Positions 1 through 64,000 of a DNA stretch of 64,000 bases are shown piece by piece; the first letter of the stretch is position 1; each line of letters opens with the position of its first letter. The stretch covers positions 1-64,000 of IMG/VR virus record IMGVR_UViG_3300010885_044304, one strand, 5' to 3'. The notes beneath the pieces were generated by a model. That model was not told the origin of the DNA. It searched no databases and worked only from the letters and a program-made list of their open reading frames with translations. Both the position numbers and the translations under genes were made by a program. The stretch comes from a virus.

Positions 1-23
1 CCTTCTAATAGTGCTTGTGACAT
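1..23 (-). CDS. 23: Major capsid protein gp23, first codons only (runs off the window)
   Basis: Reading leftward, an ATG at 23 is followed by seven complete codons giving MSQALLE before the window edge. A GGAG-type ribosome binding site lies just upstream. In T4-like phages the gene after scaffold gp22 is the major capsid protein gp23, whose product is cleaved by gp21 and forms the hexamers of the head. The identity rests on gene order and the short start, so it is likely but not proven from seven residues. Confidence 0.7.
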
Positions 24-38
24 TTAAGTCTCCTTTAA

Positions 39-1127
39 TTAAAGACCTGCCAGGCGCTTGATGTCGATCACGTTGGAACGGTCTTCTTCTTCTGCGGCCT
101 TGACGGTTTTATCACCAGTTACTGAACGAACGCTTTCGCTCAGATTCTTGCGAGCCCGAGGTTGTGCATCATTTAGTACAGCTGGTAGATACTTCTCGAA
201 AGCACCTTTCAAACGACTTGTTTGAACGCTTTCTAACAAATTACGCATCACTTCCTGCTTCTCTTCGTTGAGAGGAGCCAGCAATTCGTCCATCACAGCT
301 GTGCGCTGATTGGAGTCCTTGATAATGCGAATTTCTTTCTCTTTGGATTCAACCAGTTGTTTAGACTTGCTGACGATCCGGATGGCTTCTTCAAGCTGCT
401 GATTTTTGCGATCAACCTGTTGGCTCAGTCGGCGTATCTCGGCATTCTCATTCAAGTATGTCGAGCCAAACTCTGCTGCGTAGGCTTCAAAAATCTTGCG
501 ACCAAAGTTGTTCTCGCGAGCAACCTTAATGTCTTCGTGCAGCTGATTCATTTCAGCTTTGAGATGTCGGCTAACAGACTGACCCAGTTTGGCAGCACTT
601 TCAGACACAAAACGTGACTTGAGAGCTTCCAACTGACCACGGGCATCACGCACCAGACGAACTCGTGTTTCAACAACATCACGTTTGTCTCGGGCAAATT
701 CCATGATTTCTTCAGCCAATGCACCCACAACAAATTTCTCTAATTTAGCGAAACCTTCTGAGTGCATCTTGCGATCTCGGCGCAGTTCACCAATTTCTTC
801 AGCCAGTTTGGACACCATAAAGTCGTTGAACTTTGTGCTGCTTTCTTTCATTCGGGCTTGGAAACGGACACGATCTTCGGCCAACTGTTGCTTTTCAGCA
901 GCAATGCCTTCGATCTCTTGTGCGAGACCTTCTGTTACCATACGATCCAGTGCTTCCACCATTACTGTTTTGTCATGCTCATAGCGTTGTGCAAACTCTT
1001 CTCTTAGTTCTGCACGCAACTGTTCGCGAGCTTCGGTCAGCCGTGATTCCCACGCTTCCGTGAGTTCTTGGCCAACTTCTTCGTTGATCAGTCCGCTATC
1101 TAGTAGTGGTTTAATAGCATCAAACAT
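39..1127 (-). CDS. 22: Prohead core scaffolding protein gp22
   Basis: This 362-residue protein is almost entirely charged helix: long Glu/Lys/Arg/Gln-rich stretches with heptad spacing suggest coiled coil over most of its length. That, and its place between protease gp21 and capsid gp23, match the T4 prohead core scaffold gp22. Gp22 forms the internal core around which the capsid assembles and is degraded to small peptides by gp21. The ATG start has a GGAGA site about six bases upstream. It is longer than T4 gp22 (about 270 residues), as is common in marine relatives. The C-terminal about 40 residues are Lys/Glu-rich and probably disordered. Confidence 0.88.
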   Translation of the reverse strand: MFDAIKPLLDSGLINEEVGQELTEAWESRLTEAREQLRAELREEFAQRYEHDKTVMVEALDRMVTEGLAQEIEGIAAEKQQLAEDRVRFQARMKESSTKFNDFMVSKLAEEIGELRRDRKMHSEGFAKLEKFVVGALAEEIMEFARDKRDVVETRVRLVRDARGQLEALKSRFVSESAAKLGQSVSRHLKAEMNQLHEDIKVARENNFGRKIFEAYAAEFGSTYLNENAEIRRLSQQVDRKNQQLEEAIRIVSKSKQLVESKEKEIRIIKDSNQRTAVMDELLAPLNEEKQEVMRNLLESVQTSRLKGAFEKYLPAVLNDAQPRARKNLSESVRSVTGDKTVKAAEEEDRSNVIDIKRLAGL

Positions 1128-1136
1128 GCGTATCTC

Positions 1137-1763
1137 CTAGATTTTGAGATCTTTGATCAGGCGAACTACTTCGCTTTTCAAATATCTCTGTACTTTGTTG
1201 TCCTTGCCAGACCCTTTGGCCATTTCAAGTACTCGATGACCGTGTTTCATGTTCATCAAGCCTTCATAAATTGCTGTGGGATATGCGCCGGGCGCACTGG
1301 GTTGAGCAACCACATCAACAGTGACTATTTCAAAGTCACTGACATGTCCGTTCGCTTCGTTAACGTTTCCGCTACCTCGGCTAGAAACTCCTAATTTCAC
1401 ACCGCTTTCCAGCATGGTGCGTACCAAATTGCCCATTGGCGTGGGTAGTATTTTTAATTTGCCATAGCCGTTGGGGCCATCCATCCACATTTGTGTGATC
1501 ATGTGGCTGACTCGATCCAGATTGACCTTGAGGTCATCCGGGTGGTCAACTTCACCCAATACACTGTATCCATCGGTGATTTGTATGTTCAGTGTTGTCA
1601 CTGCTTTCTCAATTTCGCCCACAGGATACACACGCTCGTTGGCATTTTTGACGCCACCTTGAATGCAGATGCCTTTCATGTAAAGATTCTTACCTTCTTC
1701 GGTGCCTTCTACAACTATTCGGGCAGCGTCAAAGGTAAGATTTTCACGTAGGTAAAGAGCCAT
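1137..1763 (-). CDS. 21: Prohead core protein protease gp21
   Basis: This 208-residue protein matches the T4 gp21 maturation protease, the serine protease that cleaves scaffold and capsid N termini during head maturation. Visible family motifs are the early segment MKGICIQGG, the His-containing GEVDHPDD (probable catalytic His), and GVSSRGSG (probable nucleophile Ser). The order His then Ser, about 60 residues apart, fits the herpesvirus-like protease fold of this family. An AAGGAA ribosome site precedes the ATG. It lies nine bases upstream of gp22 in the same late operon. Confidence 0.93.
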   Translation of the reverse strand: MALYLRENLTFDAARIVVEGTEEGKNLYMKGICIQGGVKNANERVYPVGEIEKAVTTLNIQITDGYSVLGEVDHPDDLKVNLDRVSHMITQMWMDGPNGYGKLKILPTPMGNLVRTMLESGVKLGVSSRGSGNVNEANGHVSDFEIVTVDVVAQPSAPGAYPTAIYEGLMNMKHGHRVLEMAKGSGKDNKVQRYLKSEVVRLIKDLKI

Positions 1764-1775
1764 TTACCAGGTTCC

Positions 1776-2561
1776 TTATTGGATCACAGACTTGACATTG
1801 ACACCAGCGGCCTGTGCCAGGTGTGGCTTGGGTGCAGGTGATTGCTTGGGACTGGTTGTCATACCCATGTCCTTGACTGTGTTTTTGTAAGCAGCAGAAT
1901 CATGTTTACCACCCATGTCACCACCTGCAGACACTGGTCGAGCAACAGCACCACGTGCGCCGCTGTTGGCAGCCACTGTGCTTTTCTTGTTGACACCACC
2001 TTCTTCAGATGTCACAGGTTTTGGAGCTGCTTTTAGATCCACAGCTTCAAACATGCCTTCTGTTTCTAGTTCGTCATCTACCATTTCTTCGCTGTCCATG
2101 TCATCACCAACTTCCATGTCCATGTCAGAATCCATGCTGTCTGCGTCGTTGTCGCCCATGAGGCTTTCAAATTCAGCCATGAGTTCGTCCAGTTTGTCTT
2201 CCAGATCAACCACGCGATCTTCTAATTCTGCGTCGTCCTGGTCGCCATCCATCATGGCATGGTCTTCCATGTCATGATCTTCATCCATGGAAACACCAGA
2301 TTCTTCTGTTTCAATATCGCCGATCAGATCTTCTGCCATGTCACCGCCCATGCCTTCCATGTTGGGATCCATGCCTTCTTCCATTTCTACTTCGTCTTCT
2401 TCAAGTTCTTCGTCAGCAGCTTCTTCAAGTTCTTCGTCTGCTGCCATCATTTCTTCATAGATGGCACGGCTTTTTTCCACAACAATGTCATGGAACAGCT
2501 CACGTGCTTTTGCTTCGTCATCATTGATAACGTATTCAATCAGTTGTTCAAACTTATTCAT
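1776..2561 (-). CDS. Acidic prohead core protein (gp67/gp68-like)
   Basis: This 261-residue protein sits where T4 has the small prohead core proteins gp67 and gp68, between portal and protease. The first about 35 residues contain the segment ARELFHDIVVEKSRAIYEEM, a helix seen in prohead core proteins of marine T4-like phages. It is followed by about 130 residues extremely rich in Asp, Glu and Met, and then a Lys/Ala/Pro-rich tail. The highly acidic middle matches the acidic character of T4 gp67 but is much longer. It probably packs in the prohead core and is removed by gp21. A GGAGGG ribosome site lies just upstream of the ATG. I am sure of the class and less sure whether it is gp67 or gp68. 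Confidence 0.7.
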   Translation of the reverse strand: MNKFEQLIEYVINDDEAKARELFHDIVVEKSRAIYEEMMAADEELEEAADEELEEDEVEMEEGMDPNMEGMGGDMAEDLIGDIETEESGVSMDEDHDMEDHAMMDGDQDDAELEDRVVDLEDKLDELMAEFESLMGDNDADSMDSDMDMEVGDDMDSEEMVDDELETEGMFEAVDLKAAPKPVTSEEGGVNKKSTVAANSGARGAVARPVSAGGDMGGKHDSAAYKNTVKDMGMTTSPKQSPAPKPHLAQAAGVNVKSVIQ

Positions 2562-2592
2562 GAGGACCCTCCGATGTAATGGCTCTGTAAGA

Positions 2593-2600
2593 TATTTACA
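2593..2600 (-). promoter_or_regulatory. Candidate T4-type late promoter for the acidic core protein
   Basis: On the minus strand the octamer TGTAAATA differs from the T4 late consensus TATAAATA at one base. It lies about 31 bases before the start codon at 2561, in a 125-base gap. Late promoters of this family need only this -10 element and the sigma factor gp55, which is encoded in the window. Confidence 0.4.
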
Positions 2601-2686
2601 TACAATGTAATAATCTAGTCACTTAACGGTGGTTTTTTGGTGATTTTGTGTGTTTGTGTCTGTCAGTGACACAAAATCAGTGTGGT

Positions 2687-2905
2687 CTATACCACAGGTT
2701 GTGCAGGAGGTGCATACTGTGTTTTGACCTGTTTGAGTTTTTCTTTGAATTCGTATTCTCTCACATCATGCATTTTGCGCAGCTTGTTGAGTTGACGCAA
2801 GGTCAGTTTGGTCTTGCGCAGGTCACCCAGACGAGGCTGGGTATTGTCTGCTTGCAAGTCCTGGTAAGCACCAGGCTCACGTTGATAAAGTTCGTTCAAG
2901 ATCAT
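2687..2905 (-). CDS. Small conserved phage protein downstream of portal, function unknown
   Basis: This 72-residue basic protein has an N-terminal MILNELYQREPG and a central Lys/Arg-rich helix (about residues 28-64). It begins eight bases after the portal stop, as part of the head operon. Proteins with the same start occur at the same place in other marine T4-like phages as I recall them. The location implies a role in prohead or core assembly, but I do not know its function and see no catalytic motif. Confidence 0.65.
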   Translation of the reverse strand: MILNELYQREPGAYQDLQADNTQPRLGDLRKTKLTLRQLNKLRKMHDVREYEFKEKLKQVKTQYAPPAQPVV

Positions 2906-2910
2906 GACAA

Positions 2911-2918
2911 TATTTATG
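2911..2918 (-). promoter_or_regulatory. Late-promoter-like octamer at the portal/small gene junction
   Basis: CATAAATA on the minus strand overlaps the portal stop codon and lies five bases before the start at 2905. A transcript from here would be almost leaderless for the 72-residue gene, so if it is used it more likely serves the downstream core, protease and scaffold genes. Confidence 0.35.
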
Positions 2919-4707
2919 CCGGAGCAGGTGTTGGTGGTGTCACTGCTGCACCAGGTTGTGCACCCACAGCAGGTGCAGGTGCAGCTGCGGTTTCTGCGCC
3001 AGGTTCGCCCAGAGTGGCCATTTCTTCACCTGTGGCAATGTCTCCTTCAAAATCTGCAGGATTTACACCCACACCACGCAGATCACTACCAGTGGTGCCA
3101 GCAACTTCAGCTGTGCCACGTTCTTCAGTCCACAGCTGTTCGTTTTCACTAATTTCTTCTTCGGTCAAGCCCAGGTAACGTTTCAGTAAGAAACGCTTGC
3201 TCAAGTAAGGCACCTGTTCCAGGGCAGTGAATGTTGTGACACGAGTGGTATCCAGTTCTGCTTCTCGGTAGCTGGCAAAGTTTTGTGGTGGATTGAATGC
3301 AATACTAAACAGACTTGAATCAATGTTGAAGCCTCTCCAGCGCATAAACATCTTGAATTCGTCATCCAGCTTTGTTATGATCAAGCGTTGCAAGCGTTCG
3401 CAGTACTGGTTAAAACGGTATTCTTGTATGAGTGCTGTGCCCACACGACCGTCTGTCATGGGACGATCACTGTCATCCGGTCCGGTAGGCAGGTAGCTGG
3501 AGGGCACACGCAGGCCGCGGCACATCTTGTTGTTGAAGTATTTCAAGTCATCAATTTCACCAAGATTGCTACCGCCTGGCAAAGTTTCTACACTGCTTCC
3601 GCGGCCGTCGGCAGTCTGCGGGAAAAAGTAATCTTCGTTGATGGACAAAGGATTGTAGCTGGAATCCATGATGTGCTGACCGCCACCGGTGTTGCTGGGT
3701 ATACGTCGCTGATGGATTTCATTTTTAACGCGATCCACAAAGGCCATGGCCATGTGGCTGGGCATGTTGCCCACATCAATCTTGAATACTCTGCGCTCAG
3801 GAGCACGAGCTGTACGATAAATCAACACAGCATCTTCCAAGAGTTCTTTCTGTTTGAACACACGGAATATGGTTTCCAGCACACTCATGGAAAAGGGCCA
3901 GTAGTAGTCCAGGCCTTCGCTGAGACCCAGATGTATCACATGCTTGGCATCCAGCACAGTTTCGTTCATGGCAGCACTAAATCTGCTGCCCGAACCGCCT
4001 TGTCCGCCGGCACCTGCATTGGGTGCTGAATAGTTGTAGGGTGCTGTATAGCCGCCCGACGGTGGTGTTGACTGATAGTCAGTGGTGGTTTTTACTGCAA
4101 TTGACAAGTTCTGAAAATTGGGATTGATGTCGCGGATCACATACTGCTCAGGCTGTTTGCCTTCGCTTTCGTTCACAATCACACGTGCCACCTTGCTCAT
4201 GTCAACCCAGTACATTTCAAATGTTTCTGGATCACGCACAAACACCTGATCACCGTATTTTAAAGTATTACGAAAGATGCGAAAGATACGTTGATCCAAG
4301 CGGTTCAGCTTGACCCACTGCTGCAGTTGCTTTTTGATGATGTCAATTTCGTGATCAGTGGGTGTGTCGTTGTACTTGACCTGAAACGGCAAGGCATCTG
4401 TGGCAGTGGCCTGTGTACAAAACTCTGCTAAAATATCTAAGCATGCATTGATTTCTGAATCTGAATCCATGTTTTCATACTGATTGTAGCGTTCAATACG
4501 ATTAGGATGTCCAGAATATACCTCAGGCAAGCGACTAGCATAGTTGCGATAAGCCACATCTGCATGTCCACGCATGGGATCTCTACCGTCATTGCGTCCG
4601 TATCCTGGCAGGCCGTCGGCACTTTTGCCCGAGAGTGGACTGAGTTCTCCGCCCACATTGGCCACTTTGAAGTATTTGCGCCAGCCTTTCTTTTCTGTAT
4701 CTGCCAT
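2914..4707 (-). CDS. 20: Portal vertex protein gp20
   Basis: This 597-residue protein is the T4-type portal, the dodecameric ring at the unique head vertex that nucleates the prohead and through which DNA is packaged. Recognisable conserved segments include NRIERYNQYENMDSDSEI near residue 70, RIFRNTLKYGDQVFVRDP near 140, the long helix around AFVDRVKNEIHQRR and the crown-region segment KKMCRGLRVP-like NNKMCRGLRVPSSYLP. Length is a little above T4 gp20 (524), partly through a Gly/Ser-rich insertion near residue 230 and an Ala/Pro-rich C-terminal tail of about 50 residues. AGGA precedes the ATG. Confidence 0.95.
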   Translation of the reverse strand: MADTEKKGWRKYFKVANVGGELSPLSGKSADGLPGYGRNDGRDPMRGHADVAYRNYASRLPEVYSGHPNRIERYNQYENMDSDSEINACLDILAEFCTQATATDALPFQVKYNDTPTDHEIDIIKKQLQQWVKLNRLDQRIFRIFRNTLKYGDQVFVRDPETFEMYWVDMSKVARVIVNESEGKQPEQYVIRDINPNFQNLSIAVKTTTDYQSTPPSGGYTAPYNYSAPNAGAGGQGGSGSRFSAAMNETVLDAKHVIHLGLSEGLDYYWPFSMSVLETIFRVFKQKELLEDAVLIYRTARAPERRVFKIDVGNMPSHMAMAFVDRVKNEIHQRRIPSNTGGGQHIMDSSYNPLSINEDYFFPQTADGRGSSVETLPGGSNLGEIDDLKYFNNKMCRGLRVPSSYLPTGPDDSDRPMTDGRVGTALIQEYRFNQYCERLQRLIITKLDDEFKMFMRWRGFNIDSSLFSIAFNPPQNFASYREAELDTTRVTTFTALEQVPYLSKRFLLKRYLGLTEEEISENEQLWTEERGTAEVAGTTGSDLRGVGVNPADFEGDIATGEEMATLGEPGAETAAAPAPAVGAQPGAAVTPPTPAPA

Positions 4708-4732
4708 TTAATGATCCTGAATTGCCATCATA

Positions 4733-4740
4733 TACTTATG
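4733..4740 (-). promoter_or_regulatory. Weak late-promoter candidate before the portal gene
   Basis: CATAAGTA on the minus strand is one base away from the CATAAATA octamer seen elsewhere in the window and lies 25 bases before the portal start. Confidence 0.3.
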
Positions 4741-7700
4741 TTAGGCCTGGCTTGTTTGCAAGATTCTGCTCAGCAGGCCATTTTGTGTTTGATTTAGTGT
4801 GACCAATTGCTGCAGCATCAGACTGTTTTGCTGGGCCACTGTGGATGGTTGTTGTGGTTGTTCTGATGTAGTTGCAGCAGGTGCAGCAGGTAACGCAGCA
4901 GTGGTACCAGGAGCAGCTGCCACAGGAGTGGGCACACCACTGGGTCCTGCCATGCCACCTGGTGACAGTGTTCCTGTACCTGTTATACTGGCTACCAAGG
5001 CAGGAATATTACCGGACATGACACTGGCTTCACTCTTTCTGTATTTTTCAGTCATCAACTGATACACTTCGTCCATGCTGCGTTCTTTGCCCTTGTTGAA
5101 GTATATTTCAGGATTGGCCTTGGCTGCTGCAGGATCAAACTTGGCAGCACTCTGTGTAGGGTCACGGTCTTTGGCACCCAAAAATTTGGTAGCTCCGCCT
5201 GCACCCAAGAAATGTCCCATGTACAGGTCGGCGCCGCTGACTCCGCGACCCAGATTTTTTTCCATCTGTGACTTTTGATCTTGCGAAAACTTGGCCATGG
5301 CTTCAGTGGATTTGGCAGGATCAAATCTTTCTGCACCTGATCCTTTGCGTCCTGTGACACCTTCATAGCTGCTTTCTAAAAATTGAAATAGTCCGCCGGC
5401 ACTGCTTCGAGTATTTTTGGCTTTGGGATCTCCACCTGACTCCAGCATGGCCACTGTGCGCATGTAGGTGGTCATGTCTGCACTGCTGGGAGCACGACCG
5501 GCAGCGCCACCAGGCACACCTGCCACACTTGGAGCACCGGGTGTGTCACGACCGGCAGCGCCACCAGGCACACCTGCCACACTTGGAGCACCGGGTGTGC
5601 CCGGTTGCCTAGCAGCTCCTGCATAGAATTTGTTGGGGTCGACTCTGGTGCCATCTGGCAGCTTTATTTCGTGGTGCAGATGCGGCCCAGTGCTCATGCC
5701 TGTGTTGCCCACAGTGCCAACCTGTTGACCGGCCTTGACCATGTCACCGGTCTTGATCATGGTCTTGTCTAAGTGAGCCAGAATGTGTTTGACACCTGTT
5801 ATAGTGTCAGTGACCTCAACATAATTGCCGTAGCCCTTGGGATCACTTAGTACCTTGGCCATGCCCGAGATGGGGGCCATGACCTTGTCACCAATTTTGC
5901 CTGCCAGGTCAACAGCGCCATGCATGGTTTTGCCGTCGTTTCTTATAAAACCACTGGTCTGGTTCATTTTTTCCAGAGGAGCTACTAGTGTTCCAATCTT
6001 GGCAGCCAGTTCTGGACTCACATCAGCAGAAGGTGGATGTGGATGAGCATGATCATGTTCGGTCAGGGCAGATTGAACTTGTGCTTGACCAGATACAGCA
6101 GCACCTGTACCGCTGGGTATGGCACCCATTCGAACAAGTTTTTTGATTTCATCTCTGATTTCAATCAGTGTGACCTGCACCTTGTTACCAAACACAGGTC
6201 CAGAATCCATTGACCCTGCTGCAGCGGGTGTTCCTGCTGTTGCTGTTGTGCCAGTTACTAATTTGGCCGCCTGTTTTTCATCGTATTCTCTCTGCCTACG
6301 TTGTTCGTTAGTTTCACCTGGAAATCTTGCGTTATAAGCAGCCTGTTTGGCTGCCTGTTTTTCTGCTGCTGTTTGAGGTGCTGCGCCTGCTGTAGGTATT
6401 ACTGGTGCTGCGCCTGCTGTAGGTATTACTGGTGCTGCGCCTGCTGTAGGTATTACTGGTGCTGCGCCTGCTGTAGGTATTACTGGTGCTGCGCCTGCTG
6501 CAGGAGTATCAGATGGAATTACAGCGCCACCTGACACAGTGACTTTCTTTACACCTAATTTATCAGTTAACATGCCTAATAATTTGTTCAATGCACCTGT
6601 GAAATTACTCACAGCTTTTGAAGCTTCGGGCATGAAAGTAAAACCTAATGTTTGCATCTGAATTGCCAACTGTTGCATGTTGCGTTGTGCATCAACTGTG
6701 GAATTGGTCAATGCGTCACCGGGACCTTTAATAGTGTTCTCTTGCTCTTTTCTTATTAATTGCCCGTTGCGAATTTCCATAGCTGCTGCATCGCCAAGTT
6801 CTTTTGTGTGTATACCAACCTGAACACCCAACGATCCCAAATCAGCAGCCAATGGCAAAGCTTTTGTACTGAGTTGTTTTAAAGTGTTTAAAAATCCACC
6901 TGAATCACCTTTGGCAGCCTGATTTAATGTGCCTAAGTCGTTTCCGAATGTGATAGCTCCCTCTATGCTGGCTTTACTTGTGCCAACAAAACCAGTTACA
7001 TTATCTTTCAAGGCTTGTGCCATGCCGGGATATTGTTTGGAAATTGCAGCTATATTCAGTGAATGTTTTTCCATTTCTGCAATGGCATTAGCATCACCGG
7101 ATGCTTTTACTTTTTCGATGTGCGAACGATATATCAGCTCACTCATTTGCGCATCTTGTTCTTTCTTTAAGCCTTCTTTGCTGGCACCAGTTAGCCTGCT
7201 GAGTTCATCCAGTTCCAAGGCATATTTGTTGGCACCTACTGCTAGCTGTTCGATGCTCTTGCCCTGTGCCAGACCTAATCTGGTTTGACGTGCAATATAG
7301 GAGGCAGTTGTTTCACCAATTTCATCAATGCCAAATCCTAATCTTTGTAAACTGATACCAAAATCTTTTTGGACCATGCCTGCAGTATCAGCAAATCTTT
7401 CTGCTCCTGTACCCACGCTGCCACCAAAGTTGGCCAATGCAGCACTATTTTCTTTGATGGTGTTGGTATAAGATTTCAACTGCATTCCACTGGTCAGGAA
7501 TTGTCGTTGCAGTCCGCTCATACCATCAGCAGTGAGACCACCTACTTTGGATAGATCTTGAAAAGCGTCAGTGGCATTTTGCAACTGACCCAGCATGAAT
7601 TTAGCGCCTTCGGCTGCTGCCTTGACTGCGCCGCCAAAGAAAGGAATAGTACTAAATGCTGCTGCTGCTGCATCAATAATGGGATTTAATTCTTTGAATC

Positions 7701-8103
7701 CCTGTGCGCCTTCGCCCATGGCTTTTGAAAAGCCACCAATTAGGCCGGCTGTCTTGCCAAGTCCACTCAAGGCTTGCATGCTGGTATATGTTGCTTTGGC
7801 TAAGCCTTCCTCGTTTGCTTTCCGAACTTTCAGTCTCTCTTTCAGAGCCTCATCTTCGGTGGCACCTCGAGCTCGGGCTGCTCGTACTGCTGCTTCCTCT
7901 AAAGCGCGGTTACCGTCAGCACGTATCTTGCTGATTACACCATGTATAGCTTTTTCTTCTCTTTCTTTAGTGGATAATTTAGGACGATATTGTTCAAAAC
8001 CCAGTCTGAGTTTTTCCGTTGCTGCCGATGCGTCGAGCAACTCCTTTGTGAAACGCCGTGTGGCTTCTGCTGCTGCTGCTGCTGCTTCTTCTTCTGGTGT
8101 CAT
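4741..8103 (-). CDS. Tape-measure-like tail protein with M23 peptidase and lytic transglycosylase domains
   Basis: This 1,120-residue protein has an Ala-rich, largely helical N-terminal half (residues 1-520) with a hydrophobic stretch near 110-175, like tail tape-measure proteins. A linker of four TAGAAPVIP copies (about 536-576) and a His-rich patch (682-689) lead to an M23-type endopeptidase domain (about 715-830). Its zinc ligands are visible: H728 and D732 in HGAVD, H777, and H808/H810 in HLH. Two 18-residue repeats (835-870) precede a soluble-lytic-transglycosylase-like domain starting near 875, with catalytic E888 in LESGGDP followed by GLFQF. The protein probably spans the tail and cuts peptidoglycan during entry. 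It diverges from gp26 and the gp51-like gene, proposed tail-assembly helpers. T4 instead uses gp29 as tape measure and puts lysozyme in gp5. Confidence 0.82.
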   Translation of the reverse strand: MTPEEEAAAAAAEATRRFTKELLDASAATEKLRLGFEQYRPKLSTKEREEKAIHGVISKIRADGNRALEEAAVRAARARGATEDEALKERLKVRKANEEGLAKATYTSMQALSGLGKTAGLIGGFSKAMGEGAQGFKELNPIIDAAAAAFSTIPFFGGAVKAAAEGAKFMLGQLQNATDAFQDLSKVGGLTADGMSGLQRQFLTSGMQLKSYTNTIKENSAALANFGGSVGTGAERFADTAGMVQKDFGISLQRLGFGIDEIGETTASYIARQTRLGLAQGKSIEQLAVGANKYALELDELSRLTGASKEGLKKEQDAQMSELIYRSHIEKVKASGDANAIAEMEKHSLNIAAISKQYPGMAQALKDNVTGFVGTSKASIEGAITFGNDLGTLNQAAKGDSGGFLNTLKQLSTKALPLAADLGSLGVQVGIHTKELGDAAAMEIRNGQLIRKEQENTIKGPGDALTNSTVDAQRNMQQLAIQMQTLGFTFMPEASKAVSNFTGALNKLLGMLTDKLGVKKVTVSGGAVIPSDTPAAGAAPVIPTAGAAPVIPTAGAAPVIPTAGAAPVIPTAGAAPQTAAEKQAAKQAAYNARFPGETNEQRRQREYDEKQAAKLVTGTTATAGTPAAAGSMDSGPVFGNKVQVTLIEIRDEIKKLVRMGAIPSGTGAAVSGQAQVQSALTEHDHAHPHPPSADVSPELAAKIGTLVAPLEKMNQTSGFIRNDGKTMHGAVDLAGKIGDKVMAPISGMAKVLSDPKGYGNYVEVTDTITGVKHILAHLDKTMIKTGDMVKAGQQVGTVGNTGMSTGPHLHHEIKLPDGTRVDPNKFYAGAARQPGTPGAPSVAGVPGGAAGRDTPGAPSVAGVPGGAAGRAPSSADMTTYMRTVAMLESGGDPKAKNTRSSAGGLFQFLESSYEGVTGRKGSGAERFDPAKSTEAMAKFSQDQKSQMEKNLGRGVSGADLYMGHFLGAGGATKFLGAKDRDPTQSAAKFDPAAAKANPEIYFNKGKERSMDEVYQLMTEKYRKSEASVMSGNIPALVASITGTGTLSPGGMAGPSGVPTPVAAAPGTTAALPAAPAATTSEQPQQPSTVAQQNSLMLQQLVTLNQTQNGLLSRILQTSQA
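5494..5601. repeat. Two tandem 54-base repeats in the tail-lysin gene
   Basis: Two near-identical 54-base units encode the 18-residue linker TPGAPSVAGVPGGAAGR between the M23 and transglycosylase domains. They are perfect or nearly so at the DNA level, which suggests recent duplication. Confidence 0.85.
6376..6498. repeat. Four tandem 27-base repeats in the tail-lysin gene
   Basis: Four copies of a 27-base unit encode TAGAAPVIP. They form a Pro/Ala linker between the tape-measure-like half and the enzymatic half. Confidence 0.9.
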
Positions 8104-8162
8104 ATTTTCTCAGCCATGCTTTTCCGTGGTAAGTATTATGAATATTTACCTAAGGATTTTCC

Positions 8163-9002
8163 ATGAGTTCTAATCCACTTGCAAAGTTTTTCAGACAACC
8201 TGCCATCTACGCACGCCTGCCCAGCGGCGGCAAGAACTGGCCTACGGGCACCATAAACATGCCGCCCAACAGTGAACTGCCTATTCTGCCCATGACAGCC
8301 ATAGACGAAATCACTTATCGCACACCCGATGCCCTGTTCAACGGCGAAGCTGTAACCGGTGTCATACAAAGTTGTGTACCCAGTATCAAGAATGCCTGGG
8401 CAACACCCAGCATTGACTTAGACACTCTATTGGTTGCCATACGTATTGCCAGCTACGGACACGAAATGGAGATTGGCACCAAGTGTCCCAAGTGCGGTGA
8501 AGAACACGAATTTGGTCTGGATCTGCGCACAGTGATCGACAATTTCAAGCCTGCAGACTATGCAGCAACCTTGAAGAAAGGTGATCTGGAGTTTTATTTC
8601 AGACCCTTGAACTACAGGGAAATGACCGAAAACAGTCTCATGCAGTTTGAACAACAGAAAACTCTGCAGCAGGTGAACGAAACAGACGGTCTGGAAGAAT
8701 CTGAAAAGATGACCAGACTCAATGCCATGATGAAAAAACTTGTGGAAGTCACTGTGCGAGCCATGAGTCAGAGCATAATGGAAATACGTACACCTGATGC
8801 AGTGGTGTCAGATCGTGTGCATATTGATCAATTTCTTGCCAACTGTGAGCGTGGTATTTTCAACAGTGTGAGAGATCATGTGATTGAACTCAGAGAAAAA
8901 AGTGAGTTGAAACCGCTAGATCTCACTTGTCCTTCATGTACCAACCAGTATCAACAGACCTTTACCTTGGACATGGCAAGTTTTTTCGCAGCCGCCTCTT
9001 AG
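8163..9002 (+). CDS. 26: Baseplate hub assembly protein gp26
   Basis: This 279-residue protein matches the T4 gp26 baseplate family found in marine T4-like phages. The start MSSNPLAKFFRQPAIY and the segment LPSGGKNWP are typical. A zinc-ribbon-like arrangement is visible: CPKC at residues 108-111 and CPSC at 256-259, suggesting the two ends come together on a metal. Gp26 acts in hub assembly, perhaps as a helper of the tape-measure protein. An AAGGA site precedes the ATG. The last codons contain a slippery heptamer from which ribosomes may move into the gp51-like frame. Confidence 0.85.
   Translation: MSSNPLAKFFRQPAIYARLPSGGKNWPTGTINMPPNSELPILPMTAIDEITYRTPDALFNGEAVTGVIQSCVPSIKNAWATPSIDLDTLLVAIRIASYGHEMEIGTKCPKCGEEHEFGLDLRTVIDNFKPADYAATLKKGDLEFYFRPLNYREMTENSLMQFEQQKTLQQVNETDGLEESEKMTRLNAMMKKLVEVTVRAMSQSIMEIRTPDAVVSDRVHIDQFLANCERGIFNSVRDHVIELREKSELKPLDLTCPSCTNQYQQTFTLDMASFFAAAS
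8981..8987 (+). promoter_or_regulatory. Candidate -1 ribosomal frameshift heptamer (T TTT TTC)
   Basis: In the gp26 frame the codons are AGT TTT TTC, giving the heptamer T TTT TTC. This has the exact X XXY YYZ form for simultaneous -1 slippage of both tRNAs. Slippage places ribosomes in the gp51-like frame, which is open from here to 9217. It would give a 351-residue fusion (275 from gp26 plus 76). I cannot compute a downstream stimulatory structure. Confidence 0.6.
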
Positions 9003-9217
9003 CGTCTGACCCTCAAGAAATTGTCAAGGTGATTGAGGGCATGGATGCGGAGGCCAAAGACATCCGTAATGAAAATCTCAAGATGTGTTGGTACATGCGA
9101 GGCGGCGTTACCTACAACGAAGTGATGAATCTCAGTCATGAAGAGCGCAAAATGATTGGTGTCATCATCAAAGAAAATTTGGAAACAACCAAAAAAACTG
9201 GACTGAACTTTTTCTAA
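8981..9217 (+). CDS. 51: gp51-like baseplate hub assembly protein, probably made by -1 frameshift from gp26
   Basis: The reading frame encodes a conserved helix-rich end: CWYMRGGVTYNEVMNLS followed by KMIGVIIKENLETTKKTG and FF. This is typical of the short gp51-like proteins next to gp26 in marine T4-like phages. The frame lacks a convincing start. A TTG at 8927 and ATGs at 8936 and 9041 have no clear ribosome site, and homology-like sequence (FFRSRLLASDP) begins exactly at the slippery site. I therefore give the segment downstream of the slip. The geometry mirrors gpG/gpGT tape-measure chaperones of other tailed phages. Independent initiation at one of these codons remains possible. Confidence 0.65.
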   Translation, partial: FFRSRLLASDPQEIVKVIEGMDAEAKDIRNENLKMCWYMRGGVTYNEVMNLSHEERKMIGVIIKENLETTKKTGLNFF

Positions 9218-9218
9218 C

Positions 9219-9716
9219 ATGAATTTTGAGCTGGCCCAACAACACATCGAACAGTGGATCATGGACTTTGTAGAAAAGCCCAATCCACTGTTAAACAATT
9301 GGCCGCCGTGTCCCTATGCCAGGCAGGCCAGACTCAATCAACAGATTGATATTAGACCAGGTTGTTACAACCCCATAGACGACATAAAACAGGTTGATAT
9401 GGGAGAATTTGAAGTCGTGGTTTATGTGTATGAGCGTGAACGCTGGTCAGCCAACGAGTTTAATGAACTGGTAGAAACTGCAAACATATCTTATTTGGCG
9501 CAACGAGGTTTGATAGCCTTGGCCGATCACCCCGACGATGTAGAAACTGTGGCAGGTGTGGTTATGAATCAAGGCACTTATGCTATTGTATTTGTACAGG
9601 ACTTGGCCAAACTCAATCACTTTGCTCGAATACTGGGTAAAAAAGATTTTTACAAGGATTGGCCAGATGAATACCTAGATGTATTGTTTGCTGGTCGGAT
9701 TGATCCTAGACTATGA
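9219..9716 (+). CDS. Conserved phage protein of unknown function with a WPPCPYA motif
   Basis: This 165-residue protein starts one base after the gp51-like stop. An early segment NNWPPCPYARQARL contains a single conserved-looking Cys. The rest is a mixed alpha/beta domain. I recall related 'PCPxA' proteins in marine phages but know of no function. Its place after the hub genes and four-base overlap with the next gene suggest co-translation. Confidence 0.7.
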   Translation: MNFELAQQHIEQWIMDFVEKPNPLLNNWPPCPYARQARLNQQIDIRPGCYNPIDDIKQVDMGEFEVVVYVYERERWSANEFNELVETANISYLAQRGLIALADHPDDVETVAGVVMNQGTYAIVFVQDLAKLNHFARILGKKDFYKDWPDEYLDVLFAGRIDPRL

Positions 9717-10147
9717 CATACGAATATGCTCGCATAGACCTTGCCAAGACTACATATCAGGCCACAGTGGCCTGGCAGTATCTACAGGATCCTGACATAG
9801 CAGAACTCAATGACATCTACAGAACATACTGTATCTACCGGCACTTTGGGTCAGTAATGCCAATATTTGACAGTCAGTACCAAGATCCTGACACAGATGT
9901 GATCGGCTATTATGATGCAGAACGATTGGTAGCGTTCTCTTTGATCAAACGCTATGATACTGAAAATGCACTATGTGCTCAGTTTGCTTGGACATACAGC
10001 AAACCCAAGCTGAGATTGGGAATAGAAAGTTTAAAAACAGAATGTGCTATCTATAGAGCGCGAGGGTTTAGATACCTGTACTTGGATCAAGCACACTTGT
10101 ACAAGCAAGGCCTAGAAGGCTTTGAACTGTTGGGACCATTACAATAA
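9713..10147 (+). CDS. Possible GNAT-like acetyltransferase-fold protein
   Basis: This 144-residue protein overlaps the preceding gene by four bases (ATGA). Its layout, with a central strand pair around DVIGYYDAERLVAFSLIKRY, then a helix, then RARGFRYLYLDQAHLYK, resembles the second half of GNAT N-acetyltransferases. A clean acetyl-CoA loop (Q/RxxGxG/A) is not obvious, so activity is doubtful. No substrate can be proposed. Confidence 0.55.
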   Translation: MTYEYARIDLAKTTYQATVAWQYLQDPDIAELNDIYRTYCIYRHFGSVMPIFDSQYQDPDTDVIGYYDAERLVAFSLIKRYDTENALCAQFAWTYSKPKLRLGIESLKTECAIYRARGFRYLYLDQAHLYKQGLEGFELLGPLQ

Positions 10148-10156
10148 AGGACACAA

Positions 10157-10492
10157 ATGGCAGACATATATCATATTTGGGCAAACAAACAAGGTGACAT
10201 CACGGATATGGACTGGGTCACCAACATGCGTGGCTTCCTCCAGCAGCTGGTGGACGAGAACAAGATGCAATCGTTTAGAATCACAAGATGCAAACTGGGG
10301 TTTCGTAGCATATCATCCATGCCAGAGTGGCATATCATGATGGAGTTTGTTGACATGGCTCAAATGGATAATGCGTTTAAACGTGTTGCTCCACTTGAAG
10401 GCGAATTGGAAACCAAACACAAATCATTCAATCAATTTGTTGGTAGTGACATCGAGCATGCGCTTTTCAGAGATTATCCTGATCAGTTATAA
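10157..10492 (+). CDS. DUF6614-like protein of unknown function
   Basis: This 111-residue protein has an alternating pattern: MADIYHIWANKQ, a helix with FLQQLVDENKM, then FRITRCKLGF, EWHIMMEFVDMAQMDNAFKRV and a C-terminal ALFRDYPDQL. The order and the KLG, 'HI..E..D..Q.D.AF' and 'LFRD.P' positions resemble a small bacterial family I recall as DUF6614, with a ferredoxin-like alpha/beta layout. The function of that family is not known to me. An AAAGGACA ribosome site precedes the ATG. It is the last gene of this plus-strand run. Confidence 0.6.
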   Translation: MADIYHIWANKQGDITDMDWVTNMRGFLQQLVDENKMQSFRITRCKLGFRSISSMPEWHIMMEFVDMAQMDNAFKRVAPLEGELETKHKSFNQFVGSDIEHALFRDYPDQL

Positions 10493-10510
10493 GATGAACG
10501 CAGTTCATCT
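10492..10510 (+). terminator. Hairpin directly after the plus-strand run
   Basis: An eight-base perfect stem (AGATGAAC / GTTCATCT) with a GCA loop starts at the last base of the stop codon at 10490-10492. A short T-containing stretch (GTTGTTTCGC) follows. It could end transcription of the gp26 run, although the T tract is weak. Confidence 0.5.
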
Positions 10511-10950
10511 GTTGTTTCGCTATCGCTCACAACATTATTTCAAAATCAAGTATTGCTAAAGAGCAGTTGTAAGTATCTCATCTAGAACTATGAGCCACAC
10601 TTAGCCCGCACAGGGCTAAGAAAATGGTCGACCTCATCTGAGTCTACTTCACCACACTGGCGTTAGAGCATTACAGAGGCGGTTGTCCGGTACCTCGAGC
10701 TCCGTCTTATACAACGGCAGTTTGTACACACACGCAGTCGTATGCACAAGCGCAGGGTTTTTCTCCCTTCCTTTTTGCTTTGTTTTATCTTTTCAAACAA
10801 TCAAACCACAGCATTTTGTGATCTTCGTCCTGTTAAGGATAGTGATTGAGTGCTTCTTGCAGCGAGAAGACTTCCATCCCTGGGACTTTCGTCCAGGTTT
10901 AGGGCACCCGATGTAGACTGGTGCTGGTCGTTACTGCCGTTAGTTGCCTG
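10511..10950. other. Gene-free region with several hairpins between convergent operons
   Basis: No credible gene is seen here. A perfect eight-base stem CTTAGCCC / GGGCTAAG with a five-base loop lies at 10600-10620. On the minus strand, 10879-10897 folds into a seven-pair stem with one bulged C closed by a GAAA tetraloop. A pyrimidine-rich tract lies at about 10765-10800, and a short overlap of three six-base palindromes at 10689-10702. No tRNA cloverleaf could be built by eye. A structured noncoding RNA, or an untranslated region of the endonuclease gene, is possible. Confidence 0.5.
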
Positions 10951-11424
10951 TTAGATTTTGTTTTTTATATGTGATCCGTGGATGCGGCACTGGATGTGAC
11001 CATTATAGTAGTCATCTGATTCCAGCACTCGACGTGAAAATTGTTCACGTGCTTCTACGTATGAGCATTCAGATCGTGATTTACAGTAGTATAATATTTC
11101 GCGTTTGAAATTGTGTGTGCCTTGCTGATTGATGTCTTCTGTGAGATTGGGAGAGCTGCCGTAGTATTGTTGCCAGTCTGAGTTGATTTTGCTTCTAATT
11201 TTTTTACGTTTTTTAGTGCCATTCTTTAATTTTACTACTTTATACGTGGTCTTTGCAAACTTTGCAAGCTTTTTGCCCACATACATCTTGCCGGTTGTAA
11301 CACAAGTAATCAAGTAGACAAACCCAACACAATCATCGGGAAGTTCAGTAATCTCTTGTCCACCATAATACCAAGTCATATGCATAGTTATGACAGTAGG
11401 CCAGCAATGGCATAAAATTACCAT
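10951..11424 (-). CDS. GIY-YIG endonuclease (SegE-like)
   Basis: This 157-residue protein carries the GIY-YIG nuclease core. VGFVYLITCV near residue 33 stands for the GIY strand and KMYVGKK about 12 residues later for YIG. A basic segment (KKRKKIRSK) and a helix with YVEAREQF, whose Glu would bind the metal, follow. The layout resembles SegE-type free-standing homing endonucleases of T4-like phages. It overlaps the upstream radical SAM gene by a few bases. ATG at 11424 is used, but ATG at 11376 (MTWYYGG) is an equally plausible start. It is the last gene of this minus-strand operon and adjoins the structured gap. Confidence 0.75.
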   Translation of the reverse strand: MVILCHCWPTVITMHMTWYYGGQEITELPDDCVGFVYLITCVTTGKMYVGKKLAKFAKTTYKVVKLKNGTKKRKKIRSKINSDWQQYYGSSPNLTEDINQQGTHNFKREILYYCKSRSECSYVEAREQFSRRVLESDDYYNGHIQCRIHGSHIKNKI

Positions 11425-12467
11425 TCGGTAACATGATGCATATCTGTTAATTTATCTCTTGTACATTTTGTAGTGCATTCTAAACTATCAAATTTTAAAA
11501 ATTCAGTAGACCAATATGAATCACCTATAATATCTGTAAATGTACGATTATTAAGATTAAATTGAGTAGATGCCAAATGATGCCATACTGAATTGTGTTC
11601 ATACCTGTTGGCAGTCCAGCAACAAGGATAAAATTCTCCTTGACTACTTAAAAATACACCTTTGTTACCAATTAAACAGATACCTGCCTGCTGTGTATTC
11701 TTAACAAGATCTTCTGCTCTTTGAAAATAGATTTTCTTTAGTTCCTGCCCTGGCCGTATTTTAGTTGAAAGTTGATGTTGAGTACGTTCAAATCTATGAC
11801 TACTAGATACTAATTCAGTTTTGGTAGGTTCTAATAAATCATTCTTGCCATATGCCACAGGATACTTGCTGCCAAATTTAGTGCTTTTGGTTAATTGATA
11901 AAGATCAAAACCCATGCTAGATGCTAACTGTTGCTGGTAGGCAATAAAATCTTGATTAAACCTAAATGCAATAGCGGCCCAAACTCGATAGGTAGTATAA
12001 TTGTTTAAAAAAAATGTTCGAATTCCTTGTTCAATGCTGTACCAATTAGAGTTAACTCTATATTGTTCATTGCTAGATTGATCCCATCCGTCAATACTCC
12101 AGTTAATTTCGTCATTTTCGTCAAGTGTGAGAGCCAACTCCTTCCACCAAGCAGTAGGCTTATAACTTCCGTTAGTAATAATAACCAACTGGATCATGGG
12201 ATTTGTTTGTTTAAGCCAACCGCATATTTCTACAAAGTCCTTGCAATATATAGGATCTCCGTCGTTACCGCAGAATGTTATTTTTTTAATTTGTTTAACT
12301 GTGCTTTCGCCAATTTGTTCTTGAAAAAATTTAAGAGTCAATTGTCGATTCAACAGACTCTCTGGCAATTCAGCCCTGGGACACCGCGGGCACTTCAGTG
12401 TACAAATACTCGATAGTTCTATATGCCAATGATCCCAAGCTATCACAGTTGAATCTCCCTTTGCCAT
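11418..12467 (-). CDS. Radical SAM protein with C-terminal cysteine-rich domain
   Basis: This 349-residue protein has the radical SAM cluster motif C22-x3-C26-x2-C29 (CTLKCPRC) at the end of the first strand. ITFCGNDGDP follows in place of the usual GGEP loop, then VIITNGS and WSIDGWD strands typical of the barrel. The C-terminal part holds CLIGNKG, YPCCW and CTTKC, a spacing like SPASM/twitch auxiliary-cluster domains. It is a paralogue of the next gene upstream. The substrate is unknown. It overlaps both neighbours and is probably co-translated with them. Confidence 0.85.
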   Translation of the reverse strand: MAKGDSTVIAWDHWHIELSSICTLKCPRCPRAELPESLLNRQLTLKFFQEQIGESTVKQIKKITFCGNDGDPIYCKDFVEICGWLKQTNPMIQLVIITNGSYKPTAWWKELALTLDENDEINWSIDGWDQSSNEQYRVNSNWYSIEQGIRTFFLNNYTTYRVWAAIAFRFNQDFIAYQQQLASSMGFDLYQLTKSTKFGSKYPVAYGKNDLLEPTKTELVSSSHRFERTQHQLSTKIRPGQELKKIYFQRAEDLVKNTQQAGICLIGNKGVFLSSQGEFYPCCWTANRYEHNSVWHHLASTQFNLNNRTFTDIIGDSYWSTEFLKFDSLECTTKCTRDKLTDMHHVTEW

Positions 12468-13303
12468 TGTGCATTAAAATTTGTTTTTTCTTTGTTGGTA
12501 GAACAACTTTTTTTACAAATAAGATTTGGAGTTGCAGTAGTCCATGTGGCTTTTATTAACTCGAAGTCAGTGACAAAATTACTTTGTCTATTGCCTAACC
12601 AACAGCAGGGACTGACCCGTCCTTGAGCATCTATATAGATACTTTGATCCGCCAAGGCGTGACAATGTATTGACCCATTATTTTCACTGGGACTATACCA
12701 TCCCACGGGAAATTCTAATTGATTCGGGAAAGGACGTTTACTGACTTTGGCTCGAAACCAAGTAAATCCCATGCTACGTGCTAACTGTTCCGCTGCATCA
12801 ACCTGATTTTGATTGTGCCCAAATACTAACATATCCCAGTGAGCTGGACCGCCTGCATCAATAAACGCCTGAGCATTTTTCATTAGCTTAGACCAATTGC
12901 AATTAACACGATAAATGTGATTAGTGTCCTGAAGCCCATCAATACTGAATACAACATAATCCTGCGGTTGATTCATTATGACAGCAAGATCTTGCCACCA
13001 CTCAATTCTTTGCAACGCACCATTGGTATTCATCCCCAACACAATATCAGGATTGATACTTCTGACCCAGCGATAAATTTCTAACGTATGACGTCCAGCA
13101 GCTGGATCTCCGTAGTCTCCGCACATGAACATTTTGTCTAAATTTGCAATTTGTTCAATTGAGAAATGTTGCTGTATTTGATCAACAGTAAGATGATTTT
13201 TTTGTGTTTTGTCAAATTCCGTGTCGACCTCTCTTGCACAAGCAGGACAAGCCAACTGGCAAACATCAGTGGGTTCAACATGTAATACTTTTAATTCACG
13301 CAA
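12443..13303 (-). CDS. Radical SAM protein
   Basis: This 286-residue protein has the motif C15-x3-C19-x2-C22 (CQLACPAC), then FMCGDYGDP as the loop after strand two, and VFSIDGLQD. A C-terminal set, ALADQSIYIDAQGRVSPCCW and ICKKSC, suggests an auxiliary iron-sulfur domain. It is shorter than its neighbour but clearly related: both share a GDxGDP-type loop, a SIDG segment and a PCCW motif. The start appears to be TTG at 13303, inside the end of gp46, as no ATG precedes the first Cys. No substrate can be assigned. Confidence 0.83.
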   Translation of the reverse strand: MRELKVLHVEPTDVCQLACPACAREVDTEFDKTQKNHLTVDQIQQHFSIEQIANLDKMFMCGDYGDPAAGRHTLEIYRWVRSINPDIVLGMNTNGALQRIEWWQDLAVIMNQPQDYVVFSIDGLQDTNHIYRVNCNWSKLMKNAQAFIDAGGPAHWDMLVFGHNQNQVDAAEQLARSMGFTWFRAKVSKRPFPNQLEFPVGWYSPSENNGSIHCHALADQSIYIDAQGRVSPCCWLGNRQSNFVTDFELIKATWTTATPNLICKKSCSTNKEKTNFNAQWQREIQL

Positions 13304-15058
13304 TGTCTACATCCGTATTGTAACTAGTAAAACCGTTTTCTTTGACCACACGCAGAATATTTTCCACACGCCCGGCCAGTTCGTCTCTATGACTAACCAA
13401 CCAGATACTCTTGTGTCTTTCTCTACTCATCTGTTTCAGCAGTGCTAGGCTGTTTTCTACGCCTTGTGTGTCTAGTCCACTGTCGATCATTTCGTCAATG
13501 AATAACACATTAATGGGTTGATACAGGCTTTCGAACACATCGCGGAAGGCCCAACTCATACTTAGTATAAGTCGGTTACGCTCGCCCCTTGACAAGTTAT
13601 CGAAGTCTAATTCTCTACCCAATTCCTCAATGCTCACAGTAAGATCATTTTGAAATATCACTGTATGCGGCAAGCCAATGCGATCCAAATAGTGTGTGAG
13701 ACGAGCATTTAGATAGCTAAGATTCTGTTCAATGATCTTCTTGCGTATAAAACTGTCTTTGCTGGTCAGCAACTTGAGTAAGAAGTCTTGATGATCTTGT
13801 AGGCGAGTAAGCGAATTCATTGTATCGTAAGTAACTTCCTGGAGTGCTTGATTTTGCATTTCAGCAATTTGTTCGCCGTAAGGATCTGTTTCTACCGATC
13901 GTGTTGTAAGTTCTTTGCGTAGTGCTTCTAAACTGTTGCGATGATTGAGTGCATCTTCTAGCGTGTCGTAAAATACTTGTGGTTGCAGTCCGGTCTCACC
14001 AAGATCTTCTAACTCGTTTTCTAGTTCCATGATTGCAAGACCAGCTAGGTCAACTTCGACACAGGCTTTATCAAATTCATCTTGTTTAGCAGCAATAATG
14101 GCGTCGTGATTTTTGTCGTGCAGATCTTGTCCGCAAGCATGACATTTATGATCTACTAACGCAGCTAGTTCAGCCGCAATCTTATCAGCATCCTTGCGTT
14201 CGCGAGATTCGTCAAGACGAGCTCTGGCCAATGACTTGGTTGCATCGGCAAGTTCTTTAACCAGATTGTTATATTCTGTTAGCGCCTTGTGTGCAGCAAT
14301 TTCTGCATCAATATCAATATGCTCAAGACTGGCAACAGCAGATTCAAGTTTTGCAACATCCTCTGCTTGCTTAGTGATCCACATTTTTTGTCGTTTACGC
14401 AGGCTTTCAATCTGTTCTTCGATACGCTTGTTGGCTTCTTGTACAGCACGAATACGAAATTCTTCTTGTGTAATTGAATCTTTTGTTGAACGGTTGAGGT
14501 CTTTAATTTTTTCTGCACGTTCACTCAGCATAGTAATACCCAATAGCTGTTCAATAATAGTACGCTGATCGTTGGCTTTCAAACTAAGGAAAGGTTCGGT
14601 ATAGGTGTTTAAGGCCAAGATATGCTTGAACATGTCGTGGCTGAGACCCAAAGTGCGTTCAATTGTGCTTTGTGTTTCTCTTGAATCGCCCTGAGAATCA
14701 TCTGTGATCTCTTGTTCGAGATTGTTGACATAAAATTTAAGCACATTAGGTTTGCGACCCCGCTCGAGGCGATACTGTTGTCCAGCAACAGAGAAGTCCA
14801 AACTGACCAACATGTTCTTGCCGTTGGTCTTGTTACTAGATTATCTTTGCGTATGTTACTGAGTGCTGTGCCATACAAGGCATAACTGAGTGCATTAATG
14901 ATTGTGGTCTTACCTGTACCGTTGCGTGATCCATCGCCACCTAGGTCCAGGTTTTCGCCCAGCACCAAAGTCAAATCGCGTCGATCAAAGTCAATGCCTT
15001 GGGTAGCATTACCCACACTCATAAAATTTCGTACTGTGAGATTTTTAATTTGTATCAT
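13296..15058 (-). pseudogene. 46: Recombination endonuclease subunit gp46 (Rad50/SbcC-like), frameshifted by one base
   Basis: Two frames together make a full gp46. The first (from 15058) has the ATP-binding loop GTGK at residues 47-50 and ends DNLVTR before running out of frame. The second holds LVSLDF...RGRKPNVLKFYV, the zinc hook CHAC, the ABC signature LSRGER and the Walker B VLFIDEMID. Near 14832-14836 the sequence reads GTAACAAG on the coding strand. One extra A would give VNKTNGKNML, the expected family sequence. A single-base deletion is therefore likely, either real or an assembly error. Repaired length would be about 587 residues, normal for gp46. With gp47 it makes the Mre11/Rad50-like nuclease for recombination and DNA degradation. 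Confidence 0.88.
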
Positions 15059-15768
15059 AGTCGTGCGGTAACCATTGGTAGTAAGAAATTTAACATAGAT
15101 TGATGGTGCTCGGCGGTTGGATGACCAGAATAATTAAATAAGCTTCTGAGATTCCATGAAAAGTCATAAAAATCTTTGTGGTCAATTAATTTATAAACAG
15201 AGTTTATTGATTCTTCAATGTCTAAAATTTGTTGGTCATTGGTATTATCAAATGCATCTAATAATCTATCTTTAATTTTAGCATCACTGCTTGAAATGTT
15301 TAGTAAATCTAAAATGTCATTATGGTCTGAATCATTGAACATCAAGTATGGAATAGACAACGAGCTAAGAAATTTTTGCACCAGCACTATTTGATGTAAA
15401 AAATTCCACATGTCATGTAGATAATTACTCCAGTATTTAAATAACAAATGTTGAAACTGTTTCATTTCTTTAGCCGAATGAAAAACACTGTTGGAAGATG
15501 TTGCAGTAATGTCAACTAAAAAATTAGTTTCTCTGCGAACAAACATTTTTCTTGACAAGTTAACCCAGCCAATGACGACCAATTCTGGGCGGCTGTGGCT
15601 GCAATAGTTTATGAGATCAAAAACTATGTGTTGGTTAGACTTTCCTTTGATCGCAACATTGTTCACTGGCATTTTTAATTTTTCTTCCAACAAAAATGAC
15701 CAGGCCTGTTTAGTTCGGTCTGACAACTCGTCACCGTAAGTATTACTACCCCCGTCAATATAAATCAT
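15055..15768 (-). CDS. SGNH/GDSL hydrolase-like protein
   Basis: This protein of about 237 residues begins MIYIDGGSNTYGDEL, a block I variant (GGSNTYGDE instead of GDS). It ends with NYSGHPTAEHHQ, which supplies the block V His. A middle segment LVVIGWVNLSR resembles the strand before block III. Fold and family are clear. Whether the altered block I leaves activity intact is not. The ATG at 15768 overlaps the upstream SGNH stop as ATGA, and its own stop overlaps the gp46 start in the same way. The likely substrate is an ester on a sugar or lipid, by family analogy only. Confidence 0.75.
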   Translation of the reverse strand: MIYIDGGSNTYGDELSDRTKQAWSFLLEEKLKMPVNNVAIKGKSNQHIVFDLINYCSHSRPELVVIGWVNLSRKMFVRRETNFLVDITATSSNSVFHSAKEMKQFQHLLFKYWSNYLHDMWNFLHQIVLVQKFLSSLSIPYLMFNDSDHNDILDLLNISSSDAKIKDRLLDAFDNTNDQQILDIEESINSVYKLIDHKDFYDFSWNLRSLFNYSGHPTAEHHQSMLNFLLPMVTARL

Positions 15769-16334
15769 ACGCAATTGATCCAGTTAGAAATATTCTGTGC
15801 TATAATTTGATTACCCACTTTGTCAAAATGGTTTACATTGCCACGATGTTTTTTAAATATGTTGCTGGTATCAAGTGTTAAGTTTGGTAAATTAATACCA
15901 GCATGAAAAGTTGGAACTGTAGACATTATAGCTACAATTTTTTCATAAATCAACTGATGTATAAATTCAGCATGTTCTAAATCAAAATATTTTTTAAAAA
16001 ATTTCACTAACAATTGTTGATCTTCGAATGGCGATTGATTTTCTATATCATTATATATTAAATCACTAGCATAATGCAGTTGGGTATTTTTTAAGTACGG
16101 ATGATCCTTGATGTATATACGATAAGGACTGGTGTGAAAAATTATCACTCTATCAAACGTTGACAGCTGAGCTTTTTGTATTTGTAAATAGATTTTATAT
16201 TGGGAACATCCTGCTTGTGCAAGATTAGTTATATTGTGATTCTTGCTTAGAATCTGAGGCCACCCTGGATATTCTAAAACACCAGCTGCATTGTAATTGG
16301 CAGCAAAACTATCCCCACAAATTAAAATATTCAT
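15765..16334 (-). CDS. SGNH/GDSL hydrolase-like protein
   Basis: This 189-residue protein has a standard block I (ICGDSFAANY, nucleophile Ser in GDSF), a following LAQAGCSQYKIY (block II Gly), RVIIFHTSPYR (block III region) and a C-terminal GNVNHFDKVGN with the probable catalytic His. It is short for the family. The start codon overlaps the gp47 stop by four bases, placing it as an insert in the gp47-gp46 interval. Confidence 0.78.
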   Translation of the reverse strand: MNILICGDSFAANYNAAGVLEYPGWPQILSKNHNITNLAQAGCSQYKIYLQIQKAQLSTFDRVIIFHTSPYRIYIKDHPYLKNTQLHYASDLIYNDIENQSPFEDQQLLVKFFKKYFDLEHAEFIHQLIYEKIVAIMSTVPTFHAGINLPNLTLDTSNIFKKHRGNVNHFDKVGNQIIAQNISNWINCV

Positions 16335-17356
16335 AGAGTCTGATATATTTGTAATAGAAGTTTTGGATCATAAAATTCGCTTTCGATGGCAGTAATCTGG
16401 TCAGTCACAATTTGGTCTACACTTTCAAATTTAATATCGCCTGGCGCCATGTCAGTCTCTACTGAAGAATTTTTATTAGATATCAATGCCATTTCTCTAA
16501 GATTATATTGCTGTATAAAAGTGTCTTTGATATAGTTTGCTTCTTCGTAGCTGATTTCAATATCCAATTGCACTCGCACATGCATGCGCGGTTGTAACAA
16601 ATTGGCATGGTTATCGATGATCTGACTTAAATTTAATACACGATACAACGGCTGCCTTGGCCAAGCATGATATTCTGGATCACTGCCCCATTTAAGTATA
16701 GTAGCACCTCGTTGGTCGTCACCGGCGTCGGCAAAGTTATGTGGAAAACAGTTACCAATATAGTTGATGTTGCGTTTTTGTTGGCGAAGATGAAAATGGC
16801 CGCTGAATACCTGCCCAAAATTTCCAAAGTTGTCTAATTTAAGTTCACCGTGGTCGGGCATCTCTACCATGGCATTCATTTTAAAATGTGGAAGTTCAAA
16901 ATGCCCAAACATATATTTGGCGCTCATCTTTTGAATGCGCTTGTAGTCATCTCCTACTAGCCAAGGAGCAATAACTACATCGTCTGTGTTTACAAAATCA
17001 TTGCAAATTTGAATATTTGGTAAATGTCGAGCCCACTCTACGCTGTGAATATCTCTTTTGTCGCGATAATACAGGTCGTGGTTGCCAGGAATAAAGAAAA
17101 ATTGATCGAACGCCTGACTTAGTCGTTCCAAGCTACGCAAACTAAAATTCATAGTTTGTAGGTTTAAACTAGCACGATGATGGTGCCAGTCTCCTAAAAA
17201 GAATCCAGTATCGCATCCTTCTTTTTTGGCCAGGTCGATAGCCCACGATACAAACTCTTCGCAGTCAGAATTATGAACCAAACTGTTTGATTTGAGTCCA
17301 AAATGTATGTCGGTAAACAGTATTGCTTTATTGAATAAATTAGCCATAGTAGACAT
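16331..17356 (-). CDS. 47: Recombination endonuclease subunit gp47 (Mre11/SbcD-like)
   Basis: This 341-residue protein has all calcineurin-type phosphoesterase motifs: D16-x-H18 (TDIHFG), GDWHHH at 55-60, GNHD at 91-94, GHFE, and GHFH for the last metal ligands. It is the nuclease partner of gp46 in recombination-dependent replication and host DNA breakdown. Length is near T4 gp47 (339). The first ATG is at 17356. A second in-frame ATG three codons later (17347) would fit better if the strong -10 element just upstream is used. Confidence 0.95.
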   Translation of the reverse strand: MSTMANLFNKAILFTDIHFGLKSNSLVHNSDCEEFVSWAIDLAKKEGCDTGFFLGDWHHHRASLNLQTMNFSLRSLERLSQAFDQFFFIPGNHDLYYRDKRDIHSVEWARHLPNIQICNDFVNTDDVVIAPWLVGDDYKRIQKMSAKYMFGHFELPHFKMNAMVEMPDHGELKLDNFGNFGQVFSGHFHLRQQKRNINYIGNCFPHNFADAGDDQRGATILKWGSDPEYHAWPRQPLYRVLNLSQIIDNHANLLQPRMHVRVQLDIEISYEEANYIKDTFIQQYNLREMALISNKNSSVETDMAPGDIKFESVDQIVTDQITAIESEFYDPKLLLQIYQTL

Positions 17357-17383
17357 TATAATGAATTAATAAGTAGAAGTCAA
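17355..17383 (-). promoter_or_regulatory. Near-consensus sigma-70-type promoter before gp47
   Basis: On the minus strand TTGACT (17383-17378) and TATAAT (17360-17355) are separated by 17 bases, five of six and six of six matches to the host consensus. Transcription would begin near 17348, close to the ATG at 17347, giving a leaderless or nearly leaderless message. Confidence 0.5.
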
Positions 17384-17393
17384 CGTCTCTGAG

Positions 17394-18269
17394 TCAGCAG
17401 AATTTTTCCGTTAATGTCTGATAAAGTAGCTCGTGACTTTTTGGCCCAGGATGTAACCCATCGGTGCCAATGTCAATTTGCCAGTCTGGCGCATAACAAT
17501 ATTCAGGATACCGTGTATATTGTTCCAAACAACGATGTATCATTGGAGTCAGACCGTCTAAACTGATCATGTAAAATTGACAATTACATGCTCGAAGATA
17601 TTGCACGCCGTACTCGATCAAACTGATCTGATCAAACCAGAGCTGTTCATCTGTGGTGGACAAGATTATTTCTCGGCTTAAATTTTTCAGCATAACTTCC
17701 TGCGGCCAAGTGTTTACTTGTTTTATGGTAAATCGTTCCAGTGTTGTTAATTGCCAAATTACTATATCTCCGGGCAGTATATCTGCATGCAACAGTTGAC
17801 GTAGACTCCACCGGGTGCTGCTGCCACCTTTTGCTACAGTGGTAACTGGCATGTTCAAAGAATTTCCCAATTTAGTTGAATATAAGTCATTGTTGCTGAC
17901 ACCAACACCCGCACTAAGGCTACAACCAAATATCCACAAAGTAGGACAGCTAGATCTACCAATAAATTGTTCTGAAAAGGTCATTGGCCCAGGCCGTGTA
18001 TACCCTATAACAGTATGAGAATCGTAAATTGAATTTAAAAATATTTTTGTTTTTTCAAACAGTTCTGCATTGTTGTCAAACCCGTCATTGACAAAAATAA
18101 ATTTACAACCAACTTTGGCAATTTTCAACAAGTTACTGGCAGAGATATCCGCAAGGCTTGTATGGAAAACTCTGGAATTTCCAAGATATTGTTCAAAATT
18201 ATCATTGGTTAATAAAATAGAATCTTTAGCAGCCAAATAGTGAGGACTACTTAGGATAACTTCTATCAT
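17394..18269 (-). CDS. SGNH/GDSL hydrolase-like protein with N-terminal extension
   Basis: This 291-residue protein has about 105 N-terminal residues of unknown fold before a block I variant IFGCSLSAGVGV, where GCS replaces GDS, a form often seen in phage SGNH proteins. It continues with VAKGGSSTRW (block II), DIVIWQLTTLER (block III) and TDGLHPGPKSH near the C terminus, giving the catalytic Asp/His pair. The start overlaps the gp55 stop as ATGA, so it is translated from the gp55 transcript. A role on ester-linked groups of glycans is plausible but unproven. Confidence 0.78.
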   Translation of the reverse strand: MIEVILSSPHYLAAKDSILLTNDNFEQYLGNSRVFHTSLADISASNLLKIAKVGCKFIFVNDGFDNNAELFEKTKIFLNSIYDSHTVIGYTRPGPMTFSEQFIGRSSCPTLWIFGCSLSAGVGVSNNDLYSTKLGNSLNMPVTTVAKGGSSTRWSLRQLLHADILPGDIVIWQLTTLERFTIKQVNTWPQEVMLKNLSREIILSTTDEQLWFDQISLIEYGVQYLRACNCQFYMISLDGLTPMIHRCLEQYTRYPEYCYAPDWQIDIGTDGLHPGPKSHELLYQTLTEKFC

Positions 18270-19210
18270 TCTTCTTCTGACACATTATATGTGTTGGGAT
18301 CAATGACAGTTACAGGACCAGGCTGCTGATGTGCTCGACCAGAATTCTGTCGAGTCCACGAAGGATTGAGTCCGTTCATTTCTAAGATATCATCACGAAT
18401 GTTCTGCATTTTCTTTTCGATGTTTAGAATACGAGTAAAGCTGTTGGTGATGGCAGCAGTGTAGTAAGCAAATGGGTTTTGACTTTTGGATTCATCAAAC
18501 TGCAGACCAATCTGGCTCAGTTGTAGCAAGGCCTGTCCACGCATTTCCTCATTGTAGGTGTAGCCCCGCCAGTTTGAGCGTGTGGCATAGCGTTCACACA
18601 GTTTCAAAAACATGCGAGCCAGTTCGGCGGTCATGTCACCGTGGTCACGGCAGTACTCACCTGTGACAAGATCTCCTCGCCAGTGACTCTTGCCCACCAG
18701 GTACGGTTCTTTTTCTTCTGTGATTCTGTAGTGATAAAAGGGAGGAAAGTTCACACGCACATGAGTGGGATCCAGCACTATCTCATCCACCAGGTCTGCC
18801 AGGGGATCTTCTACCAGCTCGTCTAATTCTAAAATTTCCTGCAGTTTTTTCTTTTTTGTTGTGGCCTTGGGTACTTTTTTGGGAGCCCAAGGTATGTGTT
18901 CCCAACAGGTAATCCTAAACACCAGATCTGTGTTGGCAATTTTCTTTTCGTTGTGAACCACACCAGTTTCTCGCTTGAGACGATCTGCACGATTGCGCCT
19001 GGCTTCTGCTACAGTGCGTTGATTGATTTTATCCAACGACGGCAGAATAATATCATACTGATGATCAGTTTTGGGATCTAGATATGTGCAGTATGTGTTC
19101 TTGCTTAGATGAATTTGTTTTAGTAAATCTCTGTTGTTGAGATAGTTTACTCGGGGTGGTGCCTTGGGCGGCAATGCCTTTACTGGTTTAGTTATAGGGG
19201 TATCGGACAA
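18266..19210 (-). CDS. 55: Late-transcription sigma factor gp55
   Basis: The C-terminal about 170 residues match T4-family gp55, the divergent sigma-70 relative that directs host RNA polymerase to late promoters. Diagnostic segments are VGKSHWRGDL, GEYCRDHGDMT, ERYATRSNWRGYTY, ALLQLSQIGLQFDESKSQNPFAYY and TNSFTRILNIEKK (sigma region 2-like). At 314 residues it is much longer than T4 gp55 (185). The extra N-terminal part contains YLNNRDLL and a Lys-rich patch, with similar extensions in marine relatives. The start is TTG at 19210, supported by an AGGAG site seven bases upstream. The gene leads the minus-strand recombination operon. Confidence 0.92.
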   Translation of the reverse strand: MSDTPITKPVKALPPKAPPRVNYLNNRDLLKQIHLSKNTYCTYLDPKTDHQYDIILPSLDKINQRTVAEARRNRADRLKRETGVVHNEKKIANTDLVFRITCWEHIPWAPKKVPKATTKKKKLQEILELDELVEDPLADLVDEIVLDPTHVRVNFPPFYHYRITEEKEPYLVGKSHWRGDLVTGEYCRDHGDMTAELARMFLKLCERYATRSNWRGYTYNEEMRGQALLQLSQIGLQFDESKSQNPFAYYTAAITNSFTRILNIEKKMQNIRDDILEMNGLNPSWTRQNSGRAHQQPGPVTVIDPNTYNVSEEE

Positions 19211-19234
19211 CCTGGTTCTCCTTGTCGATTACTT

Positions 19235-19263
19235 AGTATAACAGGTTTGTCGTAAAAAAACAA
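19235..19263 (-). promoter_or_regulatory. Sigma-70-type promoter candidate for gp55
   Basis: On the minus strand TTGTTT (19263-19258) and TATACT (19240-19235) are 17 bases apart. The -10 matches five of six bases. The -35 is weak. It lies 25 bases before the TTG start, consistent with pre-late expression of the late sigma factor by host-type polymerase. Confidence 0.5.
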
Positions 19264-19297
19264 CTCTTTTTTTATAAAGTTAGCCGTTTTTATCTTC

Positions 19298-19305
19298 AAT
19301 AAATA
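19298..19305 (+). promoter_or_regulatory. T4-type late promoter for the baseplate operon
   Basis: AATAAATA differs from TATAAATA at one base and lies 21 bases before the ATG at 19327. The short divergent gap also holds the gp55 promoter on the other strand. Confidence 0.55.
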
Positions 19306-19326
19306 CTATATAGGATAACGACAATA

Positions 19327-22300
19327 ATGGCTACTACTCCAATACCGCAGAATAATTCAACTGATCCGCAGGTTCCGGGCAACTTTCCTGGTACTTTTCA
19401 AAATCCCACGCAGTTGCCTGCGCCTGTTAATCCAGCATCTGATCCGGAAGTGCCACCTCTGCCTAACGATGTTGATCCAAACTTTATCCCTAACCCAGCA
19501 CCAGTAGACAACACCATTGACCCAGAAGTACCGCAGCCTGTTGATGACGCACCTCGCAAGAAAAAATTTGATCCTACACCAGTCAGTCCTGCAGCCAATC
19601 CTGAAGTGCCACAGCCTACAGTTGAGCAAAATCTCTTTGTAGATGCTCCTGCAACTGTTAGTTCGGCAGCTAATCCGCAAATACCACCGCCGCAGGACTT
19701 TGGTCAAGACGCCAGAACATCAGATTTTCCACCTGCACAGGACTTTGGTGTCGATCCACAAGTACCTGCTGCACAGGACTTTGGATCTGATCCACGGATA
19801 ATAGTACCTGATGCACAAGACTTTGGTGTTGATCCACAAGTACCTGCTGCACAGGATTTTGGTTCAGATCCACGGATTATAGTACCTGATGCACAAGACT
19901 TTGGTGTTGATCCACAAGTGCCAGAACCGCCTATTGTACAAAACTACTTTACTGATGCAACCACGGTTGTCCCTGCTGGCAACACTGGGTTCGACGATTT
20001 TTATGGCGAACAAACCTATACAGTTAATTACACAGGAACTGCTGATGCTGTACCCGCCGGCGACACTGGGTTTGACGATTTTTATGGCGAACAAACATAC
20101 ACAGCTAATTTTACAGGAACAGCTGATGCTAGACCTGTTTTTCCCGCAGCTAATCCACAGGTGCCTAATATATTTTCATCTATAGGTTCACTGCTATCCA
20201 GTCTTTTTGGAATTAGACCAACACCGGTATCACCCGCAGCAAATCCACAAGTAGCACAAGCTTTTCCCGTGCCAGCTCCGACGGTGTTTACGCCAACTCC
20301 TATACCGCCTGTTTCCAATCCGCAAGTGGCACAACCACCTATAGTGCAAAACTTCTTTACTGATAGAACTCCTACACCTGTTGTGCCAGCAGCAAATCCA
20401 CAAGTGCCTCCGGCACAAGACTTTGGATCAGAACCTCCTATCGGATTACCACCGCCGCAGGACTTTGGATCTGATCCACAAATAGGTTTGCCTCCGGCAC
20501 AAGACTTTGGTTCTGAACCACCAATAGTAGTTCCAGCAGCACAGGATTATGGATCAGATCCACAGATAGGTTTGCCTCCGGCACAAGACTTTGGGTCTGA
20601 ACCACCAATAGTAGTTCCACCAGCCCAAGATTATGGATCTGATCCACAGATAGGTTTGCCGCCGGCACAAGAGTTTAGCGGCCGCAAAAGGGCCGATCCC
20701 GACATTGTTGATTCGCCTACAGAGCCAGCAGTACAGGCACAAACTAATACACGGATTGATGGCCCTGTTAATCAAACACTATTACAACAATCAAATCCTG
20801 CTGTGGCCACTGATTATAAATCTTATGTGGTAGACACACAAAACAAAATTGTAGAGCAACAGACTCGAGAGCTAGAAGTAACACAAGGTTTTCCTGCTAG
20901 CGAAAATCAAATTGCTGTCATTAACGGTGAAGCATTTGGCACTGCCACAATTGCAGCTAATGTGAGATTTAAAAATCAGATTGAATCAGCAGACGCAGCG
21001 CAGTCAGTACCGGCTAACACTCCACCGCCAACTATTGCGCCAGCGGACGTAAATGTTCCAGCTCTGCCTAACGATGCGGATCCAAACTTTATTTCCAATC
21101 CTGGACCAGTTGATAATACCATTGACCCTGAGGTACCTAGTTCAGCTAATACCAGAGTGGAAAATGTCAATCAAACTGAGTTTGCACAAAAAGATCCCAC
21201 AGTAGCACAACAATATACCGCCTTTAAAAATGAAACTGCTGCACAACTTACCGCCCAGCGCATAGCCGAACGCGAAGCAGTAGAAGGTGGTCCAATATCA
21301 GTCAGTGAGCAAGTACAAATTGCTGCACGCTCTGAAATAGACGCAACTGCAGATGCTAACTTTAGATATCAAGATCAAATTGAAGCTGCCGGGGCGGGTA
21401 CAGTAGTACCTGCAGATACACCGCCGCCTACTGTAACTGCTCCTGCTGTATCTACTGAATCTGATCCCCAAGTGGTTGTCCCTCCCACACGCATTGCATC
21501 AGTGTCAACAGAAACATTATTACAAAACGATCCAGAAACTGCACAAGAGTACACTGCCTTTAAAAACGAAACTGCTGCACAGCTTACTGAACAACGCATA
21601 GCTGAGGCAGAAGCAGCGGAAGGCGGTGCTATATCAGTCAGTGCGCAGGTGGAAATTGCTCGTCGATCAGAAAGAGACGCAACTACAGATGCCAACATTA
21701 GATATCAAGATCAAATTCAAGCTGCTGGGGCTGCAACTGTAGTACCTGCAGACACTCCGCCACCAACAGTAATTCCACCTGCACAGGACTTTGGTACTGA
21801 TCCACAAGTACCTGCTGCGCAGGACTTTGGTGTTGATCCACCAATTGTAGTTCCTGCAGCACAAGACTTTGGAGTTGACCCACAAGTTCCTGCTGCACAG
21901 GACTTCGGATCAGATCCACCAATTGTAGTTCCTGCAGCACAGGACTTTGGTACTGATCCACAGATAGGATTACCGCCAGCACAGGATTTTGGTTCAGAAC
22001 CTCCTCTGCGAGCTCCAGCTCCTCCGTCACCCTCACCTTATGAAAGATTTATAGCTGAAGAAAATGCTGCAACAGATGCTGCTCAAGCAGAAGCTACTGC
22101 CAGATTCAACGCACAGTTTGATGTTGTTACAGAAGATCCACAAGTACCACTGGCACAAGATTTTGGTTCAGAACCACCTATAGAATTTCCTGCAGCACAG
22201 GACTTTGGAGTTGATCCACAGATAGGATTACCGCCAGCACAGGATTTTGGTTCAGAACCACCTATAGAATTTCCTGCAGCACAGGACTTTGGTGTTGATC

Positions 22301-23574
22301 CACAAGCACAAGACTTTGGCACTGATGCGGATTTTAATATAGGAGAATTCCAATCTGAGCCTGTAGACATACCTACTATTGATACAGGATACGATGACTT
22401 TTACGGCAACCAAGAAGATGTAGGTGAATTCCAAGCAGAACCAGAACTTGTGGCCGATGCACAAGACTATGGCGTTGACGATGCAGATCCGCTAGGTGAT
22501 TTTATAGGAGATCTGCAATCTGAACCTGACACCGGAGACGGGGAGTCGGCCGGCTTTGGAAATTTCTTTGGAGACGTTGCAGCCGGTGCAGGCGGCCTAC
22601 TTAAATCATTTGCCGGAGCTGTCAGTGGTGCCGTAGATCCGCAGGCCAATTCTTCACAGCAGTCTGCCCTAGATTCCATCAGTGGATTGATAAAATCAGC
22701 AATCAAAACTCCCAATCAATTGGCAGCAGAACGCCAGGCCGCTGCCAAAGCTCAGGCCAAAGCACAAGCACAAGTCAATGCACAACGCAAACAGGCCAAC
22801 GAAGGCGACTGGCGTGTGCGACTGCGCTTGGCCGGTGGTGCTGATTATCTGTACAAGGCCAAAGGCGCCAATGGGAAATCAGCAGCAGGTATCTTGGAAC
22901 CCTTGGCAGTGACCGACGGAGTTATATTTCCCTACACTCCGCAAATTACCACACAGTACACAGCCAAGTACAACCCCTATGAGCTGACGCACAGCAACTA
23001 CAGGGGGTATTTTTATCAATCTTCTGCGGTCAACGAAATCAACCTGGTGGCAACATTTACAGCACAGGACACCAGCGAAGCTAACTATTTGTTGGCAGTG
23101 ATACACTTTTTCCGTAGTGTGACCAAGATGTTTTACGGACAAGACGATGCCAGCAAACGTGGTGCTCCACCACCCTTGGTGTTTCTACAGGGTCTTGGTG
23201 AATACCAATTTAACCTGCATCCATGTGTGGTACAAAGTTTCAACTATGTGCTGCCAAATGATTGTGATTACATCAGAGCCAACAGTGTAAATTTTAATGG
23301 AAACAATTTGCTGCAGCGTAGAGATCGTGAAAACTTGCCTATTGACTATGTAAATTCTGTCAGCAGCAGACTCAGCAATGCTGGATTGACCAAGGGTGGT
23401 CTCAACACTCCACCTGCTCCGCCCACATTGGGAACCAACAGCCCAACCTATGTACCGACCAAGATGGAAATGACCCTGGTCCTGTTACCCATGCAGACAC
23501 GCAGTCAGATCAGTCAGCAGTTCAGCCTCAAGCAGTTTGCAAATGGGGATCTAATCAGAGGAGGATTTTGGTAA
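19327..23574 (+). CDS. Giant repeat-bearing baseplate protein with gp48/gp54-like C-terminal domain
   Basis: This 1,415-residue protein is two-part. Residues 1-1160 are low in hydrophobic core, rich in Pro/Asp/Gln/Ala, and built of repeats: many AQDFGSDPQ/AQDFGSEPP units, two GFDDFYGEQTYT units, and about 75-residue helical units with YTAFKNETAAQLT. Residues 1160-1415 form a compact domain (GDWRVRLRL, VIFPYTPQI, YTAKYNPYELTHSNY, YFYQSSAVNEI, LHPCVVQSFNYVLPNDCDYI). Similar domains occur in tail-tube cap/initiator-type baseplate proteins of marine T4-like phages. The overlap with gp53 (TAATG) and the following hub genes support a baseplate role. Naming it gp48 or gp54 is inference. Confidence 0.65.
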   Translation: MATTPIPQNNSTDPQVPGNFPGTFQNPTQLPAPVNPASDPEVPPLPNDVDPNFIPNPAPVDNTIDPEVPQPVDDAPRKKKFDPTPVSPAANPEVPQPTVEQNLFVDAPATVSSAANPQIPPPQDFGQDARTSDFPPAQDFGVDPQVPAAQDFGSDPRIIVPDAQDFGVDPQVPAAQDFGSDPRIIVPDAQDFGVDPQVPEPPIVQNYFTDATTVVPAGNTGFDDFYGEQTYTVNYTGTADAVPAGDTGFDDFYGEQTYTANFTGTADARPVFPAANPQVPNIFSSIGSLLSSLFGIRPTPVSPAANPQVAQAFPVPAPTVFTPTPIPPVSNPQVAQPPIVQNFFTDRTPTPVVPAANPQVPPAQDFGSEPPIGLPPPQDFGSDPQIGLPPAQDFGSEPPIVVPAAQDYGSDPQIGLPPAQDFGSEPPIVVPPAQDYGSDPQIGLPPAQEFSGRKRADPDIVDSPTEPAVQAQTNTRIDGPVNQTLLQQSNPAVATDYKSYVVDTQNKIVEQQTRELEVTQGFPASENQIAVINGEAFGTATIAANVRFKNQIESADAAQSVPANTPPPTIAPADVNVPALPNDADPNFISNPGPVDNTIDPEVPSSANTRVENVNQTEFAQKDPTVAQQYTAFKNETAAQLTAQRIAEREAVEGGPISVSEQVQIAARSEIDATADANFRYQDQIEAAGAGTVVPADTPPPTVTAPAVSTESDPQVVVPPTRIASVSTETLLQNDPETAQEYTAFKNETAAQLTEQRIAEAEAAEGGAISVSAQVEIARRSERDATTDANIRYQDQIQAAGAATVVPADTPPPTVIPPAQDFGTDPQVPAAQDFGVDPPIVVPAAQDFGVDPQVPAAQDFGSDPPIVVPAAQDFGTDPQIGLPPAQDFGSEPPLRAPAPPSPSPYERFIAEENAATDAAQAEATARFNAQFDVVTEDPQVPLAQDFGSEPPIEFPAAQDFGVDPQIGLPPAQDFGSEPPIEFPAAQDFGVDPQAQDFGTDADFNIGEFQSEPVDIPTIDTGYDDFYGNQEDVGEFQAEPELVADAQDYGVDDADPLGDFIGDLQSEPDTGDGESAGFGNFFGDVAAGAGGLLKSFAGAVSGAVDPQANSSQQSALDSISGLIKSAIKTPNQLAAERQAAAKAQAKAQAQVNAQRKQANEGDWRVRLRLAGGADYLYKAKGANGKSAAGILEPLAVTDGVIFPYTPQITTQYTAKYNPYELTHSNYRGYFYQSSAVNEINLVATFTAQDTSEANYLLAVIHFFRSVTKMFYGQDDASKRGAPPPLVFLQGLGEYQFNLHPCVVQSFNYVLPNDCDYIRANSVNFNGNNLLQRRDRENLPIDYVNSVSSRLSNAGLTKGGLNTPPAPPTLGTNSPTYVPTKMEMTLVLLPMQTRSQISQQFSLKQFANGDLIRGGFW
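19685..22335 (+). repeat. Degenerate repeat arrays inside the giant baseplate gene
   Basis: Clusters at about 19685-19930, 20400-20670, 21780-22010 and 22140-22330 repeat units of 13-17 codons centred on AQDFG. Between them lie two copies of a 75-codon unit (about 21170-21440 and 21500-21780) and a diverged third (about 20780-21050). Two 25-codon GFDDFYGEQ units lie at 19980-20130, and a related GYDDFYG near 22385. Confidence 0.85.
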
Positions 23575-23873
23575 TGGCCTCATACAGTTCTTCTAGTCCC
23601 TATTTTGAAACCAGCTACACACAATTTTACCTTGATGTTCTGGTAGATCGTCCTATTCCCAAAGAATCAGACGACAACCTTTTCATAATCACGCAGACAT
23701 ATCAATATCGTCCAGATCTCTTGGCCTTTGACCTGTACGATGATGCAGGATTATGGTGGGTATTTTATCAGCGCAACCCAAATACCTTGACAGCTCCACC
23801 CTGGGACTTTGCCACCGGAGTAGAAATTTACATACCCAAGATAACAACCATACGTAATGTATTAGGATCTTGA
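23574..23873 (+). CDS. 53: Baseplate wedge protein gp53
   Basis: This 99-residue protein has the gp53 pattern: YQYRPDLLAFDLYDDAGLWW, then RNPNTL and a C-terminal GVEIYIPK, a LysM-like wedge component that joins neighbouring wedges in the T4 baseplate. The start is ATG at 23574, overlapping the preceding stop (TAATG), with GAGGAGGA ending eight bases upstream. It is shorter than T4 gp53 (196) but usual for marine T4-like phages. Confidence 0.88.
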   Translation: MASYSSSSPYFETSYTQFYLDVLVDRPIPKESDDNLFIITQTYQYRPDLLAFDLYDDAGLWWVFYQRNPNTLTAPPWDFATGVEIYIPKITTIRNVLGS

Positions 23874-23876
23874 TCT

Positions 23877-26800
23877 ATGGCCACTGTAGCTGAACTAACT
23901 CAACAACGTGCTTCGCTAAGGCGCGACCTTGGTTTTCTTGAACAAGAATTAGCAAGACTTCAAGCAGGGCAAGGCAGTCCACGTGCAATTCGTGATGCGC
24001 AAGCTGCAGTGGCCGATACTCGTGCAGAGATAGGCCAAAATCAACTGGCGTTGGCACAGGCCACTGCTGCTGAAAAGCCCACAGACAGTGCTGGTGCCCA
24101 AGTAATAAATGATCAGACAGCACAGGCCAACACAGCCAATACACAACGTCCTGAGCAGCCGCCTGCTGTACAAACACCCGGGGGTCGAGTTACTCCTGCC
24201 TTGGCCACCACAACTCCAACCAATGTGACAAGAACCTTGACTTCTTCTGAAGATTCTGGCACCAATGCTGCTGAACGCAAGATAACAAACACACAGTCTA
24301 CTCCACCCAACACAGCTCAGCCATCAGTGGACCCAGTAGATGCCCGTGGCAGTGCCACTGGATTGGTGCAAGGCGGCGGCATCAAACCTGGTGGAACTCC
24401 TGGTATTGGCGCAGGCGGCGATGACAAGGCAACTGCCATAAGAAATCGACTGACACAGATTTATTCAGGTAAAAATCTACAAATTACTCCGCAGCCCAAT
24501 GCACTAGACAAATACTCGTCCTACACCTACACCATCAGCATTTATATCATGAAGCCTGATGATTATCGTCGTATAATCAAGAACAAAAAGGTCAGTATTC
24601 CCGGCAGCAATCTCTTGATACAGAGTGGTGGCATGCCCTACACATCTGCTACCCCTACTCCTTCCAGTGCAGGTGTGCCAACGTCAGCAGCAGAAATTGA
24701 TACCACCCGATCACGAACATCAGCAGCTGGTCGCAACCAGTTCTTTCCCTTGGATTTCTACATAGATAATGTAAAAATGACAGGACTGCAGCCTGGCAAA
24801 GGAACCAACAGTTCGCACAACATCACACAACTCAGCTTCAAGATCATTGAGCCCAACGGCATCAGCCTGTTGGATAATCTGTATCAGGCCTGTGAACAGT
24901 ATGTGGGCAAGAAACAAAACTATGCCAGCCAAAACTACTTGATGATCATAAGATTTTTTGGCTACGATGAAAAAGGCATGCTGGTCAAGGCCTTCAACGG
25001 CAACACCTTGACAGATTCTCGATCCACAATTGAAAAATACATTCCTTTTCAATTCACCGGCATCAAATTCAAAGTGGCCAACAACCTTACCGAGTACAAC
25101 TGTGAATGTGTGTGTCCACAAAACAATGTGAGTTCAGGACAGATGCGTGGAGTTATCCCCTACAACATAGAAATACAAGCATCTACACTGAAAGAACTGT
25201 TTAATGGACCCGGCAGCAAGGCAGGCACACAGCCCACTGCTGCAAGAGGTGCCGCGCCGCTGCCTCCAGATGGCAGAGAAATTACCAGTTCGGAAGTGGA
25301 TGATTTTGGTGGCAGCACTGTACCAACTCCACCAGCAGCGCCTCAGAAAGGTGATGCTGCTCCCAAGCCTCTTGTGACCAACGGACTGGTCACTGCCTTG
25401 AACAAATTTCAACAAGAGCAAAAACAAAAAGGCATTACAAGTGAAGCAGATGTATATGACATAGTGTTTCTTGATACTATCATAGCCAGTGCTAGCACCA
25501 AGCCACCCGATGACTTCAATCTCAAAGTAACTGGCAGTGTTCCGCCTGCCACTGCCAATCAACAACTGAATCCTGCAACCAATAGTGTACAGACCAACAC
25601 ACAGACCAAACCAGCCACTGCAGGCACCAGCATAATTCAATTTATTGATCAGGCTGTGCGCAACAGTTCTTATATCTACAAACAGCAGACCAAGATTCCC
25701 AAGACCAATTCGCAGACAGGCAAGTTGGAAGATGTTCCCAATGGCACTCCTGCACAGGTAGTGGGTTGGTATCGAATTGGTCTGCAGGCTGAACCTCTCA
25801 AGTATGATGAAAAACGCAGAGATTATGCCTACAAGATAACCTATAGTATTGCACCTTATTTGGTCAACGATCTCAAGAGCAACTATTTCCCGCAGACCAA
25901 ATTCAGAGGCACACACAAAAAATACAACTATTGGTTCACAGGTGAAAATAATTCAGTCTTGAGTTTTGAACAAGATTTCAATTATCTTTATTATATTGTG
26001 ATGAATTCAAACACGCCACCCAAGGGTGTAAATGATCTGGACTATAGAGAAGAAGCCAAACGTGCGTTCCAAACCAGAAGCAATGAAAGTGACCAAGGTC
26101 AAGAAGGCAAGACCAATGAACCTGCTGCCAATGCAGCTGATCTCTTGTACAGTCCAGCAGATCTGGCTCGTGCCAGAATTTCTATAATTGGAGATCCTGC
26201 CTGGATTGCTCAAGGTGAAACCTGGGCAGGCATCAGTGGGCAAAATCTCCAGGCAGGGCCATTCTTTCCTGATGGTACAATCAACACAGAAATTGAAGAA
26301 CCCTTGTTTGAAATTGCCTGGAACAAACCAGTGGACTACAGCTTGACAACTGGCCTTATGAATCCCAATCAACGCAAGGCAGGTGCCAACGCTGTGGAAA
26401 CTCTGGGTCCTGGTCCATCACAAAGCTATGTGTATCGTGCAGTCAGTGTTACTAGTAATTTTAGTCAAGGCAAATTCACACAAGATCTGGAAGGTGTAAT
26501 AGTACTGTTCCCTTCCACTGCCATAAAGAAAAATGAAGAAGTTGGATTGGCAGCAGATGTAGAATTAGAATTGCCAAAAGCAGTTGACACCGAAGTGTTG
26601 ACAATACCACCGGCTGGTGCTGCTGTAAACCGTGCAGGTGGCATTAATCAAACCAATGCAGGTGGTGCTGCCACCAGCGTGACACGCCGATTAAGAACCA
26701 CACCCCCTCCGGGTGCCAAACCTGGAGATCCTGGGACAGGACTAAAATCACGTCCAGTGCAAACACCTACCACGGCACCTACCAGACAAGGCATCAATGA

Positions 26801-26939
26801 CACTGCACCAGGTCGTTTGCAAAATTTACCTCCCACCAGTGGAGGCCAACCAGTAAATGATCAAAGAACATTGACAGCTCAAGATCCCAATGTTGCCACT
26901 ACACGTAGGGCCAACCAAAACGGAGCAATTGAAAGATAA
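23877..26939 (+). CDS. Large baseplate structural protein in the gp27 position
   Basis: This 1,020-residue protein begins with a helical segment (1-65), then a Thr/Pro/Gln-rich linker to about 190. A structured region follows, starting YSSYTYTISIYIMKPDDYRR, with FYIDNVKMTGL, NITQLSFKIIEPNG, LLDNLYQACEQY and YLMIIRFFGYDEKG, a beta-rich fold reminiscent of the tube-like domains of hub proteins. Further Pro/Thr-rich linkers separate a second structured region (about 500-880) and a disordered C-terminal tail. It sits between gp53 and gp5, where a gp27-like hub protein would be expected. I recognise it as a marine T4-like structural family. Equating it with gp27 is inference. Confidence 0.65.
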   Translation: MATVAELTQQRASLRRDLGFLEQELARLQAGQGSPRAIRDAQAAVADTRAEIGQNQLALAQATAAEKPTDSAGAQVINDQTAQANTANTQRPEQPPAVQTPGGRVTPALATTTPTNVTRTLTSSEDSGTNAAERKITNTQSTPPNTAQPSVDPVDARGSATGLVQGGGIKPGGTPGIGAGGDDKATAIRNRLTQIYSGKNLQITPQPNALDKYSSYTYTISIYIMKPDDYRRIIKNKKVSIPGSNLLIQSGGMPYTSATPTPSSAGVPTSAAEIDTTRSRTSAAGRNQFFPLDFYIDNVKMTGLQPGKGTNSSHNITQLSFKIIEPNGISLLDNLYQACEQYVGKKQNYASQNYLMIIRFFGYDEKGMLVKAFNGNTLTDSRSTIEKYIPFQFTGIKFKVANNLTEYNCECVCPQNNVSSGQMRGVIPYNIEIQASTLKELFNGPGSKAGTQPTAARGAAPLPPDGREITSSEVDDFGGSTVPTPPAAPQKGDAAPKPLVTNGLVTALNKFQQEQKQKGITSEADVYDIVFLDTIIASASTKPPDDFNLKVTGSVPPATANQQLNPATNSVQTNTQTKPATAGTSIIQFIDQAVRNSSYIYKQQTKIPKTNSQTGKLEDVPNGTPAQVVGWYRIGLQAEPLKYDEKRRDYAYKITYSIAPYLVNDLKSNYFPQTKFRGTHKKYNYWFTGENNSVLSFEQDFNYLYYIVMNSNTPPKGVNDLDYREEAKRAFQTRSNESDQGQEGKTNEPAANAADLLYSPADLARARISIIGDPAWIAQGETWAGISGQNLQAGPFFPDGTINTEIEEPLFEIAWNKPVDYSLTTGLMNPNQRKAGANAVETLGPGPSQSYVYRAVSVTSNFSQGKFTQDLEGVIVLFPSTAIKKNEEVGLAADVELELPKAVDTEVLTIPPAGAAVNRAGGINQTNAGGAATSVTRRLRTTPPPGAKPGDPGTGLKSRPVQTPTTAPTRQGINDTAPGRLQNLPPTSGGQPVNDQRTLTAQDPNVATTRRANQNGAIER

Positions 26940-29761
26940 TGGCAGATAATGTACAACGCAGTCGTGGACGTGGCAAAGGATACAAGTTTGACCGTGGCGG
27001 CAACCCAACAGAATTTGGTCCGTTTATTGGCGAAGTAACCAACAACGTAGACGTTACTCGGTCAGGCCGCCTGCAGGTCTATATTGAACAGTTTGGTGGT
27101 GACAATCCACAAGACAAAAGCTTGTGGCGTACTGTGAGTTATGTTCCGCCATTCTATGGGGCAGTCAACCAGACAGGCACCAATCAAGGGGCAGGAACCT
27201 ATGTGGGCAATCCGCAAAGCTATGGCATGTGGTTTACTCCGCCTGACATTGGTACGCTTGTTATCTGTTTCTTTGTGGCAGGTGATCCCAATCAAGGCTA
27301 CTATTTAGGTTGTGTGCCTGATCCTGGCATCAGTCACATGGTACCTGCTGTGGGAGCTTCTGCACAATTTGAACTGGGCAACGACAAACAGAAAGAATAC
27401 TACAAGAATGTCAAACAGTTGCCCGTAACTGAAATCAACGCTGACAATTCTGCCATAGAAGAAAATCCCAAGTACTTTGATCAGAAAAAACCAGTGCATG
27501 GATATGTTGCTGGTGTGATGTTGCAACAGGGTCTGATTGCAGATGCACAGCGTGGCCCCATAACCAGCAACAGCCAACGCGAAAGTCCCAGCAGCACTTA
27601 TGGCATCAGTACGCCAGGTCGCCCTGTATTTCAAGGTGGTTTAAAGGACGACGATGTCAAAAAGAAGATAACAGCCGGCAACGGACAAGGCTCTAAATTA
27701 GCTGATGTCAAGGTCACTGCACGACGTGGTGGACACAGTTTTGTCATGGATGATGGCAACTTAGAAGGCAAAGATAATTTGGTGCGTATACGTACCAGCA
27801 ACGGCCACCAGATTACCATGAGTGATGATGGCAACTTCTTTTTTATCATACATGCCAACGGACAAAGTTGGGTTGAATTAGGCAGTGAAGGTACTATAGA
27901 TCTGTTCAGTACCAATTCTGTAAACATACGCACTCAAGGCGAAATCAATCTGCATGCAGACAAAGCCATCAACATGTACAGTGATGACAGCATCAATATC
28001 AAGAGCAGATCTATAAAGATAAATGCAGTAGAATCGTTTGAATTGGCCAGCAAAACCAATCTCAGTATCTACAGTGAAAGTGATATTGGTATTGGTGCCG
28101 ACGGCATACTAAACCTCAAAAGCAAATCAGGTGCCTGGAACAGTGGTGATAGTCTGGCTCTAAAAGGACAAACTATCAATCTCAATGGCCCAGGAGGAGC
28201 AGGATCATTTACCAAGCCTGCTCTGCTGAAAGATCTTGAACTGCCTGATGTGGCCTGGGTGGATGGCACAGGGTGGAAAGTTGAACCCAAAAAGATAAAA
28301 ACAATTGCTACCCGTGCACCTACTCACCAACCTTATCCTTATCAAAACAAAGGTGTAGAAGTAAAATCATCAGTGACAGAATTCACAGGTGAAAAAGGTG
28401 CAGAAGGTGGTGGTGCAGGTAGTGGTGCAGGATTTGGTGGATTCAGTGGTATACCCAGTATACCTGCCATTGTGCCTCCGGCAATATCAGGATCAATTGC
28501 CACAGCAGTGGGATCTGCTGGCACAGCACTCAACAATGCCACAACAGCACTCAGTGCGTCAGTTGCCACAGCTACATCTGCAGTGGGCACTGCTGTGAGT
28601 GGAGTGACATCTGCTGTTAGCGGGGTAGTGGCTGGAGTAAGCCAAGCAGTGGGCAGTGTCACAGCAGCTGCTGCTGGTGCAGTAAGCGGAGTAACAGCAG
28701 CAGTGGGCGGAGTAGTTGCTCAGGTAGGTACTGCTCTTGCTCCAGTGACAGCAGCAATAAATCAAGTGGTATCATTGCCGGTGAATGCTGGTCTGTTGTT
28801 GAAACAGATTCCGGCCATTAGAAGTATTGGCAGCCTGAATCCTGCGCAGGTCACCGGCATGCTGGCTTCTACAGCATTGGCAGTGGGTCAGACAGCATCA
28901 CAGATCAGCAACGGCAAAGGTGTTGGCGTATTTGGATTTAGTCCTGTGCAGTTGGAACAAGTGGGTTTGATCAAGCCTGGCACCATTGCTAAATTTGGGG
29001 CAGTTGCTCCAAATCTTACCAGCTTCTTGGCCAGTCCTACCATTTGGACAGGCAAGAGCGGTGTCAGCAATCTCAGTGGCCTGTTGAACAATCCCAATCT
29101 GCAAAATCGTCTGCAACAGGATCTCATGCAGCAGGGTCTCACACAACTACGTAAAACTGGCATAGTGAAAGGATTGGAGTCTGTGCCACAATTGGCAGGC
29201 CTGGTCAATAGTGCAGTGCAGTTTGGACCAGCTGCTGTGGTCAACTGGGCCAAGGGACAGGCCAACGCTGCCATAGTGAATCAAATCAGCAAGGTTTTCA
29301 AGAACAGTGAGTTTGCCAGTATCCTAAGCAATGCTGTGAATATTTTTGTAGGCATTCAAGGACAACGACCTGTCAAAATTGCCGGCATTATTGACACAGT
29401 AAATCGTGCACCTATCAACACTGCTGTGGTGGATGTGATTGGCAATGCCAAGGTACAGCCTCCCAATTACCGGACAATCAGTATTGACATTACAAAAGGT
29501 CAACAAGAAGTAAGAACAGCAGCATTCAATCAGGCCATGTCCGAAGGCAACAGTGAAAGGGAAGCAGCACGTATTGGCGCAGCAGCTGGCAACGAGTATG
29601 GAGCAGCAGAACTGGCCAAGGTTGATTTGGGATCTGGAACCAATACTACTACCACTACACCAACAACTGGCATCCAGTCACAAGCTCAGATTGATGCAGA
29701 AATTGCTGCAGAAGCAAAGTTAGTTGCCAACAAAAATGTCTTGGGTAGACTAACCAGATAA
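26939..29761 (+). CDS. 5: Baseplate hub/spike protein gp5 without lysozyme domain
   Basis: This 940-residue protein has an OB-fold start (TEFGPFIGEVTNNVDVTRSGRL, VYIEQFGGDNP, GMWFTPPDIGT, NQGYYLGCVPD), then RESPSSTYGISTPGRP near residue 210. Short beta repeats typical of the VgrG/gp5 helix follow (about 280-410: GHSFVMDDGN, NLVRIRTSNGHQI, and NIR/INL/IKI strands). No lysozyme domain lies between them, unlike T4 gp5. Residues about 505-610 are almost pure Ala/Val/Gly/Ser/Thr. A last domain has FGFSPVQLEQVGLIKPGT, SPTIWTGKSGV and NNPNLQNRLQQDLM, a motif set known from other large phage tail proteins. The ATG overlaps the previous stop (TAATG). Confidence 0.88.
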   Translation: MADNVQRSRGRGKGYKFDRGGNPTEFGPFIGEVTNNVDVTRSGRLQVYIEQFGGDNPQDKSLWRTVSYVPPFYGAVNQTGTNQGAGTYVGNPQSYGMWFTPPDIGTLVICFFVAGDPNQGYYLGCVPDPGISHMVPAVGASAQFELGNDKQKEYYKNVKQLPVTEINADNSAIEENPKYFDQKKPVHGYVAGVMLQQGLIADAQRGPITSNSQRESPSSTYGISTPGRPVFQGGLKDDDVKKKITAGNGQGSKLADVKVTARRGGHSFVMDDGNLEGKDNLVRIRTSNGHQITMSDDGNFFFIIHANGQSWVELGSEGTIDLFSTNSVNIRTQGEINLHADKAINMYSDDSINIKSRSIKINAVESFELASKTNLSIYSESDIGIGADGILNLKSKSGAWNSGDSLALKGQTINLNGPGGAGSFTKPALLKDLELPDVAWVDGTGWKVEPKKIKTIATRAPTHQPYPYQNKGVEVKSSVTEFTGEKGAEGGGAGSGAGFGGFSGIPSIPAIVPPAISGSIATAVGSAGTALNNATTALSASVATATSAVGTAVSGVTSAVSGVVAGVSQAVGSVTAAAAGAVSGVTAAVGGVVAQVGTALAPVTAAINQVVSLPVNAGLLLKQIPAIRSIGSLNPAQVTGMLASTALAVGQTASQISNGKGVGVFGFSPVQLEQVGLIKPGTIAKFGAVAPNLTSFLASPTIWTGKSGVSNLSGLLNNPNLQNRLQQDLMQQGLTQLRKTGIVKGLESVPQLAGLVNSAVQFGPAAVVNWAKGQANAAIVNQISKVFKNSEFASILSNAVNIFVGIQGQRPVKIAGIIDTVNRAPINTAVVDVIGNAKVQPPNYRTISIDITKGQQEVRTAAFNQAMSEGNSEREAARIGAAAGNEYGAAELAKVDLGSGTNTTTTTPTTGIQSQAQIDAEIAAEAKLVANKNVLGRLTR

Positions 29762-29791
29762 TAGCTCACAGCCACAAGGATAAGTATTTGT

Positions 29792-30166
29792 ATGACCACA
29801 TTTATTGGATTTAACACCATCAATCAGTACAAGAAGTTTACCTTGTTGGACTTTGAATTGATCAAACGCGACCTGTCAAATGCCCTGAACATACAACAGG
29901 GAGAACTGCCAGGCCGCCCAGAATATGGCACCACTATCTGGAGTTTTGTGTTTGAAAATCAAAGCACAGAAACTGAACAGGCCATGATTACAGAGCTTCA
30001 GCGTGTAGCTGGTGGCGACCCCAGAATTGTTGTGCAGGATGTACAGATATATCCGCAAGACAACGGTATCAGAATAGAAATGTTTGTACAGGTAGTGGGC
30101 AGCAGCACAGCAGAAAGACTGGCAATATTCTTTGATCAAGTATCACGTAGAGCCAGCTACATCTAA
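29792..30166 (+). CDS. 25: Baseplate wedge protein gp25
   Basis: This 124-residue protein matches the gp25 / T6SS TssE-like family: LLDFELIKRDLSNALNIQQGELPGRPEYGTTIW is the hallmark start, including the conserved motif around RPEYG. It continues with the helix ETEQAMITELQRV and strands ending in ASYI. Gp25 helps join the baseplate inner ring and sheath. An AAGGAT site lies upstream of the ATG. Confidence 0.95.
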   Translation: MTTFIGFNTINQYKKFTLLDFELIKRDLSNALNIQQGELPGRPEYGTTIWSFVFENQSTETEQAMITELQRVAGGDPRIVVQDVQIYPQDNGIRIEMFVQVVGSSTAERLAIFFDQVSRRASYI

Positions 30167-30187
30167 AAGTACGCGGTTATTAAATGC

Positions 30188-30195
30188 CATAAATA
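30188..30195 (+). promoter_or_regulatory. T4-type late promoter for gp6
   Basis: CATAAATA, one mismatch to the T4 consensus, lies 19 bases before the gp6 ATG. The same octamer and the same spacing recur before the tail-fibre gene at 48412. Confidence 0.6.
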
Positions 30196-30214
30196 ATAGA
30201 CTACAAGAGACACT

Positions 30215-33200
30215 ATGGCCAAGACTGCACGACAAACAGCAATATTTGGAGTTGAAGACTGGAAGCGTCTGTATCAGACCTACCGCGAAGCTGACTTTCA
30301 AAGCTATGATTTTGAGACCCTTCGCAAGAGTTTTATAGATTATCTGCGTTTGTACTATCCTGAGACATTCAATGACTACATTGAATCGTCAGAATTTATT
30401 GCTATCCTGGATGTCATGGCATTCATGGGTCAGGCCCTGGCCTTTCGCAATGATCTCAATGCCAGAGAAAACTTCTTAGACACAGCAGAACGACGTGACA
30501 GTGTGGTCAGATTGGCCAACCTGGTCAGTTACACACCCAAGCGCAATCAGGCATCACAGGGCTTTCTCAAGGTGTTTGCAGTGACCACCACAGAAAGCAT
30601 AACAGACTTCAATGGTGTGAATTTATCAAATGTCACAGTAAACTGGAACGATCCCACCAACGAAAACTGGCAAGAACAATTTATCTACATCATCAATGCT
30701 GCCTTGATTGACAGCCAGAAAATTGGACGTCCTGGCAACAGACAAGACATATTGGGTATTCGCACTGACGAATACACAATCAATTTTATTCCAAATTTTT
30801 TGCCTGTGATACCCTACACTGCCACCATTGACGGAATCAACATGCCGTTTGAAGTCATAAGCGGAACCAGCCAGGGTCGAGATTATGTGTATGAACCTGC
30901 ACCCAAACCCAGTAGTGCCTTTAACATACTGTTTCGTAATGATCAACTGGGATTTGGATCTGGTAACACAGGATTTTTCTTCTTGTTCAAGCAAGGTGTA
31001 CTGCAGGATCAAGACTTTAATCTCACTGAAGCCATTCCCAATCGCACAGTCAACATCAATATAGAAGGTGTCAACAACGAAGACTATTGGCTGTATCAAT
31101 TGGATGACATAGGATCTATTGCCAGCGAGTGGTTGTTTACTGAAAACATATATTCTGCTGCTGTAGAACAGTTGGCCCCTAACCAACGCAAGATCTACAG
31201 TATCACCAGTCGCGTGAATGATCAGATCACTCTCACATTTGGCGATGGTGTTTTTGCAGAAACTCCTGTGGGCACTTTTCGCAATTATGTGCGTGCCAGC
31301 AACGGCCTGCAGTACATCATCAACACAGAAGAAATGCAAAGTGTGGTCATCCCCATCAGCTATATCAGCAGATATGGTCGAATAGAAACTGCTACCTTTA
31401 CCTGTGGCATCACTAATCCTGTTTCAAATGCTCAGCCGCGTGAAACCATACAGGAAATCAAACAACGTGCACCTGCACGGTATTACACACAGAACAGAAT
31501 GGTCAACGGCGAGGACTACAACAACTTTCCGTTTACTCAATACAACAATATTCTCAAGAGTAAGGCTGTTGCACGTTCAGCAACAGGTACCACTCGTTAC
31601 ATTGATCTCAATGACATAACTGGCAAATATTCCAGCACCAACATCTTTGCCAGCGACGGCCTGTTGTATAAGGAAAATCTTCTGCCCAGCTTTCAATTTG
31701 ACTGGTTCAACCGCAATGACATTGTGGATGTGATCACCAACAGTGTGGAACCTTTATTGACAGATCGCAGCATGTTGCAGTTTTATTATGCCAATTTTCC
31801 ACGACCCAGTCTGTCTGTTATTGATCTGGCCTGGAATCAAAGCACCACCATGGTGAATGAAACCTCTGGATATTTTTACAACACAAACTCTCTGGCACCG
31901 CAGTTTATTGGCAGTTATGCCAGCAACAATGCCAAGTATATTACACCAGGCAGTTTGATCAAATTTGTTCCGCCCACAGGTTACTATTTTGATGCTAATA
32001 ATCGCCTGGTGCTTGGTACTCCTACTCGTGCAGACGAAAAACTTGAAATTTGGGCCACAATATCTGTTGTGGTTTTAGATGGAACAAATACAGGTCTTGG
32101 TAATTTGACAGATGGCACAGGACCAGTTGGCATCAATACTTTTGTGCCCACCGGAGCACTGGCTGAATTGGTAATTCCCAAGTTTGTAGATGATCTTCCT
32201 TTCAGCCTTGAACAACAGATAATACAACAAATAGAACTGTCGCGTGACTTTGGCCTAGGTTACGACAACCTGACCAGCACATGGTACTTGATAACCAGTA
32301 CCAATTTGAATACAACCAGTGAATTTGGCCTCAGCAACGCTCAAAATACAGCAGGACTGAATCTTGACGCATCTTGGTTGGTCAGTTTCTCTACTCCCAC
32401 AGACCCTGCCAACTACACTGTGATTTCTCGTGCCCTGGACTATATTTTTGCCAGCGTAATTGAAACCAGATTTTTCTTTGATGGTAGTGAAAAAGTATAT
32501 GACAGCAGAACAGGCAAGATAATCAGTGACTTTGTAAATGTATTAAAGACCAACAGTTTACCAGACTCCAATTTCCCATTGCCCAGTGATGTCGTAATGG
32601 AGATCATTGCCCAACCAGTAGAAAGCGACGGCTATGTCAATGACTATAAGGTTGTGGTCAGCTATCGCGACAGTGACGGTGACGGAGTGGCTGACAATCC
32701 AGACTTCTTTGATGAAATTGTTGATCCCAATATAAACCCCAATGCCAAATTGGTATTTCTGCAACTGGTCACAGACTTCGACGATTTAGAACGCTTCCTG
32801 CCAGTGGCACCAGGAGTTGTCAACAGCAGTTATGCAACAAAAAATGCACTTGAACTGGTCAAAAGTGAATTTGTAAATGGTCAAGTGTTTTATGCCTATA
32901 GTGAACAGAAATTTTTTACGTTGCTGATTCAAAATATCGACGGTGTATTAACTCGCAGCTTGATTGAACAGTTTGATTTTATCAGCCGTGTAGGTCGACA
33001 AAGCCTGTACTTTCAGTATCGTCACAACAGTCCTTTGACCAATGTGATCGATCCAGGTGTGACCAACATCATAGATTTATACATTTTGAATCAAGAATAT
33101 TACACTGCCTATCAAAACTACATCAAGGACACCACAGGTTCTGTGCCAGAACCAACGCAGCCCACAATTAGTCAATTGACTACAGCCTACAGCGGATTAA

Positions 33201-33760
33201 ATGACTACAAGATGATCTCAGATAACATGGTTCTAAATTCAGTTGTGTTCAAACCCTTGTTTGGTGCAAAGGCAGCCCCTGAACTACAGGCTGCCATCAA
33301 GGTTGTGCCTGCTCCCAATACCACTGCTTCTGCCAGTGAAATAAAGAGCCAGGTCATCACCTACATTAACGATTATTTTACCATTGACAAGTGGGACTTT
33401 GGTGACAGTTTCTTCTTTTCAGAATTGGCAGCTTATCTGCATGAAAAATTAGGCAGCATCATCAGTTCAGTTGTTATTGTTCCATACAATCCATTGAAGT
33501 CATTTGGCGACCTGTATGAAATACGTTCGGCCCCCAATGAAATTTTTGTCAGTGCTGCCACGGTGGCAGATGTTGAAATTATCACAGCTCTTACGCAAAG
33601 CAATATAAGAAGTCAAACACCTGTGTCTGGCCTTTATCCTGTGGCCATGGGTCAAGGCACAGCCGGAAGGTCAGCCAGCAGCACTGTGACTACCGCCACC
33701 ACAAACGCCAGTACTGGCGGAAGTGGCAGCAGTGGTACCAGCGGCGGAGGTGGTTACTAA
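30215..33760 (+). CDS. 6: Baseplate wedge protein gp6
   Basis: This 1,181-residue protein opens with the conserved gp6 pattern: DFETLRKSFIDYLRLYYPETFNDY, EFIAILDVMAFMGQALAFRNDLNARENFLDTAERRDSV and LVSYTPKRNQAS. Near residue 340 is TLTFGDGVFAETPVGTFR, a core strand pair of the family, and RTVNGEDY-like RMVNGEDYNNFP follows. Gp6 forms the ring that holds the six wedges together. It is nearly twice T4 gp6 (660), the extra lying in the middle and in a Thr/Ser/Gly-rich C-terminal tail. Its stop overlaps the next start (TAATG). Confidence 0.92.
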   Translation: MAKTARQTAIFGVEDWKRLYQTYREADFQSYDFETLRKSFIDYLRLYYPETFNDYIESSEFIAILDVMAFMGQALAFRNDLNARENFLDTAERRDSVVRLANLVSYTPKRNQASQGFLKVFAVTTTESITDFNGVNLSNVTVNWNDPTNENWQEQFIYIINAALIDSQKIGRPGNRQDILGIRTDEYTINFIPNFLPVIPYTATIDGINMPFEVISGTSQGRDYVYEPAPKPSSAFNILFRNDQLGFGSGNTGFFFLFKQGVLQDQDFNLTEAIPNRTVNINIEGVNNEDYWLYQLDDIGSIASEWLFTENIYSAAVEQLAPNQRKIYSITSRVNDQITLTFGDGVFAETPVGTFRNYVRASNGLQYIINTEEMQSVVIPISYISRYGRIETATFTCGITNPVSNAQPRETIQEIKQRAPARYYTQNRMVNGEDYNNFPFTQYNNILKSKAVARSATGTTRYIDLNDITGKYSSTNIFASDGLLYKENLLPSFQFDWFNRNDIVDVITNSVEPLLTDRSMLQFYYANFPRPSLSVIDLAWNQSTTMVNETSGYFYNTNSLAPQFIGSYASNNAKYITPGSLIKFVPPTGYYFDANNRLVLGTPTRADEKLEIWATISVVVLDGTNTGLGNLTDGTGPVGINTFVPTGALAELVIPKFVDDLPFSLEQQIIQQIELSRDFGLGYDNLTSTWYLITSTNLNTTSEFGLSNAQNTAGLNLDASWLVSFSTPTDPANYTVISRALDYIFASVIETRFFFDGSEKVYDSRTGKIISDFVNVLKTNSLPDSNFPLPSDVVMEIIAQPVESDGYVNDYKVVVSYRDSDGDGVADNPDFFDEIVDPNINPNAKLVFLQLVTDFDDLERFLPVAPGVVNSSYATKNALELVKSEFVNGQVFYAYSEQKFFTLLIQNIDGVLTRSLIEQFDFISRVGRQSLYFQYRHNSPLTNVIDPGVTNIIDLYILNQEYYTAYQNYIKDTTGSVPEPTQPTISQLTTAYSGLNDYKMISDNMVLNSVVFKPLFGAKAAPELQAAIKVVPAPNTTASASEIKSQVITYINDYFTIDKWDFGDSFFFSELAAYLHEKLGSIISSVVIVPYNPLKSFGDLYEIRSAPNEIFVSAATVADVEIITALTQSNIRSQTPVSGLYPVAMGQGTAGRSASSTVTTATTNASTGGSGSSGTSGGGGY

Positions 33761-36700
33761 TGGCTACACGTCGTACTGTAGATCTACTGCCAGAGATATT
33801 TAGAACTGATGTAAATCGTCAGTTTCTGGCAGCCACTCTTGATCAACTGACACAAGAACCAAACTTGAAACGTACACAAGGGTATGTGGGTCGTCGTTAT
33901 GGTCCAGGTGTAAATCCTGCCGACAATTATGTTGTCGAACCTACTGCCGATCGATATGCTTATCAACTTGAACCAGGCGTGGCCTTTCTCAAACCAGAAA
34001 CCAACACTGCTATAGACGCTATCACTTATCCTGGCATGATCGATGCACTGAATCTTCAAGGTGCCATTACCACCAGACAGGATAGCTTGTTTGAAAGTGA
34101 ATATTATGCCTGGGATCCATTTTGCGACTTTGACAAGTTTACCAACTATAGTCAATACTATTGGCTGTCGCAGGGACCAGAGTCAGTTGACATCTTTGCC
34201 ACAGCAGTGGCTACCAGTGATGCTTGGGAAATAACACGAGGTACTCTTGACTATACTTTCAGTGATGTAGCTGGTGGCAATCCAACCATAACATTGGTAC
34301 GAGGCGGCAACTATACTTTTGATGTAAATCAAGTTGGATTCAACTTTTGGATACAGGCAGTTCCTGGAGTCAACGGCACCATGCCTGCTACTCCCAACAT
34401 TAGCAGTCGTGACGTTTTAGGAGTAACCAACAACGGTCGAGATCAAGGTACTGTTTCATTTGATGTGCCATTGACTTCAGCACAAAATTTTTATTATTCT
34501 TTGCCCAGTTTTGGTTCAGTAGATTTGGTCACAAATTTAGTGTTTGAACAGATTGATGGTGTGAGTGTGGCTGACTTTTTTGATACCTATCCTACAGGCA
34601 TAGATGGTATTACTGATCTCGAAGGTCGCACATTGATCTTTACAAACACCAGTTTTGATCCAATTAATCTCTATAATGTTTGGCAGATCGAATATGATCT
34701 TACCAATCCACTTGATCCAGTTATACAGTTAAACAGTATTTTAACAGTGTCCAATCTCAATAAGTGCACTATCAGTTTTGGCACTGTGTATGCAAGTACG
34801 CAATGGTACAAAAATGCATCAGGATATTTTGAACAAGTTCCTTTGTTGACAGCTGTGTTGGACACCTTGTATTATCAAGACAGTCAAAATCCTGCATTGT
34901 ATGGACGTATCAAATTGATTGATCCAGGTAATGAATTGTTCATAGACGTTGAAGAAATAATTGGCGCCAAAAATTACACTAGTCCCAATGGTGTTGTTTT
35001 TACCAATGGTCTTAAGGTGCAATTTCGTGGCACATCAAATCCACCACAGTTTCAAAATCTTGAATACTATGTAGAAGGAGTAGGCACAGGACCAGGACTG
35101 GATTCCAGAGTGGGCTTTATCGATGGTGAAGCCTACTACGGTGCTTTCCATGTGCATCAAGGTCAAAAAATGACTGGCAGTTTACATGTGGATACTTTTC
35201 ATCAATTTATCTATGACACAGTGGCAGAAAGCCTGTTGAATGAAGGTGCAGGTGGTCCTGCAGGTGCACCATTATCTGCTACTCCAGTGGCAGGAGCTAC
35301 CACAGGCAATGGAATCAAATTGTTACCTGTGACAGAATTTGTCACACCGGAAACCTATACCAAAAGCGAAACTATTCCGTACGACAGCACCAGCTATGAT
35401 TCCACACCATTTGATGCCAATCTAAATGCCCCGTTAGTACAAGACTATATCACAATAAATCGTGCCAGTCAAGACCGTAATGCTTGGTCACGCAGTAACC
35501 GTTGGTTTCACGTGGATGTGATACGTGCCACAGCTGAATACAACAACCAAGACCTGGTGGTTGACAACAATCTCAGAGCAAAACGTCCCATCATTGAATT
35601 CCGTGCCAATCTCAATCTGTACAATTTTGGCACACAAGGCAAGACACCTGTGAACATTGTGGACTTCAATCTCACTGATGCATTCAGTCAGATCAACGGA
35701 GAAATAAGTTACGCTACAGATGGATTTGCATTGGCCACAGGCACCAGAATTATTTTTGCTGCCGACACAGATCCTGATGTGCGCAACAACATATGGCAGG
35801 TGCAATTTATTGATCCAACCAATACTGGAAATTTTGTTATTGACTTGATTCCTGCGCCAGATGGTGAAATACTCACTAATCAAACAGTGGTGGCCTTGAG
35901 TGGCAACACACAACAAGGTTTAAGCTATTGGTTCAACGGATTGGATTGGATTGCAGCACAACAAAAGACTAGAGTGAACCAACCGCCCCTGTTTGACGTG
36001 TTTGACTCAAATGGTATCAGTCTAGGTGATGCTGTAGTGTATCCCAGTAGCACGTTTGCTGGCAGCAAACTGTTTGGTTATGCTCCGGGCACAGGTGCCA
36101 CACGTGATGTGTACCTGGGATTTAGTTTACAGTATCTCAACATTGACAATGTGGGCGACATTGTGTTTGAAAATTTCTTATATACCGACACCTTTTTGTT
36201 TGTGCAAGACAATGTGAGTCAGACACAACTGATCAGCCAAGGGTTTATACGTCAATATATTGATAGGGTCAGCTTCAGCAACCTGATTGGATGGCAGGAT
36301 GCTGCTGCACCTAATCTCAGTCGTCAGTCGTTCAGTTTTGTGTATACTGCTGCACCCTTGGTACTGGACATTGCCATCAATGATGACTCAATATATCCTC
36401 CACTGCAGATATTTGCGGAAGGTGTCTATCTTGACCCTGACAACTACAGTTACACAACAACAGAAAATTCCACAACCATTACTATCCTTCGAAACTTGGT
36501 CAGTGGAACAGTGATTGAAGTAGAAGCTCTCAGCAACCAAGCAAGTTCGGCGGGTTTTTACCAAGTGCCACTGAACTTAGAAAACAATCCTCTAAATGAA
36601 AACAGCACTATCTTTACCCTGGGCACAATTCGTACACACTACGAAAGCATCGGACAAAACTTACGAACCATACAAGGACCTATTGTAGGTGCAAACAACA

Positions 36701-39700
36701 CACGTGACCTGGGTAACCTGATCAAGTATGGCAACGTTATTGTGCAACATTCTGCTCCGTTGGCCTTGACTGGCACCTTCCTGCGTCAACAGCAGTTTGA
36801 ATTGTTCAATTCCATTGGATACAACAGCAGAGAATACAACAAGTACAAGGCCTTGTTGTTGGATTTGGCTGCCAAGGGTGACTTTGAAAATCTTACACCC
36901 ACACAGGTGCTAGATAATGTGTTGCAAGAAATTAGTTTGGGACGCAGTGACATTAGTCCATTCTATTGGAGCGACATGTTGCCCAGTGGAGAAGTCTACA
37001 CCACAACCACCACAACCTACACAATTATAAGTTCACCTGTGTTTGATCTCTTAAACACCTACAATTTTTCCGCATCAAATTATCAAGGTTTGTTGGTGTA
37101 TCTGAATGATCAACTGTTGACTCTAAATTATCAATATGTGGTCAGCACAGATTCTCCCACACTGACCATTACTGTGCCCTTGACCACAGGGGACATTGTT
37201 AAAATTCGCGAGTATCCTATCACTTATGGCAGTTATGTGCCTAATACTCCCACCAAGATGGGTCTATATCCTGCCTTTAGACCAGAGATATATCTGGATA
37301 CAACTTATGTAAATCCAACCTTGGTCATACGAGGACACGATGGAAGTATCACAGTGGCGTTTACTGATTATCGTGATCAGGTGTTGTTGGAGTTTGAAAA
37401 AAGAATCTTTAACAATCTCAAGATAGCCAGTGACATTCCATTGAACTACACAGATGTGGCACCTGGACAATTCAGAACCACAGACTATACACTGGAACAA
37501 GTGAATCAAATACTTGTTGAAGATTTCTTGAGTTGGGTTGGATGGAACAAGTTGGATTATACCACACAGTCTTACGTTTCCAATGATCCCTTTACCTACA
37601 ACTACAGCCAATCAGCTAATCGACTGTCAGGCAAACCATCACTGGGTGCCTGGCGTGGCATTTACAATTATTTCTATGACACTTACACACCTGATTCTAC
37701 TCCGTGGCAAATGTTGGGCCTGAGTCAAAAACCTGCCTGGTGGGACAGTGAATACAGTGCTGGACCATACACCAGTGGCAACACTGTTCTATGGGATGAC
37801 TTGGCAGCTGGTATCATAAGAGAGCCTGGAAACGTCCGCGTTGACAGCAGATATATCCGTCCAGAACTGCTACAAGTATTACCAGTCGACAGCGAAGGAC
37901 AACTGTTAGATCCCCTGCAAACTACAATTGGCAACTATGATGCCACCAGTTTCAAACGCAATTGGGTATTTGGTGACGACGGCCCTGTGGAAAATGCTTG
38001 GCGTACATCAAGTTCGTGGCCGTTTGCTGTGATGCGTCTGTTGGCTCTGACCAAGCCAGCCAACTTTTTTAGTTTGTTTGCTGATCGAGATCGTTATGTC
38101 TACAATGATGCATTGGAACAATATCTGTGGGATGGACGTTATCGCATTGATGCCAAAAAATTGACACCTTTGTACGGCAACAACGTCAGTAAAGCCAGTT
38201 ATATAAACTGGATCATTGATTACAATCGTCAATTGGGTATCAATTCAACTGATGTACTGACCTCTACTCTAAACAACATTGATGTGAGATTATGCTGGCG
38301 CATGGCCGGATTCAGTGGAAAAAATTACTTGAAGGTCTATACTGAACGTGCCACTCCTGACAGCACCAATACCAGTTTGATTTTGCCAGATGAAAGTTAT
38401 CAATTGTTGTTGTACAAGAACCAACCTTTTGAACAACTGACCTACAGTTCAGTTGTGGTGCAAAAAACTGATACTGGCTATTCAGTTTTTGGCTACAGTG
38501 CGTTGGATCCATATTTTAATATATTAGTATCTCGTCCCAGTGGCAATTTTGTAAATCTTTCTGACAATCAAAATGTCATAAGAGTATCGCTGGACCACAG
38601 TACAAATGTGGCACGAGTGCCTTATGGATTTGTGTTTACCAATATAGGTGGTGTAGTTGACTTCTTGGTCAGCTATGGTGCATTGTTGCAAAATCAAGGT
38701 TTTGTGTTTGAGAATCGCGAAAACGGTTATGTTTTAAATTGGTTACAAATGGCACAGGAGTTCTTGTACTGGACTAATCAAGGATGGGGCACAGGATCCA
38801 TTATAAATTTAAACCCTGCTGCCACCAGTATCAGTATTGAGCGTCCAACTGCTGTAGTTGATAATCTCAATATCTACAGTCCAGAAAATATCATCTTGAA
38901 TCAAAATCGACAACCACTGAAAACAGGTGACCTGGTGGTGGATCGGATTGAGAACCTGTTTCGTGTAACAACCCTGTCCACAAACACTATAAATTTTTTA
39001 AACATCAGATTCACTCAGTACGAACACATGATGGTGTTGGACAACCGCAGCATTTTTGCTGACTTGCTTTATCAACCAGTAACCGGTGCACGTCAAAGCC
39101 GTGTGTTTATTTCGGGTTGGCTCAGTGGCAACTGGAACGGCACAGTAAACGCTCCAGGCTTTGTGTTGAACCAAGACAACATAGTGGAATGGTTACCTAC
39201 TCGCAAGTATGCCAAGGGTGAAATAGTACTGTTCAAAAATGAGTATTGGGCAGCCAGTACAATCATTCAACCCAGTCAAAAATTCAATTACAACCTCTGG
39301 ATAAAGAGTGATTACAATGAAATACAAACTGGACTGTTACCCAATGCAGCCAATGCATCAGACCAATTGGCCACAGCTTACAGTGTGTACAACGCCAATT
39401 TGGAAACTGAAGTAGATCTGTTCAGCTATGGTTTGATTGGCTTCCGTCCTCGCCAGTACATGCAGGCCTTAAATCTGGATGACGTGAGTCAGGTCAACCT
39501 GTATCAACAATTTTTGGGAACCAAGGGCACAATTCGCAGTGCAGAATTGTTTAGTCTTGCAAATCTTGGCAAGGAAGTTGCTGAATACAACATCAACGAA
39601 TTCTGGGCTATCCTACGCAGTCAATATGGCGCTACCGCCAACCGAAGTTATGTAGAACTGTTGTTGAACGAAGCAAACTTGCACAGTAACCCTAGCCTGA

Positions 39701-42700
39701 TTCAAGTTGTTCAAACAGGACAAACTTCTGAAGCAGATCAGACCGTGTTGGTGCAGAACATTTGGAAATCCTCTACCAAGATTAACAACCCTAACATTTT
39801 GCCTGTTACCACTAGCTTGCCCACTGATGTTGGTTTGCCTGTGGCAGGTTATGTAAATCTTGACGACGTGGATATTACACTTTTTGATTTTGATGCAGCG
39901 CAGATAGCAGGAGCAGTTACTCTAAATCAGATTGGTATGAATACCACTGTGTGGTTTGCCAAGGTCAACAATTATGATTGGGGGATATTCAGAACTGAAA
40001 TGGTTCCTGCAAATGTAATTTCCATGTCAGATAATCTGAATGGTCGCAGCCAGATGAGATTCAACAGACCTCACAAACTGTCGATAGGCGATTTGATTAT
40101 AGTAAACTATTTTGATCCTGTAATCAACGGTGTGTACCGTGTGTTGTTTGTGGTTGATCTGCAGTCAATTTTGGTTGAGTTTAGCTTCACTGGCTTTCAA
40201 GCAGAGGTTCTGGGAAATGGTATTGCCTTTAGACTTCAAACTGCCAGAGTAGCACAGCCCTCTGACATAATCACCTTGCCATATGCCAAACAACTGGAGC
40301 CTGGTGCACGAGTTTGGGTAGACAGCAACGCATCTGGATTTTGGCAGGTGCTGGAAAAAACTGAACCCTTTAGTACACAGGTAGAAATTGGACCAGTTGA
40401 ACGCAGTGGTAACTCACAATTTGGTTTTGCATTAAGTCAAGGCTTCCAGAATCTCAGTGCATTGGTTGGTGCTCCAGGATACAATGCCAACGAAGCTGCA
40501 ACTGCTCCCGGTGCCTTGTATACCTATGTAAAAACTTTTGCAGATGTATACAATGAAAACAGTATTTTACAGCTAGGAACCACAGATACAGCTGGTTATG
40601 GCAATGCAGTTGACATGGGCGATCAGCAGTGGGCCATTGTGGGTGCCAGTGCCAGCGACAGCGGTGCTGGATATGCTGCGGTAATTTATCGCAATCCTGC
40701 CAGCCCAGTGTTTGAGCAATGGCAATTATTGGCCATTCCTGCAGGCGACCAAATAACAGTCGCAGATGAGTTTGGATACTCTGTTACAATGAGCCTGGAT
40801 GAGCGGTGGCTATATGTAGGCGCCCCAGGCGGCAATACAGTGTACGCCTACAATCGTATAGATGTTCAAGACCAATCAGTTGAATACATATCAGTACAGG
40901 GACAAACTGCCTATCAATTCAGTAATAACATAATAATTGATGATGGCAGTCAGATCATTGTCAGCGTTGACAATATCGTTCTGACCTACACAACAGATTA
41001 CACTGCCACATCAACCACTTTGAATCTAAATGCTGCTGTACCAGAAAATTCTGTTGTCAGCATTGTTCGTCGCAAAACATTGCAAACCATAAGTGATGGA
41101 TCAACAGCAGCTTTTGATTTGTCATCTTTGTACGCAGTCACAGATGTCTACAGTGTAACAGTATATGCCAATGGAATATTGCTACGTCCAGAAACAGATT
41201 ACACACTCGCTGGATCTACTGTGACGTTGTTGTCTGTGCCTTTGGTAGATACTGCTATTGTTTTCCGTGCTGGCACATATTATTCGTTGGTTGCAGATTT
41301 AACAGCATCCGTTGGTGATTCGACTAATGCAGAATTTGGACACAGTATTACCACAACCACTACTGGACGCAAGTTACTGGCCGGAAGTCCTAATACAGTA
41401 GTTGATGATGGTGAAACAACATATTCAAATGCTGGCAAAACTTTTGTATTTGACAGAAGTGTGCAACGTTTTCAAGTCACAGATGCCAGTGTGCTATCCT
41501 ATACCACCGAACAAGCATTGGTTTCACCAACTGCAGTGTTCCTGAACACAGTTTATCAGTTAAATCAGGTGGGCAACATTGGTGGAACCTATACCATCAG
41601 TGGCAATACCATCACGTTCACCGCTGCACTGGCAGTGGGAGATATTATTGAGGTTGAAACAAACAATTTCATTCAAGAACAAATACTGACATCAACCAAC
41701 ATCAACACCGGCAACAAGTATGGATATCGTGTGGATCAGTGCATAAACGACTGCAGTCTTTATATCAGTAGTCCTTATATTGACCTGCTTAAACCACAGG
41801 CTGGTCAAGTTGAAGTAGTGATCAATCAAGCCAGGGCGTTTGGAACTATTACCAGTACCATTGCCAACCCTGTGCTGACTGCAGGCAACCACCTGCGTAT
41901 CAACAATTATTTTGTGGAGATTACTGGAACCACTGTGGCGCAACTGGCCTTAGACATAAACTCTGCAGCTATTCCTAATGCACAGGCCGCGGTCACTGCT
42001 GATCTTGAACTTGTTGGTGATGCCAGCACTAAGATTTTTGATGTGGGATCAATCTATTCGGTGGCCACTGCCTATACCCCTGTAGTTCTAATTGATGATG
42101 TATTAAAAGTTCTAAACACAGACTACACCTACAACAATATCACCAAACAGATAACATTCTCTACAGCTCCAGACATTGGTGCCATAATCACTGTGGTATC
42201 AGGCCGCTTGACCATAGAAGTCAAGAATCAACTATCAGCTGTGCCACTTGACAAGCTGCAGGTTGATGATGGAACAGGAACACTGTTTGCTGATCTTGGC
42301 CTACAGGCATATGTATATCAACAAACTATCACTGCACCAAATCAACAAGACTTTGCTCATTTTGGGGAAAGTACATTCATCAGCGAAGACACAGTAACAC
42401 TCTTGGTGGGCGCACCCAACGGTACTCCCATCAGCTCTGTTACCTTTGATCAAGCAGCAACCACATTTGATGCCGAAAGCACAAATTTTATTGATACTAT
42501 ACCCAATGCAGGTGTGGTCTACACTTATGATGCTCTGCGTCCAGTCAATTGGTCAGTGACCAATCCTGTGCAGTTTGTGTTTGGACAACAGATAATTCCG
42601 TTGCAAGACAGCCAAACTTCAGATTTATATGGCGCAGCACTGGATTACACCACTGGCACACTGTTGATTGGGTCACCCGGGTTTGACGCCGGCGACAGTC

Positions 42701-45700
42701 AGGTGGGATATGGTTCGGTTACAAAACTGCAAAACAACAGCAACTTGCCTGCTTGGCAACAAATTCGTGTTCAGCAACCAAGTGTTGATGTAAACTTGCT
42801 GAATACCATATACATGTATGATCAGGTCAGTGGATTACCCAAACAGTATTTTGATTATTTCAACCCCAGTCAAGGACGTTTGTTGGGTGCCGTGGCACAA
42901 AATCTTGATTTTACAGGTGCTGTTGATCCTGCTGCCTACAATGTTGGCCCTGTCAACAATTATGGCGCACATTGGGGTCAGGAACATGTGGGACAAATTT
43001 GGTGGAACACATCGCGTGCCCGCTTTATCAACACCAATCAAGATGACGTGGTCTATGACAGCCGCCGCTGGGGACAACTGTTTCCAGGCAGCACAGTTGA
43101 AATTTATCAATGGATAGCCAGTGATGTTCCGCCTGTAAATTATACAGGACCTGGTCTGGCACTGGACGTCAACCGATACACCATCAACAACACATTGAAC
43201 TCACAAGGTATTGTGGGTATTGAATACTATTTCTGGGTCACTGGACTGGACACAGTGGATAGTGCCAGAAACAAAACACTCAGCATCAACACACTGACAC
43301 AGTACATTGAATCACCCAAAAGCAGTGGCATCAGCTATCTGGCACCAATCAACGCCAGCACCTTTGCCATCTACAACGGAACTGAGTACATCAGTGCGCA
43401 GGACACCGTACTACACATAGAATATGACCAGCAGCTTAATGATGCAGCAGTACACGTGGAGTATCAGTTGATTGCACAGGATCGCGCTGACGGATTCTTG
43501 GTTGATGCTCTGTATGTCAAGCTGCAGGACAGTTTCTGCGGCATAGATGCTGTTGGTCGCCCAGTGCCAGATCCTTTCCTGTTTCCCAGTCAGCAGTACG
43601 GCGTGCAAGCCCGGCCGCGTCAGAGCATGTTTATCAACAGATTCTTGGCATTGCAGAACTACTTAGAGAGCACAAATACTATTCTGGCACAGTTTCCCAT
43701 AAGCGAAACTCGCAGTTTCAGTTTGTTAAACAGCAGAGAACCAGAACCAGGTCCTGGATCCGGAGCATGGAACATTCGTGTTGCCAACTACGAAGAACTT
43801 ACTTTTCAAGACCTATCAACTGTGCCCTTGGGCTATCAATACCTGGTAGGCAGTGACAGCAACTATCGCGGATTATGGACAATTTATCAAGTGATATCAG
43901 GTACTGCACCAGGATCCAAGACACTGTTGCTGGTGCGTGTGCAAAATTACGATACCAGTTTGTACTGGAACTACATCAACTGGTATGCACCCACTTATGA
44001 TCCTGCAACCAAACTCACTGCCACTGTGCCAAACTACAGTGCCTTGGAAACACTCACAGTGGTCAACGGTGCTGCAGTCGAAGTCACAGCCAACAGTCAA
44101 GGCAAACAGGAAATTTATCAATACAACAACGGTACCTGGACCAGAGTAGGCCTACAGGACGGCACAATTCAATTTCAACAACGTCTGTGGGATTACACAA
44201 TAGACTCGGGCCGTTTTGGATTTGACGTCGAAGTGTTTGACGCTCAGTTTTTTGATCAAGAACCTGTAATTGAAACACGCAAAATTATTCAGGCCATCAA
44301 TCAGGAACTCATGACGGACGAGCTGTTGATTGAGCGCAATCGCCTGTTGATCTTGATGTTTAACTATATCCTCAGCGAACAGATTGCTCCAGATTGGCTG
44401 ACCAAAACCAGTCTGATTGATGTGGATCATGTGATACGAGAACTGGTTCCTTATCAGATCTATCGCCGCGACAATCAGGATTTTGTACTGAACTACATAC
44501 AAGAAGTCAAGCCATATCATGTGCAGATTCGCGAATTCAATTTGATCTACAAGGGACTGGACACATATCAAGGCACAGTAAATGATTTTGATTTGCCAGC
44601 CTATTGGGATCCAGCTCAAGACTTGTTTATCAGTCCAATTCTGGACAACATAGGCAATGTCAGTACCACCAGTAGTGTACCTAGTACCAGTGGTGTTTGG
44701 CAGACCTTGCCATGGAATCAGTGGTATCAGAACTATCTGCTGCAGATTGAATCAGTCACGGTGGCCGAAGGAGGTACTGGTTATACCACAGCTCCTGAGG
44801 TAGTGATAACAGGCACAGCAGTGACTCCTGCTGTGATGACCGCTGTGGTCGACAGTGCAGGTCAGGTCATCAGAATTGACGTCAACGATCCTGGTGCAGG
44901 ATATTCTACCACAGCTGTGCTGACACTAGTGGGTGGCAACGGAACAGGCGCTCGCGCTGTTGCAGTTATGAGCAATGGTCTGGTACGCAACTTCTTGACC
45001 ACAATCAAGTATGATCGCTATCAATATCAAACCACCATTGTGGATTGGCAGGCCAATGTCAGCTACGACAATGGCACACTGGTGCGATATGCCAACAAAG
45101 TCTGGAGTGCCACAAACAGTGACAGCAGTGCAATAGAAAGCCTGGTATTTGATCCTGATCAATGGACTGTAGTACCAGCCGAAGATCTCAGTGGTGTTGA
45201 TCGCACCATGGGATATTATGTGCCAACCCCCAATGAGCCCGGATTAGACCTGGCACAACTGATATCCGGAGTTGACTATCCGGGAGTACAGGTAGATGCC
45301 CCAGACTTCAATCAAAATACCGGATTTGATGTGGGCAACTTTGATATCAATACATTTGACAACATCAGTTTTGGGCCAGAAGGCCGTCCCACATATGATC
45401 CTGCCATACTGGATGCCATCTACGAGAGCGAATTCACAGATCCTTACCTGGGAACTCTGCCCACTTCCATAAATGTGGATGGTGGAGAGTTTGTAGACAC
45501 ATATAGCAGTCATGCACCAGAAGAACTGGTGCCAGGCGCCATGTTTGACACCTTGGACATGCGAGTGTTTACATCGCCAGGAGCAGATTGGACCGGTGAT
45601 GGCCATGGCTTTCCCTTACAAATAATCAAATACACCTACAGTGCCAGCACTGCCGACTACAGTTTTGCAGGTTTGGTGGATTATCCTGTGGCTATACAAG

Positions 45701-47592
45701 TGTGGAATCAAACGCAAGGCGTAGAGCTGTTGCTGACTACAACAGATGGTTCGTCATTGTTTTTTACTGGTGACTATACCATAGACTGGATTGACCAAAA
45801 CATCAGTTTTTTGGCAGGTATTACAGCAGGTGATGTAGTGGTCATTGCTGCTTATGCCTTGGGTGGTGGCAATCAACTGTACACCAATAGCTACAATGGT
45901 GCAGATGTTGGCAACACTGTGATTTTGCCAATCAAGTTTGGTCTAATAGAAAGCGTTGCAGTATTTGTCAACGGCGAAAATGTGACTACCTTTACTTCAG
46001 CTGCCTTCAACACCTTTAGCACAGTGATTACATTTGGCACAGTGTATACTACCTCTGACTCGATCACTGTGACTGCATTAGGCTTCAGCTCAACCGGTGA
46101 AAATTACAGTTGGAGTGTGCCACAAACTGAATTGTTTATAGCAGATGGTTCGTCATTGTCTTTTACTCTGTCCAACAGCTTAGAAGGCACTAACCCTGCC
46201 AATGTGATTGTTGAGAAGAATGGCATCAGAGCCAGACCCGCAGAAGGTGTTGAATACCTCAGCGACGGATCAAGTCTGCAGTATTTTTGTCCTGATCGTG
46301 GTGGTTACAGCCCGGCTACGGTGTCAGCTAGTGAAGTAGCAGTGTACATTGATGGACAACCATTGATATTGGGTGCGGACTATGTACTTGATGTCTGGGA
46401 TGGCACATCTGCCAGCAGAACTGTGACCTTGGCTGAACTGCCAGCAACAGGATCAACTGTGTTGATTTCAGTCAGCACTGCTGCTCAATACTATATCAGC
46501 GGTGATACTGTGATATGGAACGCCACAGGACCACTACAACCTATTGCAGGCGACATCATAAGTGTGACCACATTCAACGACACTGATCAACAAAATATCT
46601 TGACCCAGGCGTTTGCTGGTCCAACCAGTCAAGGCATCACAGTAGCGGAAGGATACGATGAAACTGTATACGATTTGGCCACAGTGTCAGGCACATCTGG
46701 TTCGTTTGATTTCAGTGTAGGTGACACAATTCAGACCAACACCTTTGACACAGGCCGTATCATCACAGATCCGTCAAGATTGTTGGTAACACTGGATGGT
46801 TTTGTTTTGTTTGTAGATTCAGGATTTACTGTCACTGGGTCTGTGGTAACAATTACAGGCCCTGTGATCAACAATGCAAACATTGTGGCCATTACCAGTT
46901 TTACTCAGAGCGTGGTACCAGGCGCAATTGCTTTCCGCATTTTTCAAGACATGCGCGGTCTCCAAAGCACTTACCGTATCACCAGTGCCACAACCACTGC
47001 AGTGGCCAACGCAGTTGGTGCAACAGATGATATGATTTATGTGGATAATGCTGCTGCCTTGAGCGAACCCAACTTGCCATTGGGCATCTTTGGTTTGATA
47101 ACCATCAACGGCGAGCGTATCACATATCGCAACAGAGACACTGCCAACAACACTGTCAGTGGTCTGCGTCGAGGCACAGCAGGTACAGGTGCAACCGATC
47201 ATGCTGCAGACAGCGCAGTGTATGATATTGGTCGAGGCAACCTGTTGCCCGCAGAATATCAAAACTACGTGGTATCACAAGACTTCTTGGCTAACGGAAC
47301 AATCACATCTTTTGTGGCCACTGATATCAGCATTATTGGGTTGGATAGTACAGAATTGGCAGATGCTGTGGAAGTTTATGTGGGTGGAATTCTACAGCTG
47401 GGTGGGTATGTGATTGACACAGCAGATCCTGTAAATGTAGTATTTGATGTTGCACCTACACAAAATTATCAAGTTACTATTTTGGTGAGAAGAGCCCTAA
47501 GCTGGTATGAACCTGGACCAACAACACCCAGCAATGGTATTGCACTACAAGAACAAACCACCGAGGCAGCAAGGTTTATCCGTGGCGAATAA
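33760..47592 (+). CDS. 4,610-residue baseplate wedge/fibre protein (gp7-like N terminus, FG-GAP propeller, beta repeats)
   Basis: The N terminus (LLPEIFRTDVNRQFLAATL, GYVGRRYGPG, YVVEPTADRYAYQLEPG, YYAWDPFCDFDKFTNYSQYYW) matches the large protein that follows gp6 in marine T4-like phages, in the gp7 position. Residues about 2220-2980 contain seven FG-GAP-like strands (LVGAPGYN, IVGASASD, YVGAPGGN, LAGSPNTV, YISSPYID, LVGAPNGT, LIGSPGFD), suggesting an integrin-type propeller. At least ten 'VxVNGxxLxxxxDYT' units lie through the chain. Other conserved sites are EVKPYHVQIREFN near 3583 and VDGGEFVDTYSSHAPEEL near 3904. A separate gp8 gene is not seen, and its job may be included here. There is no signal peptide. 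Confidence 0.75.
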   Translation: MATRRTVDLLPEIFRTDVNRQFLAATLDQLTQEPNLKRTQGYVGRRYGPGVNPADNYVVEPTADRYAYQLEPGVAFLKPETNTAIDAITYPGMIDALNLQGAITTRQDSLFESEYYAWDPFCDFDKFTNYSQYYWLSQGPESVDIFATAVATSDAWEITRGTLDYTFSDVAGGNPTITLVRGGNYTFDVNQVGFNFWIQAVPGVNGTMPATPNISSRDVLGVTNNGRDQGTVSFDVPLTSAQNFYYSLPSFGSVDLVTNLVFEQIDGVSVADFFDTYPTGIDGITDLEGRTLIFTNTSFDPINLYNVWQIEYDLTNPLDPVIQLNSILTVSNLNKCTISFGTVYASTQWYKNASGYFEQVPLLTAVLDTLYYQDSQNPALYGRIKLIDPGNELFIDVEEIIGAKNYTSPNGVVFTNGLKVQFRGTSNPPQFQNLEYYVEGVGTGPGLDSRVGFIDGEAYYGAFHVHQGQKMTGSLHVDTFHQFIYDTVAESLLNEGAGGPAGAPLSATPVAGATTGNGIKLLPVTEFVTPETYTKSETIPYDSTSYDSTPFDANLNAPLVQDYITINRASQDRNAWSRSNRWFHVDVIRATAEYNNQDLVVDNNLRAKRPIIEFRANLNLYNFGTQGKTPVNIVDFNLTDAFSQINGEISYATDGFALATGTRIIFAADTDPDVRNNIWQVQFIDPTNTGNFVIDLIPAPDGEILTNQTVVALSGNTQQGLSYWFNGLDWIAAQQKTRVNQPPLFDVFDSNGISLGDAVVYPSSTFAGSKLFGYAPGTGATRDVYLGFSLQYLNIDNVGDIVFENFLYTDTFLFVQDNVSQTQLISQGFIRQYIDRVSFSNLIGWQDAAAPNLSRQSFSFVYTAAPLVLDIAINDDSIYPPLQIFAEGVYLDPDNYSYTTTENSTTITILRNLVSGTVIEVEALSNQASSAGFYQVPLNLENNPLNENSTIFTLGTIRTHYESIGQNLRTIQGPIVGANNTRDLGNLIKYGNVIVQHSAPLALTGTFLRQQQFELFNSIGYNSREYNKYKALLLDLAAKGDFENLTPTQVLDNVLQEISLGRSDISPFYWSDMLPSGEVYTTTTTTYTIISSPVFDLLNTYNFSASNYQGLLVYLNDQLLTLNYQYVVSTDSPTLTITVPLTTGDIVKIREYPITYGSYVPNTPTKMGLYPAFRPEIYLDTTYVNPTLVIRGHDGSITVAFTDYRDQVLLEFEKRIFNNLKIASDIPLNYTDVAPGQFRTTDYTLEQVNQILVEDFLSWVGWNKLDYTTQSYVSNDPFTYNYSQSANRLSGKPSLGAWRGIYNYFYDTYTPDSTPWQMLGLSQKPAWWDSEYSAGPYTSGNTVLWDDLAAGIIREPGNVRVDSRYIRPELLQVLPVDSEGQLLDPLQTTIGNYDATSFKRNWVFGDDGPVENAWRTSSSWPFAVMRLLALTKPANFFSLFADRDRYVYNDALEQYLWDGRYRIDAKKLTPLYGNNVSKASYINWIIDYNRQLGINSTDVLTSTLNNIDVRLCWRMAGFSGKNYLKVYTERATPDSTNTSLILPDESYQLLLYKNQPFEQLTYSSVVVQKTDTGYSVFGYSALDPYFNILVSRPSGNFVNLSDNQNVIRVSLDHSTNVARVPYGFVFTNIGGVVDFLVSYGALLQNQGFVFENRENGYVLNWLQMAQEFLYWTNQGWGTGSIINLNPAATSISIERPTAVVDNLNIYSPENIILNQNRQPLKTGDLVVDRIENLFRVTTLSTNTINFLNIRFTQYEHMMVLDNRSIFADLLYQPVTGARQSRVFISGWLSGNWNGTVNAPGFVLNQDNIVEWLPTRKYAKGEIVLFKNEYWAASTIIQPSQKFNYNLWIKSDYNEIQTGLLPNAANASDQLATAYSVYNANLETEVDLFSYGLIGFRPRQYMQALNLDDVSQVNLYQQFLGTKGTIRSAELFSLANLGKEVAEYNINEFWAILRSQYGATANRSYVELLLNEANLHSNPSLIQVVQTGQTSEADQTVLVQNIWKSSTKINNPNILPVTTSLPTDVGLPVAGYVNLDDVDITLFDFDAAQIAGAVTLNQIGMNTTVWFAKVNNYDWGIFRTEMVPANVISMSDNLNGRSQMRFNRPHKLSIGDLIIVNYFDPVINGVYRVLFVVDLQSILVEFSFTGFQAEVLGNGIAFRLQTARVAQPSDIITLPYAKQLEPGARVWVDSNASGFWQVLEKTEPFSTQVEIGPVERSGNSQFGFALSQGFQNLSALVGAPGYNANEAATAPGALYTYVKTFADVYNENSILQLGTTDTAGYGNAVDMGDQQWAIVGASASDSGAGYAAVIYRNPASPVFEQWQLLAIPAGDQITVADEFGYSVTMSLDERWLYVGAPGGNTVYAYNRIDVQDQSVEYISVQGQTAYQFSNNIIIDDGSQIIVSVDNIVLTYTTDYTATSTTLNLNAAVPENSVVSIVRRKTLQTISDGSTAAFDLSSLYAVTDVYSVTVYANGILLRPETDYTLAGSTVTLLSVPLVDTAIVFRAGTYYSLVADLTASVGDSTNAEFGHSITTTTTGRKLLAGSPNTVVDDGETTYSNAGKTFVFDRSVQRFQVTDASVLSYTTEQALVSPTAVFLNTVYQLNQVGNIGGTYTISGNTITFTAALAVGDIIEVETNNFIQEQILTSTNINTGNKYGYRVDQCINDCSLYISSPYIDLLKPQAGQVEVVINQARAFGTITSTIANPVLTAGNHLRINNYFVEITGTTVAQLALDINSAAIPNAQAAVTADLELVGDASTKIFDVGSIYSVATAYTPVVLIDDVLKVLNTDYTYNNITKQITFSTAPDIGAIITVVSGRLTIEVKNQLSAVPLDKLQVDDGTGTLFADLGLQAYVYQQTITAPNQQDFAHFGESTFISEDTVTLLVGAPNGTPISSVTFDQAATTFDAESTNFIDTIPNAGVVYTYDALRPVNWSVTNPVQFVFGQQIIPLQDSQTSDLYGAALDYTTGTLLIGSPGFDAGDSQVGYGSVTKLQNNSNLPAWQQIRVQQPSVDVNLLNTIYMYDQVSGLPKQYFDYFNPSQGRLLGAVAQNLDFTGAVDPAAYNVGPVNNYGAHWGQEHVGQIWWNTSRARFINTNQDDVVYDSRRWGQLFPGSTVEIYQWIASDVPPVNYTGPGLALDVNRYTINNTLNSQGIVGIEYYFWVTGLDTVDSARNKTLSINTLTQYIESPKSSGISYLAPINASTFAIYNGTEYISAQDTVLHIEYDQQLNDAAVHVEYQLIAQDRADGFLVDALYVKLQDSFCGIDAVGRPVPDPFLFPSQQYGVQARPRQSMFINRFLALQNYLESTNTILAQFPISETRSFSLLNSREPEPGPGSGAWNIRVANYEELTFQDLSTVPLGYQYLVGSDSNYRGLWTIYQVISGTAPGSKTLLLVRVQNYDTSLYWNYINWYAPTYDPATKLTATVPNYSALETLTVVNGAAVEVTANSQGKQEIYQYNNGTWTRVGLQDGTIQFQQRLWDYTIDSGRFGFDVEVFDAQFFDQEPVIETRKIIQAINQELMTDELLIERNRLLILMFNYILSEQIAPDWLTKTSLIDVDHVIRELVPYQIYRRDNQDFVLNYIQEVKPYHVQIREFNLIYKGLDTYQGTVNDFDLPAYWDPAQDLFISPILDNIGNVSTTSSVPSTSGVWQTLPWNQWYQNYLLQIESVTVAEGGTGYTTAPEVVITGTAVTPAVMTAVVDSAGQVIRIDVNDPGAGYSTTAVLTLVGGNGTGARAVAVMSNGLVRNFLTTIKYDRYQYQTTIVDWQANVSYDNGTLVRYANKVWSATNSDSSAIESLVFDPDQWTVVPAEDLSGVDRTMGYYVPTPNEPGLDLAQLISGVDYPGVQVDAPDFNQNTGFDVGNFDINTFDNISFGPEGRPTYDPAILDAIYESEFTDPYLGTLPTSINVDGGEFVDTYSSHAPEELVPGAMFDTLDMRVFTSPGADWTGDGHGFPLQIIKYTYSASTADYSFAGLVDYPVAIQVWNQTQGVELLLTTTDGSSLFFTGDYTIDWIDQNISFLAGITAGDVVVIAAYALGGGNQLYTNSYNGADVGNTVILPIKFGLIESVAVFVNGENVTTFTSAAFNTFSTVITFGTVYTTSDSITVTALGFSSTGENYSWSVPQTELFIADGSSLSFTLSNSLEGTNPANVIVEKNGIRARPAEGVEYLSDGSSLQYFCPDRGGYSPATVSASEVAVYIDGQPLILGADYVLDVWDGTSASRTVTLAELPATGSTVLISVSTAAQYYISGDTVIWNATGPLQPIAGDIISVTTFNDTDQQNILTQAFAGPTSQGITVAEGYDETVYDLATVSGTSGSFDFSVGDTIQTNTFDTGRIITDPSRLLVTLDGFVLFVDSGFTVTGSVVTITGPVINNANIVAITSFTQSVVPGAIAFRIFQDMRGLQSTYRITSATTTAVANAVGATDDMIYVDNAAALSEPNLPLGIFGLITINGERITYRNRDTANNTVSGLRRGTAGTGATDHAADSAVYDIGRGNLLPAEYQNYVVSQDFLANGTITSFVATDISIIGLDSTELADAVEVYVGGILQLGGYVIDTADPVNVVFDVAPTQNYQVTILVRRALSWYEPGPTTPSNGIALQEQTTEAARFIRGE
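40420..42720 (+). other. Region encoding seven FG-GAP-like propeller blades
   Basis: Seven short GAP/GAS/GSP/SSP motifs, each preceded by a hydrophobic strand and usually an upstream FG or YG (FGYSVTMSL, FGHSITTT, YGYRVDQ, FGESTFIS, YGAALDY), lie 55-215 codons apart. The longer gaps hold inserted beta units. Seven is the blade number of integrin alpha-type propellers. Confidence 0.6.
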
Positions 47593-47609
47593 TCAAGGTA
47601 AATAATCAC

Positions 47610-47762
47610 ATGAATGCACAATTAGAAAATTTGTCAAAAATGCAAACGCCCCTGACTCCCACGGTCAATAAGCCCACGGAATCTGGGTCATTTTCTGTGG
47701 AATCTCATGTGAAAATTTTTGATCCAAACACCAAACAAGTGTATGTGGAGAAGCGAGCATGA
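47610..47762 (+). CDS. 50-residue structural mini-protein, partial paralogue of the next gene
   Basis: ATG at 47610 opens a 50-codon frame ending at the TGA that overlaps the next start (ATGATG). Its last 17 residues, HVKIFDPNTKQVYVEKR, are clearly related to FLKIHDPNSKEVFVDKH at the start of the next protein. An AAGG-type site lies upstream. Its position between the giant wedge protein and fibre genes suggests a baseplate or fibre-attachment part, but its function is unknown. It might also be a decayed duplicate of its neighbour. Confidence 0.65.
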   Translation: MNAQLENLSKMQTPLTPTVNKPTESGSFSVESHVKIFDPNTKQVYVEKRA

Positions 47763-48364
47763 TGTCGTTGGGGACTGTAATGGTTGAGGGATTTTTAAAA
47801 ATCCACGACCCAAATTCAAAAGAAGTGTTTGTCGACAAACACAATGCCATACACTATGAGAATATCAGTATTGCCTTGGCAGAAAGCATAGCCAACAAGA
47901 ACATTGGATACATCTATGCCATGGCCTTTGGCAATGGCGGCAGCAGTGTAGATCCCACAGGTGTTATCACATATCTTCCACCTAATGTGACAGGTCAAAA
48001 TGCTGACTTGTATAACCAGACTTATATCAAGGTGGTGGACGGAAATAGTCCTGCCAATACAGATCCTACTCGCAATAATTTAACAGTTTTGCATACTTCG
48101 GGCAAGGTTTATACCGATGTTTTAGTCACTTGTTTGTTGGATTATGGCGAACCTGCAGGACAACAGGCCTTTGACAACAGCACCAATTTCAACGGTGAAT
48201 TTGTGTTTGACGAATTGGGGTTAAAAACCTGGGAAGGATCTGCAGATGATCTCATGCTGATTACACATGTGATTTTCCATCCTGTTCAAAAGAGTCTGAA
48301 CAGACAGATTCAAATAGATTATACTGTGCGTATTCAGACCTTGACCAATTTGAGCACAGCATAA
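47759..48364 (+). CDS. Putative baseplate or tail-fibre attachment protein
   Basis: This 201-residue protein begins MMSLGTVMVEGFLKIHDPNSKEVFVDK, followed by NAIHYENISIALAESIAN and GYIYAMAFGNGG. Similar 'DKxNAIHYENMS' proteins lie among tail structural genes of marine phages as I recall them. The C-terminal half is beta-rich, with KVYTDVLVTCLLDY and RQIQIDYTVRIQTL. A structural role is likely from context, but the exact T4 equivalent is not recognised. It overlaps the preceding mini-gene and ends beside a late promoter motif. Confidence 0.65.
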   Translation: MMSLGTVMVEGFLKIHDPNSKEVFVDKHNAIHYENISIALAESIANKNIGYIYAMAFGNGGSSVDPTGVITYLPPNVTGQNADLYNQTYIKVVDGNSPANTDPTRNNLTVLHTSGKVYTDVLVTCLLDYGEPAGQQAFDNSTNFNGEFVFDELGLKTWEGSADDLMLITHVIFHPVQKSLNRQIQIDYTVRIQTLTNLSTA

Positions 48365-48367
48365 ATA
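48360..48367 (+). promoter_or_regulatory. Late promoter octamer (first of a pair)
   Basis: CATAAATA overlaps the end of the preceding gene. A second copy follows 25 bases downstream, both upstream of the fibre gene at 48412. Confidence 0.4.
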
Positions 48368-48384
48368 TGGGTACAAAATACTTG

Positions 48385-48392
48385 CATAAATA
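48385..48392 (+). promoter_or_regulatory. Late promoter octamer for the tail-fibre gene
   Basis: CATAAATA lies 19 bases before the ATG at 48412, the same spacing as before gp6. A GGACGGAG ribosome site lies between them. Confidence 0.6.
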
Positions 48393-48411
48393 CTAAGGAC
48401 GGAGTCTAAAA

Positions 48412-49770
48412 ATGGCGTACACAATAAATTTAACAGATGGCAGCATATTTGCTACTGTATCAGACGGAACTATCAACACTAGTTCAAGCATGATCTTGGT
48501 TGGTAAAAACTATGCTGGATATGGTGAATTTCTTGATGAAAACTTCATCCACTTGCTGGAAAACGGTAGCAATACCAGTGCACCAGGTGCACCACTGACA
48601 GGACAGTTATGGTGGGATTCTGCTAATGACTTGATGAAAGTTTATACAGGCACAGCCTTTAAAACTATTAGTGCTGCCACTGCCAGTGCTACAGCTCCTA
48701 CTGGCAACGTCACTGGCGATATCTGGTTTGACACCACCAACCAACAGCTGAAAGTGTGGAATGGCTCTGCGTTTATTTTGGTAGGACCTGCTAGTTCTTC
48801 TGGTCAAGGCACAAGCGGTGCCATCGTTAATACCATTGAAGATAACGTTGGCAATGATCATGTTGTAATTCAGATGTTTGTGGCCAATACCATTGTCAGC
48901 ATGGTGTCTAAGGATTCCTCATTTACACCTGCAGTTGGCATTGCTGGATTTGCCACAATTGATCCAGGTATACAGATGAGCACTGCAGTGACCAACGCTC
49001 AGTTCGTGGGCACAGCTGCCAATGCTTCTTTGTTGGATGGACTGGACAGCACTTCATTCTTGCGTAGTGATGCTAGCGACACTACCTCGGGTACCCTGGG
49101 CATTATCAACGATTCCGGACTCACAGTTGGACTGGATCAAGATGCAAAAATCAGTGTTACTCTGGCCACATCAGCTGTGAATATTCAAAACCAAACACAG
49201 GATGCCAACATCAATATTCAGGTCAACGACGGCGGCGTAACAACAACAGCCTTGTTTGTTGACGGCTCAACAGCATTGGTTGGCGTCAAAGGCATTACAA
49301 ATCTTGGCTCCAATGGTGCCGGCAACATTGGCAGTTCTGCTACATTTTTTAATACAATATTTGCCACAGCCACCACAGCCTTGTATGCAGACGTTGCAGA
49401 ACGTTTTGCAGCAGATGTAGAAATGTTACCAGGCACAGTGGTCGAACTGGGTGGCACAGCTGAAATTACCAAAAGTGTTGATGAACTAAGTGAAAATGTT
49501 TTTGGAGTCATAAGTACCAGAGCTGCTTATCTGATGAACGCTGGTGCAGGAACAGATTCAACCCATCCTCCTATCGCAATGACAGGTCGTGTGCCAGTTA
49601 GAGTAACAGGTTCAATCTGCAAAGGTGATCGATTGGTTGCAGCAGGCGACGGCCTGGCTCGCGCAGCTCGCCCAGGCGAAGCCACAGCATTCAACACAAT
49701 AGGTCGTTCATTGGAAGCCAAAGAATCAGAAACAGTTGGCATTATTGAAGCAATTGTGACCATCAATTAA
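48412..49770 (+). CDS. Tail fibre protein
   Basis: This 452-residue protein has two N-terminal fibre units (GQLWWDSANDLMKVYTGTAF near 64 and GDIWFDTTNQQLKVWNGSAF near 100). The middle region contains ASLLDGLDSTSFLRSDASD, a segment frequent in phage fibres. The C-terminal domain from about 325 opens YADVAERFAADVEMLPGTVVELGG and continues with FGVISTRAAYLM and MTGRVPVRVTG. This type of C-terminal domain is common at fibre tips and may act as a folding or self-cleaving module, as in peptidase-G2-type domains. It is likely trimeric. It probably contributes to host recognition. Confidence 0.8.
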   Translation: MAYTINLTDGSIFATVSDGTINTSSSMILVGKNYAGYGEFLDENFIHLLENGSNTSAPGAPLTGQLWWDSANDLMKVYTGTAFKTISAATASATAPTGNVTGDIWFDTTNQQLKVWNGSAFILVGPASSSGQGTSGAIVNTIEDNVGNDHVVIQMFVANTIVSMVSKDSSFTPAVGIAGFATIDPGIQMSTAVTNAQFVGTAANASLLDGLDSTSFLRSDASDTTSGTLGIINDSGLTVGLDQDAKISVTLATSAVNIQNQTQDANINIQVNDGGVTTTALFVDGSTALVGVKGITNLGSNGAGNIGSSATFFNTIFATATTALYADVAERFAADVEMLPGTVVELGGTAEITKSVDELSENVFGVISTRAAYLMNAGAGTDSTHPPIAMTGRVPVRVTGSICKGDRLVAAGDGLARAARPGEATAFNTIGRSLEAKESETVGIIEAIVTIN

Positions 49771-49783
49771 TTGGAATAGCGAC

Positions 49784-50743
49784 ATGACTTATACAGCAGG
49801 CGGATTGATACAGGCCATAGACTACAATACATTTGCACAGGGCGGAGCTGCTCCTGACGATAACGTTGCCAACATCAACACTGTTTGGGGTACAGGTACT
49901 TTGGATAAAGGATGGGGCCAGTCTACTACACTGTCGACTGTGGCAGCAGCAGGTACTGTGACAGCAACACAATTTTCCAACTTGTTTACCCGGTTTACTA
50001 GTATTGCAAATCAGACTAATACCACGGTCACAGCTGTGACCAACCCCACTGTGGGTCAAACCATTGATGCCAAAGCCAACTTTTCTGCCAACTTGTCCTC
50101 ATGTTTTACCAATCGCAACAACGCAGCAGGCGTAGGATCTACCATTACCCTTAACGGTGTGGCCACTCGTTTAACAGCGTGGCTGACAGCATGTACAGCA
50201 ACACATACCATCACCTTTGCTGACGCCAACTCTGCACGGTATTTCTTTAATGCCGGCGGTCGTATTACCATAGCCGGTGCCAGATCTGGTGGCACTGTCA
50301 ATTCTAAAAACACATCCTGGACTGATTTGCTTACAGCATGTGGCACCATAAACATAACCACAGGCACCAGTACACAAGTCATTGCAGCTGCTAATTTTAC
50401 CGGAACTACAAAAACAGGTGGATCTGGCACACCAACAACCTTGTTGACAACAACTGGATTTTACGACCTTACCACAAGTAACCAAGAAGTTTTTAAACAA
50501 TTTGGCTCCACATATTTGTACACCACAAACTTTGTCAGCATCAATATCTTGGCCAACGCAGCAGCAGGATCAGCAACCACAATTACCATAACAGTGCGGT
50601 TTGATGATTCTCATGTGCTGAGCACAGACGAAAATGTCGACGGCACACTGACCAGCACTGTAACACTGGTGCAACCATCAACTACCTATTTGACCAACAC
50701 TTGGGGAACACCCACAATTTCAAGCAGCATAACTGGCAGTTAA
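49784..50743 (+). CDS. Tail fibre or baseplate-associated structural protein, Thr/Asn-rich
   Basis: This 319-residue protein starts YTAGGLIQAIDYNTFAQG, then GTGTLDKGWGQST and VTATQFSNLFTRF, a recurring start of phage virion proteins that I have seen in marine T4-like genomes. The rest is strand-rich, dominated by Thr, Ala, Gly and Ser. Its place after the fibre gene and before a strong hairpin suggests the last structural gene of the late operon. Confidence 0.65.
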   Translation: MTYTAGGLIQAIDYNTFAQGGAAPDDNVANINTVWGTGTLDKGWGQSTTLSTVAAAGTVTATQFSNLFTRFTSIANQTNTTVTAVTNPTVGQTIDAKANFSANLSSCFTNRNNAAGVGSTITLNGVATRLTAWLTACTATHTITFADANSARYFFNAGGRITIAGARSGGTVNSKNTSWTDLLTACGTINITTGTSTQVIAAANFTGTTKTGGSGTPTTLLTTTGFYDLTTSNQEVFKQFGSTYLYTTNFVSINILANAAAGSATTITITVRFDDSHVLSTDENVDGTLTSTVTLVQPSTTYLTNTWGTPTISSSITGS

Positions 50744-50751
50744 AAATCTAC

Positions 50752-50777
50752 ATTCTGGCAAGTGATCTTGCCAGAAT
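50752..50777 (+). terminator. Strong hairpin ending the structural operon
   Basis: A perfect 11-base stem (ATTCTGGCAAG / CTTGCCAGAAT) with a TGAT loop begins eight bases after the stop at 50743. It is followed by CGTTTACTAATTT. The stem is strong and the T tract is imperfect. Confidence 0.65.
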
Positions 50778-50815
50778 CGTTTACTAATTTCAAAAAAATC
50801 ATTACAATAGTTACT

Positions 50816-51115
50816 ATGTCAGATATAGTCACACGAATCCGCACACGGTTTGATCACGCCGCTGCAAAGAAAACTTTGCAAGAAAAATATGAATCCAAGA
50901 TGCTGTTTGCACATGCAGGCGGCATGTTTCGATCCACTCCAGATACAATAACTTTTCTAAGTCTGTATGATGACAAAGATATTGTTCTCCTTGACGTTTA
51001 TCATACTCCTGTCAAGGTAAATGCTGCCGACCTCAAACATGAAATGCAACAAAGATGGCAGGAGCAAATGAACGACTGGCTGGTAGAATGGTCACAAATG
51101 CAACAACAACGATGA
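50816..51115 (+). CDS. Conserved small phage protein, function unknown
   Basis: This 99-residue protein (ATG at 50816, after the hairpin) has the pattern FDHAAAKKTLQEKYESKMLFAHAGGMF, then DIVLLDVYHTPVKVNAADL and a C-terminal RWQEQMNDWLVEW. I recall similar proteins in marine T4-like phages, but no function is known. It opens the accessory operon and its stop overlaps the next start as ATGA. Confidence 0.7.
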   Translation: MSDIVTRIRTRFDHAAAKKTLQEKYESKMLFAHAGGMFRSTPDTITFLSLYDDKDIVLLDVYHTPVKVNAADLKHEMQQRWQEQMNDWLVEWSQMQQQR

Positions 51116-51927
51116 CAAAAGGTATCATAATTTATGCTTTTAACAACGAAAGCATAGATTACTTTGGCCAAGCAGTATGGTGTGCAGATCGTGTGAATCG
51201 TTATTTGGATTTACCAGTCACCATAGTGACTGATTTAGGCAGCATCAGAGACAGAAAAACCACACACTCGGTTGTGTTCTCTATAGCAGAATCTGGTGGC
51301 TATAGAGTTTTCAATCCAAGTGTGACCAATCAAGCAGACACATGGTACAACGGTAATAGATTTCAAAGTTTTGAACTTTCGCCCTACGACCAAACAATAG
51401 TGCTTGATAGCGACTATGTGGTATGCAGCAATCAGCTACAGACCCTATTTGATTTGAATCTTCGGGTCACTGCCATGAAGCATGTGTATGACATCACTGG
51501 CCGCGATGGATTTAGACCCTATCAAAGTATATCAAATGCCACAGGACTACATCACTACTGGGCAACTGTGTTGTATTTTGATAGAAGCCAGACAGCCAAA
51601 GATTTCTTTGTGCTAATGGACATGATTAAAAAAAATTACACACACTATTCAAATATATACAAATTTAGAACATCACCCTTTCGCAATGATTTTGCTGTAA
51701 GTATTGCTTTGAATACAATATACGGACACATACCCAACGCTGTACCGGTTATACCCTGGAAAATGGCCAATGTTTTCAATGACGTTGGAATTCGGACTCA
51801 TGATCAAGAAACATTTGAACTTGCATACCAAGTAGGACCAGAAAAAACTTGGCGTAAAATTACTGTCAAAGATCAAGATTTTCATTTTATGAATAAATTT
51901 GATTTGGCCAAGATATATGAAAATTGA
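51112..51927 (+). CDS. GT-A-type glycosyltransferase-like protein
   Basis: This protein of about 271 residues begins MTKGIIIYAFNNESIDYFG, a first strand of a nucleotide-sugar fold, followed by LPVTIVTDLGS. QTIVLDSDYVV carries a DxD motif (D99, D101) of the sort that binds metal and sugar nucleotide in GT-A enzymes. Later segments (TGLHHYWATVLYFDRS, FRNDFAVSIAL) resemble family 8-like transferases. The start overlaps the preceding stop. It has no membrane segment. Donor and acceptor are unknown. Confidence 0.65.
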   Translation: MTKGIIIYAFNNESIDYFGQAVWCADRVNRYLDLPVTIVTDLGSIRDRKTTHSVVFSIAESGGYRVFNPSVTNQADTWYNGNRFQSFELSPYDQTIVLDSDYVVCSNQLQTLFDLNLRVTAMKHVYDITGRDGFRPYQSISNATGLHHYWATVLYFDRSQTAKDFFVLMDMIKKNYTHYSNIYKFRTSPFRNDFAVSIALNTIYGHIPNAVPVIPWKMANVFNDVGIRTHDQETFELAYQVGPEKTWRKITVKDQDFHFMNKFDLAKIYEN

Positions 51928-52723
51928 AGATGAACGTGGCTATCTTGTGGTAGCGCAAAATAACAATGACACTGATTATATTGTCTGCGCCGAAACTTTG
52001 GCAAAAAGTATTAAATTGGTTGAGCCTGACGCAAAAATTTGTCTACTCACAGATGTTTTGATCGATAACAAAGTTTTTGACTATGTAAAAACTTTTCCGT
52101 TTGGTGATCAGGCCAAGGACACAACTTGGAAATTGCACAATGATTGGCAATGTTTTTATGCCAGCCCCTTCAGAGAAACAATTAAGTTAGAAGCTGACAT
52201 GATTATCCCGCACAGTATTAAACATTGGTTTGATATTTGTAGCGCCAAAGATCTTGTGTGCACAATTGGTGCCAGGAATTTTCATAATCGTCGGTCCAGT
52301 TCCAGAACATATAGAAAGATTTTTGATGAAAACAATTTGCCTGATGTATATAATGCAATAACTTATTGGAAACTGAGTGCCAATGCCAAGAATTTTTTTG
52401 ACACAGTGCGCGATATATTTACAAACTGGGAAGTTGCAATGTCTGCATTAAAATTTGGAGCAGGACAGACATTAAATACTGATCTTGCTTATGCTATTGC
52501 TTTAGATTTATTGGGTAAAGACCAATTTACACTGCCAGGATCAGTGCCTGGTCTGATACACATGAAGTCTTCTATCAATGGTAATGAATCAGAAGATTGG
52601 ACCAAAGAATTGATATGGGAATTAAATCGTGGATCGTTGCGCATCAACACAGTTGAACAATTGTGGCCATTTCATTATCATATAAAATCATTTGCAAAGA
52701 CTTTACAAGAACACTATGGATGA
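51917..52723 (+). CDS. GT-A-type glycosyltransferase-like protein, paralogue of its neighbour
   Basis: This protein of about 268 residues has the same layout as the preceding gene: YLVVAQNNNDTDYIVCAETL, then AKICLLTDV, and FRETIKLEADMII in place of the DxD strand (E92-A-D94). LNTDLAYAIALDLLG matches the FRNDFAVSIAL segment. The E-x-D variant may alter metal binding. Start (ATG 51917) overlaps the previous stop. Tandem duplication of an ancestral transferase is likely. Confidence 0.62.
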   Translation: MKIEDERGYLVVAQNNNDTDYIVCAETLAKSIKLVEPDAKICLLTDVLIDNKVFDYVKTFPFGDQAKDTTWKLHNDWQCFYASPFRETIKLEADMIIPHSIKHWFDICSAKDLVCTIGARNFHNRRSSSRTYRKIFDENNLPDVYNAITYWKLSANAKNFFDTVRDIFTNWEVAMSALKFGAGQTLNTDLAYAIALDLLGKDQFTLPGSVPGLIHMKSSINGNESEDWTKELIWELNRGSLRINTVEQLWPFHYHIKSFAKTLQEHYG

Positions 52724-53045
52724 ATTTCTCAAAGCGTGGAACCAAATAAATTGGTCACGTCCTGTGATTGAATACAAGATATACTATGATACTGAATCAG
52801 GTAATATACTTGATTATACCACAGACAATTTACCAGGCACATATATAGTGATTGATAAACACACATTTTATTGCCATAGATTTGACATAAGAATTCGAGA
52901 CGGAAAAATGATAGAAATTCGAAACAAAGTTGGAAAATTACGTCCAGATGTCAACGGAACTCCGTGTCATCCCAGTGACATTACTATTATTACAGATAAA
53001 ACACCAGCGGTATTTTGGAAGACTCACACATATGACAACATTTGA
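52716..53045 (+). CDS. Small conserved protein of unknown function
   Basis: This 109-residue protein (ATG 52716, overlapping the preceding stop) contains PVIEYKIYYDTESGNIL, PGTYIVIDKHTF and RFDIRIRDGKMI, an all-beta layout. I recall relatives in marine phage gene clusters beside the protein encoded next, but no function is known. Overlap with both neighbours suggests obligate co-expression. Confidence 0.65.
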   Translation: MDEFLKAWNQINWSRPVIEYKIYYDTESGNILDYTTDNLPGTYIVIDKHTFYCHRFDIRIRDGKMIEIRNKVGKLRPDVNGTPCHPSDITIITDKTPAVFWKTHTYDNI

Positions 53046-53955
53046 TATAGCAGATTTAGATACAATTTATTTGAGTTATGATGAATCACAAAAAGAAGAA
53101 TTCTGGGTCAAGATCAAAAACATGGTGCCCTGGGCCAAGCGGGTGGACAGCGTCAAAGGCTCGGATGCAGCGCACAAAGCAGCAGCAGCGGCCAGCAATA
53201 CCGAAAGATTTATTCTTATCGATGGTGATAATCTTCCTGATCCTGGTTTCTTTAATCTCCAGCTCACCCTGGATGATGGGAATAGGGATTGTGTTTTTCG
53301 CTGGCGTGCTCGCAACCATGTTAACGGACTAATGTACGGCAATGGTGGTATGAGTTGTTGGACCCGAGACTTTGCCAACAACATGCGTACACACGAAAAC
53401 ACAGACGGCAGAGATGAAACTAATGTAGAGTTTTGTTTTGATCCCAAGTATATTGCCATGCACGATTGCTATAGCACAACATACCCTAACGGATCCCCTT
53501 TTCAAGCCTGGCGAGCAGGCTTTAGAGAAGGCGTTAAGATGTGTTTGAATCAAGGACGCCGGCCCAGTGTAAGCGAGTTTAAAGAACTTGTACATCGCCG
53601 CAACTTGGATCACTTGACTATATGGCACAATGTAGGCGCAGATGTAGAGAATGGCATGTGGGCGGTATTTGGTTCTAGACTAGGAACATACAAGACCATG
53701 CTAACAGATTGGGATTACACAGAAGTACAGGACTTTGATAAGTTAGCAGAACTCTGGGAAGAACATGGTGATACAGGTCCTACATGGCGAGCAGAAGAAC
53801 TTGAAAAATCATTGCGAATACAACTTGACTTGCCTATGAATCTTTTTACACAAGAACAAAGTCGTTTCTTCAAGCACCACTATCGTAGCAATTGGCACAA
53901 TCGTGGTATTATGACAACAGAGATGGCAGTGATACGTGGCCAAGAAGGCTGGTGA
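53032..53955 (+). CDS. Glycosyltransferase-like protein (GT-A fold, DGD motif)
   Basis: This 307-residue protein begins MTTFDIADLDTIYLSYDE and has ERFILIDGDNLPDP with D64-x-D66 in the GT-A metal-binding position. VFRWRARNHVNGLMYGNGG and SCWTRDFANNM follow, and a second half with QAWRAGFREGVKM. I know closely similar proteins from marine T4-like phages, annotated as glycosyltransferases or unknown. The later part (PTWRAEELEKSLR) may be a separate helical domain. No acceptor can be named. Confidence 0.68.
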   Translation: MTTFDIADLDTIYLSYDESQKEEFWVKIKNMVPWAKRVDSVKGSDAAHKAAAAASNTERFILIDGDNLPDPGFFNLQLTLDDGNRDCVFRWRARNHVNGLMYGNGGMSCWTRDFANNMRTHENTDGRDETNVEFCFDPKYIAMHDCYSTTYPNGSPFQAWRAGFREGVKMCLNQGRRPSVSEFKELVHRRNLDHLTIWHNVGADVENGMWAVFGSRLGTYKTMLTDWDYTEVQDFDKLAELWEEHGDTGPTWRAEELEKSLRIQLDLPMNLFTQEQSRFFKHHYRSNWHNRGIMTTEMAVIRGQEGW

Positions 53956-53956
53956 C

Positions 53957-54601
53957 ATGATTGATTATAATAGGCCCTGGCATGTATTAGATATTGATAT
54001 TTCTAATGCTGTTCGTACTGATTTAGATTTTGATCAATTGCTTGAGAAATCAGGAGCTGTTGATAAATCAATATTTTTGTGGAATTTCACCGACGAGTCG
54101 TTGACTGAACTTTTTGATCCGCAATGGCTGGTATATATTAAGTCATTGGGATTTGAAATTCGCAACACATTATTATTTTATCGAGCACCTGACTATATTC
54201 ATCCATTGGCGCATATTGATTATGTAGGAACTGCAAACCCGGTACCTGCTGTCTATGCATTAAATTTTGTAATTGACACAGAAGACGATAGTAGCATGGT
54301 CTGGTTCCGTCATAATAAGAAATCTGGGATGATGAAAACAGATGCTGACTTTAGCAATCCACAGAACCATTATGAATTTTGGCCAATGGATCAATTAGTT
54401 GGATGTGAAATTGATCGTAGGTGTATCGGCCAACAATTAACTCTAATTAGCACTGGTACTGCACACAATATTATCATGGGTAAAAAACCTCGCTGGGCCG
54501 TAAGTATCCGATTGGTACGTAATAACCAGATAAACAACTGGGCAGATGCAGTAAATTGTTTCTCTCCTTGGATTAAACAAAAAGGAAAAATTGATGATTG
54601 A
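53957..54601 (+). CDS. 2OG-Fe(II) oxygenase-like protein, first of a tandem pair
   Basis: This 214-residue protein (ATG 53957) has a candidate iron triad in the right order: H86-x-D88 (HID) and H170 (TAHN), with R185 (PRWAVSIR) placed to bind 2-oxoglutarate. The strands around them (VYALNFVIDT, SMVWFRHN) fit a double-stranded beta-helix. It begins MIDYNRPWHVLDI, nearly identical to the start of the next protein. The substrate is unknown. Context suggests hydroxylation of a sugar, lipid or protein linked to the surface-modification genes. Identity comes from motif reading only. Confidence 0.65.
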   Translation: MIDYNRPWHVLDIDISNAVRTDLDFDQLLEKSGAVDKSIFLWNFTDESLTELFDPQWLVYIKSLGFEIRNTLLFYRAPDYIHPLAHIDYVGTANPVPAVYALNFVIDTEDDSSMVWFRHNKKSGMMKTDADFSNPQNHYEFWPMDQLVGCEIDRRCIGQQLTLISTGTAHNIIMGKKPRWAVSIRLVRNNQINNWADAVNCFSPWIKQKGKIDD

Positions 54602-55220
54602 TTATAATAAGCCGTGGCATACTTTAAATATCAGTATGGATAATGCACTGAATCCTAATTTTGATGCTGAAAAATTTAGAGCACAAACTGATCAAGCTGG
54701 TAAACCGCTTGGCATATGGTCTTTCCGTGACACGGAAATGCTACAAATTCTCAACAAAGAGTGGCTTGACTATTTGGCTAATGAAGGAATCGAAGTAAAT
54801 TCTTTTATGATATTTTATAGAGATGCTCATTTAGTATATCCAGAAGCACATGTAGATATTTTATGGCACAGCGACCTTCCGAATATTTTTGGAATCAATT
54901 GGGTATTTTCCCCAAACGACGATAGTTATATGACCTGGTATGATGTGCCATACGAATCTGGGACGTCAGAATTAACTCCTGTTAATACCAAATATGTATA
55001 CTGGAAGCTTGAAGATGTCAAAGATAAAGAATTGGCAAGACATACCATTGGCAACAAATTGACCATGGTCAGAACTGGTATAGCACACAATGTCATTGTC
55101 AATACACAACCACGGTGGGTCATCAGTCTTAGATCCAAAGTTGTCGGCAACCCAAATTATACTGACTGGAATAGTGCAGTTGATTATTATGCGAAAACTC
55201 TCAATCTAATTGAATCATGA
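54594..55220 (+). CDS. 2OG-Fe(II) oxygenase-like protein, second of a tandem pair
   Basis: This 208-residue paralogue keeps the same candidate ligands at matching positions: H86-x-D88 (HVD), H165 (IAHN) and R180 (PRWVISLR). It starts MIDYNKPWHTLNI and overlaps its sister's stop, with AAAAAGGA upstream. Overall sequence has diverged well beyond the shared ends, so the duplication is not recent. Both keeping the triad suggests both are active, perhaps on different sites. Confidence 0.65.
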   Translation: MIDYNKPWHTLNISMDNALNPNFDAEKFRAQTDQAGKPLGIWSFRDTEMLQILNKEWLDYLANEGIEVNSFMIFYRDAHLVYPEAHVDILWHSDLPNIFGINWVFSPNDDSYMTWYDVPYESGTSELTPVNTKYVYWKLEDVKDKELARHTIGNKLTMVRTGIAHNVIVNTQPRWVISLRSKVVGNPNYTDWNSAVDYYAKTLNLIES

Positions 55221-55864
55221 TACTGGCCAATAGGGATACAATCAGACTTATCGGTTTCTTAGAGTCAACTATAACACAAGAAGCTAAATTTTTTATATCT
55301 GCTGAGTTTACTGGTAAGATTGAAATTATATCTCCTCAAGACTTTATAAAGTCAGATCATAAAGATGAGTATTCTTATCTTATAGCATTTACTTTAGACG
55401 AAACATTGCGTCGTCAAATTATCAACATCATTGATAAAGAAAATTTGGATTGCATCATTTATATTCACCCTAGTGTAGTTCGATATTATAATGATGCGTC
55501 TGTAAGAGAACATGTAGGAATTGGAAGTTTTATATTAGCGTTTTCATCAATGCTAATAGGTTCAAAACTTGGTAAACATTGTATCGTTGAAACATATTGT
55601 CTGATATCACATTATGTTAATATAGATGATAATGTACAGTTACACAGTGGAGTTATGATCGCCGGAAGGACTAATATAGGAAAAAATTGTATGTTTAATT
55701 TTAAAGCATCTGTTCTTAATTCCTTAAATATTGGCAGCGATGTTGAATTAGGCGCAGCAAGTTGTATTACAAAAGACACACTAATGCCAGGAAAATACGT
55801 TGGATCTCCCGCCAGGCGAATTGGTGACCGAACAAAATTTATTGAGACATTGAAACATGCATAA
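55217..55864 (+). CDS. NeuD/PglD-like sugar O- or N-acyltransferase
   Basis: This 215-residue protein has an N-terminal Rossmann-like part (1-90), then left-handed beta-helix hexapeptides: IGSFILAF, IGSKLGKHCIVE, IDDNVQLHSG, IGKNCMFNF and IGSDVELGAASCITKD. It ends YVGSPARRIG, the standard end of this family. H115-like residues in the SHYVNIDDNVQLHSG region would be catalytic in NeuD/PglD enzymes. Such enzymes acetylate sialic acid or amino-sugar intermediates with acetyl-CoA. It sits directly before an aminotransferase, the usual pairing in amino-sugar pathways. ATGA overlap upstream. Confidence 0.8.
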   Translation: MILANRDTIRLIGFLESTITQEAKFFISAEFTGKIEIISPQDFIKSDHKDEYSYLIAFTLDETLRRQIINIIDKENLDCIIYIHPSVVRYYNDASVREHVGIGSFILAFSSMLIGSKLGKHCIVETYCLISHYVNIDDNVQLHSGVMIAGRTNIGKNCMFNFKASVLNSLNIGSDVELGAASCITKDTLMPGKYVGSPARRIGDRTKFIETLKHA

Positions 55865-56543
55865 AATTTGGCCATTGGGACAAGTCCTAGGAGATTTACA
55901 ACGTCCAGAACTGTCGCTATTAAAAAAATCCGGATATTCCTGGAAGGATCCTTACGACATAGTAGATATGTTCGAAGAAAAAGTTGCTAAATTTGCTGGC
56001 GCAAAATTTGGAATCGCAATTGATTGCTGTAGCCATGGACTGTTTCTTTGTTTAAAATATTTCAATGCCACAGGGTCTATCACCATTCCCAGTCGCACTT
56101 ATGTTTCTGTCCCTATGCAGATACAGCATGCCGGATGCGTACCAAAATTAGTAGATATGAAATGGACTGGACGTTATCGTTTGGATCCATATCCAATATG
56201 GGACGGTGCAGTACGCTGGCAAGAAAATATGTATACTGATGGATTACATGTAGTATCTTTTCAAATTAAAAAACGTATTCCTATTGGTCGCGGAGGAATG
56301 ATTTTGACTAACGACGAGGATGCAGCTAAATGGCTACGCAAGGCAAGACATGACGGTAGAGATCTAAAAATCTCCTATGCTGCTGATGATTTTGCATTCT
56401 CCGGTTGGCACTATTACATGACTCCAGAGGATGCCGCTCGAGGAATATTGTTAATGGATGCCATTCCGGGCAGCTATCCGGATTCCGGCAATCACCAAAC
56501 ATATATAGATTTGTCAGCAAAACGTATATTAAATGATAATTGA
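55857..56543 (+). CDS. DegT/DnrJ/EryC1-type sugar aminotransferase, short form
   Basis: This 228-residue protein has the PLP-fold signature: FGIAIDCCSHGLFLCLKYF (cofactor phosphate region), IPSRTYVSVPMQIQHAGC, WDGAVRW with D116 for the pyridine nitrogen, and SFQIKKRIPIGRGGMILTND with the Schiff-base Lys at 138 or 139. Typical enzymes have about 370 residues. Here the C-terminal small domain is largely missing. I think this is a natural short form, because the next gene starts in frame spacing with normal overlap. It would aminate a keto-sugar made elsewhere. Confidence 0.75.
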   Translation: MHKIWPLGQVLGDLQRPELSLLKKSGYSWKDPYDIVDMFEEKVAKFAGAKFGIAIDCCSHGLFLCLKYFNATGSITIPSRTYVSVPMQIQHAGCVPKLVDMKWTGRYRLDPYPIWDGAVRWQENMYTDGLHVVSFQIKKRIPIGRGGMILTNDEDAAKWLRKARHDGRDLKISYAADDFAFSGWHYYMTPEDAARGILLMDAIPGSYPDSGNHQTYIDLSAKRILNDN

Positions 56544-57588
56544 TATTCAACGTTATTGGGGCGAGAGGGAAATTTACTACCCGGGAGAGCTAAGTTCTAA
56601 AATTATACACAGTATGCAAACGGACGGTTGGGTAGTATTACGATCTAAAGAAATACGCGGCGCCGAACTTAGTGGGCTTTACTCTTTTCTGGACCAGTTG
56701 CGAAGTTACTGGAAATGGGATATTAACAATATTACCTTAGAAACTGGCAATTTGTACGATGTATTTTTAAATCAATCACGTTATCCTGTTAGGTTATCTC
56801 TATTGTCAGAACCTCTGATTAATACCTGTACTGACATAATCGAACATCGTCCGTGGAATAAAGAAAAAACTTACGGTATGTTTATCGGCCGGGCTAATGT
56901 AACACGTATTCGTGCTGCACATAGGCATAAGAATTTTGAGTTTCGCGAGCAAGGGTTAACTAGTTTTAACCACGATATGGATTATTATACTGATCCATAT
57001 TATTTGTTAGAATATTTGCAGCAGACTAATCAACCAATCTCGGAAATTAATGATATCAGACCTTACAGCGACATTGGTCCAGTGCAAACACCTCCCATCA
57101 CTCATCAATTTTCGGGCAAGGAGTGGAATAAAGTTTATGAAAAAATTGCTATAGAAATAGTATTAGAAACAGCCGAAGACGAGGGAGTATTTTCTATGAC
57201 AGAAAAAATTCTAAGACCAATACTTTATAAAAGGCCATTTTTGTTAATTGCAGGCCGCGGAGTTATTAATGATATCTGGAAAAAATTTGATAGTTTTTCT
57301 AAAGAAACAAAATTTGCTCCGCCTGGCACTTTAAAATTTTTCGAAAATGTAATTCCGATTGAATACGATTCTGATGGCGGAATACACAGAGTTGATTATG
57401 CATTTGATATATTACACATGCTAATTAGAACTAAAAAAATCAATACTATATTAGAAGACTGTCATGCCGATATCGAACACAATTATCAATATATGATGCA
57501 GTACATTCAAAATATCAAAGAATATAAAACACAATATAAACAAATGCTCGATCTTCCCAGTTGGAGAAAACCACAATTCGATGAATAA
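56533..57588 (+). CDS. Putative glycosyltransferase with 'TEK' donor-site motif
   Basis: This 351-residue protein carries VFSMTEKILRPILYKRPFLLIAGRG in its second half, matching the TEKIxKPLxxxxPF signature of fucosyltransferase/exostosin-like GT-B enzymes. A Tyr/Glu-rich run, AIEIVLETAEDEG, precedes it. The first half (WVVLRSKEIRGAEL) is not recognised. A related motif occurs in the gene at 59906. The ATG overlaps the aminotransferase stop. The substrate is unknown. Confidence 0.62.
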   Translation: MIIDIQRYWGEREIYYPGELSSKIIHSMQTDGWVVLRSKEIRGAELSGLYSFLDQLRSYWKWDINNITLETGNLYDVFLNQSRYPVRLSLLSEPLINTCTDIIEHRPWNKEKTYGMFIGRANVTRIRAAHRHKNFEFREQGLTSFNHDMDYYTDPYYLLEYLQQTNQPISEINDIRPYSDIGPVQTPPITHQFSGKEWNKVYEKIAIEIVLETAEDEGVFSMTEKILRPILYKRPFLLIAGRGVINDIWKKFDSFSKETKFAPPGTLKFFENVIPIEYDSDGGIHRVDYAFDILHMLIRTKKINTILEDCHADIEHNYQYMMQYIQNIKEYKTQYKQMLDLPSWRKPQFDE

Positions 57589-58972
57589 CAATAACTCAGA
57601 TAATAAAAGCAATTTTATGAGTGCAGCAGAAGACATGAAGGACAAGTTAGGTCCTGCACTGTGCTTGGCTAAATGGCAACAAGTAAGTTTACACTTGCCA
57701 ACTGGTCTTAACAACAGTTGCTATCATCCGCCTTTGCATGCTATAGATGCTACTGTGTTAAAAGATAATCCAGGCGCATTGCATAACACAGCACACAAGA
57801 AGCAACAGCGTGTTATGATGTTAAAAAATGAAAAACCATCTGAATGTAGCTACTGTTGGAATATTGAAAAACACGGCGAACTGAGCGATAGACATTACAG
57901 ATCAGGTGAGCCTTGGGCAGCAGAATTATACGACTTGATTAAAAACAGTACCGGAGATGAAGACGTTGTACCTAGTTATGTTGAAGTTAATTTTAATCAC
58001 GCTTGTAATCTTAAATGTAGTTATTGTAGTCCACAATTCAGCAGCTCGTGGCAACAAGAAGTTGACCGCTGGGGTGGTTATCCTACTAGCACTACTCACA
58101 ATGATCCTGGCCACTTTACTGGCCGTAATAGACCAATTCCTGCTAGAGATGATAATCCATACGTTGACGCCTTCTGGGCCTGGTGGCCCACGCTTTATCC
58201 CCGCTTAAAACATTTTCGTATGACCGGCGGCGAGCCATTGATGGACAAGAACACATACAAGGTATTTGACTATGTGCTAGCATTACCTAAACCCGATTTG
58301 CATTTGAATGTGACCAGTAACTTTAGTGTAGAGCCTGAGTTGTTTGAAAAGTACTTGGGTTATGTAAAACAGTTATGCAGCACCAATATCGAACACTTTA
58401 TGCAGTACGTTAGTCTGGATACCGGAAACACTTCACAGGCTGAATATATTCGATCTGGCCTCTGTGGAACACGGTTACAAAACTATGTATACCGTTACTT
58501 GGAAGAAGTACCATATCGCAACAGCCTAACGTTTATTATTACAATGAACAATTTAAGTGTAACAGGAATACAATCATTACTATCATACATTTTAAACCTA
58601 CGTGAGCATCATAGCTCGACATACCAGCGTGTTTGGTTTGACACTCCATTGCTGAGACAACCTGCTTGGCAAAGTCTGCAGATACTGCCACCTGCGTATG
58701 CAGACAAGCTAGAAGCAGTTGCAGACTGGATGGAACAGCATATGGAAACACCGGCGCGTCCCTTTAAGGGATTCAAAGACTACGAAGTACAGCGGATGCG
58801 ACGTGACATTGCATGGATGAGAGAAGGCACTGATAACTTAGAACAAAAGAAGGCAGACTTCTATCGTTTCTTTAGCGAGCATGATCGTCGCCGTGGAACA
58901 GACTTTTTAAAAACATTCCCAGAAATGAAAACATTTTGGCAGGAGTGCGAATATCATGCACATAATTCTTAA
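57581..58972 (+). CDS. Radical SAM protein of the phage 'twitch' type with N-terminal cysteines
   Basis: This 463-residue protein has C142-x3-C146-x2-C149 (CNLKCSYC), RMTGGEPLMD as the SAM-binding GGEP loop, and VTSNFS. Before the core lie C28, C47 and the pair C89/C92 (SECSYCW), plus NSCYHPPLH and ALHNTAHKK, all conserved in the paralogue at 62633. They are suited to holding an auxiliary iron-sulfur cluster, though unusually placed ahead of the barrel. The C-terminal about 150 residues are helical with EHDRRRGTDFLKTFPE. Such proteins occur in marine T4-like phages. Their reaction is unknown to me. Confidence 0.85.
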   Translation: MNNNNSDNKSNFMSAAEDMKDKLGPALCLAKWQQVSLHLPTGLNNSCYHPPLHAIDATVLKDNPGALHNTAHKKQQRVMMLKNEKPSECSYCWNIEKHGELSDRHYRSGEPWAAELYDLIKNSTGDEDVVPSYVEVNFNHACNLKCSYCSPQFSSSWQQEVDRWGGYPTSTTHNDPGHFTGRNRPIPARDDNPYVDAFWAWWPTLYPRLKHFRMTGGEPLMDKNTYKVFDYVLALPKPDLHLNVTSNFSVEPELFEKYLGYVKQLCSTNIEHFMQYVSLDTGNTSQAEYIRSGLCGTRLQNYVYRYLEEVPYRNSLTFIITMNNLSVTGIQSLLSYILNLREHHSSTYQRVWFDTPLLRQPAWQSLQILPPAYADKLEAVADWMEQHMETPARPFKGFKDYEVQRMRRDIAWMREGTDNLEQKKADFYRFFSEHDRRRGTDFLKTFPEMKTFWQECEYHAHNS

Positions 58973-59912
58973 TAATGATTCATTATTAGATTATTTTCCA
59001 GGAGTAAAAAACAAAGATTTATTGTTGTTCCACCATAGTAGTGTACCTGGTAATTTTACTGTATTTGACCCTTATACATTTTTAAATCGTGATTCTGATA
59101 TGTTACTGGTAACTTCAGGAGACAGTTGGACCTGGGGTATGGATCTTGCAGGACATAGCGACCTTGATCAATTTGACGTTAACGATTGGGAAATAACCAA
59201 TGGAATTATTTCAAATATTAATAACGACAGATTAACAAAAGTATTTGGTAATCTAGTAAGCAAAACAATTAATAGTGACTGGTTAAATTTGTCAATACCT
59301 GGGCACGGTAATTTTCACATGGCTGAATTAATTAATCATCTAGCAAATTTAATTCCAAAATTGCACTACAAAAAGATTTATGTTGTTTGCACACTAACTG
59401 AAGTGGGACGTTGGTTTAATACCGAAGATGATTTATTTTTAGATCATAATAAACTAATGGATCTAGTAGAATCTACCGGTAATGTAAATGATTTACTGGC
59501 TGAGTTAAATCGATTAGCGTTGAATCAGATTATTAACAACGTTGGTAAGTTTGATCATGTTACATTGCTAGTAGGCACTAATTTTGTCGATCCTGTGGGA
59601 TTTGAAAATTTAAAACCAGTTCAAATTTTAAAAACTCCTTGGTATCAATTATTAGACATTTCTTATGACCATCCATTTTACATGTCGTACGGTTTGGGAT
59701 TATCTAACTTTATAAGAGCTGTTGATGACGGTATGGTCCCAAAAAAATTACAATCTATCTTTAAAAAGTGGATAATGGATTCATTGCTGCAATGCGACCA
59801 GTTTGACAAACAGATCAGAGATTCAATATATTTTTCAAACAACAGTCATCATCCTATCGCAGCTGGACATACAATCTGGGCTGATTATGTTACTGGGCAT
59901 ATAATATGCTGA
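58956..59912 (+). CDS. SGNH/GDSL hydrolase-like protein
   Basis: This 318-residue protein has block I LVTSGDSWTWGMDL (Ser nucleophile), LSIPGHGNFHM (block II Gly/Asn), IYVVCTLTEVGRW (block III strand) and NNSHHPIAAGH near the C terminus with the catalytic His. No signal peptide is evident, so it probably acts in the cytoplasm or on the virion. It overlaps the radical SAM gene by 17 bases and the next transferase by seven. Confidence 0.8.
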   Translation: MHIILNNDSLLDYFPGVKNKDLLLFHHSSVPGNFTVFDPYTFLNRDSDMLLVTSGDSWTWGMDLAGHSDLDQFDVNDWEITNGIISNINNDRLTKVFGNLVSKTINSDWLNLSIPGHGNFHMAELINHLANLIPKLHYKKIYVVCTLTEVGRWFNTEDDLFLDHNKLMDLVESTGNVNDLLAELNRLALNQIINNVGKFDHVTLLVGTNFVDPVGFENLKPVQILKTPWYQLLDISYDHPFYMSYGLGLSNFIRAVDDGMVPKKLQSIFKKWIMDSLLQCDQFDKQIRDSIYFSNNSHHPIAAGHTIWADYVTGHIIC

Positions 59913-61027
59913 TTTATATTGACGAACGCTGCGAAGTTCATGATTTATTACTGCCAATTGCGTCTGGTGATTTTGTTGATTTTGAGTCTACAACAATTGT
60001 GCCCGGTGCTGTATATGTAATTGGGCGTGACACAATGGTGCGATCAAGTGTTAAAATACGCAACACAGTTGAAACAAACGTGGCACACATAGTATTTTCA
60101 AATCCAGCCGAAGGCGCCACTACTATGCTGGGGCAATTTGAAAGATTCCCTACAAGAGATTTAATAGAATCTGGAAAAATTTTAGTGTTAACTGGTGGTG
60201 ATCTTCCAGATAATTATCGTTATTTTCAGTTTGAAAATTTCTGTCAACGCATGACAAATTTTGAAGAAAATATTTCATGCATGTCTCGCACTGATGAAAT
60301 ATACAACAAGATTCAAAAACCCTATACCTTTTTATTTTTAAATGGACGTATGCGACCGCATCGTAAATGGTTATTACTTAAACTAGCTGATTTAAATCTG
60401 TTGGATCGCAGTTTGTACACCAACTTAGATAACAAAAATGCCCCCAACAGAGAACTAACATACACAGTAGAAGGTCAGGATCTCATGGCACGGGCAGAAC
60501 CATTGCAATATTTGCCCAGCCATTACGAAGTAGATCTTTACAAGGATTATATTGGTAAACACAGCAATGAAACCAATGTTAAAATGACTCTGTTTAACAA
60601 CGAGTGGGGCGAAGCATACATCAAACCTGATCCTTACATTGACACTTATTTTAGTTTAGTAACCGAAACTGTATTTTCTGGTACAAATAGTTTCAGGACA
60701 GAAAAGATTTGGAAACCCATTATGATGGGCCATCCGTGGGTAGCAGTTGCTAATAAAGGTTTTTATCAAGACTTACACAACATGGGCTTTCGGACTTTTG
60801 GCAATATAATAGACGAAAGTTTTGATCAAATTGATAATCCGCAAGATCGAATTGAACGTATTAGTCAAGTGGTAAAGAACCTATGTACTAGCAATTTAAT
60901 ACAATTTATGTTACAATGTAAAGATACCTGTAAATATAACCAGCAGGTAATGCTTGATTATCAAGAACGTCTGGTATCAAAATTCCCTCAGCAGTTTGTT
61001 GACTTTTTAAGAGAACAAACCCAATGA
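59906..61027 (+). CDS. Putative fucosyltransferase/exostosin-like glycosyltransferase
   Basis: This 373-residue protein has TFLFLNGRMRPHRKWLL near residue 141, frequent in phage and bacterial glycosyltransferases of this group. NSFRTEKIWKPIMMGHPWVAV follows near 261, with the TEK at 265-267 and GFRTFGNIIDESFD after it. These match the GT-B C-terminal donor site of the fucosyltransferase/exostosin-like group. The first about 130 residues are not recognised. It lies between an SGNH and a radical SAM gene. The ATG overlaps the previous stop. Confidence 0.72.
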   Translation: MLIYIDERCEVHDLLLPIASGDFVDFESTTIVPGAVYVIGRDTMVRSSVKIRNTVETNVAHIVFSNPAEGATTMLGQFERFPTRDLIESGKILVLTGGDLPDNYRYFQFENFCQRMTNFEENISCMSRTDEIYNKIQKPYTFLFLNGRMRPHRKWLLLKLADLNLLDRSLYTNLDNKNAPNRELTYTVEGQDLMARAEPLQYLPSHYEVDLYKDYIGKHSNETNVKMTLFNNEWGEAYIKPDPYIDTYFSLVTETVFSGTNSFRTEKIWKPIMMGHPWVAVANKGFYQDLHNMGFRTFGNIIDESFDQIDNPQDRIERISQVVKNLCTSNLIQFMLQCKDTCKYNQQVMLDYQERLVSKFPQQFVDFLREQTQ

Positions 61028-61054
61028 AGCATTTAAAACTTCTGGATACATAAT

Positions 61055-61948
61055 ATGAACAAAGATTTTATACACATGGGGGTAGTTGAATTTTACATTA
61101 CAAATGTGTGTAATCTCACGTGCCAGGGTTGTAATAGATTTAACAATTATAAATTTAGCGGATTTCAAAAGTGGACAGATCTCGAATCTGTTTATACCAA
61201 ATGGGCAGAACAGCTAAGACTTACAGGTATTGGAATATTAGGTGGCGAACCTTTATTGAATCCTGAGTATATGCTTTGGTTGCAGGGCCTGCGTAATCTT
61301 TGGCCTAATTCCACTATTACAACCACTACCAATGGATATCGTCTTAATCAGGTTAAAGGTTTATATGATTATATGCTGGCCCATAAAACAAATACATTTT
61401 TATCTGTGGGTATACATAACAAAAAAAGCAAATCTTTAATAATGGATAATATTGAAAAGTTTTTAACAGGACCCATCCACTATGAATTTGATTCTAAAAA
61501 CCAGTATCGTGTGCATATGATATTAACAGACGCTAACGGTGTCCAACTCAAAGTTGAGCATAATTGGTGGTTCCATCAAGGTGCATTAGTTAAAGATTCT
61601 GAAACAGGAAAGTTTAGTCTACATCAAAGCGATCCTGCTAAAGCACACGATATTTGTCATAGTAAATATTGCCACCATTTTATGGACGGAAAATTATACA
61701 AGTGCGGAGCAGTTGCGTTATTTCCAGAATTTGATACACAACATAATCTGCAATTGACTGCCGAGGATCGCGAATTAATGAATTCCTACAGTCCATTGAC
61801 CGCTGCGGATAGCATTGAAACAAAACGAGAATTTATAAAAAATCTTCCTAATAGTATACCGCAATGTAAATTTTGTCCGGAACAGTATCATGGAGATCAA
61901 ATTTTTGCAGAAGAAAAACGAGTAGTCTTTAAAAGAAACATTCAATGA
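61055..61948 (+). CDS. Radical SAM protein with C-terminal cysteine cluster
   Basis: This 297-residue protein has C19-x3-C23-x2-C26 (CNLTCQGC), GILGGEPLLNP and TTTTNGY, a full radical SAM core start. The C-terminal part has ICHSKYCHHF, YKCGAV and PQCKFCPEQ, a SPASM-like arrangement for auxiliary clusters. It is not closely like the twitch-type proteins on either side. A 27-base gap precedes it, the only real gap in this part of the operon, with no clear ribosome site. The substrate is unknown. Confidence 0.84.
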   Translation: MNKDFIHMGVVEFYITNVCNLTCQGCNRFNNYKFSGFQKWTDLESVYTKWAEQLRLTGIGILGGEPLLNPEYMLWLQGLRNLWPNSTITTTTNGYRLNQVKGLYDYMLAHKTNTFLSVGIHNKKSKSLIMDNIEKFLTGPIHYEFDSKNQYRVHMILTDANGVQLKVEHNWWFHQGALVKDSETGKFSLHQSDPAKAHDICHSKYCHHFMDGKLYKCGAVALFPEFDTQHNLQLTAEDRELMNSYSPLTAADSIETKREFIKNLPNSIPQCKFCPEQYHGDQIFAEEKRVVFKRNIQ

Positions 61949-62640
61949 AATACATATTTGCCGGAGACAGCTGGGCCACAAAGGCTTATACTCCAGAAAA
62001 CAAAAATATCAATCAGTTGCTGCCAAATGATGTGAGGCTGGCCGATTTTTGGGGTCTACCATATTCTCATCAGTTTTCATTGGGATTAAGTAATTTAGAA
62101 GTTATGGATAAAATAGCCCGGCACCATAACAACAATTTACCTATTGTTTGGATCTACACTGAACCTTGTAGGGACTATAACAGAATCACCGGGCGAGATG
62201 AATTTGAATGGCTAACTAGCGAAAAAACTTTTGAAATACGGAAAGATATTGATTGCATAGTATTAGAAACTATTAAAAAAACAATTAAAAATCCAATTGC
62301 ACTAATTGGAGGGCTATCTGACATTAATACAGAATATGCATTAAGCCTGGGATATGAAGTTTTGCATCCGAGCTGGCAAAGTTGGATAGCAAAAAAACTA
62401 AATTCAAAATGGTTTCAATTTGGTTGGGGAGCCAGTGACGTGGGTTGGAGAATGGATTATCATAATGTTAAACCAAGCCGTGAAGCTATATTTGCCTGGG
62501 ATGATCAAATTAAAGAATGGTGCTGGTGGGAAGAACAGGGATATTTTTGTCGAGAACATCCTAGTATGCGGGCACATGAAGAATTTGCTGAATTTATGAA
62601 ATTAAATGTGTTACAGTGGATAAATTGCTATTATGAATGA
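61945..62640 (+). CDS. SGNH-hydrolase-like protein
   Basis: This 231-residue protein opens KYIFAGDSWATKAY (block I GDSW). It has SLGLSNLEVMDKI in place of block II, LPIVWIYTEPCRD as the block III strand, and EHPSMRAHEEFAEF at the C terminus supplying the His. A run of Trp residues (EWCWWEEQGYF) is notable. Start overlaps the radical SAM stop (ATGA) and its stop overlaps the next radical SAM start. Confidence 0.75.
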   Translation: MKYIFAGDSWATKAYTPENKNINQLLPNDVRLADFWGLPYSHQFSLGLSNLEVMDKIARHHNNNLPIVWIYTEPCRDYNRITGRDEFEWLTSEKTFEIRKDIDCIVLETIKKTIKNPIALIGGLSDINTEYALSLGYEVLHPSWQSWIAKKLNSKWFQFGWGASDVGWRMDYHNVKPSREAIFAWDDQIKEWCWWEEQGYFCREHPSMRAHEEFAEFMKLNVLQWINCYYE

Positions 62641-63970
62641 TTTAGAATTTAAACAAACAGTGCTTGACACTATTAGTCCCAGCTTCTGCGCGGCCAAATG
62701 GTACAACGCTACTATCTGGCTAGGCTCCGGTATGACCACTAGCTGTCATCACCCGCCTGCACACAAAGTTGAAGTAGTTGATCTTATGACCAATCCTAAA
62801 GCACTGCATAACACAGCACAGAAGAAACAAGATCGTGCAGATATGCAAGCAGGAAATCGTCCTAAGGGGTGCGAATACTGTTGGAAGATTGAAGACATGG
62901 GGCGTGATGCTATTAGTGACCGTGTATATAAAAGTAAAATTTATCCTATAGAGGCCTTGCATAAAGCTGCCAACACTCCTGCAACTAATGACGTTGATCT
63001 CAAAACCCTTGAGATATCTTTTGATCGCACCTGCAATTTTGCTTGTAGTTATTGCAACCCTGCTTTTAGTAGCACTTGGGTCAATGATATCAAGCGCAAT
63101 GGGCCCTACATCGGCCTTAGATCCGATGGCAGGAATCATTTTACTCACACTCACGATAGCAGTCAACTTTATAGCTTTGGGGAACGCAATCCTTATGTGG
63201 ATGCATTTTTTGCCTGGTGGGAATCTGACCTCCATAGAACACTTCAGGAACTTAGAATAACAGGCGGCGAACCCTTGATGTCCGGCTATACATGGAAACT
63301 AATTGATTGGTTTAAAACCAATCAAGGCCGCAGTCAGACTAAGTTAGCAATAAACAGCAACTTGGGTATGACACGAGAAAAACTATCAGACTTTGTTGAG
63401 CGTGTAAAAGACATTCCACATTTAGAAATTTATACCAGCAACGAAGCAGTAAATGGTGCCGCTGCATACATTCGAGACGGATTAGACTACAACTTATGGA
63501 TGCACAATGTACAAGAATTACTTGAGCAGGATAGTATTAAAGCCATGCATTTTATGTGTACCATCAATGCCCTGTGCCTAACTACATTACCTAATTTCTT
63601 ATCGCAATTAATGGACCTAAAACAAACATATGGTCGAGAGCGTGTCAGCTTTACACTTAACATCCTACGTTTTCCTAGTTTCCAGAGCCCGTTAATTTTT
63701 CCAAATGACTTGCGTACACAATTTAAGAACAATTTACAGGACTGGCTTGATACACATCGGGTTCATCCGTTAATGCACGAGCACGAAATTAATCACCTGC
63801 AGAGACTAATTGATTATTTAGATGTAGTTAAAACTCCTCATAGCGAAACATTTGATATGCCCAGTTTATTAAATGACTTTAAGAAATTCTATACACAGTA
63901 CGACCAACGCCGTGATAAGAACTTTACACAGGCATTTCCTATATTAGAAGAATGGTACAATGGCCTATAA
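62633..63970 (+). CDS. Radical SAM protein of the phage 'twitch' type, paralogue of the one at 57581
   Basis: This 445-residue protein has C134-x3-C138-x2-C141 (CNFACSYC), RITGGEPLMS and AINSNLG. N-terminal cysteines C19, C38, C80 and C83 align with those of the paralogue (SFCAAKW / ALCLAKW; TSCHHPP / NSCYHPP; GCEYCW / ECSYCW), as does ALHNTAQKKQ. The C terminus, QYDQRRDKNFTQAFPILEEW, also matches. The pair probably performs related chemistry on different substrates. Confidence 0.85.
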   Translation: MNDLEFKQTVLDTISPSFCAAKWYNATIWLGSGMTTSCHHPPAHKVEVVDLMTNPKALHNTAQKKQDRADMQAGNRPKGCEYCWKIEDMGRDAISDRVYKSKIYPIEALHKAANTPATNDVDLKTLEISFDRTCNFACSYCNPAFSSTWVNDIKRNGPYIGLRSDGRNHFTHTHDSSQLYSFGERNPYVDAFFAWWESDLHRTLQELRITGGEPLMSGYTWKLIDWFKTNQGRSQTKLAINSNLGMTREKLSDFVERVKDIPHLEIYTSNEAVNGAAAYIRDGLDYNLWMHNVQELLEQDSIKAMHFMCTINALCLTTLPNFLSQLMDLKQTYGRERVSFTLNILRFPSFQSPLIFPNDLRTQFKNNLQDWLDTHRVHPLMHEHEINHLQRLIDYLDVVKTPHSETFDMPSLLNDFKKFYTQYDQRRDKNFTQAFPILEEWYNGL

Positions 63971-64000
63971 TTATAACAGCACTGATCCAATAAAGATTCG
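63960..64000 (+). CDS. Start of a further gene running off the window
   Basis: An ATG at 63960 overlaps the preceding stop by 11 bases, the habit of this operon, and stays open for 13 codons (MAYNYNSTDPIKI) to the window end. It is too short to identify. Confidence 0.4.
   Translation, partial: MAYNYNSTDPIKI

Follow-up and report, generated by a model that had tools for sequence, protein, structure and literature searches.

What might be made by a phage operon that combines radical SAM, glycosyltransferase, SGNH, oxygenase, acyltransferase and aminotransferase-like genes, and onto which acceptor? The operon lies in the 66,160-base viral record IMGVR_UViG_3300010885_044304, of which bases 1-64000 form the window (the whole stretch of DNA that was analysed). 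Families for the portal, the head protease, the baseplate wedge and hub, a late sigma factor and SbcC/SbcD place the phage hosting the operon in the T4 superfamily; its nearest portal relatives are those of the jumbo phages PA5oct, Atu_ph07 and Phosso (48-56% identity). The explanation preferred here, with a probability of about 0.5, is that the operon works in the cytoplasm and assembles a radical-tailored glycan, the acceptor of which would most likely be the tail protein STR4.

Operon Layout

The operon consists of 16 complete ORFs, all on the + strand, between 50816 and 63970 (Table 1). As the original prediction stated, overlaps are almost universal: they occur at 13 of the 15 junctions, the exceptions being 53955/53957 and 61027/61055. 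For GTa, the start at 51112 is preferred over 51055 because of an ATGA overlap with the g01 stop. The three radical SAM proteins foreseen in the window are followed by two further genes between 63970 and the record end (rSAM4, rSAM5), and the CxxxCxxC and GGEP motifs are present in all five.

Table 1. Features of the cassette and the adjoining tail genes (positions in the window unless marked otherwise).
Feature	Position	Strand	Evidence and occurrence
STR9, conserved virion-region protein, 5' of fibre gene	47759..48364	+	phrog_11259 E=1e-73; same place in most relatives
T4-type late promoter-like motif CATAAATA, 5' of fibre gene	48385..48392	+	sequence motif
FIBER, tail fibre/virion structural protein	48412..49770	+	phrog_21412 tail fiber, phrog_14394 virion structural
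STR4, Ser/Thr-rich protein, candidate acceptor	49784..50743	+	adjoins fibre gene and cassette in nearly all loci
Terminator-like hairpin between tail genes and cassette	50752..50777	+	sequence
Sigma70-type promoter TTTACT-17-TACAAT (9/12), just 5' of g01	50780..50808	+	sequence
g01 (sm01), small conserved protein, operon gene 1	50816..51115	+	76/80 relatives
g02 GTa, GT-A/GT8-like glycosyltransferase	51112..51927	+	conserved Asp of DxD; weak GT8 evidence; 77/80 relatives
g03 GTb, GTa paralogue	51917..52723	+	clusters with GTa; 77/80 relatives
g04 (sm04), small conserved protein	52713..53045	+	family present in 76 loci
g05 GTc, predicted GT-A fold, invariant DGDN, core enzyme with highest conservation	53026..53955	+	alignment, AF2, Foldseek
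g06, putative 2OG-Fe(II) oxygenase (cargo)	53957..54601	+	HxD...H...R motif
g07, g06 paralogue at 32% identity (cargo)	54594..55220	+	same motif; 2/80 relatives
g08, NeuD/PglD-like left-handed-beta-helix acyltransferase (cargo)	55217..55864	+	TIGR03570 E=4e-32; 2/80 relatives
g09, compact DegT-like PLP protein (cargo)	55857..56543	+	PF01041 E=6e-17
g10, GT-like protein (cargo)	56533..57588	+	best-matching relatives cluster with g13-like proteins; 8/80
g11 rSAM1, N_Twi_rSAM radical SAM enzyme (core)	57581..58972	+	NF033640 300 bits
g12, SGNH-like hydrolase/acyltransferase (cargo)	58956..59912	+	GDSW and HP motifs only
g13, predicted GT-B glycosyltransferase, GT10-like	59906..61027	+	AF2 and Foldseek; 58/80 relatives
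g14 rSAM2, radical SAM without N-terminal twitch domain (cargo)	61055..61948	+	PF04055 E=4e-8; 7/80 relatives
g15, SGNH-like (cargo)	61945..62640	+	GDSW motif; 4/80 relatives, 52-53% identity
g16 rSAM3, N_Twi_rSAM (core)	62633..63970	+	NF033640 306 bits; 77/80 relatives
rSAM4, N_Twi_rSAM	record 63960-65246 (window holds 63960..64000)	+	NF033640 398 bits
rSAM5, N_Twi_rSAM, incomplete	65243 to record end, beyond window		NF033640 289 bits

A Conserved Core With Interchangeable Cargo

Two separate scans of viral sequences, one with rSAM1 (128 stretches found, 80 kept) and one with the GTc of a distant relative (104 found, 80 kept), recovered the same arrangement. GTa, GTb and GTc keep the same order in 73/77 and 77/80 loci (about 150 loci, many from related lineages and some on near-duplicate contigs), and the fibre and STR4 genes lie upstream of the core in 73/77 and 79/80. 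Radical SAM genes played no part in selecting the GTc-fetched set, where at least one is found downstream in all 72 loci with enough flank. The core comprises a small protein, GTa, GTb, a second small protein and GTc, then tandem twitch radical SAMs, in fixed order. Some of the same jumbo-phage contigs contain a second cassette of GTc and radical SAMs without fibre genes, which indicates that these enzymes travel together apart from the fibre. The conserved order may partly mirror the descent of one phage lineage.

The cassette is widespread in large uncultured aquatic phages and absent from nearly all cultured ones. When rSAM1, GTb, GTc and g13 were each searched against cultured phages, none had a match, and rSAM4 retrieved only the Vibrio phages K566/K567 (22% identity), whose radical SAM genes are not adjacent to recognisable core genes. 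Bacterial homologues of GTc are confined to three MAG contigs, with L084 and L086 bearing phage tail genes.

The original prediction described one operon mixing radical SAM, SGNH, 2OG-oxygenase, glycosyltransferase, NeuD and DegT genes. The NeuD, DegT, 2OG and SGNH genes are interchangeable cargo: NeuD, DegT and 2OG genes of the window's types occur in 2, 4, and 2 of 80 relatives, the range is 2-8/80 when g10, g14 and g15 are counted with them, and the SGNH types vary too. The defining set is GTa-GTb-GTc together with the twitch radical SAMs. In a Pfam tally of 115 representative cargo proteins, the best 25 of 53 families are mostly sugar-type and include epimerases, GDSL lipases, methyltransferases, UDP-sugar dehydrogenase, carbamoyltransferase, aminotransferase and dTDP-sugar isomerase.

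The predicted NeuD-DegT pair is matched by profile (Table 1), with reservations for both proteins. g08 aligns with TIGR03570 over nearly its full length at 111 bits, below the curated cut-off of 160.8 bits, and is therefore a NeuD/PglD relative and not a member by that cut-off. g09 has 228 residues against the 360 positions of PF01041, matches it in two short stretches and keeps the PLP-lysine region; it falls short of the full-length two-domain fold of a DegT sugar aminotransferase and is a relative rather than a member of the family (a relative of g09 of the same length is found in L079/L081). The oxygenase and SGNH labels are borne by motifs. g06, g07 and their relatives have the HxD...H metal triad and the 2OG-binding Arg, on which the putative oxygenase label is based; g06 and g07 matched no curated family model and yielded nothing usable in a PDB profile search. 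GDSW is found in both g12 and g15, where the Asp of the last SGNH block (DxxH) is not evident and no curated model matches.

Such sporadic cargo (2-8/80), together with the hypervariable host-recognition regions already known (PMC7029224), argues for accessory genes that have piled up loosely where the phage genome is hypervariable, without joint function. This is the least probable of the explanations considered, given a core order conserved in about 150 loci, overlapping genes and a single operon start whose promoter is lineage-specific. For the core, a random accessory collection is largely refuted by synteny, and the original prediction thereby withstands its own refuting condition, a scatter of genes lacking any conserved neighbourhood.

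Glycosyltransferases

Across 46 GTc sequences, mean column identity is 71% and D66-G67-D68 is invariant. The top structural matches of the GTc AF2 model (pLDDT 90) are GT-A enzymes; that to the SunS/ThuS S-glycosyltransferase (Foldseek E=5.5e-4, TM about 0.3) supports the fold, not the family, and a glycosyltransferase of mycobacteriophage Che8 is among the viral matches. GTc is accordingly modelled with confidence as a GT-A fold glycosyltransferase with a DxD-type metal site. g13 (pLDDT 95) is as confidently modelled in the GT-B fold, its nearest structures being an alpha1,3-fucosyltransferase of GT10 (E=4.4e-4), POGLUT1 (E=3e-3) and other GT-B enzymes. The TM-scores of these fold matches are low (0.3-0.4), and PDB profile searches with GTc and g13 gave nothing usable. 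GTa and GTb are weakly GT8-like: Glyco_transf_8 was matched by one of 42 members (E=0.01) and glycogenin-2 at E=0.93, both weak. The four or five transferases first predicted comprise two recognised by fold, GTc and g13, and GTa, GTb and g10 by weaker evidence.

Radical SAM Enzymes and Their Cellular Relatives

Of the five radical SAM proteins, four exceed the curated whole-protein cut-off of 170 bits of the NCBIfam family N_Twi_rSAM (NF033640; Table 1), and are here in tandem and paired with glycosyltransferases. g14 is of another radical SAM type, scoring 22 bits against the same cut-off. CxxxCxxC is kept in 172/172 relatives of rSAM1, 91/91 of rSAM3 and 204/205 of rSAM4. Cassettes of related phages hold up to eight radical SAM enzymes, and one phage record has 16 N_Twi_rSAM members above the family cut-off. 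A search for a characterised N_Twi_rSAM member found none.

In samples of proteobacterial genomes, N_Twi_rSAM proteins over the cut-off occur in 3/399, 2/385, and 2/369. Cellular members are rare and, where found, lie mostly among polysaccharide genes; the other genome hits are phage-like contigs in MAGs. The neighbours include Wzm, a Wzt_C-radical SAM fusion, RmlC, RmlD, TylF and WbsX. In genome G090 (contig C19, L183), an O-antigen-type locus contains four N_Twi_rSAM domains, and one of these is fused in frame to Wzt. Glycosyltransferase and epimerase genes are near N_Twi_rSAM in G125 and G758 (the latter judged from sequence reading). The gene of G770, one of the four cellular cases, lies beside a methyltransferase-like gene with no adjoining glycan genes.

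Peptides are often the substrates of radical SAM proteins with twitch/SPASM-type clusters, and the radical SAMs and GTc could act on a polypeptide directly, giving a RiPP-like product in which a peptide or tail protein is crosslinked or glycosylated. SunS and ThuS, the top fold matches of GTc, are peptide S-glycosyltransferases, and g01 and g04, both small and conserved, are possible substrates. However, the latter resemble ordinary conserved phage proteins of low Cys content (0.5 and 1.7%), sugar genes adjoin most of the cellular N_Twi_rSAM members found, and the cargo is sugar-type; direct action on a peptide is thus considered unlikely. Decoration of modified DNA bases by the glycosyltransferases and tailoring enzymes is more doubtful still. 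Phage glycosyltransferases are capable of DNA hypermodification according to work cited in PMC12619734, and some cargo, such as the carbamoyltransferase, could act on modified bases. Against this, the cassette sits beside tail genes, the cellular neighbours of N_Twi_rSAM are mostly polysaccharide genes, and an unsystematic look through the record, itself a fragment, noticed no base-hydroxymethylating gene.

Tail Genes and Transcription

STR4 contains 28.7% Ser+Thr (family-wide), compared with 10-22% in the other genes compared. The relatives were divided into two scan sets, here called clade A (L003-L082; freshwater relatives, including the window) and clade B (L094-L173), which are not formal clades. 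The fibre gene bears a late-type motif in both: NTAAATA precedes it in 34/46 and 51/57 distinct relatives, where shuffled controls, which here and below preserved base composition only, gave 5.1 and 8.2. The exact T4 late motif TATAAATA does not occur in the window, the lineage having NTAAATA before the fibre gene.

The cassette start differs between the sets. In clade A, a sigma70-type promoter scoring 10/12 or better is present at 34/62 distinct junctions (1.1 shuffled) and a terminator-like hairpin at 36/62 (0.5 shuffled), with late motifs at two. In clade B, NTAAATA is found in 58/60 (4.2 shuffled), a sigma70-type promoter in one and the hairpin in 0/59. Promoter-like signals are present only before the first gene and at none of the internal cassette junctions tested. 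The operon thus has a single start, with a lineage-specific promoter type. In clade B, STR4-GTa is the strongest partial distance correlation when other genes are controlled (0.53; subsamples 0.44-0.68), a relation lacking in clade A (0.17).

None of the 1739 cassette ORFs has three or more predicted membrane spans, and no Wzx/Wzy- or ABC-type flippase, polymerase or exporter was found among them. This suggests that the cytoplasm is probably where the product is both made and put to use. Together with the Ser/Thr-rich STR4 and the STR4-GTa correlation of clade B, it favours glycosylation of a tail protein. The T4-type late promoter of clade B would also fit the phase of virion building. For clade A, the sigma70-type promoter and terminator mean that timing may be early, and modification of the host surface or of a metabolite may fit equally well.

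The main competitor, possible but clearly behind, is that host surface glycans (LPS or O-antigen precursors) are altered while the cell is infected, which would block superinfection or affect how phages are released. This is the role preferred for GT8 enzymes by the authors of the pelagimyophage study (PMC7029224); it would suit the probably early promoter of clade A and the cellular N_Twi_rSAM inside an ABC-export O-antigen locus. It sits poorly with the missing multi-pass membrane proteins, with a clade B promoter that would be late for exclusion, and with fibre genes almost always adjacent to the cassette.

Proposed Function

In the preferred explanation, a glycan on a tail protein, GTa, GTb, GTc and g13 would use nucleotide sugars of the host to assemble a short glycan, on which the tandem N-terminal-twitch radical SAMs may carry out radical reactions, with epimerisation, dehydration/deoxygenation and carbon-carbon bond formation as candidates. 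Cargo (acyltransferase, aminotransferase-like, oxygenase, SGNH, carbamoyltransferase, methyltransferase, epimerase) would vary the decoration. The acceptor would most likely be STR4 (or else the fibre), whose genes stand immediately before the cassette, which would place a variable glycan on receptor-facing parts of the virion. In this scheme we infer the acceptor, which reactions take place and how the phage benefits. The GTc and g13 folds, the sugar-type cargo and the polysaccharide neighbours of cellular N_Twi_rSAM argue for a glycan, and the conserved neighbourhood supports the phage-encoded glycan or modification pathway of the original prediction. The narrower proposal that the tandem radical SAMs are carbohydrate enzymes acting on a tail-protein glycan, with swappable tailoring genes giving receptor-facing diversity, is tentative. 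The clade A value for STR4-GTa (0.17), the low TM-scores and the absence of glycan genes beside the G770 gene count against the preferred explanation.

If this is correct, widespread, largely uncultured aquatic phages would make virion sugars by way of radical chemistry, and glycan tailoring would be the first testable function proposed for the uncharacterised N_Twi_rSAM family. The model makes two predictions: STR4 in particular is the acceptor, and regulation switches from one lineage to the other.

Relation to Described Systems

The statement that no such system had been described was too strong. The host recognition clusters of pelagimyophages likewise combine tail fibres, GT8-type transferases and radical SAM cassettes in a variable island of T4-like phages (PMC7029224). 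They are presented as a nonsyntenic hypervariable island, in an account that includes no core operon of fixed order, no promoter and no analysis of folds, whereas the cassette described here has a conserved core order and its nearest portals come from jumbo phages. The T4-like environmental genome TARA_ERS488813_N000010 similarly has many radical SAM genes (12) within one phage; in PMC5332604 these are read as Fe-S metabolism, and no link to glycosyltransferases or tail genes was seen there. Neither forerunner works out an operon or a function; no paper on the conserved operon, single regulated start, fold assignments or Wzt fusion was found in a search that covered few subscription journals and preprints.

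We know of no radical SAM array in mycobacteriophage virion glycosylation. Mycobacteriophage virion proteins bear glycans (Freeman et al., 2023, as cited in PMC12619734), and a Che8 glycosyltransferase is a structural match of GTc; these phages are of a different class. The O-antigen-type locus of G090 resembles the phage cassettes in its tandem N_Twi_rSAM domains set among glycan genes, but it has dTDP-rhamnose genes and the exporter Wzm/Wzt, and no exporter is present in the cassettes.

Gene arrangements in related loci

Two gene families lie 3′ of the radical SAM array in relatives, one encoding a conserved 361-aa protein (c361, 56 relatives) and the other a TobZ/NodU-type carbamoyltransferase (CARB, 40 relatives); their positions correspond to the region past the end of the window's own record. 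In L144-L146 and L168, the small conserved gene sm04 is not in its usual place ahead of the GT-A-fold glycosyltransferase gene GTc and is flanked by two copies of STR4, the Ser/Thr-rich protein gene, an arrangement that hints at a link between sm04 and STR4. A viral record of 346,856 bases (L060/G004) contains 21 matches to the radical SAM family N_Twi_rSAM, 16 of which exceed the family cut-off (170 bits). In a proteobacterial genome (L183), a single ORF combining a Wzt O-antigen exporter ATPase with a SPASM/radical SAM domain is followed by three additional N_Twi_rSAM genes.

Other genes in the window

Two more radical SAM-like genes (phrog_21308), distant from the cassette, adjoin the SbcC/SbcD genes. 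SbcC (gp46-like) is apparently broken into at least two ORFs, which may reflect a frameshift, an insertion or an assembly error. The tail fibre genes lie downstream of a 4610-aa protein.

Coordinates of the genes described
Feature	Location	Strand
c361 (example)	L038:19525-20610	
CARB (example)	L056:18707-20188	
Wzt-radical SAM ORF	L183:8579-11143	
Radical SAM-like pair	window 11418-13303	minus
SbcC	window 13296-15774	minus
4610-aa protein	window 33760-47592
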